A DNA stretch of 64,000 nt from Acidimicrobiales bacterium (GTDB lineage Bacteria; Actinomycetota; Acidimicrobiia; Acidimicrobiales; DATDAH01): assembly GCA_016794585.1 (NCBI GenBank), contig JAEUJM010000042.1, positions 1-64,000 on the forward strand, in the 5' to 3' direction. How positions within the stretch are numbered: position 1 is the stretch's first letter; every line of letters starts with the position of its first letter. The notes beneath the pieces were generated by a model, which saw only the letters and a program-made list of their open reading frames with translations, made no database searches and was not told where the DNA came from. Positions 1 to 64,000 of the stretch are shown here, piece by piece. A program made the position numbers and the translations under genes.

Positions 1-663
1 GTCGTAGTCGCGTTGTGCTTTGGTGCGGGGCCCTTCGGGGCTGTCGGCGGGGTCGGGGCTGTCGTGGAGGTCCAGGGCGGTCTGGAGGAGCTCGGCGTCT
101 TCGTTGGTTCCCCAGATCTCGGTGGAGGCCATCCGCCCGGACCGCCGGCGGCGCACCGAACGCTTCGAGAGGTCGGGGGGTTCTTGTTCGTCGACGGCGT
201 CGATCCAGTCGTCGAGGAACCCGACGAACTCCTCGAGCGTGACGATGCGCCGGGCGGCTTCGACCATCGCGTCGACACACGCCGCGAACGCCGTCTCGTG
301 CTTGTGTTCGGCCTGGGCCAACAGCCGTACCCGCAGGACCGGGATCTCGTCGCCGTCCAACGCGGCGGCCACCTCGGGGTGGCGGGCGTAGAGGCCGGCG
401 GTCTTGACGAGCAGTTGGGCTTCGGGGCGGGTCATCTGAAAGCGGTGGGTGAGCCACGGGACCGGCCCGGTGGCGCCGTCGTCGGCCCACGCCCCCGCGG
501 CGTCCCACTCGGCCACCGCCCGCACCCGCTCCGCTTCAAGGCGCTCGGTGGCGCCCAACACGTCGAGCACCCGATCCGACCGGGCCAACGACGACCACCC
601 GGCGCGCTCCTCGGCGGCGAGCCCCTTGATGCCCACCCGCAGCTCGGCGACCGGATCGAACAT
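1..663 (-). CDS. DUF222 / 13E12-repeat HNH endonuclease family protein, 3' end outside window
   Basis: The minus strand is open from an ATG at 663 to the window edge (221 residues, no stop), so only the N-terminal part is seen. It begins MFDPVAELRVGIKGL and continues with the helical DUF222 pattern: LEAERVRAVAEWDAAGAW, then a substrate-like arm with MTRPEAQLLVKTA. In this actinobacterial family an HNH nuclease domain normally follows DUF222 at the C-terminus; that part would lie left of the window. These genes occur in many scattered copies in actinobacterial genomes and their role is not well defined. The family call is firm; nuclease activity is inferred. Confidence 0.85.
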   Translation of the reverse strand, partial: MFDPVAELRVGIKGLAAEERAGWSSLARSDRVLDVLGATERLEAERVRAVAEWDAAGAWADDGATGPVPWLTHRFQMTRPEAQLLVKTAGLYARHPEVAAALDGDEIPVLRVRLLAQAEHKHETAFAACVDAMVEAARRIVTLEEFVGFLDDWIDAVDEQEPPDLSKRSVRRRRSGRMASTEIWGTNEDAELLQTALDLHDSPDPADSPEGPRTKAQRDYD

Positions 664-807
664 ACGTTCATTCTACGGACCCCCTGTGACAAGAAAGAGG
701 GGGCGTCGACCGTGTCGGCCGTCCCACTTGCCGGGTGGACACTCAGAACCCGACGGTCGCCGCGGGACGCCGCCCACCCGCCGGCCCGCCGCCGCCTCAC
801 TAGCGTG

Positions 808-1650
808 GTGCCGGTGAGCCGGGCACGTGAGCGCCACCCGTGGAACACGGGCTTCGAGTGGGAGCTGCCAGAGCGGGCGCCGGCGACCATCACCGCTGAG
901 CAGCGGGACCAGTACGACCGGGACGGGTTCCTCGTGCTGCGGGGCGCCTTCGCCCCTGAGGAGCTGGCACCCGTGGAGGCGGCGTGCGACGAGGCGGTCG
1001 AGCTCGTCGCCGGGCTGCTCGAGCAGGTGGAGGGCGGGCGGCTCTCGGTGGCGGGGCTCGACACGCAGGTGGTCGCGCCGCACGTCGTGCTGCGGTCCGA
1101 GGCGGCCAAGGCGTTCTGCCGCCACCCCGTCTTCGCCGGCGTGTGCCGCGATCTGATGGGCGACGACGTCCGCCTCTACTGGGAGCAGGCGGTCTACAAG
1201 GTGCCCCACGGTGCCGAGCCGGTGCTGTGGCACCAGGACAACGGCTACACGTTCATCGAGCCGCAGGCGTACCTGACCTTCTGGGTCTCGCTCACCGACG
1301 CCACGCCGGACAACGGCTGCGTCTCGATCATGGCGGGGGCCCATCGGGACGGGACGCTGACCCACGCCGAGACGCCCATCGGCTTCGAGTGCTGGGGCGA
1401 CCACGACCAGGCGATCGACGTACCCACGCAGGCCGGCGACGTCGTCGTCTTCTCCTCGCTCAGCCCGCACGCCACCCGGGTCAACACGACCGACGCCGTG
1501 CGCAAGGCCTACATCGTCCAGTACTGCCACGCCGACGCCGTCGGCTACCTCGGTAACGGCGCCGGCGGCCGAGGCGACCCCGTCCCGCAGGACGACGTCG
1601 CCCGACAGATGCCCCTGCTCGTCGGCGGCGCCCCGGTGCCCCCGAGCTGA
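808..1650 (+). CDS. Phytanoyl-CoA dioxygenase (PhyH) family protein
   Basis: A 280-residue Fe(II)/2-oxoglutarate-dependent oxygenase of the PhyH family. The metal facial triad is visible as WHQDNGY (His and Asp near residues 142 and 144) and SPHATRVN (distal His, with the Arg that binds 2-oxoglutarate). PDNGCVSIMAGAH is the usual PhyH strand. The open frame runs far upstream, but it overlaps the antisense DUF222 gene there. GTG codons at 805, 808 and 814 are the plausible starts and 808 was chosen arbitrarily among them. The natural substrate cannot be read from sequence; many relatives hydroxylate acyl-CoAs or small natural products. It stands alone, convergent with the HepT/MntA pair. Confidence 0.88.
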   Translation: MPVSRARERHPWNTGFEWELPERAPATITAEQRDQYDRDGFLVLRGAFAPEELAPVEAACDEAVELVAGLLEQVEGGRLSVAGLDTQVVAPHVVLRSEAAKAFCRHPVFAGVCRDLMGDDVRLYWEQAVYKVPHGAEPVLWHQDNGYTFIEPQAYLTFWVSLTDATPDNGCVSIMAGAHRDGTLTHAETPIGFECWGDHDQAIDVPTQAGDVVVFSSLSPHATRVNTTDAVRKAYIVQYCHADAVGYLGNGAGGRGDPVPQDDVARQMPLLVGGAPVPPS

Positions 1651-1657
1651 GCGCCAC

Positions 1658-1996
1658 TCAACCGATCTCGTCGATGAGCTCGTCGAACAGCGCGATGAGC
1701 GCCGGCACTCGCTCGGCGGCCACCTCCCAGACGATCCGATCATCGATCTTCGTGTACTCGTGGATCAGCACGTTGCGGAACGCGACGATCCGAGGCAGAT
1801 CCGGGATGCGTTCAACCAGATCCGGGGCGGTCTGCCCGAACTGGTTGAGCGCCTCGCCCACGATCTCGAACTGGCGCTCGACCGCAGAGCGCACCAAGGC
1901 ATCGTTCTCGTAGTCGTCCCACGAGCGGCCGGCCAGGAACTCGACGATGAGGCCCGCGGCCTGGCGGGCATCCCAGAGGAACGCCCCGAGGATCAC
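1658..1996 (-). CDS. hepT: HepT-like ribonuclease toxin (DUF86)
   Basis: This 112-residue helical protein carries the HEPN RNase motif RX4HXY as RNVLIHEY (Arg74, His79, Tyr81). In known HepT/MntA systems HepT is an RNase toxin, and MntA neutralises it by AMPylating the Tyr of this motif. The GTG start (1996-1994) overlaps the MntA stop as GTGA, so the two are translationally coupled with the antitoxin gene first, the usual order for many pairs. Length matches the family. All motif residues are present, so the toxin is predicted to be intact. Confidence 0.9.
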   Translation of the reverse strand: MILGAFLWDARQAAGLIVEFLAGRSWDDYENDALVRSAVERQFEIVGEALNQFGQTAPDLVERIPDLPRIVAFRNVLIHEYTKIDDRIVWEVAAERVPALIALFDELIDEIG

Positions 1997-2307
1997 GCGG
2001 CATACAACACCTGGCGAGTGGGCTCGACGGAGGCGGCGAAGAACGGGTTGCGCAGGGCCGATGGGTCGACGAGATCGATGGGGAGACCGAGCAACTTCTC
2101 GAGCGACTCCTTGAAGCCGAAATAGGCGTCCAACCGGCTCAGGCCCGTCGGCGGTTCGAACTCGACGAGTAGGTCCAGGTCGCTGTGGTCAGGGTCGAAC
2201 CCACCGGTGACTGCAGAGCCGAACAGGTCGAGGCGCGTCACGCCGAAGCGTCTGCACAGGGCGTCAAGGGCGTCCCGCTGGGCGACGACCTCATCGAGCA
2301 CGGTCAC
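1993..2307 (-). CDS. mntA: MntA-like minimal nucleotidyltransferase antitoxin
   Basis: About 104 residues with the Pol-beta nucleotidyltransferase signature: LFGSAVTGGF followed by SDLDLLVEF, that is GS and DxD separated by 11 residues (10 is common). In the family this enzyme adds AMP to the partner HepT toxin. The likely start is the GTG at 2307, with a second GTG two codons later; reading further upstream would enter the neighbouring gene. It is the first gene of a two-gene operon with hepT. The system may act in plasmid or phage defence or simply in addiction; the sequence does not tell. Confidence 0.88.
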   Translation of the reverse strand: MTVLDEVVAQRDALDALCRRFGVTRLDLFGSAVTGGFDPDHSDLDLLVEFEPPTGLSRLDAYFGFKESLEKLLGLPIDLVDPSALRNPFFAASVEPTRQVLYAA

Positions 2308-2375
2308 GCCAAGGATTCTCCCACGCTGACCCAGCGTCGGCAGCTTGCGCTGGGACGGCCAGGTCGCCGCCCGGC

Positions 2376-3128
2376 TCACTCCAGCCAGTCGGCGAGGTCG
2401 GCGGCGTCCCAGTCGTCGGGGCCATACACGGTCCCCGGCATCGGCGTCATGAGGTGGGTGTCGCCGCCGGTGACGAACCCGGCGACGGTTCGTTCCCACG
2501 CCACCAGGCGCTCGTCGCCGTCGCCGTCGCACAGCCCACGGGCGGCGTCCCGGGCCCGCCGCAGCGCGGTCTGCGCAGCGATGGACGTCGCCCACAGCAC
2601 CACCACCTCGTGCTGGTTGCCCAGCACCTCGTAGATCCCGGTCGGCTCGTGCCCGTGCTCGCGCCACACCGGCACCTGCTCGCGCACGACGGCGTCGAGG
2701 TAGTCGAGTGCGGTCCCCGGACGCACCGTCAGCAGTTGCTGGACGAACAGGGTCCCCCGCACGCCCGCCGCCGCGATCGACGCCGTGGACGGCGATCCGG
2801 GCACGCCGCCGCACAACCGGTCGAATCCGCCGGTGCGCCATTGCGCCGCCTCGTCCCACCAGTCGCCGTAGAAGGCGTCGCGGCGCTTCAGGTTCAGCCG
2901 GTCGACGTTGGCCGCCCACCCCTCCCAGCCGGCGGGGCCGACGTCCCACACGTTCACCACCTGGGGCCAGCGCCCGCCGCCCATCGCACAGACGAAGAAC
3001 GTGCCCTGGAGCGAGAGCATGTCGGGCATCGCATTGGTGGGCTCGCGGGCGGCGTGGGCCATGTAGTCGTACTGGCCCTGCCCGACGATGTCGATCACCT
3101 CGTGCAGGTAGAGGTCACGCTCGGCCAC
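2376..3128 (-). CDS. NIPSNAP-like (dimeric alpha/beta-barrel) protein of unknown function
   Basis: From the GTG at 3128 the frame gives 250 residues starting VAERDLYLHEVIDIV. Two ferredoxin-like alpha/beta repeats are suggested: an N-terminal one around LYLHEVIDIVGQGQYDYM, and a second around TLFVQQLLTVRPGTALDYLDAVV, the pattern of NIPSNAP/EthD-type proteins. No catalytic motif is evident. Longer upstream starts exist but give low-complexity sequence unlike the rest. The family assignment is tentative; it may be a stress-responsive or ligand-binding barrel. Confidence 0.6.
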   Translation of the reverse strand: MAERDLYLHEVIDIVGQGQYDYMAHAAREPTNAMPDMLSLQGTFFVCAMGGGRWPQVVNVWDVGPAGWEGWAANVDRLNLKRRDAFYGDWWDEAAQWRTGGFDRLCGGVPGSPSTASIAAAGVRGTLFVQQLLTVRPGTALDYLDAVVREQVPVWREHGHEPTGIYEVLGNQHEVVVLWATSIAAQTALRRARDAARGLCDGDGDERLVAWERTVAGFVTGGDTHLMTPMPGTVYGPDDWDAADLADWLE

Positions 3129-3215
3129 CGGCCCACCGTAGGGCGGGCGACGAGCGCAGGGCTCGAGCGGAGCAGCAGCCGATGAGTCGCGCCGTCGACC
3201 TCCGTCACCTCTCCC

Positions 3216-3524
3216 ATGGGAGAGCCACGGCCTCTGTGCCGCGTGCGGGTGGAGCGCTCCGACGGGTCGGTCGTGGCCGATCGGGTCCTGCACGGCTTCG
3301 GCGAGCCCGACCTCGACACCCTCGACGCCGTGGCCCGCCTCCTGCTGGCGGCACGGCGAACGGGGGAGCACCTCGTCGTGGTCGACGCGGTCCCCGCCCT
3401 GTGGGAGCTGCTCGAGCTGGCCGGCCTACCCGTCGAGGTGGGCGGGGAGCCCGAAGCGGGGGAAGACCTCACCGGGGTCGAGCAGGTCGAGGAAGAAGCT
3501 CATCTCGGCGATCCGGCCGTCTGA
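3216..3524 (+). CDS. STAS-like small protein overlapping the sigma-factor gene
   Basis: A 102-residue protein starting MGEPRPLCRVRVERSDG. Its core GEPDLDTLDAVARLLLAARR and WELLELAGLPVEVGG follows the pattern of a family of actinobacterial STAS-domain-like proteins (beta-helix-beta with LELAGL near the end). The acidic tail (GVEQVEEEAHLGDPAV) is encoded by the DNA complementary to the last 33 codons of the neighbouring sigma-factor gene, so the two genes overlap tail to tail by 99 bp. A link to sigma control, as for anti-sigma-factor antagonists, is suggested by position only. No phosphorylatable Ser/Thr was identified with confidence. Confidence 0.65.
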   Translation: MGEPRPLCRVRVERSDGSVVADRVLHGFGEPDLDTLDAVARLLLAARRTGEHLVVVDAVPALWELLELAGLPVEVGGEPEAGEDLTGVEQVEEEAHLGDPAV

Positions 3525-4406
3525 GATCTCGAGCACCTGGATGGCCCAAGGGGCCCACCCGCCGGCGGGGTCGGGGCGGTACTGGCCGAACGCTGGGCAC
3601 CCGTTGGCGGTGGTCGCCACCAGGCGCGAGCCGCGGCACCCGCTGGGCCCCGGCTCGACCATCCAGGCACCGATGTCCTCCGCGCCCTGGAGCCACAAGG
3701 CGAAAGGGGGCATGGACTGGATGGCGTCGTCGTGGAGCAGGGTGACCAGCGTCTCGATGTCGTAGCGCTCGAAGGCGTCCACGTAGCGCTCGAGCAGGGC
3801 GGCGTCGGCCTCACCCAGATCGGTGGGGTGAGGCCGCTCGGGCAGCTCGGCCATGGTGGCGCGGGCCCGCTGGAGGGCGCTGTTGACCGAGGCGACCGTC
3901 GTATCGAGCAGCTCGGCCGCCTCGGCCGCCGGCCAGCGCAGCACCTCGCAGAGGATCAGCGCCGCCCGTTGCTTGGGGGGCAGGTGCTGGAGAGCGGTCA
4001 CGAAGGCGAGGCGGATGGTCTCGCGGTGGTGGGCCACCTCGGCCGGGTCGGAGGTCTCCGGGGCGATGCGACCGTCTCCGATCGGCGTGACCCACGGCAG
4101 CTCGGGCTGTGGAGCGCCCAGCAGGCGCTCGTCGGGCGGCGAGGAAGGGCCCATCTCCATGGGACGGGCCCGGCGCTGCACCTGACGGCCCATGTCGATG
4201 CAGACGTTGGTGGCGATGCGGTAGAGCCACGTGCGCAGGCTGGACCGGCCCTCGAAGCGGGCGGCGTTGCGCCAGGCACGCACCATCGTCTCCTGGACGG
4301 CGTCCTCCGCCTCGGACCCGGCGCCCAGCATGCGGTAGCAGTAGCCCGTCAGCTCGCGCCGGAAGGGCTCGAGGTCGAGCACGACCTCGGTGTCGGAAGC
4401 GGTCAT
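3426..4406 (-). CDS. ECF RNA polymerase sigma factor with C-terminal SnoaL-like domain
   Basis: 326 residues from the ATG at 4406. Region 2 is recognisable as YCYRMLGAGSEAEDAVQETM and GRSSLRTWLYRIATN; region 4 as LPPKQRAALILCEVLRWPAA with AELLDTTVASVNSALQRAR, the helix-turn-helix for the -35 element. About 130 residues follow (LLERYVDAFERYDIETLV onward) that look like a SnoaL-type cone fold. This arrangement is typical of the ECF41/SigG-SigJ-like group, in which the C-terminal domain modulates activity in place of a classical anti-sigma factor. The 3' end overlaps the STAS-like gene on the other strand. Confidence 0.9.
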   Translation of the reverse strand: MTASDTEVVLDLEPFRRELTGYCYRMLGAGSEAEDAVQETMVRAWRNAARFEGRSSLRTWLYRIATNVCIDMGRQVQRRARPMEMGPSSPPDERLLGAPQPELPWVTPIGDGRIAPETSDPAEVAHHRETIRLAFVTALQHLPPKQRAALILCEVLRWPAAEAAELLDTTVASVNSALQRARATMAELPERPHPTDLGEADAALLERYVDAFERYDIETLVTLLHDDAIQSMPPFALWLQGAEDIGAWMVEPGPSGCRGSRLVATTANGCPAFGQYRPDPAGGWAPWAIQVLEISDGRIAEMSFFLDLLDPGEVFPRFGLPAHLDG

Positions 4407-4510
4407 CGCGTCCCAGGGTAGGGAGCGCGGACGGGTCGGCGCTCGGGTGGCCATGGATGGGGGACGGACACGGGCAGCCGAACTCATCGTGCCCGGCGCC
4501 GCGCCCGACC

Positions 4511-5434
4511 TCAGCCGAACGCCGCCTCCCGCCGGCGCAGGATGGCGCACAGCGTCTGGTTGAACGGTGCCTCCAACCCGAGCTCGCGGCTGAGGTCGAC
4601 CACCGCGCCGTTGATGACGTCGACCTCGGAGGGCCGGCGGGCCAGGTGGTCGAGGCGCATCGAGGGGCTGGCGTCGGGGATCGTGGCGGCGAAGTCGGTG
4701 ACGTAGCGGACGGGGTCGTCGAAGGGGAAGGCGACGCCGAGAGCCACGCCCGCTCGATGGGCCTCGAGCATGCACCCGAGCGCGACGGCCCAGGCCTCCT
4801 CGTCGGCCATCAGCTCACCGACGGTCAGGTCGAAGGCCGCGGTCGGTGCGCTGAGGGTCACGTTGCAGAGGAACTTCTCCCAGATCATGAGGGGGAGGTC
4901 GGGGAAGGCCTTCACGTTGAACCCGGCGTCGCGCCACGCCGTTTCGAGGGCCAGCAGCCGGTCGGTCAGGCCGCCGCGCAGCTCGCCGATACGGATGAGG
5001 CGCATGCCCTCGTGGTGCACATGGCCGGGCTCGGGGATCGACGAGCCGAAGCCCTCGGCGATCCCGATCAGGATGTGGCGCTCGGGCACGTGGCGGGCGA
5101 CCCGCTCGCCGGCACCGAGTCCGTTCTGGAAGGCCATGACCATGTCGTCGGGGCGCAGCAGAGGAGCGACCTCGGCGGCCACCGCCTCGACGTCCGCGGC
5201 CTTGGTGGCGATCAGCCACAGGTCGGCGGGGCCGGCATCCTCGGGCCGACGCCCCGCGGAGATGCCCTCGACCACCCGGTCGCCGCTGGCCCCGGAGACC
5301 CGCAGGCCCGCGCTGGCGATGGCGTCGACGTGCTCGGCCCACCGGTCGACGGCCCACACCTCGTGACCGGCCGCGCCCAGCAGCCCGGCGTACACCGAGC
5401 CCATGGCCCCGGTCCCGACGACGACGATCCTCAT
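4511..5434 (-). CDS. Ketopantoate reductase family protein (PanE/ApbA)
   Basis: 307 residues with an N-terminal Rossmann nucleotide site (MRIVVVGTGAMGSVYAGLL) and the Lys of IATKAADVEAV that orders the substrate. The C-terminal helical domain has IWEKFLCNVTLSAPTA and RPSEVDVINGAVV, matching the ApbA_C signature (Lys, Asn, Glu). The family reduces 2-dehydropantoate to pantoate with NADPH on the route to CoA, though many actinobacterial paralogues act on other 2-keto acids. No panB or panC is nearby, so the pantothenate role is not supported by context. The next gene downstream of its start is an SDR in the same direction, 40 bp away. Confidence 0.85.
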   Translation of the reverse strand: MRIVVVGTGAMGSVYAGLLGAAGHEVWAVDRWAEHVDAIASAGLRVSGASGDRVVEGISAGRRPEDAGPADLWLIATKAADVEAVAAEVAPLLRPDDMVMAFQNGLGAGERVARHVPERHILIGIAEGFGSSIPEPGHVHHEGMRLIRIGELRGGLTDRLLALETAWRDAGFNVKAFPDLPLMIWEKFLCNVTLSAPTAAFDLTVGELMADEEAWAVALGCMLEAHRAGVALGVAFPFDDPVRYVTDFAATIPDASPSMRLDHLARRPSEVDVINGAVVDLSRELGLEAPFNQTLCAILRRREAAFG

Positions 5435-5474
5435 CTGCGCTCCTGTCCTGCGGGCGGCCTGCCGGGTCGAGCGC

Positions 5475-6236
5475 TCAGCTCGCGGTCAGGCCGTTGTCGA
5501 TGGTGTAGACCGCGCCCGTCACCGACCGGGCCTCGTCCGACGCGAGGAAGGCGAACAGCGCCGCCACCTCGTCGGGCTCGGTCATGCCCCGGTGCCCCAC
5601 CATGCGGCCCGCCAGCTCGGCATCGAGGTCGTCGGGGAACGCCGCGGTGGCGGCGATGTTGGTGCGCGTTCCGGCCGGCGCGATGGCGTTCACCCGCAGT
5701 GGGGTCTTGAGGTACTCCGTGGCGAGGGCCCGCGTGAGCTGGACGACACCGCCCTTGCTCATGCAGTACGCCACCACGTAGGGCACGCCCTGGAGGCCGG
5801 CGTTCGAGGCGATGTTGACGATGTTGCCCTCGGCCTGGAGCAGGTGAGGGATGGCGGCCTGCGAGAGGAAGAAGGGGGCGTCGAGGTTGATGGCCATGAG
5901 CTTGCGGTACTGCTCGCGGGTCACGTCCGTGGCGTGTGCCGCCACGAGGATCCCGGCCACGTTGCCGAGCACATCGAGACGGCCGAATCGACCGACGGCG
6001 GTGTGCACGGCGGTGACGCAGGCGTCGGGGTCACTCAGGTCGGCGATGGCGGTGGCCAGCTCACCGTTGCCCTCGGCGAGGGCCCCGAAGCCGGCCGTGT
6101 CCTCCAGCCCGGCGGCATCCACGTCCACGGCGAGGACGGACGCGCCCTCGTCGAGCAGGCGCAGCGTCACCGCCCGGCCGATCCCCGCTCCTGCCCCGGT
6201 GATCAGTGCCACCTTGCCCTCGAAGCGATCCCCCAT
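5475..6236 (-). CDS. Short-chain dehydrogenase/reductase (classical SDR)
   Basis: 253 residues from the ATG at 6236. It has the NAD(P) motif TGAGAGIG, the structural NVAG (in GNVAGIL), the catalytic Ser in IVNIASNAG, and the Tyr-Lys pair in VAYCMSKGG, so it should be active. The acidic Asp after the second strand (LAVDVD) favours NAD(H). It lies immediately upstream of the ketopantoate-reductase-like gene on the same strand and may be co-transcribed. The open frame extends upstream of 6236, but that part lies outside the SDR fold. Confidence 0.9.
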   Translation of the reverse strand: MGDRFEGKVALITGAGAGIGRAVTLRLLDEGASVLAVDVDAAGLEDTAGFGALAEGNGELATAIADLSDPDACVTAVHTAVGRFGRLDVLGNVAGILVAAHATDVTREQYRKLMAINLDAPFFLSQAAIPHLLQAEGNIVNIASNAGLQGVPYVVAYCMSKGGVVQLTRALATEYLKTPLRVNAIAPAGTRTNIAATAAFPDDLDAELAGRMVGHRGMTEPDEVAALFAFLASDEARSVTGAVYTIDNGLTAS

Positions 6237-6348
6237 CAGGTGCGTCCTCCGTCTCGTGTGCGTCGGGCGAGTCTGGCACCGCCGGGGCGAGCGCTCCGAA
6301 CCCGCCAGCGGGAGCTCGGCCCCAGCCGTCGTCAGTAGGATCGTGGCC

Positions 6349-6576
6349 ATGCCGACCTACGAGTACCGGTGCCGCGCCTGCGGCGAGACCTTCGAGCTCC
6401 GGCGTTCGATGGCCGACTCCGACGCCGCCGCCACGTGTCCATCGGGCCACGACGACACCACCCGCCTGCTGAGCGTGTTCGCCTCCGTGGGTTCGGCCAC
6501 CGCCTCCGGCCCTGCGCCCAGTGCCGGCCCGCCCGCCGGCGGGTGCGGTGGCGGGTGCGCCTGCTACCCGAGCTGA
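6349..6576 (+). CDS. FmdB family zinc-ribbon protein
   Basis: A 75-residue protein beginning MPTYEYRCRACGETFELRRSM, the standard FmdB start with the first zinc knuckle CRAC. The second knuckle is degenerate: CPSGH, where the family normally has CxxC. The C-terminus is Gly/Cys-rich (GGCGGGCACYPS). These proteins are usually called putative regulatory zinc ribbons; their function is largely unknown. It is transcribed divergently from the SDR gene, with 112 bp between the starts. Confidence 0.88.
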   Translation: MPTYEYRCRACGETFELRRSMADSDAAATCPSGHDDTTRLLSVFASVGSATASGPAPSAGPPAGGCGGGCACYPS

Positions 6577-6638
6577 CGCCCGCCGACACCCGGGCCGCCC
6601 GGCTCGCCCGGCTCGCCCGGACGATGCCGTGCTAGCTT

Positions 6639-6654
6639 CTGGACACTTGTCCAG
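6639..6654. promoter_or_regulatory. Palindromic operator upstream of the reductase-Rieske operon
   Basis: CTGGACA and TGTCCAG form a perfect 7-bp inverted repeat with a 2-bp spacer, ending 17 bp before the ATG at 6671. The layout is that of a TetR- or GntR-type operator. A related GACA-N3-TGTC core lies in the TetR intergenic region near 21,350, so the TetR encoded at 20692-21324 is a candidate regulator. This is inference from a short match. Confidence 0.5.
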
Positions 6655-6670
6655 TTCAGGGGGGACCGGG

Positions 6671-7780
6671 ATGTCGAGAGCGCCGCTGCGCGTCGTCCAG
6701 ATGGCCACGGGCAACGTCGGCACCGAGATGGTGCGCCGCCTCGTCGACCACCCGGACCTCGAGCTGGTGGGCCTCTACTGCTGGTCCCCCGCCAAGGTGG
6801 GGCGCGACGCCGGCGAGATCGCCGGGATCGACCCGATCGGCGTGATCGCCACCGACTCGATCGACGACGTCCTCGCCTTGGCGCCCGACGTCGTGGACTT
6901 CAACGGCGTCTGGCCCGACATCGACCTGTTCTGCACCCTGCTCGACCACGGCATCAACGTGGTCACCACCTCGGACTGGATCACCGGCCACCACCGCAAC
7001 GCCAACCATCCGCACCCCTCTGGCCGCCGGCCGAGCGAGCTGATCGACGAGGCCGCCAAACGTGGCGGCGCCAGCTTCTACGGCACCGGCATGAACCCCG
7101 GCCTCGCCCAGATCCTCAGCGTCGTCGCCACCGCGGGCATGGGTCGGGTCGACCACCTCACCGTGCTCGAGACCGTCGACGTCTCGTGCCACCACTCGGT
7201 CGACACGTGGAAGAACGTGGGCTACGGCCGTCCCGTCGACGACCCCGAGGTGCCGGGGTTGCTCGAGAAGGGCTGCACCGTCTTCGGCGACTCGATCCAC
7301 CTCATGGCCGACTGCCTCGACGTCGAGATCGAGGAGATCACCTTCGAGTGCGAGCTCGGCGCCTGCACCGAGGACGTCGACCTCGGCTGGTGGACCCTGC
7401 CGAAGGGCTCGGTGGGCGGCAGCCTGGCCAAGTTCAAGGGCATCGTCGCCGGCGAGCCGAAGATCGAGGTGCACCTCGAGTGGCAGATGACCCCCAAGAC
7501 CGAGCCGCACTGGGACATCCGGGGCTGTTACATCACGACCATCGAGGGCGACCCGATGATCATCAACCGCCACATGATCCTGCCCGCCTCGGGCACCCCG
7601 CACACCCTGATGGACTCGGACTACTTCGCCTCGCTGGGCATGACCATCACGGGCATGCCGGCGCTGAACGCCATGCGCTCGGTGTGCGAGGCCCCTCCGG
7701 GGCTGCTCACCAGCGCCGACCTCCCGCTGCGGGCCTTCGCCGGGCGCTTCCACGACGGGACCGCGGCCCGACGGGGCTGA
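6671..7780 (+). CDS. Dihydrodipicolinate-reductase-like oxidoreductase
   Basis: 369 residues from the ATG at 6671, which follows a GGGGGACC ribosome-binding stretch. The N-terminus LRVVQMATGNVGTEMVRRLVDHPDL is a Rossmann GxGxxG variant (ATGNVG), as in the dihydrodipicolinate reductase-like and 2,4-diaminopentanoate dehydrogenase group. FYGTGMNPGL and a substrate domain follow. These proteins are common in actinobacterial lipid or steroid catabolic clusters, but their substrates are mostly unknown. The next gene, a Rieske oxygenase, starts 16 bp after its stop, so a shared catabolic route is likely. A role in lysine synthesis is unlikely given the length and context. Confidence 0.8.
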   Translation: MSRAPLRVVQMATGNVGTEMVRRLVDHPDLELVGLYCWSPAKVGRDAGEIAGIDPIGVIATDSIDDVLALAPDVVDFNGVWPDIDLFCTLLDHGINVVTTSDWITGHHRNANHPHPSGRRPSELIDEAAKRGGASFYGTGMNPGLAQILSVVATAGMGRVDHLTVLETVDVSCHHSVDTWKNVGYGRPVDDPEVPGLLEKGCTVFGDSIHLMADCLDVEIEEITFECELGACTEDVDLGWWTLPKGSVGGSLAKFKGIVAGEPKIEVHLEWQMTPKTEPHWDIRGCYITTIEGDPMIINRHMILPASGTPHTLMDSDYFASLGMTITGMPALNAMRSVCEAPPGLLTSADLPLRAFAGRFHDGTAARRG

Positions 7781-7796
7781 CCCCGGAGCCGACGCC

Positions 7797-8744
7797 ATGA
7801 GCCGTTATCCCTTCCCGTCGGCCCCCAACGGGTGGTTCGGGGTCGCGGCCTCCGATGACGTGGGCGTCGGCGACGTCCGGGCGGTCGAGTACCTCGGACG
7901 CGAGCTCGTGGTCTTCCGCGGCGGCGACGGCGCCGCACGGGTGTTCGACGCCCACTGCCCGCACCTCGGCGCCCACCTCGGTCACAGCGGGAAGGTGCGC
8001 GGCGACGGCCTCGCCTGCCCTTTCCACGGCTGGTGCTTCGGCGGTGACGGGCAACTCGTCGAGGTGCCCGGCCTCGACCGCACCCCACCCCGGGCCACCG
8101 CCGGCCCGTGGCCCGTCTGCGAGCGCAACGGCCGCATCTTCGTGTGGCACCACGCCGACGGCGGCGCCCCGACGTACGACGTGCTGGGCTACCGGGCCGA
8201 CGAGGACGCCTGGACGCCGTGGCGGCGCAACACCTACAGCGTGCGGGTCCACGTGCAGGACCTCACCGAGAACATCCTCGACCGGGCCCACTTCGCCACG
8301 GTGCACGACATGGCGCCCCCCGAGCGCGAGCACTTCGAGGTGTCGTTCGACGGGCCGACGATGGTCGTCGAGCAGCGCCTGCGGGTGACCGCGGTGTCCG
8401 ACACCGGGGTCGAGGTGCTGGCCCGCACGACGGCCTGCGGCCCGGGCATCGCCGCGGTCGAGGTGACCGAAGGCCCGCTCGAGATGCTCACCTACATCAC
8501 CCAGACCCCTGTCGACGACGAGCACACCGAGGTCAACCTCGACTTCTCGATGAAGCGCCTCGACGACGACGACACCACCGCTGCGGTGGCCGAGCTGAAC
8601 GACCAGATCACCAACCTGCAGTTCACCCAGGACGTCCCCATCTGGGAGCACAAGGTGTACCGGGAGCGGCCGCTGCTGACGAAGGTCGACGGCCCGGTGC
8701 ACGAGTACCGGCGCTGGTTCGCCCAGTTCTTCACCGCCAGGTGA
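7797..8744 (+). CDS. Rieske [2Fe-2S] non-heme iron oxygenase
   Basis: 315 residues. The Rieske cluster ligands are in DAHCPHLGAHLGHS and LACPFHGWCF (CxH and CxxH). The mononuclear iron site is in ENILDRAHFATVHD (Asn/Asp, His, His). The arrangement and length resemble KshA-type ring hydroxylases that act on steroids with a separate reductase. No reductase gene is adjacent; the 3Fe-4S ferredoxin at 18.8 kb is too distant to assume a partnership. It is co-directional with the preceding dehydrogenase and shares its putative operator. Substrate is unknown; a steroid or polycyclic compound is plausible. Confidence 0.9.
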   Translation: MSRYPFPSAPNGWFGVAASDDVGVGDVRAVEYLGRELVVFRGGDGAARVFDAHCPHLGAHLGHSGKVRGDGLACPFHGWCFGGDGQLVEVPGLDRTPPRATAGPWPVCERNGRIFVWHHADGGAPTYDVLGYRADEDAWTPWRRNTYSVRVHVQDLTENILDRAHFATVHDMAPPEREHFEVSFDGPTMVVEQRLRVTAVSDTGVEVLARTTACGPGIAAVEVTEGPLEMLTYITQTPVDDEHTEVNLDFSMKRLDDDDTTAAVAELNDQITNLQFTQDVPIWEHKVYRERPLLTKVDGPVHEYRRWFAQFFTAR

Positions 8745-8790
8745 GTGTGTGCGTCGAGCGGCGCCTCGGTCAGCCGGGTAGAACGCTGGG

Positions 8791-9771
8791 ATGAGCGGGC
8801 CAGTGACCTCGTCGGACGCCTCCCCCACCCCGGAGGCCGACCAGCCGGGCGGACCCGGTCTGGAGGTCCTCGACGGGCGCGCCGCCGAGGTAGGGGGCTT
8901 CGCGGTCCGCCGCGTCCTACCCCGCCGCGAACGGCGCACGGTCGGCGCGTGGTGCTTCGTGGACCACATGGGCCCGGGCACGGTCGGGCCGGGCCACGGG
9001 CTCGACATCGGCCCCCACCCCCACATCGGCCTCCAGACCGTGACGTGGCTCCTACGCGGCGCCGTGTTGCACCGGGACAGCCTCGGCTCCGAGCAGCTGA
9101 TCCGCCCCGGCCAGCTCAACCTGATGACCGCCGGCCAGGGGATCTCCCACTCCGAGGAAACCACCGGCGTCCACGAGGGCGAGGTGCACGGGGTCCAGCT
9201 CTGGGTGGCGCTGCCCTCGGCGACCCGAGCGGGCCCACCCGACTTCGAGCACCATGCCGAGCTCCCCCAGGTCGATCTCGGTGGCGCCACCGCCACCCTC
9301 CTCGTCGGCGCACTGGGCGGCTCCACGTCGCCGGCCCGGGGCGACACCGACCACCTCGGCGCCGACCTCGAGCTCCATGCGGGGCGCACCGTCGTCCCCG
9401 TGTCCCCCGAGCACGAGCACGCCGTCGTGGTGCTCGAGGGAGCCGTCACCGTGGACGGCCAGGCCCTCGAACCCGGTCGACTCGGCTACCTCGGCACCGG
9501 ACGGGACGAGGTCGCGGTGGACACCACCGAGCCCGCCCGCGTCCTCGTCCTGGGTGGGACTCCCTTCCCCGAAGAGGTGCTCATGTGGTGGAACTACGTG
9601 GCCCGAACCCGCGACGAGGTGGCCGCGGCGCACCGGGACTGGTCGACGGGCGCACCCCGGTTCGGCACGGTCGCCTCGCCGCTGCCGCGGATCGATGTCC
9701 CCGACCCACCCTGGTCGACCGGAGCCTCGTCACCGCAGGACCAGACCGCTCGACCGGGACGGACGGGATGA
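8791..9771 (+). CDS. Pirin family bicupin protein
   Basis: 326 residues beginning MSGPVTSSDASPTPEAD. The pirin N-domain is clear: RRTVGAWCFVDHMGPG, then HPHIGLQTVTWLLRGAVLHRDSLG and QGISHSEE, which carry the metal-binding His and Glu residues (HPHIGL, His of LHRD). A second cupin follows with HEHAVVVLEGAVTVDG. Pirins are iron-binding proteins; some have quercetinase activity, others are redox sensors. The stop overlaps the next gene's ATG (ATGA), so the two are translationally coupled. The last roughly 30 residues are low-complexity. Confidence 0.9.
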   Translation: MSGPVTSSDASPTPEADQPGGPGLEVLDGRAAEVGGFAVRRVLPRRERRTVGAWCFVDHMGPGTVGPGHGLDIGPHPHIGLQTVTWLLRGAVLHRDSLGSEQLIRPGQLNLMTAGQGISHSEETTGVHEGEVHGVQLWVALPSATRAGPPDFEHHAELPQVDLGGATATLLVGALGGSTSPARGDTDHLGADLELHAGRTVVPVSPEHEHAVVVLEGAVTVDGQALEPGRLGYLGTGRDEVAVDTTEPARVLVLGGTPFPEEVLMWWNYVARTRDEVAAAHRDWSTGAPRFGTVASPLPRIDVPDPPWSTGASSPQDQTARPGRTG

Positions 9772-11477
9772 CCCGCCGACCGACCGAACCGTCGGATCGG
9801 GCGGCGCCCGACACGCCGTGGCGTCGCCCGGGTGCGGCCCGTTACGCGCGTCGCCGCCTGCGGGGCATCCTTCGGGTCCCCGTCACCGTCGACGAGCCGC
9901 CGTCCGGATCGGTGGTGATCGAGCCCGATCTGCCCGTCACCACGCGCGACGGCACGGTCCTGCGGGTCAACGTCCATCGGCCACCGGGGGACGGCCCGTT
10001 CCCGACGATCGTGTGCACGCACCCCTACGGGAAGGACAAGGTGCCCGTGCGCACCCGTCGCGGGGGCTACCGCGTCTCGTTCCAGTACCGGGTCCTGCGC
10101 CAGACCGACCCCATCCGCTTCTCGAACCTGACCACCTGGGAGGCACCCGATCCGGCGTGGTGGACCGCGCAGGGCTATGCCCTCGTGAACTGCGACCTCC
10201 GTGGGGCCGGCACCTCGGAAGGCATCGGGAGGCTCCTCTCGGCGCAGGAAGGTGAGGACATCAGCGATCTCGTCGAGTGGGCGGCGGCGCGGTCGTGGAG
10301 CACCGGCGCGGTCGCGCTCGTCGGGGTCTCCTACCTGGCGCTCTCGCAGTGGAACGGCGCCAGCAAGCGGCCGCCGTCGCTGCGGGCGATCGTCCCGTGG
10401 GAGGGGTTCACCGACCCGTACCGTGGCCTCCTGCGGCCTGGCGGCTTCGCCGAGGTGGGCTTCCTGAAGCTCTGGGCCCAGGGGATGAAGAGCACCCGCC
10501 AGTCGTACTCGCTCATGGACGCCTGCCTGGATCGCCCGCTCATGGACGACTGGTGGCGAGCCCTGACGCCGGACCTGTCGGAGATCGAGGTGCCGGCGCT
10601 GATCTGCGGCAGCTTCTCCGACAACAACCTCCACTCGCGGGGATCCATCGACGGCTTCGAGCAGATCCGGTCCCGCGAGCGCCACCTCCACACCCACCGG
10701 GGCGGGAAGTGGGCGACGTTCTACAGCGACGAGGCCAAGGCCGTGCAGCGCCAGTTCCTCGACCGCCACCTGCGCGGCCTCGACGTTCCCCGCCTGCCCA
10801 CCGTCCGCCTCGAGGTGCGCGAGTCCGCCGACCAGGTCGTCGAGGTGCGCGACGAGGCCGCCTGGCCGCTCGCGCGCACCGTGTGGACCCCCCTGCACCT
10901 CAGCGCAGCCGGCCTCACCGAGGCCGCAGCCGACGCCGACGGCTCTCTCCGCTTCGCCATCCGCAACGGCGGGGCACGCTTCGGCTGGACGGTGCTGGAC
11001 GACGTGGAGCTCACCGGGCCCATGGCGCTGCGCCTCCACGTGTCGGTCGACGGGACCGACGACGTGGACCTGGTGGTCGGGGTCGAGAAGTGGCGGGACG
11101 GGCAGTACGTGGGCTTCGAAGGCTCGTACGGCTTCGGACGCGACCGCGTCGCCACGGGTTGGTTGTCCGCCTCGCTCCGCGAGCTCGACCCGGATCGCTC
11201 CCGCCCCTTCCAGCCGGTGCCCACGTTCACCGGGCGCCGACCGCTCGGCGACGGCGAGATCGTGCCGGTCGACATCGCCCTGGGTGCTTCCTCCACGCTC
11301 TTCCGCCGCGGCGACCAACTCCGACTCGTCGTCGCCGGCCGGTGGCTCTGGCCCGTCAACCCGCTCACCGGGCAGTTCCCCGCCCGCTATCGGACGAGCA
11401 AGCGCGGCTCCTGCACCCTGCACTGGGGCCCCGACCACGACGCCCAGCTCCTGCTCCCGGTCATCCCGCGGAGTTGA
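9768..11477 (+). CDS. CocE/NonD family hydrolase (X-Pro dipeptidyl-peptidase-like)
   Basis: 569 residues. The alpha/beta hydrolase N-domain shows PFPTIVCTHPYGKDK, the oxyanion region NCDLRGAGTSEG and the nucleophile elbow VGVSYLALSQW (Ser). A catalytic Asp is likely in GSFSDNNLHSRGSIDGF. The C-terminal jelly-roll is visible in RLPTVRLEVRES and later HLSAAG and LRLVVAGRW. Members hydrolyse esters, amides or acyl-dipeptides. It overlaps the pirin stop by ATGA. The ATG at 9768 was chosen because upstream in-frame sequence is shadow of the pirin gene. It ends 3 bp from the converging metB stop, with no visible terminator between. Confidence 0.88.
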   Translation: MTRRPTEPSDRAAPDTPWRRPGAARYARRRLRGILRVPVTVDEPPSGSVVIEPDLPVTTRDGTVLRVNVHRPPGDGPFPTIVCTHPYGKDKVPVRTRRGGYRVSFQYRVLRQTDPIRFSNLTTWEAPDPAWWTAQGYALVNCDLRGAGTSEGIGRLLSAQEGEDISDLVEWAAARSWSTGAVALVGVSYLALSQWNGASKRPPSLRAIVPWEGFTDPYRGLLRPGGFAEVGFLKLWAQGMKSTRQSYSLMDACLDRPLMDDWWRALTPDLSEIEVPALICGSFSDNNLHSRGSIDGFEQIRSRERHLHTHRGGKWATFYSDEAKAVQRQFLDRHLRGLDVPRLPTVRLEVRESADQVVEVRDEAAWPLARTVWTPLHLSAAGLTEAAADADGSLRFAIRNGGARFGWTVLDDVELTGPMALRLHVSVDGTDDVDLVVGVEKWRDGQYVGFEGSYGFGRDRVATGWLSASLRELDPDRSRPFQPVPTFTGRRPLGDGEIVPVDIALGASSTLFRRGDQLRLVVAGRWLWPVNPLTGQFPARYRTSKRGSCTLHWGPDHDAQLLLPVIPRS

Positions 11478-11480
11478 CGC

Positions 11481-12629
11481 TCACGCCTCCAAGGCCTGGG
11501 CGAGGTCGTCGAGCAGGTCGGCGGGGTCCTCGATGCCGACCGAGAGGCGCACGAGGTCGGCGGGCACCTCGTTGGTGGTGCCCGCCACCGAGGAGTGGGT
11601 CATGCGGCCGGGGTGCTCGATGAGGCTCTCGACCGCACCGAGGGACTCGGCGAGGGTGAAGACCCGGGCGCGGGCGCAGACGTCGAGGGCGGCCTGCTCG
11701 CCGCCGGCGAGGCGGAACGACACCATGCCCCCGAAGCCCGACATCTGACGGGCGGCCACCTCGTGGCCGGGGTGGGAGGGGAGGCCGGGCCAGCGGACCT
11801 CGGTCACCGCGGGGTGGTCCACGAGCAGGGCGGCGACCGCCGCCGCGGTCGACGAGTGACGCTCCATGCGCAGCGCGAGGGTGCGGGCCCCGCGGTGCAC
11901 GAGGTAGCAGTCGAAGGGGCCGGGGACCGCACCGGCGGCGTTCTGGAGGAAGCCCACCCGCTCGGCAAGGCGCTCGTGGGACGTCGCCACGAAGCCCCCG
12001 ACCACGTCGCTGTGGCCGCCGAGGTACTTGGTGGTGGAATGCACGACCGCGTCGGCGCCCAGGGCCAGCGGTTGTTGCAGGGCCGGGGTGGCGAACGTGT
12101 TGTCGACCACCACCACGGCACCGCGGTCGTGGGCCAGCTCGCAGAGCGCGGCGATGTCGACGATGGTGAGCAGCGGGTTGGTCGGCGTCTCGACCCAGAC
12201 CATGCGGGTGTGGGGTTGCCACGCCGCGGCGACCGCGTCCAGGTCGGAGAGGTCGACGGTGTCGACACAGGTGCCGGCGGGCGCATGGACCTGGAAGGCG
12301 AGGCGCACCGTGCCGCCGTAGGCGTCGTCGGGCATCAGCACGTGTTCACCGGGGGCGACCGTGCGCAGCAGCGCGTCCTCGGCGGCGAGACCGGACGCGA
12401 AGGCGAAGCCGTGGGTGGCACCCTCGAGCGCCGCCAGGTGCGCTTCCAGCGCCGCCCGGGTTGGGTTGCCGGAGCGGGCGTACTCGAAGGCCCGCAGGCC
12501 ACCGACGCCGTCCTGCGCGAACGTCGACGACACCGAGATCGGCGGGACGACGGCTCCCGTCACGGGGTCGGCAGGGCCGGCGCCGTGCACGCAGCGGGTG
12601 GCGAAGCCTCGCCCGGTCAGGTCGTCCAC
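11481..12629 (-). CDS. metB: Cystathionine gamma-synthase / gamma-lyase, PLP-dependent
   Basis: 382 residues of the Cys/Met metabolism PLP family. Visible are FEYARSGNPTRAALE (phosphate and substrate contacts), the helix ASGLAAEDAL, ETPTNPLL, the Asp of VVVDNTFATP and the Schiff-base Lys in HSTTKYLGGHSDVVGG. The family makes or breaks cystathionine; sequence alone does not separate synthase from lyase. It lies 40 bp downstream of the cystathionine beta-synthase gene on the same strand, as in mycobacterial cbs-metB, which supports a transsulfuration operon. Confidence 0.9.
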   Translation of the reverse strand: MDDLTGRGFATRCVHGAGPADPVTGAVVPPISVSSTFAQDGVGGLRAFEYARSGNPTRAALEAHLAALEGATHGFAFASGLAAEDALLRTVAPGEHVLMPDDAYGGTVRLAFQVHAPAGTCVDTVDLSDLDAVAAAWQPHTRMVWVETPTNPLLTIVDIAALCELAHDRGAVVVVDNTFATPALQQPLALGADAVVHSTTKYLGGHSDVVGGFVATSHERLAERVGFLQNAAGAVPGPFDCYLVHRGARTLALRMERHSSTAAAVAALLVDHPAVTEVRWPGLPSHPGHEVAARQMSGFGGMVSFRLAGGEQAALDVCARARVFTLAESLGAVESLIEHPGRMTHSSVAGTTNEVPADLVRLSVGIEDPADLLDDLAQALEA

Positions 12630-12669
12630 GGCATCCTCGGGTCGGTCAGCGGGCGCAGGGCGATTTGGG

Positions 12670-14328
12670 TCACGGGCGCGCGCCGCCCACGTTGGCGATG
12701 GCGCCCAGGAGATCGGCGCGGCTGACGACCGCGACCGGATGGCCGCCGTCGAGCACCAGTGCGGCAGGGGCGGACTCGAGCCTGGCGGCGACCGAGGCCA
12801 GGGATTCGCCGATGCCCACGGTGGGCAGCGGCGGCCCCATGATCGACCCCACGAGCTGGTCGAGGACCGCCGGGTCGGCCACGGCCGCGCCCAGGAGGTC
12901 CCGCTCGTCGACCGAGCCCACGACCTCGGCGAGCACCACCGGCGGCTCGTGCTTCACCACCGGCATCTGGCTCACGCCGTACTCGCGCAGGATCTCGATG
13001 GCGGTGCGCACGGTCTCGTCGGGGTGGCTGTGCACCAGCGAGGGCAGTCCGGGGTCGCGCTCGCTCACGAGGTCGCCGACGGTCGGGCCCGCCGTGCGCA
13101 GGAACCCGTGGTCGGCCATCCAGCCGTCGTCGTAGAGCTTGGACAGGTAGCCCCGCCCCGAGTCGGGGATGTGCACCACGACCACCGCCTCGGCGGGGAG
13201 CCCCTGTGCGACGCGGAGCGCGGCGGCGATGGCCGTGCCGCCGGAGCCGCCGATGAGGAGGCCCTCTTCCCGGGTCACCCGTCGGGCGGTGCTGAAGCTC
13301 TCGGCATCGCTGACCGCGATCACCTGGTCGACCACGGAGGGGTCGTAGGTGGTGGGCCAGAAGTCCTCGCCGATCCCCTCGACCAGGTACGGCCGCCCGC
13401 TGCCACCCGAGTAGACCGAGCCTTCCGGATCGGCCCCGATGACCTGGATGGCCGGGTCCTGCTCCTTCAGGTAGCGACCGATGCCCGAGATCGTGCCGCC
13501 GGTTCCGACGCCGCAGACGAAGTGGGTGATGCGCCCGGCCGTCTGGCGCCAGATCTCCGGTGCGGTGGTGTCGTACTGGGCCTGGGGGTTGTCGGGGTTG
13601 TGGTACTGGTCGGGCTTCCAGGCGCCGGGCACCTCCCGGGCGAGCCGGGCCGACACCGAGTAGTACGAGTCGGGATGCTCGGGCTCGACCGAGGTGGGGC
13701 ACACGATGACCTCGGCGCCGTACGCCCGCAGCTGGGCGATCTTGTCGGGCGCGACCTTGTCCGGGCACACGAAGATGCACGAGTAGCCGCGGCGAGCGGC
13801 CACGATGGCCAGGCCCACCCCGGTGTTGCCACTCGTCGGCTCGACGATGGTGCCCCCCGGCTGGAGCCGCCCGTCGGCCTCTGCTGCGTCGATCATGGCC
13901 AGCGCCGGCCGGTCCTTCGAGGAGAACCCCGGGTTGAAGAGCTCGAGCTTCGCCAGCAGGTGGCAGTCGATGTTGCGCGCCGTCCGATCGAGCCGCACCA
14001 TCGGGGTGTTCCCGATCAGGGCGAGCAGGTCATCGGCGACGTCCATCGCCGGGCCGGGGTCGGACAAGGGGTGCACGTCCACCCCGTCGATGGGCTCGGC
14101 ACCGTCCGCATGGAGGCTGACCGGGAGGCCGTGGTCGTGCAGCTCCCGTGCCACAGGGGCGGCGTCGGCGGCCGCGCCGGCCACCCCCACACGTCGCGGG
14201 ATGTGCCCGCGCAGGTCGGCGAAGACGCTCGTCAGGTCGTCGCCGGGCCGCAGGTGCTCGGTGCGCCGCGCCCGCAGCGCCAGGCCGGCCGGTACCTCGA
14301 CGTGGCCGACGACCAGCAGGAGGTCCAT
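12670..14328 (-). CDS. cbs: Cystathionine beta-synthase with CBS-domain tail and an extra N-terminal segment
   Basis: 552 residues from the ATG at 14328. The catalytic PLP core starts near residue 95: LALIGNTPMVRL, Schiff-base Lys in NPGFSSKDRPALAM, EPTSGNTGVGLA and the phosphate cup GVGTGGTISG. Two CBS repeats close the protein (MPVVKHEPPVVLAEVVGS and ALVLDGGHPVAVVSRADLLGAI). The enzyme joins serine or O-acetylserine with homocysteine. Usual bacterial length is about 455-460, matching the internal Met of AMDVADD. The first roughly 93 codons are nevertheless in frame and strongly GC at third positions, with no stop, so a genuine extra domain is likely. It precedes metB. Confidence 0.9.
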   Translation of the reverse strand: MDLLLVVGHVEVPAGLALRARRTEHLRPGDDLTSVFADLRGHIPRRVGVAGAAADAAPVARELHDHGLPVSLHADGAEPIDGVDVHPLSDPGPAMDVADDLLALIGNTPMVRLDRTARNIDCHLLAKLELFNPGFSSKDRPALAMIDAAEADGRLQPGGTIVEPTSGNTGVGLAIVAARRGYSCIFVCPDKVAPDKIAQLRAYGAEVIVCPTSVEPEHPDSYYSVSARLAREVPGAWKPDQYHNPDNPQAQYDTTAPEIWRQTAGRITHFVCGVGTGGTISGIGRYLKEQDPAIQVIGADPEGSVYSGGSGRPYLVEGIGEDFWPTTYDPSVVDQVIAVSDAESFSTARRVTREEGLLIGGSGGTAIAAALRVAQGLPAEAVVVVHIPDSGRGYLSKLYDDGWMADHGFLRTAGPTVGDLVSERDPGLPSLVHSHPDETVRTAIEILREYGVSQMPVVKHEPPVVLAEVVGSVDERDLLGAAVADPAVLDQLVGSIMGPPLPTVGIGESLASVAARLESAPAALVLDGGHPVAVVSRADLLGAIANVGGARP

Positions 14329-14376
14329 CGCACGAACGGTATCGACCGCCCGGTCCGCCCGCTCGGGGGCCGACCC

Positions 14377-14874
14377 TCAGGAGGCCGAGGACGCCGACGG
14401 CACCCGCCGCACCCGGAGGCAGCGGGTGTTGCCGAACAGACGGATCTCGCGCTGCTCGGACGGCGAGAACTCGTGGCCCGAGTCGGCGGTGTCGAGCAAC
14501 TCGGGCGCGGTGACCGTGTACGTCTCGCCCTCGTGGACGATGGTCGCCCCGCCGGCGGCGAGCACGTTGCGCACCCAGTCCGGGCGGTCGCCGTAGGGCA
14601 GGAGGATCACGAACCCGTCCTCCGTCGGCAGCGGCACCACGGGCGTCTCGTAGGCCCTGCCACTGCGCCGGCCCACGTGGCGGACGATGCCGGCGTAGGC
14701 GCCCGCCGTCCCCGCGGTGCGCATCTGGCGCGGGTTGAACACACGGCGGTTCACCCGGCGCTGGAAGTCCCGCACCGGGGGCCACTTCGTGCGCATCCCG
14801 ACGAACCAGACGACGGCCAGCGCGAGAAGCGCAGCAAGGAGCACCCCGAGGATCAACAGCACGGTTCCGATCAC
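14377..14874 (-). CDS. Membrane-anchored F420-type nitroreductase-family (DUF385/Ddn-like) protein
   Basis: 165 residues from the GTG at 14874. An N-terminal membrane segment (IGTVLLILGVLLAALLALAV) is followed by the split-barrel core RRVNRRVFNPRQMRTAG, IVRHVGRRSGRAYETPVVPLP and FVILLPYG, which fits the deazaflavin-dependent nitroreductase family. Such proteins bind F420 or heme-like cofactors; the exact substrate is unknown. The GTG overlaps the stop of the upstream quinone oxidoreductase (GTGA), so the pair is translationally coupled and presumably under the same TetR control. Confidence 0.82.
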   Translation of the reverse strand: MIGTVLLILGVLLAALLALAVVWFVGMRTKWPPVRDFQRRVNRRVFNPRQMRTAGTAGAYAGIVRHVGRRSGRAYETPVVPLPTEDGFVILLPYGDRPDWVRNVLAAGGATIVHEGETYTVTAPELLDTADSGHEFSPSEQREIRLFGNTRCLRVRRVPSASSAS

Positions 14875-15944
14875 GTCATCGCTCCCTTCTCCTGTTCCGC
14901 CTGCTCGCCGATGGCGACCACGACCTTGCCGCGGACGGCGCCGTCCTCCATGCGCTGGAGCTCGGCGGCCACCTGCTCCAGCGCCACGACCCGCTCGATG
15001 GACGGGACGACCCGGCCGGACGCGAGGTGCCCGGCGAGGAGCTCCAGGTCCTGCCGGCGCTCGGGCGCCACGAACATGCACATCCGCTGGCGCAGGAACG
15101 GCGACCAGAGCACCGCCCGCACCTGCCGGTCGATGCCGCCGAACCAGTCTCCACCGCCTTCGCCACCGACGATCACGAGTGTGCCCGTGGAAGTCAGTGC
15201 CCGCCGCAGGTCGCGGAGACGGCGGTTGCCGCCGATGTCGAGGATCAGGTCGTAGCGCACGGATCCATCGGTCGGGTCGGTGACGGCGTAGTCGAGCACC
15301 TCGTCGGCGCCCAGCGAGCGGACGAGGTCGACCTTCGCGCCGCTGCACACGCCGGTCACCCGGGCGCCGAAGGCCTTGGCGAGCTGCACCGCGTAGGTGC
15401 CGACGCCTCCCGAGGCGCCGAGGATCAGCACGGCCTGGACCGCCTGCACCCGGCCCTGGTCCCGGAGAGCGTGCAGCGCGGTCTCCGCGGACACGGGGAC
15501 TGACGCCGCCTGCACGAACGTGACCCCGGCCGGCGTGCGGGCGAGCTTGGCCGGATCGGCCACCACGTACTCGGCCAGGGCACCTCGTGCGGTGCCGAAC
15601 ACCGCGTCGCCGACGGCGAGATCGTCCACCTCCGCGCCGACGGCCTCGATGACGCCGGCGTAGTCCAGGCCAGGCACCTGGCGGCGGGGTCGGCGCCGCC
15701 CCTCCACGAGGCGGTAGAGGTAGGGCAACCCGCGGACCAGGTGCCAGGTGCCCCGGTCGAGGCCGGCCGCTTCGACCCGGACGAGCACCTCACCGGGGCC
15801 GGGATCGGGGCGGGGAAGGTCGTCGGCCACCTCGAGCAGGCCGGGGGTGTCGGGGCGTCCGTAGCCGCTCTGGCGCAGGCCGCGCATGCGGGTCGGGGTC
15901 GGCGCCGGAATCGGGGTCGGCGCCTCCGTGGTCACGTTCTCCAT
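14871..15944 (-). CDS. Zinc-independent quinone oxidoreductase-like MDR protein
   Basis: 357 residues from the ATG at 15944. Medium-chain dehydrogenase fold: GEVLVRVEAAGLDRGTWH, PGLDYAGVIEAVG, VGDAVFG, and the NADPH site VLILGASGGVGTYAVQLAKAFGA. The catalytic-zinc Cys/His set is absent, as in quinone oxidoreductases. A consensus-like promoter (TTGACC, 17 bp, TACCTT) lies 7 bp before the ATG, so the mRNA may be leaderless. An internal ATG 19 codons on (MRGLRQSGYG) would give the more usual family start. Divergent from the TetR gene, with tandem operator-like repeats between. Confidence 0.88.
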   Translation of the reverse strand: MENVTTEAPTPIPAPTPTRMRGLRQSGYGRPDTPGLLEVADDLPRPDPGPGEVLVRVEAAGLDRGTWHLVRGLPYLYRLVEGRRRPRRQVPGLDYAGVIEAVGAEVDDLAVGDAVFGTARGALAEYVVADPAKLARTPAGVTFVQAASVPVSAETALHALRDQGRVQAVQAVLILGASGGVGTYAVQLAKAFGARVTGVCSGAKVDLVRSLGADEVLDYAVTDPTDGSVRYDLILDIGGNRRLRDLRRALTSTGTLVIVGGEGGGDWFGGIDRQVRAVLWSPFLRQRMCMFVAPERRQDLELLAGHLASGRVVPSIERVVALEQVAAELQRMEDGAVRGKVVVAIGEQAEQEKGAMT

Positions 15945-15980
15945 ACACTGTAAGGTAGACGTACATCGTAAGGTGGTCAA
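15944..15980. promoter_or_regulatory. Tandem operator and leaderless promoter between quinone oxidoreductase and TetR
   Basis: Two 13-bp copies, TACACTGTAAGGT (15944-15956) and TACATCGTAAGGT (15962-15974), lie 18 bp apart in direct orientation. Each has a TAC-N3-GTA dyad. They overlay the minus-strand promoter TTGACC (15980-15975), 17-bp spacer, TACCTT (15957-15952). A TetR dimer on each copy would block transcription of the quinone oxidoreductase. The adjacent TetR at 16029 is the natural candidate. Confidence 0.6.
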
Positions 15981-16028
15981 GTCCCGAAGGTCCTGATCCG
16001 AAGGTCCCGATCCGACGAGGAGGTCGCG

Positions 16029-16688
16029 ATGTCGCCGGTCGATCGCCGCAGTCCGCTCAACCGCGACCAGGTCGTCGCCGCCGCGGTGGCCCTCGCCGAC
16101 GAGGACGGGATCGCCGCGGTCAGCATGCGCAAGGTGGCCGGCCGCCTCGGCGTCGAGGCCATGTCGCTCTACCACCACGTGGCCAACAAGGACGACCTGC
16201 TCGACGGCATGGTCGACGCCGTGACCGCCGAGTTCACCGTCCCCACCGACACCACCGACTGGCGGGCCGTGGTGCGCGGTCGCTGCCACGCCGCACGGGC
16301 GGCGCTGCGCCGCCACCCCTGGGCGGTCGGCCTCATGGACTCCCGCTCCTCGCCCGGACTCGCCACCCTCCGCCATCACGAGGCCGTCCTCGCGAGCCTG
16401 CGGGGCGCCGGCTTCTCCGTGGCCGGCGCCGCCCACGCCTTCGCCCTGATCGACAGCTTCCTCTACGGGTTCGCCCTCCAGGAGCGGAACCTGCCCTTCG
16501 CTACCGGCGACGACGTCGCGAAGATGGCCGAGGAGCTCGTCGACCACCTGCCGCCCGACGAGTTCCCGTGCATGATCGAGATGGCCACCCAGCACGTGAT
16601 GGTGCCGGGCTACGACTTCGGCGACGAGTTCGAACCCGGCCTCGAGCTCGTCCTCGACGCCCTCGAGCGCGCCCGTCCGACCACCTGA
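16029..16688 (+). CDS. TetR family transcriptional regulator (TetR_C-type ligand domain)
   Basis: 219 residues. The N-terminal helix-turn-helix reads VVAAAVALADEDGIAAVSM, then RKVAGRLGVEAMSLYHHVANKDDLL, the classic TetR pattern. The C-terminal half (RAALRRHPWAVGLMDSRSSPG, FALIDSFLYGFALQE) matches the TetR_C drug-binding class rather than AcrR. It faces the quinone oxidoreductase-nitroreductase operon across tandem operator-like repeats and probably represses it in the absence of a quinone or drug ligand. That regulatory link is inferred from layout. Confidence 0.9.
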   Translation: MSPVDRRSPLNRDQVVAAAVALADEDGIAAVSMRKVAGRLGVEAMSLYHHVANKDDLLDGMVDAVTAEFTVPTDTTDWRAVVRGRCHAARAALRRHPWAVGLMDSRSSPGLATLRHHEAVLASLRGAGFSVAGAAHAFALIDSFLYGFALQERNLPFATGDDVAKMAEELVDHLPPDEFPCMIEMATQHVMVPGYDFGDEFEPGLELVLDALERARPTT

Positions 16689-16769
16689 CCCGGCGCCGCC
16701 GCGACGGAGGCGCGAACAGCCATCACTAGGCTGGCCGTTGCACATCGACGGCGAGAGAACAGCCACGCC

Positions 16770-17198
16770 ATGGTCCCCGAGCCACCATCGGACACGATCA
16801 CCGCTGCGGCGGAGGTCGCGGGCACCCCGACGCTCCGCCGCCGCCTCGTCTGGATCCCCGTCGGGCTGCTGTGCGTCGGACTCGGCGGCGTCGGGATCGT
16901 GTTGCCCGGGCTGCCGTCGACCATCTTCTTCCTCGCCGCGGCCGCCGCCTTCTCCAAGTCGTCCCCGAGGCTCGAGGCCTGGGTGCTCGACCTGCGCGGC
17001 GTCGGCCCCCTGATCCGGGACTACCGGGCCGGCCTGGGCATGCCCCGGCGCGCCAAGGTGATCGCCATCACCATGATGTGGGCGGCCATCGTGCTCAGCG
17101 GCCTGGCCACCGGCCGGGCCGTCGTGGCACTCGGCCTTGCCCTGCTCGGCGTCGCCGGCACCGTGACCATCCTGCGCGTCCGCACCCGCGAAGCCTGA
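16770..17198 (+). CDS. YbaN family (DUF454) inner-membrane protein
   Basis: 142 residues with three or four membrane spans. The DUF454 signature is visible as LGGVGIVLPGLPSTIFFLAAAAAFSKSSPRL, followed by WVLDLRGVGPLIRDYRAGLGMPRRAKVIAI. The first roughly 20 residues (EPPSDTITAAAEVAG) form a hydrophilic cytoplasmic lead. The role of the family is unknown. It follows the TetR gene by 81 bp on the same strand. Confidence 0.88.
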   Translation: MVPEPPSDTITAAAEVAGTPTLRRRLVWIPVGLLCVGLGGVGIVLPGLPSTIFFLAAAAAFSKSSPRLEAWVLDLRGVGPLIRDYRAGLGMPRRAKVIAITMMWAAIVLSGLATGRAVVALGLALLGVAGTVTILRVRTREA

Positions 17199-17251
17199 AG
17201 CACGGGCCCGCCGCCAGGATCGTCGACCCTGACGACGGGACCGCAGGTTGG

Positions 17252-17419
17252 TCAGTTCTTGTGGAGGACGTCCTTCACCTTGTCGGTGGCGGTGTCCACG
17301 GCGTCCTTGACCTTGCCGGAGGCCTTGTCCGTCTTGCCCTCGCGCTTGAGGTGGTCGTCACCGGTGAGGTCACCGGCGGCCTCCTTGGCGCGACCCTTCA
17401 TCTCGTCCTTGTTCTGCAT
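17252..17419 (-). CDS. CsbD-like stress-response protein
   Basis: A 55-residue, highly charged protein: MQNKDEMKGRAKEAAGDL, with TGDDHLKREGKTDKASGKVK and a KDAVDTATDKVKDVL tail. This is the CsbD family pattern (general stress, sigma-B or osmotic regulon in other bacteria); biochemical function is unknown. An upstream AAGGAGCACGAG on the minus strand provides the ribosome-binding site. It sits downstream of the YbaN gene on the opposite strand and next to the LigD-type polymerase gene. Confidence 0.9.
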   Translation of the reverse strand: MQNKDEMKGRAKEAAGDLTGDDHLKREGKTDKASGKVKDAVDTATDKVKDVLHKN

Positions 17420-17479
17420 CTCGTGCTCCTTCGTGGGGGAACCCTCCTCCTACCCATCCGGGAGCCGAACATCCGCCGC

Positions 17480-18442
17480 TCAGCGCTTCGTCGATCGGGC
17501 GCGCCGCTTTCCCTCGTGCATGGCCTGCACCCGGGCGACGGGGATCTCGCTTCCCTCGGCGACGAGATCGGCGGTGAGCGCCTGCGGCGCGGGCATGGCC
17601 TCGCACCACGGGTCCTGGTCGCCGAGGCGCTCGAGCGCGATGCGCAGGGTGAAGTCGCCCGGCGTGACGTCGTCGAGATCGGCCCAGGAGACCGGGAACG
17701 AGACGGGGACGCCGGACCGCAGGCGCGGGCTGTAGGCCGCCACGACGGTGGCGCCGGCAGTGCGGGTGGAGTCCACGAACACCTTGCCCTCCCGCTCGTC
17801 CTTCACGAAGGCCGTGGTGGCGACCTGTGGCACGAGCCGCTCGACACGCGCCGCGAGCGCACGGGTGGCTGCCGCCGCCTGCGCGCCGTCGACCTCCGCG
17901 GTGATGGGCACGAACACGTGCAGCCCCTTGGCGCCGCTGGTCTTGACCGCACCCTCGAGACCGGCGCCGTCGAGCACCTCGTGCACGGCGTGGGCGACCT
18001 CGACGGCCGCCCCGAACCCGTCACCCTCGGGCGGGTCGAGGTCGATGACCAGGTGGGTCGGCCGGTCGAGGTCGGGGAGACGGGCGAGCGACGGGTGGAA
18101 CTCGATGGCCCGCTGGTTGGCGAACCACACGAGGGTGCGCCGGTCGTTGCACAGCGCGTAGGCGACCTTGCGCTTGGACGTCTCCGCCCAGAGCTCGATC
18201 GTCTCCACCCAATCGGGCGTGCCCCGGGGGACGTTCTTCTGCATGAACGCCTCCTGCCCCCGGTGCACCCGGATGACCGACAGCGGTCGGTCGGCGAGCT
18301 CGGGCAGCAGGCGGTCGCGGACCCCGTCGAGGTAGTCGACCAGCTCGCGCTTGGTCACCCCGGCGTCGTCGAACAGCGGTTGGTCGAGGTTGGTGAGCGG
18401 CACCTCCGCCCTCGACTCGCCGCCGGCGTCCTTGGCCATCAT
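17480..18442 (-). CDS. LigD polymerase-domain protein (archaeo-eukaryotic primase type)
   Basis: 320 residues. The stand-alone PolDom of the NHEJ ligase LigD: TNLDQPLFDDAGVTKRELVDY at the start, then HRGQEAFMQKNVPRG, the metal-binding DxD of HLVIDLDPPEGDGF, and SGAKGLHVFVPI with the nucleotide-binding His. The third acidic residue is probably in PVSWADLDD. The domain fills gaps with ribonucleotides during end joining. No Ku or ATP-dependent ligase lies within the window, so partners must be elsewhere. The start is ATG at 18442 (MMAKDAG), with a second ATG one codon on. Confidence 0.9.
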   Translation of the reverse strand: MMAKDAGGESRAEVPLTNLDQPLFDDAGVTKRELVDYLDGVRDRLLPELADRPLSVIRVHRGQEAFMQKNVPRGTPDWVETIELWAETSKRKVAYALCNDRRTLVWFANQRAIEFHPSLARLPDLDRPTHLVIDLDPPEGDGFGAAVEVAHAVHEVLDGAGLEGAVKTSGAKGLHVFVPITAEVDGAQAAAATRALAARVERLVPQVATTAFVKDEREGKVFVDSTRTAGATVVAAYSPRLRSGVPVSFPVSWADLDDVTPGDFTLRIALERLGDQDPWCEAMPAPQALTADLVAEGSEIPVARVQAMHEGKRRARSTKR

Positions 18443-18463
18443 GCGCAGGCTAAGCGTCCGACC

Positions 18464-18547
18464 TCACGAGCGCCGCCGGAACTCCTTGAGGGCGAGGGCC
18501 CCCACGATGGCGATGGCGATCACGAAGATCACGGCGACGGGCTCCAT
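18464..18547 (-). CDS. 27-residue single-pass membrane protein
   Basis: The minus strand encodes MEPVAVIFVIAIAIVGALAL ending KEFRRRS, a single hydrophobic helix with a positively charged tail, which predicts the C-terminus inside. A GGAG lies 9 bases before the ATG. The stop is 21 bp before the LigD-polymerase start on the same strand, so it may lead that transcript. No family was recognised. The call rests on hydrophobicity, the ribosome-binding site and the positive-inside tail. Confidence 0.55.
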   Translation of the reverse strand: MEPVAVIFVIAIAIVGALALKEFRRRS

Positions 18548-18650
18548 GGTGACGTTCTCCTCGGCTCGGGATCCCCGTGCCTACCCGGCGCGAACCGAGG
18601 ATGTGTTCGCCGAGTGTGGACGCGTGGCCCCCTGCGGTCGGGTCGATCGC

Positions 18651-18782
18651 TCAGGTGATCAGCGGCGCCGCGGCGAGCAGCAGGATGAGCACGACCACGC
18701 CGATCATCAGGAGGATCGCCCGACCCATGGGATGAGCGGGCGGGTGGTCGCTCTCGGGCCCCGGTCGGCGGTGAGTCGGCAT
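18651..18782 (-). CDS. 43-residue single-pass membrane protein
   Basis: The frame from the ATG at 18782 gives MPTHRRPGPESDHPPAHPMG followed by one strong membrane helix (AILLMIGVVVLILLLAAAPL). A -10-like TATACA lies 8 bp before the ATG, consistent with a leaderless mRNA, and it overlaps the divergent ferredoxin promoter. An internal ATG (MGRAILL) is an alternative start. No family was recognised. It could be a small accessory subunit of a membrane complex; nothing in the sequence decides this. Confidence 0.5.
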   Translation of the reverse strand: MPTHRRPGPESDHPPAHPMGRAILLMIGVVVLILLLAAAPLIT

Positions 18783-18790
18783 GGGACAAT

Positions 18791-18798
18791 TGTATAGT
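18791..18798. promoter_or_regulatory. Overlapping divergent -10 elements
   Basis: The sequence TGTATAGT contains TATAGT on the plus strand (18793-18798, 8 bp before the ferredoxin GTG) and TATACA on the minus strand (18796-18791, 8 bp before the small-protein ATG). The four central bases TATA are shared. Both would give leaderless transcripts. An ACAATTGT dyad overlaps the left side (18787-18794). Confidence 0.5.
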
Positions 18799-18806
18799 CT
18801 GAAAGT

Positions 18807-19037
18807 GTGGAACTAGACGTCGAGGGCGAAGTGGGTGTCCGTGTTCGTGTGCACCCGGCGCTCTGCGAGGGCTGGGGCAACTGCCACCGATTCGGCGGTG
18901 ACGTCTACCCGCTCGACGCCGACGGCCACGTCGACCTGCACCTGCTCGACGTTCCCGCCGAGCTCGCCACGCAGGCCCGGCTCGGGGCGAGCGCCTGCCC
19001 GGAGCAGGCCATCACGGTCATCGACCGCCAGCGCTGA
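18807..19037 (+). CDS. [3Fe-4S]-type ferredoxin
   Basis: 76 residues from the GTG at 18807. The cluster motif is CEGWGNC (CX5C) with a distal SACPEQAI (C-P); the missing fourth Cys is characteristic of 3Fe-4S ferredoxins that feed cytochromes P450 or Rieske oxygenases. The N-terminus VEGEVGVRVRVHPALC is typical. No P450 gene is adjacent. The TATAGT element 8 bp upstream suggests a leaderless transcript. Confidence 0.9.
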   Translation: MELDVEGEVGVRVRVHPALCEGWGNCHRFGGDVYPLDADGHVDLHLLDVPAELATQARLGASACPEQAITVIDRQR

Positions 19038-19060
19038 CTTTCCTTCTAGGGTGCCCAGCG

Positions 19061-19606
19061 GTGCGCCGCACGCTCGTCCAGATGGCCGGTCACGCCGGCT
19101 CGGGGAAGTCGACCCTGGCCCGCCAGATCGCACGGCACACCGGTGGGGTGGTCATCGACCTCGACACCGTCAAGTCCGCCCTGCTCGACGCCGGCGCCGA
19201 CTGGGACGAAGCGTCGTCGTGGAGCTACTCGGTGCTCTATGCGCTGGTCGAGGACGCCCTCGACGCGTCCGAGGTCTGGGTCGTGGTCGACACGCCGTCG
19301 TACTGGCCGCAGATCCACGAGCGCCTGACCGCGGCGGCCGACCGGTCGACGGCGGCCTACGTCTTCCTCGAGTGCGAGGCCGACGAAGCGGTGCGCGCCG
19401 ACCGCCTGGCCCGGCGGCGTCCGAGTCGGAGCCAGGTCCGGGGACTTGCGCGGCGCCCCGCCGACGCCCCCGACTCCCTGGACGCACCGCACCTCCGCCC
19501 GATCCAGCGCCCGACCGGACGCGCGTGCATCCGCGTTGTCACCGACCGGGAGGTCGACGTGGTCGGCCTCCTCGCCGACCCGGTCTTCGGCGCGCCCGCC
19601 CGGTAG
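19061..19606 (+). CDS. AAA/zeta-toxin-like P-loop kinase family protein
   Basis: 181 residues from a GTG start. The P-loop is VQMAGHAGSGKSTLARQIA; a following acidic stretch VVIDLDTVKSALL resembles the substrate-binding region of small P-loop kinases (gluconate/chloramphenicol-kinase or zeta-like). A Walker-B-like strand is VWVVVDTPSYWPQI, and the lid Arg cluster is ADRLARRRPSRSQ. Substrate unknown. It lies 23 bp after the ferredoxin stop on the same strand. A metabolite or nucleotide kinase is the best general description. Confidence 0.75.
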   Translation: MRRTLVQMAGHAGSGKSTLARQIARHTGGVVIDLDTVKSALLDAGADWDEASSWSYSVLYALVEDALDASEVWVVVDTPSYWPQIHERLTAAADRSTAAYVFLECEADEAVRADRLARRRPSRSQVRGLARRPADAPDSLDAPHLRPIQRPTGRACIRVVTDREVDVVGLLADPVFGAPAR

Positions 19607-19628
19607 GCCGGTGGGTGCCGGCGCGCCC

Positions 19629-20591
19629 TCAGTCCGCCGGCTGGGGCGTGGGCGGGGCCCAGGAGCCGTCGAGGACCTCGGGGCGGGGACGGTAGAGCCG
19701 GACCGTGTAGTTCCAGCCGTCCATGACGTAGAGGTGGTTCGGGGCGTCGCCGGGCTCGGGGGCGAGGTGCAGGACGACCGAGCCGTCGGCCTCGGGGGTT
19801 GACGTCACGGAGTTGGCGCTGAAGGAGTCGTAGGGGTTGGGCTCGAAGTAACCCTCCTGGTTGTAGATGCTCACCGACCAGAACGCGTCCACCGGGACGT
19901 CCCGGAAGGTGAGGGTGAACTCACCCACCGGGCGCGCCTCGCTGTCGATGGCGTAGAACGCCTCGGTCTCGGGCAGGCCACCCCACCCGGCGGCGGTCCC
20001 GATCAGGTGCCGGACGGGGTCGACCGCGGACGGAGGCCCGAACGTGCGGACCGCGTCGTGCACGCCCTTGCCGAGCGCCAGCACGGCGGCACGCGTGGCG
20101 TCGAGGCTCTCGGCGTCGTAGTCGGGGTGCTCGTAGGGCCCGGCCGATCCCGCCTCGATGACGAGCTGGTCCTGGATGGCGTTCACCGCGGCGACGTCAT
20201 CGGGGTCCTCCGGATCGAGGAACACCCGGGCCGCCACGGCGACGAAGCGGCTGCCGTGGTCCTCCTGGCGGAGCGCGTGCGGGCCGGCGCCGTGCAGCAC
20301 GTCGTTGATGTAGTGGTCCTCGTTGACGACCATCGCGGACAGGTAGCGGTCACCGGCCTCGGGCAGGGTGACCGTCGCCCCATCGGCCAGATCGACCACG
20401 GCGATGCTGTAGAGGGTGTCCCGGTTCATCCGGATCACCGGCTGGTTCTCGACCGGCGTCGGCGCCCGGAAGTGCAGCCAGCGGTTCACGCCGCCGCTGC
20501 CGGCGACGAACTGGTCCAGCATCCGGGCGGTCTCTGCGGCGACGAAGTTGTCGGCGTTCACGGGCACGGTCATCTGGGTCTCCTCTGTCAT
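19629..20591 (-). CDS. DUF1254/DUF1214 domain protein
   Basis: 320 residues. The N-half (NADNFVAAETARMLDQFVA, FRAPTPVENQPVIRMNRDTLYS) fits DUF1254. The C-half, with DAFWSVSIYNQEGYFEPNPYDSFS, HLAPEPGD and WNYTVRLYRPRPEVLDG, fits DUF1214. The two domains often occur as a pair in secreted or cytosolic proteins of unknown function; here there is no signal peptide. Start is ATG at 20591 (MTEETQMTVPV), with a second ATG at residue 7. It is convergent with the P-loop kinase gene. Confidence 0.85.
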   Translation of the reverse strand: MTEETQMTVPVNADNFVAAETARMLDQFVAGSGGVNRWLHFRAPTPVENQPVIRMNRDTLYSIAVVDLADGATVTLPEAGDRYLSAMVVNEDHYINDVLHGAGPHALRQEDHGSRFVAVAARVFLDPEDPDDVAAVNAIQDQLVIEAGSAGPYEHPDYDAESLDATRAAVLALGKGVHDAVRTFGPPSAVDPVRHLIGTAAGWGGLPETEAFYAIDSEARPVGEFTLTFRDVPVDAFWSVSIYNQEGYFEPNPYDSFSANSVTSTPEADGSVVLHLAPEPGDAPNHLYVMDGWNYTVRLYRPRPEVLDGSWAPPTPQPAD

Positions 20592-20691
20592 CGGCCGCTC
20601 GGACGCGGCCGGTGAACCACGCGGTCACAGGAGGTATAGCGGCCGACCGCACCGGTGCGGTCACCCGAACCGGGTGGACCGACGAAGGCGG

Positions 20692-21324
20692 CTACAGGAT
20701 CGAGCGTGCCACCGCCCGGTCGGCGAGGCCCTCGGCCTCGACCGGGTCGACGCCGAGGGCGGCGAGCAGCCTTCGGATCACCGTGCGGCGGTGGTCGAGG
20801 CCGGCTTCGCCGTCGACGATGCGACGAGCGGCCAGCAGGAGCGACCCGAGGACGACGTCGAGCGTGGCGGCGTCGGGCGGGCCGTCGAAGCGGCCGGCGG
20901 CGTGGCCCGCGGCGAGGTCGCCGCTCAGGTGCGCGAGCGGTCCGTCGACCAGCAGTGCCCGCTGCACCGCTTCGAGGCGCAGCGCCACCCGCACCAGGTC
21001 CGGCGCCTCTGCCGCCACCGCCAGCGCCCGCGCCGTGATGACCGCGAACCGCACCGCGGGATCGGCCTCCTCGACCTCGGCGGCGGCCCGGGTTGCGAAG
21101 GCCTCGACCAGCACGGGGACGAGCGCGGCGACGAGGTCCTCGCGGTCGGTGAAGTAGTTGTAGAAGGTGCCGTGGGACACGCCGGCCCGGGCGGCGACGT
21201 CGACGACGTTGAAGGACTCGCCCTGTTCGACGAGTACGTCCAGTGCCGCGTCGAGCAGCTGCTGGCGGGTGCGGGCCTTCTTCTTGTGGCCGCGCGTGAG
21301 CGCCGGCTCCGTCGCCGTGGGCAT
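20692..21324 (-). CDS. TetR/AcrR family transcriptional regulator
   Basis: 210 residues. Helix-turn-helix: KARTRQQLLDAALDVLVEQG then VVDVAARAGVSHGTFYNYFTDREDLVAAL. The rest is helical with no recognisable ligand signature. It faces the VOC-SDR-flavin hydroxylase operon and is the obvious regulator of it. Its own promoter (TTGGAC, 17 bp, TAGTAT) is 6 bp from the ATG, consistent with a leaderless mRNA, and holds a dyad in the spacer that suggests autoregulation. Confidence 0.9.
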   Translation of the reverse strand: MPTATEPALTRGHKKKARTRQQLLDAALDVLVEQGESFNVVDVAARAGVSHGTFYNYFTDREDLVAALVPVLVEAFATRAAAEVEEADPAVRFAVITARALAVAAEAPDLVRVALRLEAVQRALLVDGPLAHLSGDLAAGHAAGRFDGPPDAATLDVVLGSLLLAARRIVDGEAGLDHRRTVIRRLLAALGVDPVEAEGLADRAVARSIL

Positions 21325-21330
21325 GCCCTG

Positions 21331-21360
21331 ATACTACTCAGTATTGACAACCTGTCCAAT
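21331..21360. promoter_or_regulatory. Divergent promoter and operator of TetR and the VOC-SDR-hydroxylase operon
   Basis: On the minus strand TTGGAC and TAGTAT (21336-21331) are separated by 17 bp. On the plus strand TTGACA (21344-21349) could serve as a -35 for the 21,380 operon. Between them GACA-ACC-TGTC is flanked by TATT and AATA, giving an imperfect dyad of about 20 bp that could bind the TetR dimer. Confidence 0.5.
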
Positions 21361-21379
21361 ATTGGAGACTCTGTCATTC

Positions 21380-21940
21380 ATGACGGCCCCCAACCCGCAG
21401 CTCCGCCTCGGCCACGTCACCCTCGCCGTGCGCGACCTCGACGCCATGGTGGGCTTCTACGCCGACGTCCTCGGCTTCACGGTCACGAACCGCGGGGAGC
21501 CCGTCCCCGGCATGGGCGAGATGGCCTTCCTCTCGCAGGACCCCACCGCCCACCACCAGATCGTGCTGGTGGAGACACCTGAGCCACCGCCCCGGGCGTT
21601 CATGATGGCCGACCACCTGGCGTTCCGGACCGAGACCCTCGACGACCTCCGAGCCATCGGCGAACGCCTGGTCGCCGCCGCGGTCGACTCGGTGATCCCC
21701 GTCTCGCACGGCAACGCGTGGTCGCTCTACTTCACCGACCCCGAGGGCAACGGACTCGAGTGTTTCGTCGACTCGCCCTTCCACGTGGCCCAGCCCTACG
21801 CCGGCGCCCTCGACCTGGCGGGCTCCGACGCCGAGATCGAGGCGGCCACCCGCGGCGAGATCGAGGGGCTCCCCGAGTTCCAGCCGTTCGACGAGTGGCG
21901 GGCCGCGCTCGCCGATCGCCTCGCCGCCCGCGGGGCCTGA
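21380..21940 (+). CDS. VOC (glyoxalase/extradiol dioxygenase-like) family protein
   Basis: 186 residues from the ATG at 21380. One VOC module: RLGHVTLAVRDLDAMVGFYADVLGF (metal His), then FMMADHLAFRTETLDDL (second His) and LYFTDPEGNGLECFVDSPFHV (Glu), so the metal site is complete. The extended C-terminal tail SPFHVAQPYAGALDLAGSD is seen in ring-cleavage-type VOC proteins. It is the first gene of an operon with an SDR (3-bp gap) and a flavin hydroxylase, which suggests ring hydroxylation and cleavage of an aromatic substrate. Confidence 0.85.
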   Translation: MTAPNPQLRLGHVTLAVRDLDAMVGFYADVLGFTVTNRGEPVPGMGEMAFLSQDPTAHHQIVLVETPEPPPRAFMMADHLAFRTETLDDLRAIGERLVAAAVDSVIPVSHGNAWSLYFTDPEGNGLECFVDSPFHVAQPYAGALDLAGSDAEIEAATRGEIEGLPEFQPFDEWRAALADRLAARGA

Positions 21941-21943
21941 GCG

Positions 21944-22720
21944 GTGGACCTCGGCATCGCCGACCGCCATGCGATCGTCTGCGCCTCCAGCCGGGGGCTC
22001 GGCTTCGCGTGCGCCGAGTCGCTGGCCCGCGAAGGTGTCCACGTCACCCTGAACGGCCGCGACCCGGCGGCGCTGGCCGAGGCCGTCGACCGACTGGGCG
22101 CCCACCGGGTCGACGTGGGCTCGGTGGCCGGCGACATCGCGGACCCGGCGACCCACGCGGCGCTGCTGGCGGCCTGCCCCACTCCCGACATCCTCGTGAA
22201 CAACAACGGCGGGCCGGCGCCCGGCCGCTTCGCCGACTGGGACCGCGACGTCTGGATCGCCGCCCTCGACGCCAACATGCTCGCGCCCCTCGCCATGATC
22301 CGGGCCGTGCTCGACGGCATGGTCGAGCGCCGCTTCGGCCGGATCGTGAACATCACCTCGGCCATGGTGAAGACGCCGCTCTCCCCGATGGGCCTGTCGA
22401 CCGGCGCCCGGACCGGGCTCACCTCGGTGGCCAAGGCACTGTCCAAGGACGTGGCCCGGGCCAACGTCACCATCAACAACCTGCTGCCCGAGCGCATCGA
22501 CACCGCCCGCCAGCGCCAGATGGCGGAGCTGCACGCCTCGTTGGCTGACATCACCGTCGAGCAGGCCTACGAGCACATGGCCTCGACCATCGCCGCCGGC
22601 CGCCTGGGCCGCCCCGAGGAGGTCGGCGACGCCTGCGCCTACCTGTGCAGCGCGCAGGCGGGCTTCCTCAGCGGCCAGAACCTGCAACTCGACGGCGGCA
22701 GCTACGGAGGGCTCCTCTGA
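21944..22720 (+). CDS. SDR-family protein lacking the canonical Tyr-Lys pair
   Basis: 258 residues from a GTG. It has the SDR fold: an NAD(P) site as VCASSRGLGFACAESLAREG, NNNGGPAPG in place of NNAG, and IVNITSAMVK with the Ser. Where the catalytic YxxxK should be, the sequence reads MGLSTGARTGLTSVAKAL. This LxxSTGAR-type variation recurs in an SDR subgroup often annotated as FabG-like. Activity may use a different mechanism or be lost. It sits between the VOC gene and the flavin hydroxylase, with a TGATG overlap to the latter. Confidence 0.85.
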   Translation: MDLGIADRHAIVCASSRGLGFACAESLAREGVHVTLNGRDPAALAEAVDRLGAHRVDVGSVAGDIADPATHAALLAACPTPDILVNNNGGPAPGRFADWDRDVWIAALDANMLAPLAMIRAVLDGMVERRFGRIVNITSAMVKTPLSPMGLSTGARTGLTSVAKALSKDVARANVTINNLLPERIDTARQRQMAELHASLADITVEQAYEHMASTIAAGRLGRPEEVGDACAYLCSAQAGFLSGQNLQLDGGSYGGLL

Positions 22721-24396
22721 TGACCGACACCCCCACCCTCGACATCCCCGTGCTGATCGTGGGCGCCGGCCCGGTCGGGCTCACCGCGGCGCGCCTGCTG
22801 GCCAACGCCGGCCGGCGGTGCCTCGTGGTCGAGCGGCGGGACGGGCCGCAGCGCAACCCCGCGGCCCACGTCGTCAACGCGCGGACCCTCGAGATCTTCC
22901 GTCAGGGCGGCTTCGACATGGCCGAGATCGACCGCATCGCCAAGGACCCGGCCGACGCCGGCCACGTGAACTTCGTGACCCGCCTCGGCGGCGAGCTCAT
23001 CGGTCGCCTGCCCTTCGAGCGCCAGGGCGACGAGTGCCTGGCCCACACGCCCACACCCCTGCGCAACATCAGCCAGCACCGCCTCGAGCCGCTGCTCGCG
23101 GCGGAGGTCGCCCCACTGGTCGACCTCCGCTACGACACCGAGTGGGTGTCGGCGTCCCAGGACGACGAGGGCGTCACCTCGGTGATCCGCGACCGGCTCA
23201 CCGGCGCCGAGACCACCGTGCGCAGCGACCACCTGATCGGTGCGGACGGAGCGGGGAGCGGGGTGCGGAAGTGGCTCGGCATCTCCATGCTCGGCCCGGC
23301 CAGCATCCAGAGCTTCGTCGCCATCCACGCCGCGGCCGATCTCCGGCCCTACGTGGCCGACCGTCTCGGCGTCCTGCACTTCGTGCTCGACCCCGAGGCC
23401 CAGGGCACCTTCATCGCCCACGACCTCGACCGGGAGTGGGTGTTCATGGTCGCGTTCGACCCCGAGGGCGAGTCGGTGGACGACTACGACGACGCCCGCT
23501 GCACGAAGATCCTCACCGATGCCGTCGGCGACCCGGGCGCGAAGGTCGACATCCTCGGCGTGGGCACCTGGCACATGTCGGCGCAGGTGGCCGAGCGACT
23601 GGGCGAGGGCCGCACCTTCCTGGTCGGCGACGCCGCCCATCGGTTCCCCCCGACCGGCGGCATGGGGCTGAACACCGGCGTGGCCGATGCCCACAATCTG
23701 GTGTGGAAGCTGTGTGCGGTCGCGGACGGGTGGGCCGCCCCGGCCCTGCTCGACTCCTACGAGGCGGAACGGCGCCCCGTGGCGGAGACCAACTGCCACC
23801 AGAGCGCGTCCAACGCGTTCAAGATCGTCCACCTGCACGAGGCCCTCGGCGTGCGGCCGGGGGCGACCAGCGCCGACCTCGCGGCGACGCTGGCCGACCC
23901 CGCTCGACGCCCCGCCATCGATGCCGCCGTCGCCGAGCAGGCCACCCACTTCGACATGCTGGGCCTCCAGCTCGGCTACGTCTACGGCGAGGGTGCGCTG
24001 GCCCGCGACGCCGACGTGCCGGCGCCGACGCCGATCGAGGACCCCAGCGCCTTCGTCCCGACGGCAGAGGTCGGTGCCCGCCTCCCCCACGGCTGGCTGA
24101 CCGACGGCCGTTCCACGCTGGACCTCATCGGTGGCGACGCCCTGGTGCTGCTGACGTGTGGCGCCCACGACGCCTGGGCCGAGGCCGCCGCCCCGCTCGC
24201 CGACACACTGCCCCTCCGTCAGGTGCGTCTGTGCGAGGACGCAGAGGTCGACGCCGCGTGGTGTGTCACCAGTGGTCTCGGCGCCGACGGCGCCCTGCTC
24301 GTCCGTCCCGACCAGCACGTGGCCTGGCGGGCCGCGACGCTCCCGGCCGACGCCGGCGCCGCCCTGGCGGTCGCGGTCGCGGCCGTGCTCATCTGA
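22720..24396 (+). CDS. FAD-dependent aromatic hydroxylase (PHBH-fold monooxygenase)
   Basis: 558 residues from the ATG at 22720, overlapping the SDR stop as TGATG. FAD dinucleotide site VLIVGAGPVGLTAARLLANAG, the DG motif HLIGADGAGSGVRKW, and the GD motif FLVGDAAHRFPPTGGMGLNTG are all intact. The C-terminal roughly 150 residues (DVPAPTPIEDPSAFVPTAEVGARLPHGW in pattern) form the thioredoxin-like tail found in phenol-hydroxylase/MhpA-type enzymes. It is expected to hydroxylate an aromatic ring with NAD(P)H and oxygen. Part of a TetR-controlled catabolic operon. Confidence 0.9.
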   Translation: MTDTPTLDIPVLIVGAGPVGLTAARLLANAGRRCLVVERRDGPQRNPAAHVVNARTLEIFRQGGFDMAEIDRIAKDPADAGHVNFVTRLGGELIGRLPFERQGDECLAHTPTPLRNISQHRLEPLLAAEVAPLVDLRYDTEWVSASQDDEGVTSVIRDRLTGAETTVRSDHLIGADGAGSGVRKWLGISMLGPASIQSFVAIHAAADLRPYVADRLGVLHFVLDPEAQGTFIAHDLDREWVFMVAFDPEGESVDDYDDARCTKILTDAVGDPGAKVDILGVGTWHMSAQVAERLGEGRTFLVGDAAHRFPPTGGMGLNTGVADAHNLVWKLCAVADGWAAPALLDSYEAERRPVAETNCHQSASNAFKIVHLHEALGVRPGATSADLAATLADPARRPAIDAAVAEQATHFDMLGLQLGYVYGEGALARDADVPAPTPIEDPSAFVPTAEVGARLPHGWLTDGRSTLDLIGGDALVLLTCGAHDAWAEAAAPLADTLPLRQVRLCEDAEVDAAWCVTSGLGADGALLVRPDQHVAWRAATLPADAGAALAVAVAAVLI

Positions 24397-24456
24397 GGGT
24401 CGGGCCCCGACGGGGCGAGGCGACCGCCCGACAGCCGCCCGCCGCGTGAGAGCCAG

Positions 24457-29068
<4,612 letters not shown>

Positions 29069-29148
29069 GGGGGAGTCAGCTTGCCGATCGGCACCAGGTG
29101 AGCGCCACCCGTCGGCCGCCCGGAGGAGCCGAGGAGCCCCGTCGACGA

Positions 29149-29607
29149 TCAGGTCTCGAGCGCCGCCGCGAGACGGGCGAGGGTCTCCTCCATGCCCCGG
29201 CGGTTGTGTTCGGCCCGCTCGCTGACGCCGGAGATGGTGGCGGTGAACTCGATGACCTCGGGCGGGCGGCCCTCGTCCCACGTCTCGGTCACGACGCAAC
29301 CCTCGTCGGTGGGCTCGATTCGATAGCCCCACTTGGCGAAGCGCAGGTCGCCGAACACCCCGTCGAAGGCGAACGCCCGGCCGGGGACCCACTCGGTGAC
29401 CTCGCACTCGGTGGCCCACTCGAACTCGCCGTTGCGGTTCTCCCCGGTGAAGATCGACCCGACGCCCGGCGGCGTGTCCGGGTCGTTCCAGGAGCACGTG
29501 TGGCATTCCGGCGACCACTCGCCCATGCGGGTGACGTCGCTGACGGCCGCCCACACCTCGTCGGCGGAGGCCTTGATCTCCCGGGACACCTCGACGTGTT
29601 CGATCAC
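29149..29607 (-). CDS. SRPBCC family (polyketide cyclase-like) protein
   Basis: 152 residues from the GTG at 29607. START-like fold starting VEVSREIKASADEVWAAVSDVTRMGEWSPE, then VTEWVPGRAFAFDGV, the mid-strand WGYRIEPTDEGCVVTETWDEG and the long C-terminal helix NRRGMEETLARLAAAL. The family binds hydrophobic ligands. It starts 42 bp before the PLP decarboxylase stop and shares its direction, but a shared role is not evident. Confidence 0.85.
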   Translation of the reverse strand: MIEHVEVSREIKASADEVWAAVSDVTRMGEWSPECHTCSWNDPDTPPGVGSIFTGENRNGEFEWATECEVTEWVPGRAFAFDGVFGDLRFAKWGYRIEPTDEGCVVTETWDEGRPPEVIEFTATISGVSERAEHNRRGMEETLARLAAALET

Positions 29608-29650
29608 GTCGAAGACCGTACGCCAGCCGCACGCACCAGACCCGACGAGT

Positions 29651-31099
29651 TCAGCCCTCCAGCACCCGGAGCGTCGCCAGCGTCGGGTCCGCGGCGTAGG
29701 CGATGCGGACGCCGGCCCCCTTGGCGGACCTGAGGGCGTCGAGGACGGCTGGGGTGAGCCGCTCGCCCGGCGCCACCACGGGGATGCCCGGCGGGTACGG
29801 GGCGACGAGCTCGGCGCTGACCCGACCGGCGGCGACGGCGATCGGCACCGCCTCCGCGGGCGCGAAGAACGCGGCCCGCGGGGCGACCACGGTCTCGGCC
29901 TCGACCCCGTAGGCCGCGGGACCCACGACCGGCCGGGGCGCACCGCGCCGACGCTCGATCGACGACACGAGCGCCGCGGTGAGGCGCCCCAGCGTCGCCT
30001 TCGTGTCCGCCAGCGACACCACCGCGACGAGGACGTCGCGGTCCGCGGACTCGACGGGCAGGCCGGCGGCGAGGAGGTCCCGTTCGATGGCGTTGCCGTC
30101 CGCACCGGTGGCGGAGAGCACCAGCGTCAGCTTGAGCGGGTCGACGTGCGCGCCGTCGAGCACGACGAGGCCCTCGACCTCCTGCAGGCGGTCCCGCGCC
30201 CTGCGCACCGCGGCGAGGGCGCCTTCGAGCAGCGCCTCGCCGTGGCGCTCGAGCAGCGCCCGCGCCGCGTCGATGCTGGCGAGGATCGAGCCCGCCGGAC
30301 TGGTGGTCGCCGTGGCCTCGACACCGGCGTCCAGCCGGGACGGGTCGAGGCGCTCGGTGCGGGCGAGCAACAGCGCCCCTTGGCTGTAGGCGGGCAGGGA
30401 CTTGTGGGCGCTCGTCACCATCGCGTCGGCGCCGAGGGCGAGCGCGTGCGCCGGCAGGGCCGGATGGAAGCCGAAGTGGGCGGCCCATGCCGCGTCCACG
30501 ACGAGGGGGACGTCGTGGGCGTGCGCCGCGTCGGCCAGCCCCGCGAGGTCGCCGACCGTGCCCACGTAGGACGGGTCACCGACGAAGACCGCCCGAGCCC
30601 CTGGGTGCGCGGCGAGCGCCGCGGCGACGGTCGCCGGCGCCACCCCGAGAGGCAGACCCGTGGCCGGGTCCACCTCGGGGCGAACCCACACGGGGGTCAG
30701 ACCGGCGAGGACCAGACCGAGGAGCAGCGACCGGTGCAGCGTCCGGCTGACCACCACCTCGTCGCCGTCGCCGGCGACTGCAAGGGCGATGGCCTGGTTG
30801 GCATGGGTCGACCCGCCGGTGGAGAACCGGCACACGTCGGCGCCCCACAGCGCCGCGGCGCGGGCCTCGGCGTCGGCCAGCACCCCGGTGCTGAGCTTCA
30901 TCGTGTCCAGGCCGGCGTAGAGCGGGACGTCGCCCTCCACCACGTCGCCGACGAGGTCGGTCCGCTGCTTGTGGCCGGGGATGGTGAACACCGTCGGCGC
31001 CGCCTCCTGGAACCCCAGCCAGGCGTCGAGCAGCGGCGCCGAATCCCGCAGCCCCCGGGGATCAGTCGCCATCGGGGCGCTCTCGGCCGGGCACGGCAT
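29651..31099 (-). CDS. Orn/Lys/Arg decarboxylase-family PLP enzyme
   Basis: 482 residues. Fold-type I PLP signatures: TIPGHKQRTDLVGD near the start, FSTGGSTHANQAIAL, LVVDAAWAAHFGFHP (Asp), and the Schiff-base Lys in MVTSAHKSLPAYSQGALL. The C-terminal domain (VAPYPPGIPVVAPGERLT) is typical of actinobacterial arginine/lysine/ornithine decarboxylases. Substrate among the basic amino acids cannot be decided. Either the first ATG (31099) or the one nine codons on (MATDPRG) may be the start. It is monocistronic or leads the SRPBCC gene. Confidence 0.88.
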   Translation of the reverse strand: MPCPAESAPMATDPRGLRDSAPLLDAWLGFQEAAPTVFTIPGHKQRTDLVGDVVEGDVPLYAGLDTMKLSTGVLADAEARAAALWGADVCRFSTGGSTHANQAIALAVAGDGDEVVVSRTLHRSLLLGLVLAGLTPVWVRPEVDPATGLPLGVAPATVAAALAAHPGARAVFVGDPSYVGTVGDLAGLADAAHAHDVPLVVDAAWAAHFGFHPALPAHALALGADAMVTSAHKSLPAYSQGALLLARTERLDPSRLDAGVEATATTSPAGSILASIDAARALLERHGEALLEGALAAVRRARDRLQEVEGLVVLDGAHVDPLKLTLVLSATGADGNAIERDLLAAGLPVESADRDVLVAVVSLADTKATLGRLTAALVSSIERRRGAPRPVVGPAAYGVEAETVVAPRAAFFAPAEAVPIAVAAGRVSAELVAPYPPGIPVVAPGERLTPAVLDALRSAKGAGVRIAYAADPTLATLRVLEG

Positions 31100-31241
31100 C
31101 CGCCGTCATGGTCTCCATCGCCCCGAGGCTACGGATCGCCGCGACCTCGGTGACGCCCGGTGTCGCCCCTGGCCGAACGGGCGGTACCGGGGCCGTCCCG
31201 GCGCGAGGATCAGGGGCACGGCAGGCGTGAGAGGAGCGGTG

Positions 31242-32093
31242 GTGCGGGTACGACCGATGGTGCGAGAAGAGCTCGACGTGCTCGTCGAGTGGGCGGCGCT
31301 CGAGGGGTGGAACCCGGGCCGCGACGATGCGGACGCCTTCTGGGCCGCCGATCCCGACGGCTTCGTCGCTGCCGAGCTCGACGGCGAGCTCGTCGGCGGG
31401 GGTTCGATCGTCACCCACGGCCCCCGCTACGGCTTCATGGGGTTCTTCATCATGCGCCCCGAGTTCCGCGGTCAGGGCCTCGGCCGCGAGCTCTGGTTCA
31501 CCCGCCGCAACCGCCTCCTCGACCGGCTCGAGCCCGGCGCGGCCATCGAGATGGACGGCGTGTTCGCCATGGAGCCGTTCTACGCCGCCGGCGGCTTCGT
31601 CACCCAACACCGTGACCTGCGCTTCGCCGGCGTTGCCGCGACGGCCGACGACCCGCCGACGATCGAGGTCGTGGACGTCGCCGACGTGGCCTTCGAGGTG
31701 GTCGAGGCCTACGACCGCGCCCACTTCGCCGGCGAGCGCGTGGCGTTCCTGCGCCGTTGGCTGTCCCCGCAGGACGGCCACGCCCTCGCCGTGGTGGGCC
31801 CAGACGGGTGCCGCGGGTACACCGTGCTGCGACCCGCCCGGGAGGGGTACCGCTTCGGGCCGCTGTTCGCCGACGACGCCGAGGTGGCGGAGGCGCTGTA
31901 CGCCGCCGCCACCGCCCGGGTCGTGGGCGCCGCGGTCTTCCTCGACGTGCCTGAGCGCAACGCGGCGGCGCTGGCCCTGACCGAGCGCCACGGGCTGACG
32001 GAGGTCTTCGGCTGTGCCCGCATGACCTACGGCCCGCCGCCGGCGCTGCCGTGGGACGAGATCTACGGCGTCACCACCTACGAGCTGGGCTGA
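31242..32093 (+). CDS. GNAT family N-acetyltransferase with YitH/HolE-type C-terminal domain
   Basis: 283 residues from the GTG at 31242, which follows GAGGAG at a good distance; GTGs at 31239 and 31227 are alternatives. The GNAT core reads RPMVREELDVLVEWAALEGWNPG, with FFIMRPEFRGQGLGRELWF, the acetyl-CoA pyrophosphate loop RGQGLG. The second half (FEVVEAYDRAHFAGERVAFL, GYTVLRPAREGYRFGPL) is the extra GNAT-like domain of the YitH/HolE group. Substrate unknown. Divergent from the decarboxylase. Confidence 0.85.
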   Translation: MRVRPMVREELDVLVEWAALEGWNPGRDDADAFWAADPDGFVAAELDGELVGGGSIVTHGPRYGFMGFFIMRPEFRGQGLGRELWFTRRNRLLDRLEPGAAIEMDGVFAMEPFYAAGGFVTQHRDLRFAGVAATADDPPTIEVVDVADVAFEVVEAYDRAHFAGERVAFLRRWLSPQDGHALAVVGPDGCRGYTVLRPAREGYRFGPLFADDAEVAEALYAAATARVVGAAVFLDVPERNAAALALTERHGLTEVFGCARMTYGPPPALPWDEIYGVTTYELG

Positions 32094-32199
32094 CCAGGGG
32101 CGCCGCGACGATTCGCCTTGGGGCCACAGGCCCCCTGGGCCGTAGCGTCACCCCATCGCCTCGCCCACCCTCGCCCCGGCGCGCCATCGGCGCGGCTAC

Positions 32200-33144
32200 G
32201 TGCTCGTCCTCGGCGGGGCGACCCTGTTCGGCATCAACGCCAGCGTGTCCAAGGTCGTCCTCGCGAGCGGTCTCCAGCCGGCCCGCCTCACCGCGCTGAG
32301 GTGCACAGGGGCCGCCCTCGGCCTCCTGCTCGTGCTGACCACGGTGCGACGGACGTCGCTGCGCATCCCGAAGGCCGAGATCCCCAAGCTCATCGTGCTC
32401 GGGCTCAGCGGCGCCGCGCTCCTCCAGTGGCTGTACTTCGTCGCCCTCGACCGGCTGCCCGCCGCCATCGCCCTGCTGCTCGAGTTCACGGCGCCGCTCA
32501 TGGTGGCGGTCTTCTCGGTGGTCGTGCTGCGCCACCGAATCGCCCGCCAGGTGTGGTGGGCCCTCGGGCTGGCGCTCCTGGGGCTGGCGCTCGTCTCCCA
32601 GGTCTGGACCGACGTCGGCCTCGATCTGATCGGGGTCCTGGCCGCCCTCGGCGCCGCCGCCTTCCTCGCCACGTTCCACCTGCTCGGCAAGCACATGCTC
32701 GAGACCAGGGACCCGCTCGTCCTGAGCTTCTGGATGTTCGCCATCTCGTCGGTCTTCTGGGCCTTCGTCCAGCCGTGGTGGGACTTCGACCCCGGCGTCC
32801 TGACGGAATCCACGTCGATGCTCGGCCGACTCGCCGCCTATTCGATCCCCGTCTGGCTCGGCGTCCTCTGGGTGATCCTCCTGGGCACCCTCGCCCCGTA
32901 CGCCCTCGAGGTCTTCGGCCTGCGCCACCTCTCCCCCACCACGACGGGCATCGTGTCGATGATCGAGCCCGTGATCGCGGCCACTGTGGCGTGGATCTGG
33001 CTCGAGGAGGTCCTCAACGGCGTCCAGCTCCTGGGCGGTCTGCTCGTCCTCACCGGTGTCGGCCTCGTCCAGGTCGCCCGCACCGGCGCCGGGGAGCCCG
33101 AGCCCGAACCACCGTTGGTCGGCGAGGCCACGCCCGTGCAGTGA
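32200..33144 (+). CDS. EamA (DMT superfamily) transporter
   Basis: 314 residues with about ten membrane spans in two EamA repeats: the first from LGGATLFGINASVSKVVLA to AIALLLEFTAPLMVAVFS, the second from IGVLAALGAAAFLATFHLL to LSPTTTGIVSMIEPVIAATVAWIWLEE. Probably exports or imports a small metabolite; substrates in this superfamily are diverse. The GTG at 32200 is the first usable start; a further 15 sense codons lie upstream without ATG/GTG/TTG. Followed by an ArsR gene with its own promoter. Confidence 0.87.
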   Translation: MLVLGGATLFGINASVSKVVLASGLQPARLTALRCTGAALGLLLVLTTVRRTSLRIPKAEIPKLIVLGLSGAALLQWLYFVALDRLPAAIALLLEFTAPLMVAVFSVVVLRHRIARQVWWALGLALLGLALVSQVWTDVGLDLIGVLAALGAAAFLATFHLLGKHMLETRDPLVLSFWMFAISSVFWAFVQPWWDFDPGVLTESTSMLGRLAAYSIPVWLGVLWVILLGTLAPYALEVFGLRHLSPTTTGIVSMIEPVIAATVAWIWLEEVLNGVQLLGGLLVLTGVGLVQVARTGAGEPEPEPPLVGEATPVQ

Positions 33145-33150
33145 GTCCGC

Positions 33151-33171
33151 TATAGTTAGGTATGTGCCTAA
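33151..33171 (+). promoter_or_regulatory. Leaderless promoter with ArsR-type dyad
   Basis: TATAGT (33151-33156) is followed after 7 bp by the GTG start of the ArsR gene, so transcription and translation probably begin at the same base. TTAGG-N6-CCTAA (33156-33171) is an inverted repeat that covers the start codon; binding of the ArsR product would block its own operon. Confidence 0.55.
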
Positions 33172-33502
33172 GTATTCGGAGCCGGTGAGCCTGGTGTTCA
33201 ACGCCCTCGCCGACCCGACGCGTCGCCAGGTGATCGAGCGGCTGGGTAGAGGTCCCGCATCCACCTCGGAGCTCGCCGAGCCGTTCGCCATGGCGCTGCC
33301 GTCGTTCACCCAGCACCTCGCGGTGCTGGAAGGCGCCGGCCTGGTGACGTCGCACAAGCAGGGGCGGACTCGGACGTTCCGGCTCGCGCCACGCGGGCTC
33401 GAGACCGCCGAGGGCTGGCTGGCCGGCCAGCGCCGCACGTGGGAGCGGCGCCTGGACCAACTCGACGAGTTCCTCCTCAACCAGAAGCTGGAGACACCGT
33501 GA
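33164..33502 (+). CDS. ArsR family winged-helix regulator
   Basis: 112 residues from the GTG at 33164. NALADPTRRQVIERLGRGPASTSELAEPF followed by ALPSFTQHLAVLEGAGLVTSHKQGRTRTFRL is the ArsR helix-turn-helix and wing. The metal-binding Cys motif of classical ArsR/SmtB is absent, so it belongs to the non-metal group usually paired with an SRPBCC gene. The stop overlaps the SRPBCC GTG (GTGA), confirming translational coupling. Autoregulation is suggested by the dyad over its start. Confidence 0.9.
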   Translation: MPKYSEPVSLVFNALADPTRRQVIERLGRGPASTSELAEPFAMALPSFTQHLAVLEGAGLVTSHKQGRTRTFRLAPRGLETAEGWLAGQRRTWERRLDQLDEFLLNQKLETP

Positions 33503-33981
33503 CCTTCACCCCCCGTACCCTCGACCCCGCCCTCGACCTGGAGCTCGTGCGCGAGCTGCCCGTGACGCCCCAGGCCGTCTTCGCGGCCTGGACCGACCCC
33601 GAGTCGCTCAAGGTGTGGTTCGCGCCCCGCCCCTTCTCGATCGAGCGCTGCGAGATCGACCTCCGCCCCGGCGGCGGCTTCCGCACCGTGATGAACGACC
33701 CCGACGGCAACCAGATGATGGACAGCACCGGCTGTTATCTCGAGATCGTCCCCGACGAGCGCCTGGTGTGGACCGCCGCGCTCACGACGGACTACCGCCC
33801 CCAGGCCGGCGACATGCCCTTCACCGCGATCCTCGAGCTCGAGCCGACCGCCGGGGGGTGCCGCTACCGGGCCATCGCCGTGCACCAGGACCCCGAGGGG
33901 GCCCAGCAGCACGAGTCCATGGGCTTCCACGACGGCTGGGGCACGGTCGTCGACCAGCTGGTCGAGCACCTGCAGGCCTGA
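33499..33981 (+). CDS. AHSA1/SRPBCC family protein
   Basis: 160 residues. VRELPVTPQAVFAAWTDPESLKVWFAPRPFSIERCEIDLRPGGGFRTVM is the AHA1-type SRPBCC start (written in parts: VRELPVTPQAVFAAW, DPESLKVWFAP, EIDLRPGGGF). The C-terminal helix is GFHDGWGTVVDQLVEHL. The family binds small hydrophobic ligands. It is encoded with ArsR as a two-gene unit, the common arrangement in actinobacteria; the ligand and the stimulus are not known. Confidence 0.88.
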   Translation: MTFTPRTLDPALDLELVRELPVTPQAVFAAWTDPESLKVWFAPRPFSIERCEIDLRPGGGFRTVMNDPDGNQMMDSTGCYLEIVPDERLVWTAALTTDYRPQAGDMPFTAILELEPTAGGCRYRAIAVHQDPEGAQQHESMGFHDGWGTVVDQLVEHLQA

Positions 33982-34078
33982 CGCGGTCGGCGCGGCCCGT
34001 CGAGTGACGTCGGCGGACCGCCCCGCCGCGCCCGTCGTCTCCCGAGCACGGCCGGTTACGGCGGGTCAGGATGTGGGG

Positions 34079-34591
34079 ATGATCTCGCTCATCGTCCACG
34101 CGGTGCTTGGGGTGGCGACGACGGCGTTCGTGGGCTGGCGCAACCGCCGACTGTTCGCCGGGTCGTGGGCCGGCCGGCGGGTCACGCCATTGGAGGCGAC
34201 GTTCTACGTCGTCGGCCTCGTCTCGGTGGCCCTCGGCTGGTACTGCAACGTCCGCTACGTCGACCAGTTCGGCTCGACCGCGAGCTGGGTGCACTTCACC
34301 GAGTCGCTGTTCGCGAACTGGGCCTCGAGCTCCGGCGCCCAGGACTACATCATCGCCAACGTCGTGCTGTTCCCGCTGTGGACGATCGTCGACGGGCGCC
34401 GGCGCGGCATCGTCGTGCCGTGGGGCTTCTTCGTGATGAGCCTGTTCACCAGCTTCGCCTTCTCCATGGCCGCCTACCTGGCCGTGGTCGAGCGCCAGGT
34501 CCGCTACGACCGGGCTCACGGGTCGGCGGCGCCGGGCGGGACGGTCGCCTCTCCGCCGGCGCCGGCTTCGGTGCCCGCCGCCGGGGCGTGA
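34079..34591 (+). CDS. DUF2834 membrane protein
   Basis: 170 residues from the ATG at 34079, with about four hydrophobic segments: MISLIVHAVLGVATTAFVGW, FYVVGLVSVALGWYCNVRYV, and YIIANVVLFPLWTIVDGRRRG with FVMSLFTSFAFSMAAYLAVV. The last pair matches DUF2834. The function is unknown. A Pro/Ala-rich tail follows. It ends 7 bp before the PhyH gene on the same strand. Confidence 0.8.
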   Translation: MISLIVHAVLGVATTAFVGWRNRRLFAGSWAGRRVTPLEATFYVVGLVSVALGWYCNVRYVDQFGSTASWVHFTESLFANWASSSGAQDYIIANVVLFPLWTIVDGRRRGIVVPWGFFVMSLFTSFAFSMAAYLAVVERQVRYDRAHGSAAPGGTVASPPAPASVPAAGA

Positions 34592-34598
34592 GGACGAC

Positions 34599-35477
34599 GT
34601 GACCTCTCTCGAGCACGTCGACGCCTCCGCCGACCCGGCCTCGATGGTCGCCGCCCTCGAGCGCGACGGCGCGGTCGTGGTCGAAGGCCTGCTCGCCGCC
34701 GACGTCGTGGCCCGGGTGAACGACGAGGTCGAGGAGGCGGTGGCCGCCGACGACCCCTCGAACCCGATGTTCAACCCGATCATGCGGGCCTTCCACGGGG
34801 CCCACACCCGTCAGGTGTCCGGGCTGGCCCGGGTGTCGCGGACCTTCGCCACCGAGGTCCTGTGCCACCCGGTGCTGCTCGCCCTGGCCGACGCCGTGCT
34901 CCTGCCGGCGTGCGCCCGGTACCAGATGAACATCGGGCACCTGCTCGAGCGGGGCCCCGGCGCCGAGGCGCAGCTACTCCACCGGGACGAGGCGGTCTGG
35001 AGCGACGTCCCCCGCCCGGCGCCGGAGCTGCAGCTCGCCTCGGTGATCGCCTTCGTGGACTTCACGGCCGACAACGGCGCCACCCGCCTCGTGCCCGGCA
35101 GCCACCGCTGGCCCGACCGCGACCTGCCGCCGTTCGAGCAGGCGGCCCAGCCACCGCCCGGGCCCGACCAGGTCGTGTGCGCCGAGATGCCCGCGGGCTC
35201 GGCCGTGGTCTACACCGGCGGCGTGCTCCACGGTGGCGGCGCCAACACGTCCGACGTCCCCCGCCGCGGCGCCCACCTCAGCTACTGCCTCGGTTGGCTG
35301 AGGACCGAGGAGAACAACCTCCTCGCCGTCCCATCCGCGGTGGCCGCCACCCTCCCCCGCCAGGCCCAGGAGCTGCTCGGCTACGCGATGTATGACAACC
35401 TCTCGCGGGGCGGCGCCTACCTCGGCATGCTCGACAGCCAGGACCCCGTCGAGCTCCTCGCCCGCGGCGAGCTCTGA
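34599..35477 (+). CDS. Phytanoyl-CoA dioxygenase (PhyH) family protein
   Basis: 292 residues from the GTG at 34599. Fe(II) ligands: LLHRDEAVW (HxD) and GGVLHGGGANTSD (distal His). FVDFTADNGATRLVPGSHRW is the typical PhyH strand with the 2-oxoglutarate-side residues. The extended C-terminal part (TEENNLLAVPSAVAATLPRQAQELLGY) is characteristic of larger PhyH oxygenases. Not similar enough to the copy at 0.8-1.6 kb to be a recent duplicate. Substrate unknown. Probably co-transcribed with the DUF2834 gene. Confidence 0.88.
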   Translation: MTSLEHVDASADPASMVAALERDGAVVVEGLLAADVVARVNDEVEEAVAADDPSNPMFNPIMRAFHGAHTRQVSGLARVSRTFATEVLCHPVLLALADAVLLPACARYQMNIGHLLERGPGAEAQLLHRDEAVWSDVPRPAPELQLASVIAFVDFTADNGATRLVPGSHRWPDRDLPPFEQAAQPPPGPDQVVCAEMPAGSAVVYTGGVLHGGGANTSDVPRRGAHLSYCLGWLRTEENNLLAVPSAVAATLPRQAQELLGYAMYDNLSRGGAYLGMLDSQDPVELLARGEL

Positions 35478-35505
35478 CCGGCCCGTCCCAGGGCCCGACC
35501 GTGCG

Positions 35506-36465
35506 ATGACCGCGATGCCCGGCTTCGCCGATCCTGGCGAGCTCCGCGCCCTCCTCGACGGACGGCGGGGGCCACTGGGCGACCCCCGAGCGTCGGTCGA
35601 CGCGCTCGACGACGTGCGGGCGGTCGTCAAGGGCCTCGACCCGGTAGGGCGGGCCGAGCTCGGCCGTGCCCTGACGTCGATGCTCCCCGATCCGGAGTCC
35701 CCGATCGCCACCGCCGCGGCCCTCTCACTCGGGATCATCGGCGCCGACGTCGACCTCCCCGGGCTGGTGGACTGGCTGACCGGCGCGGACGCCGCCGACG
35801 CAGCGGCCCTCGACCGGGCGCCGATCGGCTTCGCCGCCGCGAGCCGGCCGACGTTGCGGGCGGAGCTGGTGGCGGTGGTGTGCCGCCACGTCCGACCGGA
35901 CCGGCCTGACCACGCCGCCGTGGTCGCCGCCGTCGACACCTGGATCGAGGCGCCGCCGGGAGGGCTCACCCGCGGCGATGTGCTCCTTCTGGTCGCCGAC
36001 CGCTGGGCCGATGCCATCGCCCGGTGGGCCCCGGAGTGGCTGACCACGGCGGACACCGGCGTGCTGGTCCGGCTCCCGACCCACTGGCACCGCCTCGCCG
36101 TGGCCGGCGCGCTGCGCCCGTGGCCGGACGCCGCCGCCGAGCCGGTCCGCACCGCCGGCCGCACCCAGGGTTGGAACCCCATCGAGCTCGAGGCCGTGCT
36201 GCGGGTCATGGCCGACGACGCCCCCGAGCTCTCCCGGCTCCCCGGCTTCGAGGACGAGCGCCGTTGGCGGATGGTCCGCGAGCGGTCGTGGGACTGGACC
36301 ATCTGGGCGGCCGACGACGGGACCTGGGCCATCGAGGTCGTGTGCGGGCGGGTCGGCGTGTACACCGTGGCCGAGCTGCTCACCGTCGGAGAGGCCGAGC
36401 GGCTGCTCGACGCCCCCGAGCCGGAGGTCACCGCCTTCGCCCGGGCCGTCGAAGCCCGGCACTGA
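35506..36465 (+). CDS. Hypothetical protein (helical N-terminus, beta-rich C-terminus)
   Basis: 319 residues from the ATG at 35506. The first roughly 200 residues look like HEAT-like or other helical repeats (RAELGRALTSMLPDPES, AALSLGIIGADVDLP). The end reads SWDWTIWAADDGTWAIEVVCG and VGVYTVAELLTVGEAERLL, a short beta-rich module. No catalytic motif and no signal peptide. Codon use matches the surroundings, so the gene is real. It starts 28 bp after the PhyH stop and may belong to that operon. Confidence 0.7.
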   Translation: MTAMPGFADPGELRALLDGRRGPLGDPRASVDALDDVRAVVKGLDPVGRAELGRALTSMLPDPESPIATAAALSLGIIGADVDLPGLVDWLTGADAADAAALDRAPIGFAAASRPTLRAELVAVVCRHVRPDRPDHAAVVAAVDTWIEAPPGGLTRGDVLLLVADRWADAIARWAPEWLTTADTGVLVRLPTHWHRLAVAGALRPWPDAAAEPVRTAGRTQGWNPIELEAVLRVMADDAPELSRLPGFEDERRWRMVRERSWDWTIWAADDGTWAIEVVCGRVGVYTVAELLTVGEAERLLDAPEPEVTAFARAVEARH

Positions 36466-36552
36466 GCGCCCCACGCCATGACGCCCGGGGTGATCGAGGC
36501 GCACCTCGAGGCGAGCCTCTCGGCGCTGATCGGCTGAGCAGCCCACCCGTGC

Positions 36553-36918
36553 TCAGGGTGTGGCGACCTCCGGGAACCTGGCGGCCAGCGCGCCGCTGAT
36601 CTCGTGGTGGCGCACCAGGAACGCCGCCTCGTCGAGCTTCTTGCGCCGCAGCCAGCCGGTGACCTCGTCGTTGCACTTGCTGGCGTTGCACGAGGGGCAG
36701 GCCGGCACGATGTTGGCCAGCGTGTAGCGCCCGCCCCGGGACAGGGCGAGGACGCAGTCCCGCTGGAGGGGCCGCCCCACCGCCCCGCAGTAGGCGCAGC
36801 CTCCCCACGCCTCCCGCAGCGCCGCCCACTGCTCGTCGCTCAGGTCGTGCTCGACCCGGTCCATGCGGCGCTTTCGCTTGCGGGCGCTGCGAGCGCGACG
36901 ACTGCGGTTGACCGCCAC
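36553..36918 (-). CDS. HNH endonuclease, apparently fused in frame to a gene remnant
   Basis: From the GTG at 36918 the product is 121 residues: basic start NRSRRARSARKRKRRMDRV, then the HNH core CAYCGAVGRPLQRDCVLAL, SRGGRYTLANIVPACPSCNASK. The two CxxC pairs that hold the structural zinc are present, but the first catalytic His is Cys (RDC instead of DH). This RDC variant resembles other actinobacterial HNH proteins as I recall them, so it may be natural. The frame stays open upstream to 37218, but that segment is a carotenoid-oxygenase remnant, so the GTG is preferred. Confidence 0.75.
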   Translation of the reverse strand: MAVNRSRRARSARKRKRRMDRVEHDLSDEQWAALREAWGGCAYCGAVGRPLQRDCVLALSRGGRYTLANIVPACPSCNASKCNDEVTGWLRRKKLDEAAFLVRHHEISGALAARFPEVATP

Positions 36919-37218
36919 GGCCGCAGCGTACGACTCACGCCCGCCCGGAGTGACCTGGCGGTCGTCGATGCGAGCGAACTCCGACATCGAATCGTCCAGA
37001 TGATCGAGGGCCGCCTGGCCGGTCGAAGGCGACAGGCGCATCCGGGTGAAGGCACCGATGCGGTTCGGATTGACACCGAAGCTGAAGTCGCTCCACCACG
37101 AGAAGTCCACGACCACGTCAGTGCCTTCGTCATAGGCGTTGCCGAAGTGCCACACGAAGAACGGGTCCGTCTCGATCCACCGCAGCTCGCTGCCGTCCCT
37201 CGGGGATGAGCGCGACCC
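36919..37218 (-). pseudogene. Remnant of a carotenoid cleavage oxygenase (RPE65 family)
   Basis: The 100 codons upstream of the HNH gene read PRDGSELRWIETDPFFVWHF, then GNAYDEGTDVVVDFSW, AFTRMRLSPSTG and SEFARIDDR. WIETDP-FFVWHFGNAYDEG is the conserved strand with the iron-ligand His of carotenoid oxygenases, and EFARID matches the family EFPRID. A TGA at 37221-37219 precedes it, and the N- and C-terminal domains are missing (the family is about 450-500 residues). It is thus an internal fragment, read in frame into the HNH gene. Confidence 0.7.
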
Positions 37219-37293
37219 TCAGCCGGCGCAGGCGTCGAGCCCGAGGTCCGTCGCCAGCTCGTTGACCGGAGCGAAGAGCTGGTCGAGGGTCGC
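37219..37293 (-). pseudogene. C-terminal tail of an unidentified gene
   Basis: On the minus strand ATLDQLFAPVNELATDLGLD with a final ACAG and TGA (37221-37219) looks like the natural end of an amphipathic, probably exported protein. Upstream the frame becomes low-complexity at about 37293, exactly where an ArsR-like tail begins on the other strand. It is interpreted as a fragment trapped at a recombination junction. The parent family was not identified. Confidence 0.4.
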
Positions 37294-37367
37294 GCTCGGC
37301 CCGCTACCAGCGCCTCGACGCCCTCCTGGCGGACCTGCCCGACGAGAACCGAGGAGAAGCCCAGTGA
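37293..37367 (+). pseudogene. C-terminal tail of an ArsR-type regulator
   Basis: The plus strand reads RSARYQRLDALLADLPDENR with GEAQ and a TGA at 37365-37367. This resembles the last 20 or so residues of ArsR regulators that precede SRPBCC genes. It overlaps the next start as GTGA, like the intact ArsR-SRPBCC pair at 33.5 kb. An in-frame TGA at 37263 and the loss of the helix-turn-helix show the gene is broken. Confidence 0.5.
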
Positions 37368-37405
37368 ACGAAGCCGAGATCATCGTCGACGACTAGCTGC
37401 CCGTC

Positions 37406-37822
37406 GTGCGCCTCATCCGTGAGTTCGACGCCCCGCCCGAGAAGGCGTTCCGGGCCCACGTCGATCCCGACCTGTTCGTGCAGTGGAACTGGATCGACGA
37501 CTACACGGTCACCTTCGACCACTTCGACTGCCGCACCGGCGGCGCCTACCGCATCACCATGTCCGGTCCTGAGATGGCCGGCAGCGTCCACGGCTCGTTC
37601 CACGACGTCGTCCCGAACGAGCGCATCGTCCAGACCTTCTCCCCCGACGGCATGCCCGACCTCGTCGTGCTCGAGCGCCGCACCTTCGAGGACCTCGGCG
37701 ACGGCCGCACCCGCCTCACGTCCCAGTCGCTCGTCGAGAGCTTCGAGTACCGCGAAGTCTTCCTCGACGCCGAGCTGGTCCAGGCCTGGACCCGCCTCGA
37801 CGCCCTCCTGGCGACGCTCTAG
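37406..37822 (+). CDS. SRPBCC (AHSA1-like) protein, 5' end interrupted by TAG
   Basis: 138 residues from the GTG at 37406: VRLIREFDAPPEKAFRAHVD, DLFVQWNWIDDYTVTFDHFD, and C-terminal VESFEYREVFLDAELVQAWTRL. The original start appears to be the GTG at 37364 (MNEAEIIVDD), which overlaps the ArsR tail; an in-frame TAG at 37394-37396 separates the two parts. Restarting at GTG 37406 would lose only 14 residues, so the protein could still fold. Its co-encoded regulator is truncated. Function unknown; the intact relative at 33.5 kb is the same family. Confidence 0.7.
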   Translation: MRLIREFDAPPEKAFRAHVDPDLFVQWNWIDDYTVTFDHFDCRTGGAYRITMSGPEMAGSVHGSFHDVVPNERIVQTFSPDGMPDLVVLERRTFEDLGDGRTRLTSQSLVESFEYREVFLDAELVQAWTRLDALLATL

Positions 37823-37945
37823 GACTTCAGCACGACCCGGTCGCGGCGAGGCCTGCCCTCGCAGCGTGACGTCGATCGGCAACAGGATGTCGAGCCGGCG
37901 CGGGACCGGCCACCCACTGCGTCGGCCCGGAGCTCCTTCGACCAG

Positions 37946-38155
37946 TCACACCTGGCCCGTCCCCTGCCGCACCCATCGACCTCCGATGCAGGCGTACCTG
38001 TACGGCTCGATGTACATCGAGTCCCCCGGTGTGCACTGCTGGCGTCGTGCACCTGTGCTGTCGACTAACTCGAACTCGTCGTCGCGGATGCGGCGAAGGA
38101 CACCCGGGGTGCCGTCCCCACAGTCCTCGACCTCGATCTCCTCGTGTTCGTCCAT
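37946..38155 (-). CDS. Hypothetical small acidic protein
   Basis: 69 residues starting MDEHEEIEVEDCGDGTPGVL. It contains two central Cys (QQCTPGDSMY and YACIGGRWV) and no membrane segment. Codon choice is acceptable for the region, but no family is recognised, and the antisense strand also has a long open frame. It could be a real small gene or chance; the same-strand neighbour at 38.2 kb has a similar character. Confidence 0.4.
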   Translation of the reverse strand: MDEHEEIEVEDCGDGTPGVLRRIRDDEFELVDSTGARRQQCTPGDSMYIEPYRYACIGGRWVRQGTGQV

Positions 38156-38193
38156 GCCTCATTGTCGCGTCCAAGGCCTAGGCGTCGAGCGGA

Positions 38194-38511
38194 CTAGACC
38201 TTCCGGCAAACCCAGAAGCAATCCGTGCCGCCCTGCACCTGCTTGCAGACGAGCCGGCAGCGGCCTGCGTTTGCGTCACGTACGGCCTGCACGTCGTCCG
38301 AAGAGGCTGGTCGAGCGACAAGTTCCACGTCTGGCGGCACCCGGATCCCGCGATCCCGCAGCATCGTCGCCAGGTCCCGGGCGGGATCTCCGTCACTCCC
38401 GAGAAACGAGGCTGCGACGTCGGCAAGGATCTCGTCTGCGTCGTCAGGAAGGGCCCATGCGCTCATGTACTGCAGTCTCGCGCCGCACCAGACCTCGGCA
38501 TCGCGAGACAT
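38194..38511 (-). CDS. Hypothetical Cys-containing protein
   Basis: 105 residues from the ATG at 38511. The C-terminus has two CxxxC pairs (CRLVC and CFWVC), and the middle is acidic and helical (DDADEILADVAASFLG). GC at third positions is lower than in the main genes. No family recognised. It is the last gene before the tRNA terminator and the proposed element boundary. Confidence 0.45.
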   Translation of the reverse strand: MSRDAEVWCGARLQYMSAWALPDDADEILADVAASFLGSDGDPARDLATMLRDRGIRVPPDVELVARPASSDDVQAVRDANAGRCRLVCKQVQGGTDCFWVCRKV

Positions 38512-38562
38512 GGATCTCTGCGAGCCGGGCGCTACCGGCAGCGACCATCGTCAGCAACTGAC

Positions 38563-38590
38563 GAAGGCCCCTCCCGGAGGAGGGGCCTTC
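38563..38590. terminator. Rho-independent-type hairpin downstream of the tRNA-Met remnant
   Basis: GAAGGCCCCTCC, loop CGGA, GGAGGGGCCTTC: a perfect 12-bp stem. It lies 9 bp downstream (minus strand) of the 3' end of the tRNA fragment at 38599, the place where a tRNA terminator is expected. A clear run of T is missing, as is common in actinobacterial terminators. Confidence 0.8.
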
Positions 38591-38598
38591 TCAGAACT

Positions 38599-38643
38599 TG
38601 GTGGCGGGGGCAAGATTTGAACTTGCGACCTTCGGGTTATGAG
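38599..38643 (-). pseudogene. 3' half of tRNA-Met (CAU), probable attachment-site scar
   Basis: Read on the minus strand: anticodon loop CTCATAA (anticodon CAT), stem side CCCGA, variable region, T-arm GCAAG-TTCAAAT-CTTGC, acceptor strand CCCCGCC, discriminator A and encoded CCA. The 5' half does not fit: the five bases before the loop (TGTAA) cannot pair with CCCGA, and no D-arm or matching GGCGGGG acceptor strand precedes it. The gene is therefore cut at its anticodon loop, a common crossover point for tyrosine-recombinase integration. The terminator is retained downstream. Confidence 0.8.
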
Positions 38644-38760
38644 TTACACGATCAGAATCTCAGCCCGTACCAACGCGTACCGGAATGTGCCCTTGACCTG
38701 GGGTTTCTTCGATCAGACTACACCGGCCGTGCCAGTCCGTACACCCCCGTACCGCACCGC

Positions 38761-38781
38761 ACAGTAGAAGGAACAGTAGAA
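38761..38781. repeat. Tandem direct repeat near the element boundary
   Basis: ACAGTAGAA occurs at 38761-38769 and 38773-38781, a 12-bp period, about 120 bp inside the proposed element end. Repeats of this size near a tRNA attachment site often serve as recombinase arm sites. The surrounding 38644-38906 contains no convincing gene. Confidence 0.4.
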
Positions 38782-38906
38782 ATCCGACCCTGGGACGGGC
38801 CCCGCAGCAGCATTGTTCTCGATCTCGCTGGGCGACCGTCAGAACATGCTGCTGTGGGCTGTCTCCGGTTGAGGGTGGCGGTCCGCGGGCGATCTTCGGG
38901 TTCTGG

Positions 38907-39239
38907 TCACACCCGCGGGGCGAACATGATGACGGCGACCCCGACGAGGCAGATGGCGGCGCCCAGGTAGTCGAAGCGGTCTGGCTTGAAGCCGTCCATG
39001 ATGATGCCCCAGGCGAGTGATCCGGCGACGAAGATGCCGCCGTACGCGGCGAGGATGCGGCCGAAGTTGGCGTCGTCTTGGAGGGTGGCGACGAACCCGT
39101 AGCCGGCGAGCGCGACGATGCCGGCGCCGATCCAGGCAACGCCGCGGTGCTCGCGGACGCCTTGCCAGATCAGCCACGCGCCACCGATCTCCGCGATCGC
39201 GGCCAAGACGAACAGCGCGACCGTTCGCAGGACGCTCAT
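38907..39239 (-). CDS. YnfA family (UPF0060) small membrane protein
   Basis: 110 residues with four predicted membrane helices: [60 protein letters not shown] and [19 protein letters not shown], and the connecting DGFKPDRFD, all diagnostic for YnfA. The family is related to small multidrug/metal exporters. It overlaps the upstream Cys-rich membrane protein gene by ATGA and is the third gene of a MerR-led operon, so it may contribute to metal export or tolerance. Confidence 0.93.
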
Positions 39240-39520
39240 GAACGATACGAACGCATGCTTGCGTCGTCGGCGCGACCAGCGATGGGATCCTCAATGGGCA
39301 CCGTGCCAGCGCTGCGACCACCGAACCCGAGGACCCGGGCAAGGATCCAGCTGCCGCCGATGAGGACCACGGCGATCGCGGCGACGAGCCCGAGGAACAC
39401 CCCGGCGGTGGCGGCGAGCCCGCCGGTCACCCCGAGCGCGGCGATGATCGGCGGAGCGCAACAGGCCACGCATGCAGCGGCGGCGAAGCCGCCTCGTCCG
39501 AGTGCTTGGCGCGCCTTCAC
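39236..39520 (-). CDS. Small membrane protein with vicinal Cys, MerT-like
   Basis: 94 residues from a GTG overlapping the MerR stop (GTGA). First helix [20 protein letters not shown] carries CVACC; vicinal Cys in the first helix is the hallmark of mercury transporters such as MerT and MerC. A second helix is [20 protein letters not shown]. The protein lacks a clear periplasmic MerP partner. It is in the same operon as a MerR regulator with a canonical operator. Substrate (mercury or another soft metal) is inferred. Confidence 0.65.
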
Positions 39521-40041
39521 GGCGCGGTCCCGAGCCGGTCGCCGACCTCATGCGGCAACAGGGTGCATGCGATGACCGACCCATCTCGGTCGTCGCGCCG
39601 CATCCCGAGCAGGACGGGTTGGTCCGCGGTCGTTGGGCCGTCGCTGGTGCAGCCGCAGGTGTCGTCGCACGGTCCGGCCGGGGTGTGGGTCCCGAGCGCG
39701 ACGGCCACCCGTCGAAGCTCGAGGGTGAACGCCTCGAGTTCGGCGACCTTGGCCTGGGCGTCTGCGATCTTGGTGTCGACCAGGTCACGGAGTCGCCCCT
39801 GGACCGGGGCGCACTCGTCGTCGCCGAGCAGTGCGAGGAGCTCGCTGATCTCGTCGAGGGACAGCCCGAACCTCTTGGCCCGCCCGATGAACGACAGGCG
39901 TTCGAGGTGGGTGTCGTCGTAGCTGCGGTAGCCAGACGGGGTGCGGTCGGGGCGCACCAGCCCGGACTGCTCGTAGAACCGAAGCGTCGTTGGTGGGAAC
40001 CCGGTGCGTTCAGCGACCTGGGAGATCGAATAGCCGTCCAC
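39517..40041 (-). CDS. MerR family metal-responsive regulator (element copy 1)
   Basis: 174 residues from the GTG at 40041. N-terminus GYSISQVAERTGFPPTTLRFYEQSGLV with PDRTPSGYRSYDDTHLERL is the MerR helix-turn-helix and wing. The C-terminal part has a Cys cluster (GPCDDTCGCTS), suitable for metal sensing. The frame is open to an ATG at 40080, but that ATG lies inside the -35/-10 operator, so the later GTG, 8 bp after the -10, is preferred. Operon: merR, Cys-rich membrane protein, ynfA. Confidence 0.88.
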   Translation of the reverse strand: MDGYSISQVAERTGFPPTTLRFYEQSGLVRPDRTPSGYRSYDDTHLERLSFIGRAKRFGLSLDEISELLALLGDDECAPVQGRLRDLVDTKIADAQAKVAELEAFTLELRRVAVALGTHTPAGPCDDTCGCTSDGPTTADQPVLLGMRRDDRDGSVIACTLLPHEVGDRLGTAP

Positions 40042-40049
40042 ACCGGCCA

Positions 40050-40080
40050 CCGTAAGGGTTCGACCCGACTCGAAGGTCAA
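40050..40080 (-). promoter_or_regulatory. MerR-type promoter, 19-bp spacer (MerR1 operon)
   Basis: On the minus strand TTGACC (40080-40075) and TTACGG (40055-40050) are 19 bp apart, the overlong spacing that MerR proteins untwist on activation. The spacer holds CGAGTCGGGTCGA-like dyad bases. An almost identical copy lies at 40478-40508. Confidence 0.8.
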
Positions 40081-40107
40081 GTCGCAAGCCAGGTGCCTCG
40101 TCGGCGC

Positions 40108-40428
40108 TCAGCAGAGCTTGCCACTGCGGTGGCGCCGCACTGCGGCGGCACCGACGACGATCGCGGCGACGGCGAGGCCGACCAGCAGCCACCACTCCCC
40201 GGCGACGGCGCCCGACACCGCGGCGACGCCCCCCACGGCGAACGGAACGGCCAGGCACGCGACCGCACACGCCGCGGCCAGCAAGCCCGCCTTGAAACCC
40301 GTCCGAGAGGTCGTTGCGGCGGGCGCCGACCGGTCGGGGGTGCTGCAGCCACAACCCGAATCGGCGCACGAGCGATCGACGGCGCAGGCTTCGGTGTGCT
40401 GGTCGGGCGGGGGGCTAAGGGTGCTCAT
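40108..40428 (-). CDS. Cys-rich small membrane protein under MerR control
   Basis: 106 residues from the ATG at 40428. A soluble Cys-rich head (TEACAVDRSCADSGCGCST) precedes two membrane helices, FKAGLLAAACAVACLAVPFA and GEWWLLVGLAVAAIVVGAA. The first helix holds CAVAC, similar in position to CVACC of the neighbouring protein. The tail is basic with a terminal Cys (RSGKLC). No family name is certain; a metal-binding or metal-transport role follows from the Cys pattern and from the MerR promoter 49 bp upstream. Confidence 0.6.
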   Translation of the reverse strand: MSTLSPPPDQHTEACAVDRSCADSGCGCSTPDRSAPAATTSRTGFKAGLLAAACAVACLAVPFAVGGVAAVSGAVAGEWWLLVGLAVAAIVVGAAAVRRHRSGKLC

Positions 40429-40477
40429 CGGGTGCCTCCGTGGCGGTCGGCCGCCCGGCTGGCGGCTGCTGCTCGGA

Positions 40478-40508
40478 CCGTAAGGGCAGTACCCGACTCG
40501 AAGGTCAA
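40478..40508 (-). promoter_or_regulatory. Second MerR-type promoter, 19-bp spacer
   Basis: TTGACC (40508-40503) and TTACGG (40483-40478) are 19 bp apart, upstream of the Cys-rich protein gene. Compared with the copy at 40050-40080 only four spacer bases differ (CGAA against ACTG), so the same regulator should bind both. Confidence 0.8.
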
Positions 40509-40885
40509 GCGCCGATCTCGCTGTCGTCGAACGGGCACTCGCCGCGGTCACACGCACCCATGACCGTGGTGACTTCGCGGCGCACTGTGCGCAGTTCGGC
40601 GATCTTCGTGTCGATGCGCTCGAGCACGGCTTCGAGGCGCCACCGCTCCGATGCGCAGGTCGCGTTGCCCTGATCGGTGGCGTGCAACGCGTCGACGACC
40701 TCGTCGAGGGTGAACCCGAGTGCCTGTAGTCGGCGCGCCAGTCGTATCCGTTCGACGGTTGCCGGTGTGTAGGTGCGGTATCCCGATGCCAGTCGTTCCG
40801 GTATCGGGAGGAGGCCGCGGCGTTCGTAGAACCGCACCGTGTCCACGCTCACGCCGGACTGCTCCGCGACCTGACCGATCTTCAC
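40505..40885 (-). CDS. MerR family regulator (element copy 2)
   Basis: 126 residues from the GTG at 40885: MKIGQVAEQSGVSVDTVRFYERRGLLP with ERLASGYRTYTPATVERI. The dimer helix ends in metal-ligand-like Cys residues: NATCASERW near residue 80 and GACDRGECPF at the C-terminus, the spacing used by Hg(II)/Pb(II)/Cd(II) sensors. It is divergent from the CC-motif protein gene, and a MerR operator lies between them. The 3' end touches the -35 of the second MerR promoter. Confidence 0.9.
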   Translation of the reverse strand: MKIGQVAEQSGVSVDTVRFYERRGLLPIPERLASGYRTYTPATVERIRLARRLQALGFTLDEVVDALHATDQGNATCASERWRLEAVLERIDTKIAELRTVRREVTTVMGACDRGECPFDDSEIGA

Positions 40886-40898
40886 GCCCGAACATTCT

Positions 40899-40930
40899 CT
40901 TGACTCTGGACCTATGTCAAGAGTTTACGT
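40899..40930 (+). promoter_or_regulatory. MerR-type divergent promoter with CTTGAC/GTCAAG dyad
   Basis: TTGACT (40900-40905) and TTACGT (40925-40930) are 19 bp apart on the plus strand. CTTGAC (40899-40904) and GTCAAG (40916-40921) form the inverted repeat expected inside the spacer of a MerR promoter. The nearest targets are the CC-motif protein gene (40974) and merR copy 2. Confidence 0.75.
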
Positions 40931-40973
40931 TCCTCTCGTCGGAACCAACTCCGACCGGCACCGAGGAGACCCC

Positions 40974-41420
40974 ATGACGAGCCAGCCCATCCCGATCGTC
41001 TGCGACATGACCGATGCACCCGACACCACCGAGGAACGGCTCGCCGAGTACCGCCGGCTCTTCGGCGGCGATCTGGTCGGCCGTGAACGCACCGAGGAGG
41101 GGATCCGGTTCCGGTTTCGGGTTCGCGACGGTCTCGCCGAGGAGATCCGCGACCTCGCCGCCCGGGAGAAGGCGTGCTGCGCGTTCTTCGATTTCGATAT
41201 CCGCGAACACGGAGACGAGATCACCTGGGACGCGTCCGTCATCGACGACCCCGTCGCCCGCCAGATCCTCGACGATTCCTACGCCCTGCCCGACACGCTG
41301 GCCGGTTCCGTTGCCGAGCTCTTCGACCGGTTCGCCGACAACGGGCTCGAGATCGTGATCAACGACGACGGTGTCATGCGACCCGCGAACAACACCGACC
41401 TCGGCATCGACGTCCTGTAG
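40974..41420 (+). CDS. CC-motif protein of MerR-linked metal-resistance loci
   Basis: 148 residues from the ATG at 40974; an earlier in-frame ATG (40914) lies within the operator and is rejected. The product has PIVCDMTDAPDTTEERLAEY, then LAAREKACCAFFDFDIREHG. The vicinal CC followed by an aromatic patch, together with the single upstream Cys, recurs in small proteins encoded beside merR genes, suggesting metal binding. No membrane segment. Biochemical role not established. Confidence 0.6.
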   Translation: MTSQPIPIVCDMTDAPDTTEERLAEYRRLFGGDLVGRERTEEGIRFRFRVRDGLAEEIRDLAAREKACCAFFDFDIREHGDEITWDASVIDDPVARQILDDSYALPDTLAGSVAELFDRFADNGLEIVINDDGVMRPANNTDLGIDVL

Positions 41421-41424
41421 CCCG

Positions 41425-41625
41425 GATCCAGTTGGTGCCGTGTTCGTGCATCGGTTCACCCGCGACCCGTTGCGCGCCAAGAGCCTCGAGCCGGCGGGCT
41501 TCGGTCTCGATGTCGACGAGGTCGATGTCGAGGTGCATGCGGTTCTTGACCCGCGTGGCCTTGGAGCAGCGGCTCCGGCCCCCTGTCGTCGGGGTCCAGC
41601 AGCGGGACGCGAGTCGGTCTACAAC
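41425..41625 (-). pseudogene. Frameshifted VOC/glyoxalase-like remnant
   Basis: One minus-strand frame reads RVPLLDPDDRGPEPLLQ and another continues KNRMHLDIDLVDIETEARRL then EALGAQRVAGEPMHEHGTNW. Together they give the C-terminal half of a VOC protein (DP..GP..L.Q, KNRxHLDI, LGA), with one frame change between the two halves. The N-terminal half and the final strand (DPEGNEFC in relatives) are missing. It fills the 257-bp gap between the CC-motif gene and TauE/SafE. Confidence 0.6.
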
Positions 41626-41677
41626 AGCGGCGAGGTCCGCTCCCGGCGCCGTTGGCGACCACCGAATGGTCACCACC

Positions 41678-42433
41678 TCAGTACAGCTGGCCGACGAGGA
41701 ACCAGACTGCGAAAGCGGTGAGAAGGACCCCGAACGGCTTGCGCAACCGGTCAGCGGGGAGATGGGCAGCGAACCTGGCGCCGGCGAGGGTTCCCGGCAC
41801 GAGACCAAGCGTGAAGGCGACGGTGATGGACCACACGACGTCACCCACCAGAGCGTGAGTCACGAGGGTCGGGATGGTCAGGGCTGCGGCGACGACGAGG
41901 CTGGTACCGGTGGCTTCGGGCATCTGCAGCCCGAACAGGACGATGAACAGGGGTACGAGCAGGAACCCGCCCCCGTTGGCGAGCAGACCTGCGAGGAACC
42001 CCACCGCCGCCGCCATCCCGACGACCAGAGCGGCGCTGTTCCGTCTCGCGGCGGCCCGTGCTGTCGCCTCCGGGTCGGCGCGGGTGGGCCACAGGATCCT
42101 GACCCCGACGGCGATCAGCACAACACCTGACACGACCACGAGCGGGCCGCCACCGACGTAGCGGCTGCACAGCGACCCGAGAACCGAGGCCGGTACTCCG
42201 CCGGCGACAGCCCGTCGGGCCATCGTCCAATCGATGCGGTCGGCCTTGGAGTAGGTCCACGCACCCGCCGCGGAACCCGGGAGCAGCGCCGGGAGCGGGC
42301 AGACGACCGCAGCGAGACCCGGGACACCGATGAGGGCCAACAGCGGCGTGGCGAACGCGGAACCAACCCCGAACAGTCCGTAGAGAACGCCGATGGCCAC
42401 ACCCGCGGCGACGATCTCGGGGAACGGAGGCAT
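41678..42433 (-). CDS. TauE/SafE family transporter
   Basis: 251 residues with eight predicted helices. The two repeats start VAIGVLYGLFGVGSAFATPLL and AAVGFLAGLLANGGGFLLVP, the TauE/SafE signature (G-x-G-G-x-x-x-x-P-x-L). The family exports sulfite, sulfoacetate or other organic anions. The gene is divergent from a LysR regulator, with a dyad between, so LysR probably controls it. Confidence 0.9.
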   Translation of the reverse strand: MPPFPEIVAAGVAIGVLYGLFGVGSAFATPLLALIGVPGLAAVVCPLPALLPGSAAGAWTYSKADRIDWTMARRAVAGGVPASVLGSLCSRYVGGGPLVVVSGVVLIAVGVRILWPTRADPEATARAAARRNSAALVVGMAAAVGFLAGLLANGGGFLLVPLFIVLFGLQMPEATGTSLVVAAALTIPTLVTHALVGDVVWSITVAFTLGLVPGTLAGARFAAHLPADRLRKPFGVLLTAFAVWFLVGQLY

Positions 42434-42465
42434 GCGTTCAGTACACCTGACGACCTTGTATTGGC

Positions 42466-42496
42466 GCTATGCCATATCACCTCTATGTGGCATAGC
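42466..42496. promoter_or_regulatory. LysR-type operator between TauE/SafE and LysR genes
   Basis: GCTATGCCA (42466-42474) and TGGCATAGC (42488-42496) form a perfect 9-bp inverted repeat with a 13-bp spacer, ending 8 bp before the LysR ATG. The position suits binding and autoregulation by the LysR protein. Confidence 0.65.
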
Positions 42497-42504
42497 CTTT
42501 GGCT

Positions 42505-43398
42505 ATGGAGTTCCATCAGCTCGCCGCGGTCGTCGCGGTCGCCGACCACGGGAGCTTCACCGGTGCAGCCGAAGCCCTCGGTCACTCGCAGCCTTCGATC
42601 TCGTTGGCCGTGCGACGCCTCGAACGCGAGGTCGGCATCGCGCTGTTCGAACGGCTGTCCACCGGCGTGGTGCCCACCACCGCCGGCGAGGCCCTGCTGG
42701 GTCCGGCCCGCCAGGCGCTACGCGACCGCGACATCGGACTCGAGGCAGTCGCAGACGTCTCGGGCCTCGCTGCGGGCCACCTCGACATCGCCTGCATCCC
42801 GACCCTCGCCGCCGACATCGCGACGCCGATCCTGGGAGCATTCCGACGCTGCCACGACCACGTGTCGATCCGCCTTCGCGAGCCCGAGGTCGGAAGCTCG
42901 GTCGAGGACCTTGTTCGACGGGGTCAGAGCGAACTCGGGTTCTGCGCCCTTCCCGCCGATGGCACCGGTCTCGCGCAACTCCTCATCGAGGACCAGGAGC
43001 TCGTCGCGGTCCTCTCTGCCGGCCACGCGGCCGCCTACGAACGAAAGGGGGCGATCCCCATCGAGCGTCTCGCTGACCTGCCGCTCATCACCGCACCCGA
43101 GGGGGCCTCGACCCACACCCAACTCGCTGCCGCCCTAGACGCAATCGGCGTCATGCTGGTCCCCGGAATCGTCACCGATCATCGAGACACGATTGTTCCC
43201 CTCGTCCTGGCCGGTGCCGGCGCCGCCGTGCTCCCCCGCGCCGTCGCCGAGACCACTCACTCCCCGGATGTCACGGTGCTCCCTCTCCACCCGGCGATGA
43301 CGAGAAGTGTCGGGCTCGTGCACCGCCAGACCGTCCTGTCACCCGCAGCCAGGACCATCATCGAGCTCGCGAGCCAAGGCCGTGATGCCTGGCTCTGA
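42505..43398 (+). CDS. LysR family transcriptional regulator
   Basis: 297 residues from the ATG at 42505 (a TTG two codons earlier is possible). N-terminal HTH: MEFHQLAAVVAVADHGSFTGAAEALGHSQPSISLAVRRLE, given here by its pieces MEFHQLAAVVAVADHG and HSQPSISLAVRRLEREVG. The periplasmic-binding-fold C-half starts GHLDIACIPTLAADIATPIL and contains LVLAGAGAAVLPRAVAE. The likely target is the divergent transporter gene. The coinducer is unknown; sulfur compounds are plausible because CysL/TauE pairs are. Confidence 0.9.
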   Translation: MEFHQLAAVVAVADHGSFTGAAEALGHSQPSISLAVRRLEREVGIALFERLSTGVVPTTAGEALLGPARQALRDRDIGLEAVADVSGLAAGHLDIACIPTLAADIATPILGAFRRCHDHVSIRLREPEVGSSVEDLVRRGQSELGFCALPADGTGLAQLLIEDQELVAVLSAGHAAAYERKGAIPIERLADLPLITAPEGASTHTQLAAALDAIGVMLVPGIVTDHRDTIVPLVLAGAGAAVLPRAVAETTHSPDVTVLPLHPAMTRSVGLVHRQTVLSPAARTIIELASQGRDAWL

Positions 43399-43529
43399 TT
43401 CGCCGGTCAGGCGGATTGTCGACCACTCGAGAGCGACGGGGCCCACATCCCACCGCAATTCCGGATCGGCGCGGCGGCCCCGAGACCGCCGAGGAGTGGA
43501 CGGACAGCCGGGCGGTCCAGACTCGTTGT

Positions 43530-44483
43530 GTGGTCACGGTTGGATGGCTCGTCATCGCGCTGGGCGGAGTCGCGGCCATCGTGTGGGGAGCCGAGACCTT
43601 CGCCGAGCATCTCGCTGTCGCGTCGACACGGCTCGGCGTGAGCGCGTTCGCCCTTGCGCTTCTCCTTGCGGGGGCGGAGCCCGAGGAGCTGGCGACAGCG
43701 GTGACGGCATCGCTGCGCGACGCTCCGGCGATCGCGTTTGGCGATGTCATCGGCGCGAACGTCGCCATCTGCCTCGTAGCACTGGGCGTCGGTGCCCTGA
43801 TCGCTCCACTCCCGTTCGACAAGTCCGTGATGCGCTACGGCCTCGGTGGTCTGGCGGCGGGAGCGCTCGCTGCCTGTCTCTCGTGGGATGGGACGATCGG
43901 TCGGCTTGGCGGGTTGGTACTCATCACGACGTATGCCGTGTTCGTAGGGTTGATCTGGGTGCTCGAACGGCGACCGCCGACCCTGGGCGAAACCGCTGAG
44001 CTGGCAGAGGCCGCGGAGTACGAAGAGCCGGGGCGGGTTGGCATCGAGCTGATGCTCGTCTTCGCCGGAGTTACGGCGATGGCCGTCGGCGCTATGGCGC
44101 TGGTCGAGGGTATCCGACGTATCAGCGACGTGGAGTCCACGCAGACCGTCCTGGGCTTGACGGTGGTTGGCTTCGCTACCGCGTTCGAACTGGTGGCGCT
44201 CGCTTGGTCGAGCGCGCGACGCGGTATCAGCACTGCCGTCGTTGCGGCCGTCGTCGGATCGTTCACCTACAACGTCACCATGACCTTGGGCGCCGGTGCC
44301 CTGGCCCGCCCGCTTTCCATCGCCGACGCCGCATCGCTGCACGTGCCCTGGATCACGATGCTTGCCAGTCTCACGCTGGTCCTCGTCCTCGCATTCCCGC
44401 GCCACGAACTGCGGCGTGGAGCCGGCCTGTTGCTTCTCACCACCTACCCGTTGTTCGTCATCTGGGTAGTGCTCACGGGCTGA
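43530..44483 (+). CDS. Sodium/calcium exchanger family protein
   Basis: 317 residues from the GTG at 43530. Two Na_Ca_ex repeats: the first holds LLLAGAEPEELATAVTASLRD and FGDVIGANVAICLVAL (the G-[DS]-V-x-G-[SA]-N motif), the second LTVVGFATAFELVALAWSSA with VVGSFTYNVTMTLG. Ten or eleven helices in all. Exact ion (Ca, Mg or other) unknown. A clear central acidic loop (ETAELAEAAEYEEPG) separates the repeats. Confidence 0.87.
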   Translation: MVTVGWLVIALGGVAAIVWGAETFAEHLAVASTRLGVSAFALALLLAGAEPEELATAVTASLRDAPAIAFGDVIGANVAICLVALGVGALIAPLPFDKSVMRYGLGGLAAGALAACLSWDGTIGRLGGLVLITTYAVFVGLIWVLERRPPTLGETAELAEAAEYEEPGRVGIELMLVFAGVTAMAVGAMALVEGIRRISDVESTQTVLGLTVVGFATAFELVALAWSSARRGISTAVVAAVVGSFTYNVTMTLGAGALARPLSIADAASLHVPWITMLASLTLVLVLAFPRHELRRGAGLLLLTTYPLFVIWVVLTG

Positions 44484-44518
44484 GGCGTCGGGTCACCACC
44501 TTGACCGATCCCAGGACC

Positions 44519-47182
44519 TCACAGGTCACGTACCAGGGTTGCCGCGGGGGCTCGTGTCGACCGCAACGCCGCGGTGGCGGCGAGCGCGACGGCCAGGACC
44601 GCGACTGCCCCCACGGTTGCGAGGTAGATCCACGGGACGGCCAGCACTGATGGTGGTGGGTCGAAGACCCCGGTCAGGACTTTGACGAGCATTTCGGAGA
44701 GGGCCCAGCCACCGACGGCGCCGGCGAGCAGACCGCCGACGGTGACGAAGGCGGCTTCGCTCCATACGAAGCCGCCGAGTTGGCGGGGTTTGGCACCGAG
44801 CGCGCTGGCGATGGCGAAGGTGCGGCGCCGCTCGGCGAGTCCGAGGGCGAGCACGAGTCCGGTGGAGGCGGCGGCGAGCACGAGAGCGAAGCCGAGCTCC
44901 ACCCGGGTGAGGCCGGCGAGGTCGACCGCGGTCAGGCTCGAGCCGATGATGCGGCGGCTGGTGGTGATGTCGGTCACCTGTGCGGCGGGCCCGACGACAT
45001 CCTGCACCCCTTGGGCGACGGCTTGTGGTGATGCGCCGTTGGCGTCGACGAGGAACGCGCCGACCGCGTCGGACCCGGTCTGTTGGGTGATGTAGTCGGC
45101 GTTGGCGACGAGGAAGCTGTCGCTGGGCGCGGTGGGGAACTCCTTGGCGACCCCGGCGTAATGGAAGGTGACGTCGGTGTACTGCTTGGTCTGTCCATCT
45201 TGGAGCCGCAGGATGAGCGGATCGCCCGGTGTCAGCTGGAAGTCGTGCACGGTCTCGAGGCTCACGAGCACGGAGTCGGGGCGCGATCCCAGGGTGCGCA
45301 TCAGCTCGTCGGCGGTGCCCCCTTGGAAGTACGCGTCCTGGAGCCTGGTGGCTCCAACGATGGTGTCGGTGCGTACCCCGTAGAGGTCTTGGAGGTCGGC
45401 GCCGACGTAGGCGAACCGGTGCTGGATGGGCTCGACGCTCCCGACGCCGGGAACCACTTCGATCGCGGTGGCCGTCGATGGGCCCACGTCGGCCCCTGGG
45501 GACTCGGTGACGGTGACGTCGGCACCGTTGGTGAGCAACGCGTCCGCCTCGGCCTGTTGGCGGTAGGTCGCGTTGAACACTGCGGTCGATGCGGCGAATG
45601 ACACGGTGAGGGCCACGAGGACGACGGCGCGGGCCAGCAGTCGGCGTTGGCGGGACATGGAAGCGGCGACCGTCCCGGCCAAGGGGCCCGCGACGAGTCG
45701 CGACGCCGAGCAGACGGCGGGTCGACCGCGTCCGAGCACCAGTTCGGCGACGCGCCAAGTCAACAGACCGGCGCCGGCCCACAACAGGGCCGGACCGAGG
45801 AAGGCCCAGTAGTTCACCGAGATGGTGGGCACGCCTTCGGCGGCGAGGACCAGCTTGTAGCCGCCTCGGCTCGTGAGCCAGAAGACCAGGGCGCTGGCAC
45901 CGAGCAGCCAGAAGTCGAGGCCGTAGCGTGCCCAACGCAGCGGCTGGACGCGCCCGACGACTCGGCGCCCGTACGCCACCGAAGCGCTCCGTGCGTCGCG
46001 CCACGCTGGGAAGGCGACGGTCGCGGCGGCGATGAACAGGCCAGCCGCGGCCGCGGCGGTTGCCCACCCGATCGAGGCGAGGGTGGTGGCGCCGAAGCCG
46101 GCGGTACCGAACACGAGACGTCCGATCAACCAGGCGACTCCGAGGCCGACCGTGGCGCCGCCGACGCCGACGACGGCCGCTTCGGCGCTGCCCAGTTGGA
46201 CGAGGCGCCGTGTTGTTGCGCCTCGGGCTCGTAGCAACGCCTGTTCGCGGCGGCGGCGCTCGGCCCCCGCGGCGGCCACGGCTGCGGTGAGCAGCCCGGC
46301 CAGCACGGCGCCGGGGAGGCCGAGGAAGAGGAAGAGGATCTGCGCGTAGAGGGCATCGCCGCGGGCCCCGTCGAGGGTGGCGGCCAGGTTGTCGCCGACG
46401 AGCCCGGTTCCGGCCAGTTGGACCTCGAGGTTGTTGGCCCGACCAGTCACCGTGGTGTAGGCGGCGGAGGGGTCCGACGGGAGGTGGTGGTCGATTCGGG
46501 CGTGGGCCTGGGTGCGCACCAGGTCGGGGCGACCCGCGGCGAGGGGATCGAACAGCCGGTGCCATTGCCCCGCCGGGAGGAGGAGCACGTTGTCCGGTGG
46601 GGCCTGTGGTTGCGCGCCGATCGGGGCGCCGACCGCTTGGAAGAGCGAGTCGGCCTGGGGAAGGTCCACCACGCCGTCCACCGTTACTCGAACCGGGGGG
46701 AGCCCTTGGCGGCCGATGGTGACGGTGTCGCCGGGTGCGGCGCGGAGGTTGGCCGCTGTTTGCTGCGCGAGCAGCACGCCGTGGCTCGACCCGGAGAGGT
46801 CTCTGAGCTCATCGGGGAAGGTGGCCCGGTAGCCATCGGGGAGTCCCAGCACGAGGCCGGGCCCAGTGGTCTGTGTGGTCCCGCCGGTGGTGGCCTCGAA
46901 GCCGGTGGTGTCGGCGAAGCCGACGGCCATGGTGTCGGTGACGCCGGGAGTCGAGCGCACGGCGTCCAGGACTGCGGTCGGGTCAGCGCCGGCCTGGGCC
47001 TCGACCTGCCAGTCGACGGCAACGTCGGCGACCGCCCGATCGGTCATCGTGGCCTTCGAGGCCGACAGGAACGATCCGATCGACGCCAGAAGAGCTACCG
47101 CCACTGCTACGCCGGCCGCGGTGGCGGCCAAACGGAGCGGGCGGCGAGCAAGCAGCCCTCGAATCCAGGTCAGGCCGACCAT
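44519..47182 (-). CDS. Large ABC permease with two FtsX domains (module A)
   Basis: 887 residues, about ten membrane helices. N-terminal signal-like helix LAATAAGVAVAVALLASIGS, a large extracellular domain (residues 40-250), first FtsX block around ILFLFLGLPGAVLAGLLTAA and RRRREQALLRARGATTRRLV, a second extracellular domain after AVVLVALTVSFAASTAVFNATY, and a second FtsX block with LGLAERRRTFAIASALGAKPRQL. The RARGAT and SALGAK loops are where ABC ATPases dock. MacB/LolCDE-type mechanotransmission of lipoproteins or peptides is the family theme. It overlaps the first ATPase gene by 13 bp. Confidence 0.9.
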   Translation of the reverse strand: MVGLTWIRGLLARRPLRLAATAAGVAVAVALLASIGSFLSASKATMTDRAVADVAVDWQVEAQAGADPTAVLDAVRSTPGVTDTMAVGFADTTGFEATTGGTTQTTGPGLVLGLPDGYRATFPDELRDLSGSSHGVLLAQQTAANLRAAPGDTVTIGRQGLPPVRVTVDGVVDLPQADSLFQAVGAPIGAQPQAPPDNVLLLPAGQWHRLFDPLAAGRPDLVRTQAHARIDHHLPSDPSAAYTTVTGRANNLEVQLAGTGLVGDNLAATLDGARGDALYAQILFLFLGLPGAVLAGLLTAAVAAAGAERRRREQALLRARGATTRRLVQLGSAEAAVVGVGGATVGLGVAWLIGRLVFGTAGFGATTLASIGWATAAAAAGLFIAAATVAFPAWRDARSASVAYGRRVVGRVQPLRWARYGLDFWLLGASALVFWLTSRGGYKLVLAAEGVPTISVNYWAFLGPALLWAGAGLLTWRVAELVLGRGRPAVCSASRLVAGPLAGTVAASMSRQRRLLARAVVLVALTVSFAASTAVFNATYRQQAEADALLTNGADVTVTESPGADVGPSTATAIEVVPGVGSVEPIQHRFAYVGADLQDLYGVRTDTIVGATRLQDAYFQGGTADELMRTLGSRPDSVLVSLETVHDFQLTPGDPLILRLQDGQTKQYTDVTFHYAGVAKEFPTAPSDSFLVANADYITQQTGSDAVGAFLVDANGASPQAVAQGVQDVVGPAAQVTDITTSRRIIGSSLTAVDLAGLTRVELGFALVLAAASTGLVLALGLAERRRTFAIASALGAKPRQLGGFVWSEAAFVTVGGLLAGAVGGWALSEMLVKVLTGVFDPPPSVLAVPWIYLATVGAVAVLAVALAATAALRSTRAPAATLVRDL

Positions 47183-47856
47183 GAGAGCGCTCCGTCGTGG
47201 TCGGTGACCAACTCGCCGTCGTCCATCGACCAGAGGTGGTCGAAGCGGCGGGCGACTTCGGGGTCATGGGTGGTGACGAGCAGAGCGGCACCGTGGGCGG
47301 CGGCATCGAGCAGGGCCCGGACCACCGCTGCACCGTTCACGTGGTCGAGTTGGCCCGTGGGCTCGTCGGCCAAGATGAGTCGCGGCTTCCCGGCCAGGGC
47401 GCGCGCGACAGCGACTCGCTGTGCCTGCCCGCCGGACAGTTCCTCGGGCAGCTTCGAAGCAAGCGAGTTCAGGTCGAGCGCTTCGAGCGCGGTGAGCGCG
47501 GCGGCGGTGGCCGCTCTCTCACTTTCGCCGCCGAGGATGAGTGGTAGGGCGACGTTCTCGACCACGTCGAGCGGCGGGAGCAGGCTGGGCCCTTGCAAGA
47601 TCACCCCGACGGGGCCCGGCCGCAAGTCGTCCAGCCCGCCGATCGCGGGCCATCGCACGTCACCGGCGGTCGGATTGTCGAGGCCGGCGATCAGGTGGAG
47701 CAGCGTCGACTTGCCGGAGCCTGAGGGGCCGACGAGGGCAATCTGCTGGCCCGGTTCGATCTCACAGGTCGCGCCGTGGACGGCAACGACGGCGGCCGCG
47801 CCGGCACCGAAGGTGCGGCCGAGGCCATCACAACGGACCAGGGGCCTCGACCTCAT
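47170..47856 (-). CDS. ABC ATPase of module A, canonical
   Basis: 228 residues, MacB/LolD type. Walker A ALVGPSGSGKSTLLHLIAG, Q-loop VILQGPSLLP, signature LSGGQAQRVAVARAL, Walker B RLILADEPTGQLD, H-loop LVTTHDPEV. All catalytic residues are present. Overlaps the permease start downstream and, by 4 bp, the second ATPase upstream, so the four genes (lipoprotein, ATPase, ATPase, permease) form a tight operon. Confidence 0.92.
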   Translation of the reverse strand: MRSRPLVRCDGLGRTFGAGAAAVVAVHGATCEIEPGQQIALVGPSGSGKSTLLHLIAGLDNPTAGDVRWPAIGGLDDLRPGPVGVILQGPSLLPPLDVVENVALPLILGGESERAATAAALTALEALDLNSLASKLPEELSGGQAQRVAVARALAGKPRLILADEPTGQLDHVNGAAVVRALLDAAAHGAALLVTTHDPEVARRFDHLWSMDDGELVTDHDGALSWSA

Positions 47857-48515
47857 GACGCGATCCGCCCGTCTTCGAGAGCGATGGTGCGATCCGCGCT
47901 GGCGGCCACCGCGTCGCTGTGGGTCACCACGACCACGGCGGCGCCGGCGTCGGCGCGAGCGTGGAGGAGGGTGAGGATCCGGTGCTCGATGGCCTTGTCG
48001 ACCTCGCCGGTGGGCTCGTCAGCGAGGACGACCGAGGGATCGTTGGCCAGCGCCACCGCGAGGCCGGCGCGGACCGCTTCGCCTCCCGAGAGCTGTGACG
48101 GGTTTGCGTGGGCGCGCTCGGTGAGGCCGAGCTCGGCGAGAACCTCTTTGCGTCGGGCAGCGTCGGGCCGCCCCGACATCTGCTGAGCAAGGGTGACGTT
48201 CTGGGCCACCGTCAGGTGCTCGATGAGGTTGGCGGTCTGGAAGAGCATCCCGATGCCAGCGGCCCGCATCGCGGCCCGCTCTGGTTCGGTGCGGCGGGTC
48301 ATCACCTGCCCGTCGATCAGCACCGTGCCGCCGTCGGGCTCATCGAGGCCGGCGAGGCAGGCCAGCAACGTCGATTTGCCCGAACCGGACGGTCCCATGA
48401 CGGCAACGAGCTCACCCGGGTCCACCGTCATCGACACGCCTCGGAGAGCGAGGGTCTCTTCGTTGGCGGCGTGGTAGAAGCGGTAGAGGTCACGGGCCTC
48501 GAGGGCGGCCATCAC
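47853..48515 (-). CDS. ABC ATPase of module A with altered signature motif
   Basis: 220 residues. Walker A AVMGPSGSGKSTLLACLAG, Q-loop MLFQTANLIEHL, Walker B SVVLADEPTGEVD, H-loop VVVTHSDAV. The ABC signature reads LSGGEAVRAGLAVAL: the usual Gln is Glu and the following Q/K-R pair is VR. This suggests one composite ATP site of the dimer is weakened, as in asymmetric exporters. Starts MMAALEARDLYRFYHA; overlaps the lipoprotein stop by 4 bp. Confidence 0.9.
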   Translation of the reverse strand: MMAALEARDLYRFYHAANEETLALRGVSMTVDPGELVAVMGPSGSGKSTLLACLAGLDEPDGGTVLIDGQVMTRRTEPERAAMRAAGIGMLFQTANLIEHLTVAQNVTLAQQMSGRPDAARRKEVLAELGLTERAHANPSQLSGGEAVRAGLAVALANDPSVVLADEPTGEVDKAIEHRILTLLHARADAGAAVVVVTHSDAVAASADRTIALEDGRIAS

Positions 48516-49099
48516 TGCCAGGTGAACGAGTCGGTGACGATCCGCCAGGGGTCGACGTTGTCGGCGCCTTGGCCGCCGGAGAGCGTGATGATGGCTTCGC
48601 GGCCACCCTGCCAGAACTCATAGCGCTCGACGTCGATCGTGACCGGCTGCCCGGTCACTGGGTCGGGCGTCCTCTCGGCCTGGTAGCTGATGAGCACAGC
48701 GGTTCCCGCCGTGCGGTCGACTGTGGTCACGTCACCCGCCTGATAAGCGGGGGTGGCCGCGGCGAGCGCAGGGACCTCGTCGGCAGTCGCCGAGGCCGCG
48801 GTCGGGGCCGCCGCGGCGCCGATGGTCTCGAGCCGGATGCTGTTGAAGTTGTCGGTGAAGGTGACCACGCCGGCGGACTCGTTGCGGGACCAGCCTTCGG
48901 GCACCGTCACGCTGAAGTCTCCCGAGGGCACCGTGTAGGGCACGAACGCCTGGTTGTCGGGGATGTCGCCAGCCGGGTTGACCTCGACCGTGTTCGGGTC
49001 GACGGTGGCCGAGCTCGACGCCGAGCCGCTGGAACCGCAGGCAGCCAGGAGCAGGGCCAACGCCACGGCGCCGACGAGGAGTGCAGTTCGTTTGGTCAT
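48512..49099 (-). CDS. Secreted lipoprotein of module A
   Basis: 195 residues. Lipobox LLLAACGSSGSASSS after a signal peptide starting MTKRTALLVGAVALALL; Cys at about residue 21 is the lipidation site. The mature part (DFSVTVPEGWSRNESAG, FTDNFNSIRLETIGA, IDVERYEFWQGGREAIITLSGG) resembles LpqN/PsbP-like lipoproteins that bind ligands. First gene of the module A operon; probably the substrate-recognition or effector component. Divergent from response regulator 1. Confidence 0.85.
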   Translation of the reverse strand: MTKRTALLVGAVALALLLAACGSSGSASSSATVDPNTVEVNPAGDIPDNQAFVPYTVPSGDFSVTVPEGWSRNESAGVVTFTDNFNSIRLETIGAAAAPTAASATADEVPALAAATPAYQAGDVTTVDRTAGTAVLISYQAERTPDPVTGQPVTIDVERYEFWQGGREAIITLSGGQGADNVDPWRIVTDSFTWQ

Positions 49100-49253
49100 G
49101 GGGTGAACCTACGGAGGGGTCGGTGTCCTGGTCCTCCCCGCTCGGTCAACGGACGGCAAAACCTCGCGAGCGGCGCCGCGCTGGACCGGACGCCGCCCTT
49201 ACGCTGCACGCCATGGCCGGTCCGCGCTCCCGCCCCCTTGCAGGTACACCCGC

Positions 49254-49937
49254 GTGACGGCACCGCGGATCCTCGTGGTGGAGGACGACGCGACCATCGG
49301 GCGCGGCATCGTCCGCGCCCTCGGCGGGGAGGGGTACCACGTCGAGTTGGCGCCCGATGGGCACGGCGCGCTCGCGATCATCGAACAGGATTGGGACCTC
49401 GTCCTGCTCGACCTCGGTCTGCCGGACGTCGATGGGTTGGAGGTCTGCCGCCGTCTCCGCGTCGACCATCCGCTGCTCCCGATCGTGATGCTGACCGCAC
49501 GCACCGACGAGATCGATGTCGTCGCCGGCCTCGATGCCGGTGCGGACGACTACATCACCAAGCCGTTTCGGGTCGCCGAGCTGTTCGCGCGTGTGCGGGC
49601 GCGGTTGCGGGAGCCGTCCGCGTCGGACGAAACGTCCGATCGCATCGTTCTCGGCGACGTGGCCGTCGACCTGGCGGCGAGGCGGGCGTGGCGGGACAGC
49701 GTCGAGCTCGACCTGCGGCCCAAGGAGTTCGACCTCCTGAGGCTCCTGGTCACACAAGCGGGCCGAGCCCTGACTCGAGAGCGGATCATGGAGGAGGTCT
49801 GGGACGAGCACTGGTTCGGGTCGACCAAGACCCTCGACATGCACGTGTCGTCGTTACGTCGGAAGCTGGTCCCGGCAGGCGGTCCCGACCCCATCACCAC
49901 CCTGCGCGGGGTGGGGTACCGCTATGAGCTGCCGTGA
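49254..49937 (+). CDS. OmpR-type response regulator 1
   Basis: 227 residues from a GTG. Receiver: RILVVEDDATIGRGIV (acidic pair), phospho-acceptor Asp in LVLLDLGLPDVDG, Thr in IVMLTARTD, Lys in DDYITKPFRVAEL. Winged-helix DNA-binding domain: DLRPKEFDLLRLLVTQAGRA, RERIMEEVWDE, TLDMHVSSLRRKL, LRGVGYRYEL. Overlaps HK1 by 4 bp (GTGA). Transcribed divergently from the module A lipoprotein, which is the obvious target. Confidence 0.93.
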   Translation: MTAPRILVVEDDATIGRGIVRALGGEGYHVELAPDGHGALAIIEQDWDLVLLDLGLPDVDGLEVCRRLRVDHPLLPIVMLTARTDEIDVVAGLDAGADDYITKPFRVAELFARVRARLREPSASDETSDRIVLGDVAVDLAARRAWRDSVELDLRPKEFDLLRLLVTQAGRALTRERIMEEVWDEHWFGSTKTLDMHVSSLRRKLVPAGGPDPITTLRGVGYRYELP

Positions 49938-51262
49938 GGCGTCGAATCCTCGTGGCCATCGTGGCGGTCACTGCGCTCGGTGTCGTCGGCTTCGGGGTGC
50001 CGCTCGCCCTCGTGTTGGGCCGCCTCTATCAGGATGAAGCGGTCACCGATCTCGAGCGCCAGGCCGATCGGGCCGCGGTCGAGGTTCCCGCGTCGTCGCT
50101 GACCAGCGACGATCCCGTGGAGCTGCCGGCGCCCGAAGGATCGACGAGTCTGGCGCTCTACAACGCAAGCAACGAGCGGCTCTTGGGTGACGGTCCCGCC
50201 CAGGGTGACCCCACCGTTCAGCGGGCGTTGCGCGGCGAGGTGAACGACGACCGCCACGGAGGTCTACTCGTGGTCGCGGTGCCGGTGACCAGCGAGGAGC
50301 AGGTGTTCGCCGTGGTGCGCGCCGCTCGCCCCGCCTCGGAGGTCCGTGCCCAGCTCTATCGGGTGTGGCTGGCCATGGCCGGGCTGGGCCTGCTCATCAT
50401 CGCGCTCGCCGCCATCGTCGCCCGGTGGCAGGCCGGACGGCTCAGCCGGCCGGTGCTGGACCTGGTCGATGCCGCTGAACGTCTCGGTGACGGCGACTTC
50501 TCCGCCCGCGTCCCCCCTTCGGGTGTCGCGGAGTTGGACGTCGCGGGCCGAGCCCTCGGCGACACCGCCGAGCGGTTGGGTGCACTGGTGACCCGCGAGC
50601 GAGCGTTCAGCGCCGACGCGTCCCACCAGCTCCGCACGCCACTGACAGGGCTCCGCCTGCTCCTCGAGAACACGGGGAACGATGGTGCCGACCAGGAAAC
50701 GGTGCGCGAGGCCATCCACGAGGTCGACCGCCTCGAACAGACCATCGAGGACCTGCTCGGCCTCGCGCGCGACATCGACCGACCACGAGACCTCCTCGAC
50801 CTCGACACGTTGTTCGCCGACGCCGAACGTGACTGGCACGGCCGGTTCGCCGCCGAGGCGCGCCCCCTCCGCGTGTCCATCTCGCCAGCCGTACCGGCCG
50901 TCCGGGCGTCCCGGCGGGCGTTGCGCCAGATCCTCGAAGTGCTCCTCGCCAACGCCCTCGAACACGGCGGCGGTGTTGTCACCCTCGCGGCGCGTCCCAC
51001 TGCGGCGGGCTTGTCCATAGAGGTCTCCGACGAAGGTCCCGGCGTCGTCGGCGATGTGACCCGCCTGTTCCGCCGGCGCGCCAGCCGCGCTACCCGCGGC
51101 ATCGGCCTTCCCCTCGCCGCGACGCTCGCCGACGGCGAGGGCGCCCGACTCTCGTTGCGGGCACCGGGCGCCGGCCCGGTGTTCACCCTGCTGCTCCCGG
51201 CGGCCAGTGCGTCACGCGACGAAGGTTTGCCGTCGGTTGACTCTGCGGGGAGCGGGCGCTGA
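49934..51262 (+). CDS. Sensor histidine kinase 1
   Basis: 442 residues from a GTG. Membrane helices near residues 5-27 (LVAIVAVTALGVVGFGVPLA) and 145-165 (VWLAMAGLGLLIIALAAIVA), enclosing an extracellular sensor of about 115 residues. HAMP follows (RWQAGRLSRPVLDLVDAAERLGDGDF), then the H-box SADASHQLRTPLTGLR. The ATPase domain is compact: ILEVLLANALEHGGG (N-box), SDEGPGV (G1), TRGIGLPLAATL (G2 with shortened glycines). Ligand unknown. Cognate of RR1. Confidence 0.9.
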   Translation: MRRRILVAIVAVTALGVVGFGVPLALVLGRLYQDEAVTDLERQADRAAVEVPASSLTSDDPVELPAPEGSTSLALYNASNERLLGDGPAQGDPTVQRALRGEVNDDRHGGLLVVAVPVTSEEQVFAVVRAARPASEVRAQLYRVWLAMAGLGLLIIALAAIVARWQAGRLSRPVLDLVDAAERLGDGDFSARVPPSGVAELDVAGRALGDTAERLGALVTRERAFSADASHQLRTPLTGLRLLLENTGNDGADQETVREAIHEVDRLEQTIEDLLGLARDIDRPRDLLDLDTLFADAERDWHGRFAAEARPLRVSISPAVPAVRASRRALRQILEVLLANALEHGGGVVTLAARPTAAGLSIEVSDEGPGVVGDVTRLFRRRASRATRGIGLPLAATLADGEGARLSLRAPGAGPVFTLLLPAASASRDEGLPSVDSAGSGR

Positions 51263-51310
51263 CCCGGGAGTACGCAGAGTCGCAACCATGAGCGGTAGAG
51301 CCATCGAGCG

Positions 51311-51988
51311 ATGAGAGTGCTCATCGTCGACGACGAGGAGCAGTTCGCCGACGCGGTGCGCCGGGGTCTCGAAGCCGAGCACTTCGCAGTGGATGTCTCC
51401 CATGACGGCGCCGACGGACTGTGGCGCGCCCGCGAGAACGACTACGACGCGGTGATCCTCGATGTCATGCTCCCCGGGCTCAACGGCTTTCGCGTCTGCC
51501 GTCGCCTGCGTGACGACGGCAACTGGGTGCCCATCTTGATGTTGACGGCGAAGGACGGCGACCTGGATCACGCCGAGGCGCTCGACACCGGTGCCGACGA
51601 CTTCCTCACCAAGCCAGTGTCCTACGTCGTGCTCGTGGCGCGCCTTCGCGCGTTGCTCCGGCGGGGCCGCCAACCCCGGCCCGCGATCTTGCAGGCGGGC
51701 ACACTGCGCCTCGATCCCGCCGGGCACCGGTGCTGGCGGGGCGACACCGAGGTGGAGCTCGCGCCTCGGCCCTTCGCCGTGCTCGAGTACCTGATGCGCC
51801 GGGCCGGCGAGGTCGTCTCGAAGGCGGAGATCGTGGACCACGTGTGGGACGACGCCTTCGAGGGCGACCCGAACGTGGTCGAGGTGTACGTCGGGACCCT
51901 GCGACGACGGATCGACGAACCGTTCGGCCGAGCCTCGATCGAGACCGTGCGCGGTGCGGGCTACCGGCTGGCTGCCGACGGTGGCTGA
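51311..51988 (+). CDS. OmpR-type response regulator 2
   Basis: 225 residues. Receiver: MRVLIVDDEEQFADAVRRGL, phospho-acceptor Asp in DAVILDVMLPGLNG, LMLTAKDGDLDHAEALDTGADDF, Lys in LTKPVSYV. Wing domain: EVELAPRPFAVLEYLMRRAGE, DHVWDDAFEGDPNVVEVYVG, RGAGYRLAADG. Very like response regulator 3, so the pair is duplicated. Overlaps HK2 by 8 bp. Confidence 0.93.
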   Translation: MRVLIVDDEEQFADAVRRGLEAEHFAVDVSHDGADGLWRARENDYDAVILDVMLPGLNGFRVCRRLRDDGNWVPILMLTAKDGDLDHAEALDTGADDFLTKPVSYVVLVARLRALLRRGRQPRPAILQAGTLRLDPAGHRCWRGDTEVELAPRPFAVLEYLMRRAGEVVSKAEIVDHVWDDAFEGDPNVVEVYVGTLRRRIDEPFGRASIETVRGAGYRLAADGG

Positions 51989-53354
51989 GCGACGCCGCCC
52001 GCGGTCGATCCGAGCGCGAACGACCCTCGCCGCCACGGCGATCGCGGCGATCGCCCTCATCATCGCCTCGGTGGCGCTCGTCGGCCTGCTTCGCAGGTCC
52101 CTCACCGGTGGAATCGACGACACCGTCGCCGCACGCGCCGACGATGTCGCCCGCCTCGTGGCGACGGGGGACGTACCGCACCCCCTCTCGGTGCCAGGCG
52201 GTGAGGTCGCGCTGTTGCAGGTCGTCGATTCGAACGGAGAGGTGGTCGCAGCCAGCGAGAACCTCGACGGCGAAGGGCCCATCGCTGACTTCCCCAGCCG
52301 ACCACGCGAGCCAGTCACCCACACCGTCAGCGACCTGCCCATCGGGTCCGGCGATCCGTTCCGGGTGGTGGCGGTCACGCCTGCACCACCGAACAGCGAT
52401 GTGACGGTGTACGCCGCCTTGTCGCTGCGTCCCGTCGACGAGTCGGTCCGCACGCTGACCGGGGCGCTGACCGTGGGCGTGCCCGTGCTGCTCACCCTTC
52501 TCGCGGCGATTACCTGGATCGTGGTCGGCCGTGCGCTGCACCCGGTCGAGGCGCTCCGCTCGAAGGTCGCGGAGATCTCCAGCCGGACACTCGACGAACG
52601 GGTGGCCGTGCCCCCTACGGGCGACGAGATCGCCGGGTTGGCCGTCACGATGAACGGGCTGTTGGACCGACTCGAGACAGCCGACCGCCGGCAACGCCGC
52701 TTCGTGAGCGACGCGTCCCACGAGCTGAAGAGCCCACTGTCGTCCTCCCGCATGGCGCTCGAGGTCGCGCTCGCGTACCCCGAGCGGACCGACTGGCCGG
52801 GCGCCGCCCGCCGCCTGCTCGACGAGCAGGGGCGCATGGAACGCCTCGTCCGCGATCTCTTGTACCTGGCCCGGGCCGAGGAACGCCCGACCATCTCACC
52901 TCGTGGCCGGGTGCGGCTCGACGAGGTCGTGCACGACGAGGTCAGTCGCCTCCACGACAACCCGGCAATCGACTTCGACACCACCGCCATCCAGGCGGTG
53001 ACCATCAACGGCAGCGAGGAAGACCTGATCGGTCTGGTGCGAAACTTGCTCGAGAACGCGGCCCGTCACGCGTCGACGCGGGTGACCGTTGAGGTGCGTG
53101 ACGACACTGACAACCACTGGGCCGTCGTGGTGGTGAGCGACGACGGCCCCGGCATCTCGCCCGACCAACGCGAGCGGGTGTTCGAGCGGTTCGCCCGCCT
53201 CGATGACGCCCGCTCGAGGGATCTCGGGTCCAGCGGCCTCGGGCTCGCCATCGCGCGATCCATCGCAGAAGCACATCAGGGAACCCTCGTCATCGAGGAC
53301 TCACCACGAGGAGCGCAGTTCGTTGCTCGACTGCCCGGGACCAGGACACCGTGA
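51981..53354 (+). CDS. Sensor histidine kinase 2, with HAMP
   Basis: 457 residues from the GTG at 51981, overlapping the RR2 stop. Helices at TTLAATAIAAIALIIASVAL and LTGALTVGVPVLLTLLAAIT bracket a 120-residue extracellular sensor (GGIDDTVAARADDVARLVAT onward). Full HAMP: GRALHPVEALRSKVAEISSR, then RVAVPPTGDEIAGLAVTMN. H-box FVSDASHELKSPLSSSRM; N-box LVRNLLENAARHA; G1 VSDDGPGISP; G2 SSGLGLAIARSI. Intact kinase. Ends just before the triple CTTCAG boxes and the acidic secreted protein. Confidence 0.93.
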   Translation: MAERRRPRSIRARTTLAATAIAAIALIIASVALVGLLRRSLTGGIDDTVAARADDVARLVATGDVPHPLSVPGGEVALLQVVDSNGEVVAASENLDGEGPIADFPSRPREPVTHTVSDLPIGSGDPFRVVAVTPAPPNSDVTVYAALSLRPVDESVRTLTGALTVGVPVLLTLLAAITWIVVGRALHPVEALRSKVAEISSRTLDERVAVPPTGDEIAGLAVTMNGLLDRLETADRRQRRFVSDASHELKSPLSSSRMALEVALAYPERTDWPGAARRLLDEQGRMERLVRDLLYLARAEERPTISPRGRVRLDEVVHDEVSRLHDNPAIDFDTTAIQAVTINGSEEDLIGLVRNLLENAARHASTRVTVEVRDDTDNHWAVVVVSDDGPGISPDQRERVFERFARLDDARSRDLGSSGLGLAIARSIAEAHQGTLVIEDSPRGAQFVARLPGTRTP

Positions 53355-53372
53355 CCGTGCGCTCGAAACGCC

Positions 53373-53399
53373 CTTCAGGGTCCCTTCAGCTGCCTTCAG
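53373..53399 (+). promoter_or_regulatory. Three CTTCAG boxes upstream of the acidic exported protein
   Basis: CTTCAG at 53373-53378, 53384-53389 and 53394-53399, phased at 11 and 10 bp, the spacing of tandem OmpR-family regulator half-sites on one DNA face. They end 69 bp before the start at 53468. Confidence 0.65.
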
Positions 53400-53467
53400 C
53401 ATCCGCACAGGCCCGCGAGCGCATCCTCACCAGTAACAGCAACACCCCCCAACAGATGGAGCATGAG

Positions 53468-53851
53468 ATGCACCTCAACCGAAAGCTCGCCGCTCTGGCG
53501 ATCGCAACCCTCGGCATCGCCGGCCTCGGCGCCGGCACGGCCCTGGCCCAGTCGAGCAGCACGTCGAGCCCCACCAAGGCTGCCGCGGTGGCCGACAACC
53601 ACCAGGACGCCGACGGCGACAACGTCGACTTCACGCCCGCCGGCGAGGACCCCAACAACGAGGTCCCCGACGCCAACGAGGCGCCGGAGGCCGATGAGGC
53701 GAACGAGGCCCCCGAGGCCAACGAGGGCCCGGACACCGACAACGTCGAGTGCGAGGACGGGATCGATGCCACCACCGGCGCCAACTGCGACGGTGGGCCC
53801 GCCGCCAACACCGGCAACGACGCCGCTGAAGGCGACACCGGCACCGAGTAG
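53468..53851 (+). CDS. Exported acidic low-complexity protein
   Basis: 127 residues from the ATG at 53468. A signal peptide (MHLNRKLAALAIATLGIAGL, cleavage likely after ALA) is followed by a mature chain of mostly Asp, Glu, Asn, Ala and Pro: VPDANEAPEADEANEAPEAN, then GPDTDNVECEDGIDATTG and a Gly/Asn-rich end. Two Cys (VECED, ANCDG) could form a disulfide. The composition suits divalent-cation binding, or a highly soluble passenger. It follows the triple CTTCAG boxes and HK2. No enzymatic domain. Confidence 0.75.
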   Translation: MHLNRKLAALAIATLGIAGLGAGTALAQSSSTSSPTKAAAVADNHQDADGDNVDFTPAGEDPNNEVPDANEAPEADEANEAPEANEGPDTDNVECEDGIDATTGANCDGGPAANTGNDAAEGDTGTE

Positions 53852-53870
53852 GACCACACCGGTCCGACAG

Positions 53871-53909
53871 AGAGGGGTGGGAGGGCTCCGGCCCGCCCAC
53901 CCCTCTTTC
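53871..53909 (+). terminator. Terminator after the acidic exported protein
   Basis: AGAGGGGTGGG (53871-53881) pairs perfectly with CCCACCCCTCT (53896-53906), loop 14 nt, followed by TTCG. Ends the short transcript of the acidic protein; from here to 54182 the only other structured element is the 72-bp duplicated sequence at 53933-54004. Confidence 0.7.
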
Positions 53910-53932
53910 GCGTCCGCAGCGACGCAGAGGCT

Positions 53933-54004
53933 GCGCTTGTTTGCGGTCCGGTTGCCTGGAGCCGACCGCCCGAATGCCTGCCGCTCTCTACCTTCAGCGA
54001 CGAC
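53933..54004. repeat. 72-bp duplicated intergenic sequence, copy 1
   Basis: Matches 62892-62963 without gaps. The best-conserved part is GACCGCCCGAATGCC and TACCTTCAGCGACGAC; the left part (GCTT-TTTGC-GTCC-GTTGCC) differs at a few bases. It contains one CTTCAG box (53992-53997). The 54005-54182 stretch to its right shows no gene. Confidence 0.7.
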
Positions 54005-54182
54005 CACGGGTCTCAGCGGGCAACTCGCGACCTGCTGTTTGCCTTCATCGTCGAACTCCCGATGGCCGGTCCAGAATCGCCCGATTGGCAGGAATGAGCG
54101 ACCTGTCTCTGGCGCGAACCGACCGGGCGCTGCGGAAGGACAGCACCCGGTCGGGTCGGTGGTGGACAGACGGCGAGTGCCC

Positions 54183-54512
54183 TCAGTCTCCGGCTTCGTT
54201 GCCGTCCGGCGCCTCGGAGTCACCTTCGATGACCACGACGCCGTAGCTGTCGTCCAGGCGGACATCGACCGTGGTGCCGTCGGGCCGCGTGACCTCGACC
54301 TCCCAGGTCGCGCCGTTCTCGGTGTCGCGCTCGACCGAGTGGGCTTGGCCTCCGCCCGTCGCCTCGAGGGCTGCGGCGGTGGCCCGGTCCGCGCCAGCGC
54401 CGGTCACGGTGCCTTCACCTCCGTCACCGCCGCCGGCAAGCGCTACCGCGCCTCCGGACAGGCCTACAGCGAGCACCACACCCGCACCGGCTGCAATCAG
54501 CTTCTTTCGCAT
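54183..54512 (-). CDS. Exported PepSY-like protein with acidic tail (PepSY1)
   Basis: 109 residues. Signal peptide MRKKLIAAGAGVVLAVGLSG, a Gly-rich spacer, then a PepSY-like module: DRATAAALEATGGGQAHSVE followed by ENGATWEVEVTRPDGTTVDV and RLDDSYGVVVIEGD. It ends SEAPDGNEAGD, close to the NEAPD pattern of two other exported proteins here. PepSY domains often inhibit proteases or sense peptides. On the opposite strand to RR3, 180 bp apart, with TCAG boxes between. Confidence 0.8.
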   Translation of the reverse strand: MRKKLIAAGAGVVLAVGLSGGAVALAGGGDGGEGTVTGAGADRATAAALEATGGGQAHSVERDTENGATWEVEVTRPDGTTVDVRLDDSYGVVVIEGDSEAPDGNEAGD

Positions 54513-54594
54513 CTCGAACTCCTCTCAGGCCCCGGAGGGCCGGTCGAAGGGAGATTCGCTCTCTCCGTGTGCGGATGAACGTACGACAATGCGC

Positions 54595-54636
54595 CTGAAC
54601 CCAGCCTGACGGCCCTGGGATTCAGCGCTCGTTCAG
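54595..54636. promoter_or_regulatory. TCAG-type boxes between PepSY1 and response regulator 3
   Basis: On the minus strand GTCAG and TTCAG (54610-54606 and 54599-54595) are 11 bp apart, facing PepSY1. On the plus strand TTCAG occurs at 54621-54625 and 54632-54636, also 11 bp apart, facing response regulator 3. The layout suggests shared control of both genes. Confidence 0.5.
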
Positions 54637-54692
54637 GAAGTGGCGCTCAGAATGGCCGACGCCATCAGATGGTCGAGGCTGGAAAGGTCGCC

Positions 54693-55370
54693 ATGAAGCT
54701 GCTCGTGGTCGAGGACGACGTCAAGATCGCTCTGGCGGTGACGCGCGGGCTGGAGGCCGAGGGTTTCACCGTCGAAGTCGCCCACGACGGCGACGACGGG
54801 CTGTGGCGGGCAATCGAAGGGGCGCACGACCTGATCATCCTCGACCTCATGCTGCCAGGACGTAGCGGCTTTCAGGTCTGCAAGGAGCTTCGTGACGCCG
54901 GGATTTGGACCCCGATCCTCGTGCTCACGGCCAAGTCCGGGGACCTCGACGAAGCGGAGGCGCTCGACACTGGGGCCGACGACTTCCTCACCAAGCCGTT
55001 CTCCTTTCCCGTACTCGTTGCGCACGTGCGAGCGCTCCTTCGGCGGGCGGGGGGCGGAAACCCCGTGCCGGTCGCGGTTGGGGACCTCCGCGTCGACCCG
55101 GGTCGCCGACGAGCCTGGCGAGGTGACACCGAGCTCGCGCTCACCGCGCGTGAGTTCGACGTCTTGTCGTTCCTGGTGCGCCGATGCGGGCAGGTGCTCT
55201 CGAAGGAGGACATCTTGGCGGGGGTCTGGGATTACGACTTCGACGGTGATCCGAACATCGTCGAGGTGTATGTGGGGCGTCTTCGCCGCAAGGTTGATGA
55301 GCCCTTCGGGCAGAGCTCCCTCGAAACAGTCCGAGGCGCCGGCTACCGCCTCGCCGAGGCCGACGGGTGA
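54693..55370 (+). CDS. OmpR-type response regulator 3
   Basis: 225 residues from the ATG at 54693 (after GGAAAGG). Receiver: MKLLVVEDDVKIALAVTRGL, phospho-acceptor Asp in LIILDLMLPGRSG, Thr in LVLTAKSGDLDEAEALD, Lys in FLTKPFSFPVL. Wing: ELALTAREFDVLSFLVRRCG, GVWDYDFDGDPNIVEVYVG, RGAGYRLAEADG. Close relative of RR2. Overlaps HK3 by 4 bp. The TCAG boxes upstream suggest autoregulation. Leads into module B. Confidence 0.93.
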   Translation: MKLLVVEDDVKIALAVTRGLEAEGFTVEVAHDGDDGLWRAIEGAHDLIILDLMLPGRSGFQVCKELRDAGIWTPILVLTAKSGDLDEAEALDTGADDFLTKPFSFPVLVAHVRALLRRAGGGNPVPVAVGDLRVDPGRRRAWRGDTELALTAREFDVLSFLVRRCGQVLSKEDILAGVWDYDFDGDPNIVEVYVGRLRRKVDEPFGQSSLETVRGAGYRLAEADG

Positions 55371-56563
55371 GCCGCCCGTCCCTCCGAGCGCGAGTCACCG
55401 CCGTAGCGTCCATTGCGGTCGCCCTCGTCCTGGTCGTGGCCGGCACGGTCACGGTGCTCGCCGTTCAGCAGCGCCTGGTCGGGGACCTCGACGACGTCGC
55501 CGCCACCATCGTGGGCGAGCTGACACCGGAGATCACCCCTGCCCGACCGCCCGACACCCTGGTGGTCCGAGGCGACGACGACGCCTTCGCTCAGTTCGTC
55601 GATCCGCAGGGTCGGGTCATCACCGCCACGACGAACATCGAAGGCGCTCCGCCGATCGTGACTGCCGTCGGGCTCCGCACTATCAGCGGCCTGCCTCATG
55701 ACGAGGCTCGCTTCCGGGTCCTGGCTCGCCGCGTCGACGGTGGCGTGCTCATCGTCGGCGTCACCCTCGACGACGTCGACCAGAGCCTGGGAGCGCTCCG
55801 GCGCACGCTGCTGGTGGTCTCGCCGCTCGTGCTCGTCGCTCTCGCCGCCGTCGTCTGGCTCGTCGTCGGAAGGACGTTGCGACCGGTCGAGATCGCCAAC
55901 CAACGGCAACGCCAGTTCGTCGCCGACGCGTCACACGAGCTGCGCACCCCCTTGACGAGGATGCGTTCCGAGCTCGAGGTCGACCTGTCGCACCCCGAGG
56001 AGGCGGACCTCCTGATGACGCATCGCACCGTCCTGGCCGACGCGATCGAACTTCAAGCCCTCGTCGACGACCTCCTCCTGTTGGCCCGCAGCGACGCCAA
56101 GGAGATGGTCTCGCGCCGCGAATCTGTGGACCTCGACGACCTGGTGCTCGACGAGGTGCGCCGCTCGCGTGTGTCGTCGACCGTGACCATCGACCTCTCG
56201 CAAATGTCGAGTGGGGAGGTGCGAGGCGACGCTGACCAACTCAGACGGGTGGTTCGGAACCTGGTCGACAACGCGCTGCGGCACGCGACGTCCGTCGTGG
56301 CCGTGGAGCTCAGCGAGGACGTCGACGGCGTCTTGCTCGCATTCACCGACGACGGCCCTGGCGTCCCCGCTGCGGAACATGCGCGCATCTTCGAACGCTT
56401 TGCTCGCCTCGACGAGGCACGCACGACGCGCGCTGGCGGCACCGGTCTGGGCCTGGCGATCACACGCGACATCGTTGTGGCACACGGCGGGACCGTGTCC
56501 GTGGACGCCGACCACGTGGGCGGGGCTCGATTCGTGGTGCGCCTGCCACTGGCACCCCGGTGA
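55367..56563 (+). CDS. Sensor histidine kinase 3, HAMP linker missing
   Basis: 398 residues from a GTG. Helices at VTAVASIAVALVLVVAGTVT and TLLVVSPLVLVALAAVVWLV, extracellular sensor between. After the second helix the sequence is VGRTLRPVEIANQRQRQFVA, then DASHELRTPLTRMRSEL (H-box). Compared with HK2, about 48 residues of HAMP between PVE and the H-box helix are absent, without a frame change. N-box VVRNLVDNALRHATS, G1 FTDDGPGVPA, G2 GTGLGLAITRDI are intact. Signal transmission must differ from HK2. Confidence 0.92.
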   Translation: MSRPSLRARVTAVASIAVALVLVVAGTVTVLAVQQRLVGDLDDVAATIVGELTPEITPARPPDTLVVRGDDDAFAQFVDPQGRVITATTNIEGAPPIVTAVGLRTISGLPHDEARFRVLARRVDGGVLIVGVTLDDVDQSLGALRRTLLVVSPLVLVALAAVVWLVVGRTLRPVEIANQRQRQFVADASHELRTPLTRMRSELEVDLSHPEEADLLMTHRTVLADAIELQALVDDLLLLARSDAKEMVSRRESVDLDDLVLDEVRRSRVSSTVTIDLSQMSSGEVRGDADQLRRVVRNLVDNALRHATSVVAVELSEDVDGVLLAFTDDGPGVPAAEHARIFERFARLDEARTTRAGGTGLGLAITRDIVVAHGGTVSVDADHVGGARFVVRLPLAPR

Positions 56564-56674
56564 CACCGGGCCGGGGTCGCAGCGACGAAGCGGTGCCGAG
56601 CTGCCGGTGTGCCCCGTCGTTGGAGAGCCGACTGTTCAGGCGGGCGTCAGGTGCTCCTCGGTACAACAGCATCC

Positions 56675-57616
56675 ATGTTGCTCGAACCACCGTCCTCGAG
56701 AAGTGCGATCCGCGCAGGCGCGCACCGGCCGCTCCTCCGTGGATGGCGCGCAGGCGTGGTGCCGGTGGCGGCCGCCCTCTTCGTCCTGACGGCCGCATGC
56801 GGCGGGTCGGGTTCCAGCGAGGCGGGGTTGGCCGTCGATCCGAACGACGAGGGGACGAAGGTCGATTTCGACCCGGCGAACTTCGTCGACCCGACCTTGT
56901 CCACGAACCCCTATCACCCGCTGGCGCCCGGTACCCAGTGGGTGTACGGCGGAAGCACAGAGGTCGGTTCGCGGACGGTTCCTCACGGGATCATCGTCAC
57001 CATCACGGACGTGATCCGTGAGATCGACGGCGTGCCCACGGTGGCGATGCTCAGCGAGTCGACCGACTCCGGGGAGATCGCCCAGATCGGCATGGACTAC
57101 ATGGCGCTCGACAAGGACGGGAACGTCTGGATCCTGGGCGGCTACGACGAGGACTATGAAGGCGGCGAGTACACCAACATCGACACGGCGTGGCTGGGAA
57201 CGGGCGAGGGTCAGATCGTCGGCATCCTCTCGCCGATGGATGTCACCGCCCACACCCCACGGTGGTTCATCGGACAAGCACCCGAGGAGGCAGGCTCGGT
57301 CGGCGAGCCGGTTCGGGTCGGTGTGCGCGAGTGCGTGAGCTATGGGTGCTTCGACGACGTGCTCGTGGTGCAGGAAGGCAATGTCGGTGCCCCCGACAAC
57401 GAGGACAAGTACTACGCCCCTGGTGTCGGCGTGATCAAGAACGTCCCGCTCGACGCCAGCCTGCACCAGGACCGCTTCGAGCTCCTCAACTTCCTCGATC
57501 TGAGCGCCGACGGTCTGGCCGAGGCCAGCCAGACGGTCCTCGACATCGAAGCCCACGCCCTTGAGACGGCCCCCGAGGTGTTCTCGGGGGAGCCGGCAGC
57601 CAGGCGGGCGTCGTGA
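56675..57616 (+). CDS. Large secreted lipoprotein of module B
   Basis: 313 residues from the ATG at 56675. A long n-region (LLEPPSSRSAIRAGAHRPLL) precedes the hydrophobic stretch VVPVAAALFVLTAACGGSGS with lipobox LTAAC; a later GTG start may be used. Mature protein: DFDPANFVDPTLSTNPYHPL, GTQWVYGGSTEVGS, KYYAPGVGVIKNVPLD. This matches secreted proteins with the NPYHPL-PG-WVYxG pattern; function unknown. First gene of module B; its stop overlaps the ATPase start (GTGA). Confidence 0.82.
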   Translation: MLLEPPSSRSAIRAGAHRPLLRGWRAGVVPVAAALFVLTAACGGSGSSEAGLAVDPNDEGTKVDFDPANFVDPTLSTNPYHPLAPGTQWVYGGSTEVGSRTVPHGIIVTITDVIREIDGVPTVAMLSESTDSGEIAQIGMDYMALDKDGNVWILGGYDEDYEGGEYTNIDTAWLGTGEGQIVGILSPMDVTAHTPRWFIGQAPEEAGSVGEPVRVGVRECVSYGCFDDVLVVQEGNVGAPDNEDKYYAPGVGVIKNVPLDASLHQDRFELLNFLDLSADGLAEASQTVLDIEAHALETAPEVFSGEPAARRAS

Positions 57617-58299
57617 CCACAACCCCGATCGTGGCGCTCAACGGTGTCTCGAAGTCCTTCGAGAGCGGCCCGGATGCGACCGTCGTGCTCGACGATGTGC
57701 ACCTCGAGATCCGCCCCGGGGAGAAGGCCAGCCTGGTGGGGCCGTCCGGCAGCGGGAAGTCGACGCTGTTGTCCCTGATCGCCGGCCTCCTCCGTCCCGA
57801 CTCGGGCAGCGTCGAGATCGACGGCGTGGCGATGAGCGAGCTCGACGACCGCCACCGCGCCCGGCTGCGGGCCGACCGGATCGGGATCGCCCTCCAGTCC
57901 GACAACCTGATCCCCTTCCTCACCGCCCGTGAGAACGTGGAGGTGGCGCTGGCCTTCGGGACTCGTCGGCGGGCGGGCAGGTCGCGGGCGGCCGCCCGAG
58001 GTCGAGCCATGGAGCTGCTCGATCGGTTCGATGTCGGCGACCGGGCCGGCCACCGTCCCCGCCACTTGTCCGGTGGTGAGGCGCAGCGGGTGGCGCTGGC
58101 GGTATCGATGGCCAATGAGCCGGCGCTCCTGCTGGCTGACGAGGTCGTGGCCCAGCTGGACGGGGAGACCGCGACCCGGGTGGTCGACGAGGTGTTGGAC
58201 GCCGACTTCGCCGTGTTGTACGTGACGCACGACCTCGCCTTGGCCGACCTGGTCGAACACCGTTATGTGCTCGACGGCGGGGCCGTGGTGTCCAGATGA
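57613..58299 (+). CDS. ABC ATPase of module B with altered Walker B/D-loop region
   Basis: 228 residues from a GTG. Walker A SLVGPSGSGKSTLLSLIAG, Q-loop IALQSDNLIPFL, signature LSGGEAQRVALAVSM (Glu for Gln), Walker B ALLLADEVVAQLD, in which the usual EPTGALD is EVVAQLD, H-loop LYVTHDLAL. Probably the weaker subunit of an asymmetric pair, as in module A. Overlaps the lipoprotein and the next ATPase by 4 bp each. Confidence 0.9.
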   Translation: MTTTPIVALNGVSKSFESGPDATVVLDDVHLEIRPGEKASLVGPSGSGKSTLLSLIAGLLRPDSGSVEIDGVAMSELDDRHRARLRADRIGIALQSDNLIPFLTARENVEVALAFGTRRRAGRSRAAARGRAMELLDRFDVGDRAGHRPRHLSGGEAQRVALAVSMANEPALLLADEVVAQLDGETATRVVDEVLDADFAVLYVTHDLALADLVEHRYVLDGGAVVSR

Positions 58300-59027
58300 C
58301 CAGCGTCCAGAGGACCAGTGACCCGATGGCCAGCGACAACACGATCGTGGCGGTCGACCTCATGGTCGAGCATCACAACACCGACGAGGTCGTGCGGGCC
58401 CTCGATCCCGTGTCGCTGACGGTGAAGGGCGGTACCAGCGTGGCGGTCATGGGGCCCAGCGGTTGCGGCAAGTCGACCCTGCTTGGCCTCTTGGCTGGTT
58501 TGGCCCTCCCCACGGCCGGCACGGTCACGATCGGTGACGATGCCGTCTCCGAACTCGATGAGCGGCGCCGGGTGCTGTTCCGCCGCCAGAAGCTGGGCAT
58601 GGTGTACCAGGCCGACAACCTGCTTCCGCACCTGACGGTCGAGGAGAACGTGGGTCTCCAGCTCGCCATCTGTGACGGGGAGACCGCCGCCGACGCGCCC
58701 CGGGAGGTAGCCGACGTGCTGGAGCGCCTCGGGATCGGCGAGCTCGCGGGCCGGCTCCCTGATCAGCTCTCCGGCGGGCAGCGTCAACGCGCATCGGTCG
58801 CCCGGGCCATCATCCACCGACCCTCGGTGGTACTGGCTGACGAACCCACCGGTGCGCTCGATGGTCGCAGCGCCCAAGTCGTGATCGAGCTCCTCGTCGA
58901 GGTGCAGGGGGAGATTGGCGCCACGCTCGTCCTGGTCACCCACGACCCCGCGATCGCCGCACATCTCGACCGGACGGTCGAGCTGCGGCGACCCGCCCGA
59001 GCCCAGGAACCAACCAATGCTGGTTAG
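58296..59027 (+). CDS. ABC ATPase of module B, canonical
   Basis: 243 residues from the ATG at 58296 (MTSVQRTSDP; a second ATG at residue 11 is possible). Walker A AVMGPSGCGKSTLLGLLAG, Q-loop MVYQADNLLPHL, signature LSGGQRQRASVARAI, Walker B SVVLADEPTGALDG, H-loop LVTHDPAI. MacB/LolD type. The 3' end overlaps the permease start by 11 bp. The C-terminus is short and proline-rich. Confidence 0.92.
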   Translation: MTSVQRTSDPMASDNTIVAVDLMVEHHNTDEVVRALDPVSLTVKGGTSVAVMGPSGCGKSTLLGLLAGLALPTAGTVTIGDDAVSELDERRRVLFRRQKLGMVYQADNLLPHLTVEENVGLQLAICDGETAADAPREVADVLERLGIGELAGRLPDQLSGGQRQRASVARAIIHRPSVVLADEPTGALDGRSAQVVIELLVEVQGEIGATLVLVTHDPAIAAHLDRTVELRRPARAQEPTNAG

Positions 59028-62000
59028 GTACGTACTCGCCGATCTCATCCGCAACCCTCGCCGGACGCTGTCGACGATGGTCGGCGTGACCCTGGGGGTC
59101 GGGCTCTTCTGCGGCGTGCTGTTCTTCGTGGACGGGCTCTCAGCGTCCATGACCCAGCGCGCCGTGGCGCCCCTGGCCATCGACATGCAGCTCGTCGTGA
59201 CCCAGCCCATCGGGGCCTCGCTGACCATGACGCAAACGTCGGAGCCGTCGGGTCGGCTGCCCACCGGCGGCGAGTCGTCCATCGTCCTCGAGATCGCCAA
59301 CACCGGCGAGGTCGACGCCCATGACGTGACGGTTCGGTCAGTGCCGGTCGCCGAGCTGGCGTTCGTACCCCGCTCAGCCGAACTGGACGGGACCCCCATC
59401 GCCGGGATCGGCGACAACCCCTTCGCCCACGGCCGAGCGCAGACAGGCTTCAACCTGGGGACCCTTGCACCAGGCGACTCCCGGCGCATGAGCTATCGGT
59501 TGACCGCGACGGGCGAGGTTCGTGTCGACGAGTCCGCCGTGGTGTCGAGCTACTCGAGTCGCGAGAACCCGATCCCGGTCGCCGCCAACGAGCCCGCGGT
59601 GGTGGACCTTCGCGATCTGGCGACCACGATCCGGGCGGTGGACGGGGTGGCCGCCGCCAGTCCCCTGTCCATCGCCGACCTCGGCGTCTCCCGTCTCACG
59701 GGCGCCGGGATCACCCCGCCCGACCCGGCCAAGATCTTCGCCTTCGACGACGCGTACGCGGCACGGGACAACTCCATCGACATCGTCGACGGCACGCTCT
59801 CCGCCGACGGCGCGGTCCTCAGCGCAGAGGCGGCCGCCGCGCTGGGACTCGCGCCGGGCGACACCGTTTCGGTGCAGCTGCCCGACAATTCGACGATCGA
59901 TCTGGTGGTCAGCGGCGTGGCGGACCTGTCGAGGGCGCGGTCGCTGTTCTCGAGCCGTCGCGGTGGCGACCTCGAGACGTTCGTCTACACCGCCCACTCG
60001 GTGATCGTCTCACCAGGGACCTTCACCGATGTCGTCCAACCCGCCTTCGACCGCGCCGCCGCGGCGGGCGGCGGGCGGATCAAGGCTCCGCCGGTCCGCG
60101 AAGTCGACATCTCCTTGGTCCGCGACCGCCTCGACGCCGACCCCGCCAGCGCCCGGCTCGAGACCGGCCGAATCGGCGGCGACGTCGTCGCCGCAGCAGG
60201 ACGCTCCGACTACCTGCTCGACAACATCTCCAACACGCTCGAGGTCGCGTCCGGAGACGCCGACGTGGCCAAGCAACTCTTCCTGTTCCTCGGCATCCCC
60301 GGCGGGTTCCTCGCCGCGATGCTCGCCGCCTACTCCGGCTCCGTGCTCGCTGAGGCCCAGCGTCGAGAGCAGGCCATGCTCCGCGTCCGCGGGGCCGCCC
60401 GACGGCACCTCCTGCGCATGCTCGCCCTCCGCACCGGGGCGCTGACCGCCGTCGGATCGGCCCTCGGGCTCCTCTGCGGCTACCTCCTCGCAGCGGCGAT
60501 CCTCGGCCAGGAATCGCTCGACCGCGCCAACCCGTCCAGCCTGGCCACCTCGGCGGTGCTCGGCACTCTCGGAGGGTTCGCCGCCACGGGTATGGCCCTC
60601 TACCTGACCGGGCGCCGCTCCATCGACCGCGAGATCAACGGCGACCGGGCCCGGCACACACTCAGCGTCCCCATCTGGCGTCGCGCCCGCCTGGACCTCG
60701 TCGGCGTGGCGGTCGTCGCCATCGGGACCGCGATCGCCGTACGCGCCGGTGCCTTCGAGGGAGCGCCAGGGTCGGTGTACTTCGGCCGCGGGGTCAACCT
60801 CAACGTGGCGCTGCTCGTGCTGCCGCTCGCGGTGTGGATCACCGGCAGCCTGCTGGGCGCTCGCGTCATCGGCGCCGTGCTCGGGCGGACCCAGCCGCGA
60901 TCGACCGCCGCGGTCGGGCGGCCGCTGCCCAGCCTGTACCGACTCAGCATCGGGCGCCGCCCCTGGTCCATCAGCAACGGGGCTTTCATCGTCACCCTCA
61001 TCGTCGCGCTGGCCACGTGCCTCTCCGCCTTCACTGCGTCCTACGACGCCGCGAAGGTCCGAGACGCCCGCTACGCGAACGGTGCCGACATCCGCATCAC
61101 CCCCAGCCCGACGTCCGCCCGGGCGTACAGCGTCGATGACACCCAAGCGTTCCAGACCACGGGCGTCGTCGACGCCACCCCTGTCGTGTACGAGCTCAGC
61201 AACGTCATCCTGCGCAGCGCGCGCACGTCGGACCCCGCCAACCTGGCCGCCGTGGACCCCGCCACCTACCCCTCGGTCGCCCCACTGTCCGGCAGCCGCT
61301 TCACCGGCGGCAGCGCGGAAGACGCCCTTCGCGGGCTCCGCGACGACCCCACTGCCATCCTGGTCAGCGAGGACACGGCGGCGTTTCTCAAGGCTGAAGT
61401 CGGTGACACCCTCCAAGTGGTGCTGGCCCGGGCCACCGACGCCCAGGTGGAGGTCCCGCTCCACATAACCGGACTCTTCGAACGCCTCCCCGGGTTCCCT
61501 GACGGTGCCGACGCCGTGATGGCCATCTCCGCGCACACCGCCGCGGTGCCGTCGAAGAACCCCGACTTCTTCCTCGCCGCGACCGAGCGCGACGACACCG
61601 CCGGACTGCGCACGGCAGTCGAATCGCTGCGCGCCGACGCCCCGAGCGACGCCGAGTTCCAGATCGACACACGCGTCACGGCCCTCGCCAGCGATCAGTC
61701 GAGCCTCGCCGCGCTCAACATCGCCGGCCTGGTCGACCTGGACTCCACGTTCTCCCTCGCCATGGCCGTCGTCACCATCGCCATCTTCGTGTTCGGCCTC
61801 CTCCTGCAGCGCCGCCGGGAGTACATAACCCTTCGCGCGCAGGGCCTCGAGCCGTCCACCATCAGAAGGCTCATCACGCTTGAAGCCGCCACCGTGGCGG
61901 TGCTCGGCGCCACCGCCGGCGTCGTTGTCGGCGTCATCATGGGCTCCTACTTCGTGGCCGTCCTTCGACCCCTTTTCGTCCTCACCCCCTCCTACACCGT

Positions 62001-62121
62001 CCCCGTCGACGGCGTCGCGATCGCGGTCGGCCTGGTGCTCCTCGCCACCCTCGCCTCGACCGCCGCCGCCTCCCGTATGGTCAACCGCCTCGAGCCGACC
62101 GAGCTCCTCCGCGACGAGTGA
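59017..62121 (+). CDS. Large ABC permease with two FtsX domains and an inserted Ig-like domain (module B)
   Basis: 1034 residues from the ATG at 59017. First helix VGVTLGVGLFCGVLFFVDGL. Residues about 85-180 form a DUF11/CARDB-like Ig module: SSIVLEIANTGEVDAHDVTV, SAELDGTPIAGIGDN, LGTLAPGDSRRMSYRL. MacB-like periplasmic part follows. FtsX block 1: LFLFLGIPGGFLAAMLAAYS with RRREQAMLRVRGAARRHLL (AEAQRREQAML in sequence). Block 2: FSLAMAVVTIAIFVFGLLLQ, RRREYITLRAQGLEPSTI, EPTELLRDE. Longer than module A's permease mainly through the Ig module. A strong terminator follows. Confidence 0.92.
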   Translation: MLVRYVLADLIRNPRRTLSTMVGVTLGVGLFCGVLFFVDGLSASMTQRAVAPLAIDMQLVVTQPIGASLTMTQTSEPSGRLPTGGESSIVLEIANTGEVDAHDVTVRSVPVAELAFVPRSAELDGTPIAGIGDNPFAHGRAQTGFNLGTLAPGDSRRMSYRLTATGEVRVDESAVVSSYSSRENPIPVAANEPAVVDLRDLATTIRAVDGVAAASPLSIADLGVSRLTGAGITPPDPAKIFAFDDAYAARDNSIDIVDGTLSADGAVLSAEAAAALGLAPGDTVSVQLPDNSTIDLVVSGVADLSRARSLFSSRRGGDLETFVYTAHSVIVSPGTFTDVVQPAFDRAAAAGGGRIKAPPVREVDISLVRDRLDADPASARLETGRIGGDVVAAAGRSDYLLDNISNTLEVASGDADVAKQLFLFLGIPGGFLAAMLAAYSGSVLAEAQRREQAMLRVRGAARRHLLRMLALRTGALTAVGSALGLLCGYLLAAAILGQESLDRANPSSLATSAVLGTLGGFAATGMALYLTGRRSIDREINGDRARHTLSVPIWRRARLDLVGVAVVAIGTAIAVRAGAFEGAPGSVYFGRGVNLNVALLVLPLAVWITGSLLGARVIGAVLGRTQPRSTAAVGRPLPSLYRLSIGRRPWSISNGAFIVTLIVALATCLSAFTASYDAAKVRDARYANGADIRITPSPTSARAYSVDDTQAFQTTGVVDATPVVYELSNVILRSARTSDPANLAAVDPATYPSVAPLSGSRFTGGSAEDALRGLRDDPTAILVSEDTAAFLKAEVGDTLQVVLARATDAQVEVPLHITGLFERLPGFPDGADAVMAISAHTAAVPSKNPDFFLAATERDDTAGLRTAVESLRADAPSDAEFQIDTRVTALASDQSSLAALNIAGLVDLDSTFSLAMAVVTIAIFVFGLLLQRRREYITLRAQGLEPSTIRRLITLEAATVAVLGATAGVVVGVIMGSYFVAVLRPLFVLTPSYTVPVDGVAIAVGLVLLATLASTAAASRMVNRLEPTELLRDE

Positions 62122-62178
62122 CCGAGCGGGTTCGGCCGACCACAACCCTCTGTTGCGAGCCTGGCGCAGCGGCCACGC

Positions 62179-62212
62179 GAAAGCGGGACCCCTCGCAAGG
62201 GGTCCCGCTTTC
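62179..62212. terminator. Bidirectional terminator after module B
   Basis: GAAAGCGGGACCCCT and AGGGGTCCCGCTTTC form a perfect 15-bp stem with loop CGCA. A-run on one side and T-run on the other allow use from both directions, serving the module B operon and the converging PepSY2 gene. Confidence 0.9.
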
Positions 62213-62240
62213 CGCCCGACCGGGGAACCGGGGTTTCGGT

Positions 62241-62756
62241 TCAGTTCCCGGCCGACTCGGCGGCGTCGGGGGCCTCGTTGCCCGCGTCGCTCTCGTTGGC
62301 GTCGGGGGCCTCGTTGCCTTCGTCGCTCTCGTTGTCGACCTCCTGGGCGAGGACCTCAGCCGTACCGGCATCGACCTTCACGTCGGTTACGGTTCCGTCC
62401 GCTGCCGTCACCTCGACGCTCCAGACCACACTGCCGTTCTCGTTCTCGAGTTCACCCTTGGCGGCCGTGCCCGGGACCGCCGCGAGCGCGGCTGCGCTCG
62501 CTTCGTCGGCCGTGACGGTCGCGAGGCGGTCGAGGCTGGCCGACTCGCTGGCCTCGGACGTTCCCTCCGCGGCCTCCGGAGCCGTCACCGAGGACTGGTA
62601 AGACGGATCCTGCTCCTGGTCGGCCTCGCTGGACGCCGGTGCCGGGTTCGTCGAGGTCTGGCCGGTGGCGGCGCCGGCGATGCCGGCAGCACCAGCCACG
62701 ATGCCGACTGCGGCAGCGCCGGTGTAGAGCAGGCGTTTGGTTCGGGTGGAGGGCAT
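62241..62756 (-). CDS. Exported PepSY-like protein with acidic tail (PepSY2)
   Basis: 171 residues from the ATG at 62756. Signal peptide MPSTRTKRLLYTGAAAVGIV, then AGAAGIAGAATG; Ser/Glu-rich spacer (SSEADQEQDPSYQSSVTAPE); PepSY-like module DRLATVTADEASAAALAAVPG, ENENGSVVWSVEVTAADGTV, TDVKVDAGTAEVLAQE. Tail VDNESDEGNEAPDANESDAG with NEAPDAAESAGN repeats the acidic motif of the protein at 53468. Two CTTCAG boxes lie 73-89 bp upstream of its start. Confidence 0.82.
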   Translation of the reverse strand: MPSTRTKRLLYTGAAAVGIVAGAAGIAGAATGQTSTNPAPASSEADQEQDPSYQSSVTAPEAAEGTSEASESASLDRLATVTADEASAAALAAVPGTAAKGELENENGSVVWSVEVTAADGTVTDVKVDAGTAEVLAQEVDNESDEGNEAPDANESDAGNEAPDAAESAGN

Positions 62757-62828
62757 GGTTCTGGTGTCTCCTGGTTGTCCGGCGACGGTCGGTCGACCTG
62801 CCGCCACCGACAACCTGCGCCTCGCGTG

Positions 62829-62845
62829 CTGAAGACGACCTGAAG
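62829..62845 (-). promoter_or_regulatory. Two CTTCAG boxes upstream of PepSY2
   Basis: Read on the minus strand CTTCAG occurs at 62845-62840 and 62834-62829, start-to-start 11 bp, as at 53373-53399. They probably bind one of the OmpR-type regulators of the element. Confidence 0.65.
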
Positions 62846-62891
62846 GCGTCTCCTCATTCGGTGTGACGCCGAGTACCGAGCTGGCGGTCCT

Positions 62892-62963
62892 TCGCTTCTT
62901 TGCCGTCCCGTTGCCTTGCGGTGACCGCCCGAATGCCCGCCGCTCCTTACCTTCAGCGACGAC
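62892..62963. repeat. 72-bp duplicated intergenic sequence, copy 2
   Basis: Ungapped match to 53933-54004. It lies between PepSY2 (minus) and the CcmA-type ATPase (plus), 81 bp upstream of the latter's ATG. It contains CTTCAG at 62951-62956. It may carry a promoter or regulatory element shared by two units. Confidence 0.7.
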
Positions 62964-63043
62964 GGCTCGGGTGTGAACCACCCGCATCGCCGCTCGACCG
63001 GACGCATCCGCCGTTCGGCCAACGCAGAAGGAGGAGGAACCGC

Positions 63044-63778
63044 ATGGACGGCTCAGCGATCGTACTCGAGGGCATAAGGCACACCTATGAGGACGAGGAG
63101 GTCTTGCACGGGATTGATCTAACGATCGAGCACGGCGAGATCTTCGGGTTCCTGGGCCACAACGGCGCAGGCAAGACAACGGCCATGAACGTCCTGACCA
63201 CCCTGATCGTCCCGGCTGCTGGCCGCGCTCAGGTATGCGGATACGACGTGGTGACTGAGCGGCGTGAGGTCACCAAGTGCATCGGCTACCTGCCCGCTGA
63301 TGTGCGGCTGTATGGACACATGACCGCTGCGGAGAACCTGCTGTTCTTCGCCAAGCTGTCAGGGGTCCCCGAGCCTCGCGGCGCTGTGGTGGAGACGTTG
63401 GAGTACCTCGATATCACGGACCTGGCCGACAAGAAGCTGAGCTCGTTCTCGACGGGCATGCGCCAGCGGATCGGCATCGCTCAAGCAGTGCTCCACCGTC
63501 CGAAGGTGCTGTTCCTCGACGAGCCGACCGCCGGCCTCGACCCGTTCGGCGTGCGCCAGCTCCGCGAGACGATCCTACGGCTCAACCAGGAGTTCGAGAT
63601 GACGGTCTTCATGAACACCCACTTGCTGAGCGAGGTGGCGAAGGTGTGCACGACGATCGGTGTGCTCAACCACGGCGACCTCATCTACAAGGACTCCATC
63701 GAGGAGACGACCCGTCGTTTCCCGGACGAGGCCTCCTTGGAGGACATCTACCTCCGCATGGAATCGGCGCCGACATGA
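63044..63778 (+). CDS. ABC ATPase of CcmA/NatA type
   Basis: 244 residues from the ATG at 63044 with AAGGAGGAGGAACC upstream. Walker A GFLGHNGAGKTTAMNVLTT, Q-loop GYLPADVRLYGHM (Gln replaced by Pro-Ala, a DrrA/CcmA variation), signature FSTGMRQRIGIAQAV, Walker B VLFLDEPTAGLDP, H-loop FMNTHLLSEV. Drives ABC-2-type export of drugs, sodium or lipids. The stop overlaps the permease ATG (ATGA). Confidence 0.92.
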   Translation: MDGSAIVLEGIRHTYEDEEVLHGIDLTIEHGEIFGFLGHNGAGKTTAMNVLTTLIVPAAGRAQVCGYDVVTERREVTKCIGYLPADVRLYGHMTAAENLLFFAKLSGVPEPRGAVVETLEYLDITDLADKKLSSFSTGMRQRIGIAQAVLHRPKVLFLDEPTAGLDPFGVRQLRETILRLNQEFEMTVFMNTHLLSEVAKVCTTIGVLNHGDLIYKDSIEETTRRFPDEASLEDIYLRMESAPT

Positions 63779-64000
63779 TCGCCACCGTCGCGTCCCAGCA
63801 GGTCGTCTCTCTGAGCCGCCAGCGGATCTTCCTGGCGCTTCTCGGGACCTTCCTGGCCATGACCGCCCTCGCCGGCGTGATCGGATGGTCGAGCCACAAC
63901 ACCATCGTGCGGGTCTACAACGACGCGGTCCAGGTCCTCTCGGCTGCAGGGCAGCCGGCCCCTCCGAGCCCCTTCGGATTGAAGCCGACGCTCTCGTTGC
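63775..64000 (+). CDS. ABC-2-type permease, 3' end outside window
   Basis: The first 75 residues: MIATVASQQVVSLSRQRIFL, then the first membrane helix ALLGTFLAMTALAGVIGWSS and the start of an extracellular loop (HNTIVRVYNDAVQVLSAAGQ). This is the common N-terminus of NatB/ABC-2 permeases (short cytoplasmic lead, helix, large loop). Coupled by ATGA to the ATPase before it. Confidence 0.8.
   Translation, partial: MIATVASQQVVSLSRQRIFLALLGTFLAMTALAGVIGWSSHNTIVRVYNDAVQVLSAAGQPAPPSPFGLKPTLSL

Follow-up and report, generated by a model that had tools for sequence, protein, structure and literature searches.

A displaced half of the initiator tRNA gene

The stretch of DNA analysed here (the window, 64,000 nucleotides, corresponding to bases 1-64000 of the 158,036-bp contig C42 in a 5.49-Mb draft genome of 51 contigs) contains the 3' half of a tRNA-Met gene, and raises the question of how this half came to stand there and whether the genes to its right are native. 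A sequence-only reading had proposed that the tRNA is broken at the anticodon loop and that the genes right of 38,644 entered by site-specific integration. The break was borne out to within a base: the minus strand from 38643 to 38601 reads CTCATAACCCGAAGGTCGCAAGTTCAAATCTTGCCCCCGCCAC and comprises the anticodon loop, the 3' strand of the anticodon stem, the variable loop, the T-arm and the acceptor strand, and the bases 5' of it (...GATTCTGATCGTGTAA, followed by CTCATAA) are unable to pair with CCCGA, so that an anticodon stem is impossible. Neither ARAGORN nor Rfam reported a tRNA in the window. The terminator that the same reading had placed after the tRNA stands as far as the strong hairpin is concerned (Table 1), but a clear U-run is absent.

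A search of the 5.49-Mb genome with the half tRNA gave one further match, on the same strand of the same contig (C42:144442-144487, 96% over 46 nt, E 8e-15), and since this sole other match falls inside a complete tRNA-Met, the half is not a chance resemblance. The complete gene (C42:144443-144519, 77 nt) carries the same CTCATAA core, at a core-to-core distance of 105,844 bp, and lies beyond the window on the right, where an intact tRNA-Met had been predicted. It bears the signature of an initiator: positions 1:72 (U x C) do not form a Watson-Crick pair, A11-U24 is present, and GGG/CCC adjoins the anticodon loop; the three G-C pairs at this last place identify the target as initiator rather than elongator tRNA-Met, which refines the type first assigned to the half. 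Our search of the 51-contig draft detected no second complete initiator tRNA. The tyrosine integrase expected beside the second core was found as well, just inside the right end (C42:142798-144201), in an open, full-length frame with Phage_integrase and Phage_int_SAM_3 domains (Pfam) and, by alignment to solved integrases, the set of residues R, K, H-x-x-R, H and Y.

The G+C content changes stepwise at both ends, from 72.8% in the left flank to 68.7% between the junctions and 73.4% in the right flank. A UPF0182 gene lies upstream of the initiator tRNA both here and in eight relatives, which marks the right flank as the native neighbourhood of the tRNA; comparison of the left flank with 17 loci downstream of initiator tRNAs gave no convincing synteny, with a weak match in G054 only. 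The second core, the integrase, the repeat pairs described below, the G+C step and the relatives all support acquisition of the genes right of 38,644 by site-specific integration. We therefore consider it very probable that the half tRNA forms a junction of an integrative and conjugative element (ICE), 105.8 kb long, inserted at the single detected initiator tRNA-Met gene, insertion of such an element at a tRNA gene being an already known kind of event. In this way acquired DNA with exact ends can be delimited: about 25 kb lies in the window and a further 80 kb outside it. That the half is instead a stray pseudogene, produced by duplication or deletion and no integration, is extremely improbable: tRNA fragments do have other origins too (PMC9897764), but the break lies exactly in the anticodon loop, an intact partner and an integrase are present, repeat pairs stand at both ends in a layout that recurs in relatives, and the second junction contradicts such an origin.

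Table 1 Features of the left junction, the window and the element beyond it (positions up to 64000 are those of the window; C42 denotes contig coordinates)
Feature	Position	Strand	Remarks
Host chromosome left of element	1..38600		G+C 72.8%
Strong 12-bp hairpin 3' of displaced half	38563..38590	(-)	presumed former tRNA terminator; no clear U-run
Displaced initiator tRNA-Met 3' half	38601..38643	(-)	probable host allele, T-stem A-U pair
att core CTCATAA (anticodon loop)	38637..38643	(-)	second copy C42:144481-144487
Element-derived stretch adjoining core, GGTACGGGCTGAGATTCTGATCGTGTAA	38644..38680	(-)	partly conserved at same place in some relatives
Left direct-repeat pair TTCTACTGTTCCTTCTACTGT	38761..38781	(-)	probable integrase arm sites; partner pair C42:144351-144371
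Left-end cargo: YnfA/UPF0060 protein, two MerR regulators	38907..40885	(-)	
In-window ICE cargo: TauE, LysR regulator, Na/Ca-exchanger type, ABC/FtsX exporters, two-component regulators	40974..64000		
Methylase/ResIII helicase set	C42:69404-74071		
VirD4-type coupling protein (T4CP)	C42:87948-89246		T4SS-DNA_transf 107 bits
VirB4-like ATPase	C42:96763-98070		weak: P-loop_TraG 26.5 bits (cut-off 25.8); AAA_10 below cut-off
TrbL/VirB6-like protein	C42:99547-100980		weak Pfam score
M23 peptidase/glucosaminidase	C42:102099-103238		
Tad locus: TadA-, T2SSF-, TadE- and Tad-domain proteins	C42:107936-112502		
TrwC/MOBF relaxase with helicase domain	C42:117094-120438		TrwC 216 bits; open, full-length frame

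The exchange point and the two tRNA alleles

Both ends share exactly 20 nt, CTCATAACCCGAAGGTCGCA, starting at the anticodon loop, with the core CTCATAA as the first 7; the left-end copy occupies 38624-38643. Upstream of the shared stretch the left end reads ...GTGTAA, belonging to the element, and the right end ...GTCGGG, belonging to the host. Further along, the T-stem is GCAAG/CTTGC in the displaced half and GCAGG/CCTGC in the rebuilt gene. Bounded as it is by differences between host and element, the crossover is placed by this comparison within the 20 identical nt. The 7-nt anticodon loop is the usual crossover place of anticodon-type islands. The difference affects both members of one T-stem pair and leaves them able to pair, an indication that both versions stem from working tRNAs. 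The A-U version is found in 8 other genomes of the order, and in G095, G155, G172, G215, G236 and G292 the initiator tRNA matches that contain it are full-length or nearly so; on the simplest reading, the host gene would have had A-U and the element would have swapped in G-C.

According to the mechanism that we propose, the integrase would have recombined the attP of a circular element with the initiator tRNA-Met gene, in the region of its anticodon loop. The 3' half carried by the element, together with the hairpin following it, would have restored the gene at the right end, and the original 3' half and hairpin of the host would have been displaced by 105.8 kb, to 38.6 kb in the window. On excision, the predicted circle junction is GTGTAACTCATAACCCGAAGGTCGCAGG and the predicted empty site GTCGGGCTCATAACCCGAAGGTCGCAAG. 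The anticodon-type islands of Islander, of which 2,083 were counted, have a rebuilt tRNA at one end, a 3' fragment at the other and a crossover in the anticodon loop (PMC4383910); the arrangement here is the same, the rebuilt tRNA and the displaced 3' fragment having the same orientation, with the integrase between them. Directly 3' of the rebuilt half there is an element-supplied hairpin (C42:144380-144442), with similar ones in several relatives, which may end transcription of the tRNA ahead of the integrase gene.

Repeat pairs as candidate arm sites

Short tandem repeats just inside the left end had been noted as possible recombinase arm sites. The repeats are real, and ACAGTAGAA occurs in contig C42 at four positions only, 38761 and 38773 at the left end and 144351 and 144363 at the right, that is, one pair per end. 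Across 298 genomes of the same order, the pattern TTCTACYGNNNNTTCTACYG has 46 occurrences in 31 genomes, compared with 11 for the reversed control pattern; viral contigs gave no match to the TTCTACTGT pair pattern. An initiator core lies close to the repeat pair in 17 of the 30 loci fetched, where the pair has a constant orientation; in 7 loci it starts 132-150 nt ahead of the core, in 10 loci 99-116 nt past the core start. No initiator core is in reach in the remaining 13, two of which carry at a similar distance a T-loop-like motif of another tRNA. In some relatives, conservation extends to the stretch between left pair and core (GGTACGGGCTGAGAT..CGATCG). With a partner pair at the other end and fixed distances to the core in relatives, the repeat pairs are most likely arm-binding sites of the integrase, which would bind the tandem TTCTACTGT pairs flanking the core. 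Short repeats flank the core also in systems of the lambda/Tn916 type; here, binding through an N-terminal domain would be the expected counterpart. The fixed layout of core and arm pair provides a simple search signature for such elements.

Transfer genes and the class of the element

The element runs past the window to C42:144487, so that positions 38.6-64 kb of the window consist of ICE cargo. Genes within it were called by codon usage, and domains were assigned by a Pfam scan of part of the frames. Beyond the genes of Table 1, the cargo includes CopC/CopD, a P-type ATPase and ABC exporters with two-component regulators. The VirB4 and VirB6 assignments have weak Pfam scores and are supported by colinear relatives, the VirB4-like gene being colinear in two sibling elements, G002 and G268, and in a plasmid of Iamia, all described below.

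In PMC3218068, an integrase, a T4CP, a VirB4-like protein and a TrwC relaxase characterise T4SS-type ICEs. The present element is bounded by an attachment site on each side and has an integrase gene, a relaxase and a VirD4-type coupling protein, along with the weakly matching VirB4-like protein, and by that definition is a T4SS-type ICE rather than an AICE. It shares the integrase, the TrwC relaxase and the T4CP, and probably the VirB4-like protein, with the actinobacterial T4SS-type MOBF ICEs, of which that survey gives 17 in no further detail and, in the text consulted, with no discussion of target site or Tad locus; Acidimicrobidae are reported there to be devoid of AICEs. We rejected an AICE, with an FtsK/SpoIIIE-type TraB, a replication initiator and no T4SS, as relaxase and VirD4-type T4CP are found instead; in the frames scanned, the only FtsK match was sub-threshold, in the TadA-like protein. 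Transfer would proceed via the MOBF relaxase, the VirD4-type coupling protein and the VirB4/VirB6-like proteins, perhaps with the help of the Tad pilus.

The same transfer genes bear on whether the element might be a prophage. Phages too use tyrosine integrases at tRNA genes, and the integrase has matches in phages, but the comparison with phages and listed plasmids gave distant relatives only, mostly at about 30-36%; given the relaxase and type IV transfer genes, and no capsid, portal or terminase among the proteins scanned with Pfam, a prophage has a negligible probability.

Several further features of the gene content were observed. The Tad pilus region (C42:107936-115357) lies between the relaxase and the T4SS genes. 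The transfer region also holds a possible ABC-3C-type defence operon (C42:90136-93604, with a weak CTD7 match) and a gene for a DUF6119 protein (C42:93763-95199). Two near-identical small secreted PepSY-type proteins (MRKKLIAAGAGV...) are encoded about 13.4 kb apart (54183-54512 and C42:67926-68255), each adjoined by exporter and two-component genes.

Sibling elements and the Tad locus

An integrase match at E<=1e-60 was obtained in 49 of the 298 same-order genomes. Many of the closest matches adjoin the initiator tRNA core, and several distant ones adjoin tRNA-Leu or tRNA-Arg. Of the eight closest integrases within the named collection, one is from a MAG labelled Actinomyces and the others are from MAGs of Acidimicrobiia, Acidimicrobiales or Microthrixaceae; the core is near six of the eight, in four of them as an intact initiator tRNA. 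Relatives have this integrase family beside the same tRNA, again with the core and paired repeats in fixed geometry.

Two sibling elements at the initiator tRNA, in G002 (C1:885132-1002796) and G268 (C1:4144326-4240435), are particularly close. Both belong to the same order, use the same tRNA and core, and have integrases 81% and 74% identical over the aligned part, respectively. The backbone from 82141 to 120717 (relaxase, T4CP, VirB4 and Tad) is colinear or nearly so, with identities of 65-95% in G002 and about 36-76% in G268, whereas the cargo differs. The G002 integrase contains in-frame stops, and its element has a complete initiator tRNA at both ends (L108, C1:1002721-1002796), unlike the element here; what it brought may have been an entire tRNA gene, not just the 3' half.

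These siblings also bear on whether the element is still an active ICE. One could imagine the same integration, with the element by now a decayed or only mobilizable island, immobile alone and retained because it completes the initiator tRNA. Many siblings at the site do have integrase stops or a relaxase in pieces, and such islands often decay (PMC9513070), but here the integrase and relaxase both have open, full-length frames, and G002 and G268 have a colinear backbone; we regard this reading as possible, with an appreciable though minor chance of being right.

A Tad ATPase lies at most 10 kb from a relaxase in five further chromosomal loci, two in G002, two in G209 and one in G268. The 77-kb plasmid unnamed1 of Iamia sp. 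SCSIO 61187 (NZ_CP050949.1) shares the MOBF relaxase, the T4CP and an SCO6880-type protein at about 52-75% identity, but differs from the element in being circular, in its unrelated integrase (26% identical) and in having no initiator core, arm pair or Tad block; an IS3 transposase now stands where the Tad block is absent. We rejected this plasmid as an excised circle of the element family on account of its integrase and the absent core and arm pair. Given its presence in the related chromosomal loci and its absence at the IS3 transposase of the plasmid, the Tad locus appears to belong to the ancestral backbone and to have been lost from the plasmid, and the pilus may have a role in mating. 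The C2 relaxase of G209 has the same coordinates as the relaxase in the Iamia plasmid, which makes it probable that G209 is Iamia SCSIO 61187.

Stacking of elements at the initiator tRNA

Among 58 genomes of the order, at least 12 combine an initiator tRNA with a 3' half that stands apart from it. In G209, six halves accompany one complete copy in a span of 136 kb, and each of six integrase genes lies immediately 3' of a core copy; displaced halves number six over 196 kb in G268 and two over 235 kb in G088. An apparent complete tRNA in G268 (L059) was discarded, as it is merely an ARAGORN fit to a half copy. By comparison, tandems of at least three number only 4 among the 3,919 islands of Islander (PMC4383910), against six displaced halves each in G209 and G268. 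Judged from these genome sequences, the initiator tRNA serves as a hotspot of integration throughout this order of actinobacteria, most members of which are uncultured. We found no description of an initiator-tRNA hotspot or of Acidimicrobiia ICEs in the open-access literature, which is weak evidence of novelty.

Given such stacking, the 105.8 kb could itself be a composite of two or more elements whose inner junctions have since been lost. Stacking is common at the initiator tRNA in relatives, and YnfA/MerR modules lie near both ends; within the 105.8 kb, however, there is no third core copy, further repeat pair or second tyrosine integrase, and we consider a composite improbable. The modules themselves, YnfA/UPF0060 and MerR-type genes at 38907-40885 and C42:140139-141832, are similar in make-up, not identical.

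Starting from a single inserted ICE, one could speculate, with the balance of probability clearly against so broad a claim, that it represents a distinct Acidimicrobiales family specialised on the single initiator-tRNA gene, overwriting its 3' half, stacking in tandem and using a Tad pilus in its mating apparatus. Insertion of such an element replaces half of an essential gene, and variation in initiator-tRNA sequence may for that reason track mobile elements rather than host lineage. At L021 (Microthrixaceae SSF14) a repeat pair of the other type (TTCTACCGG) precedes the core, as would be expected if two elements abut there.
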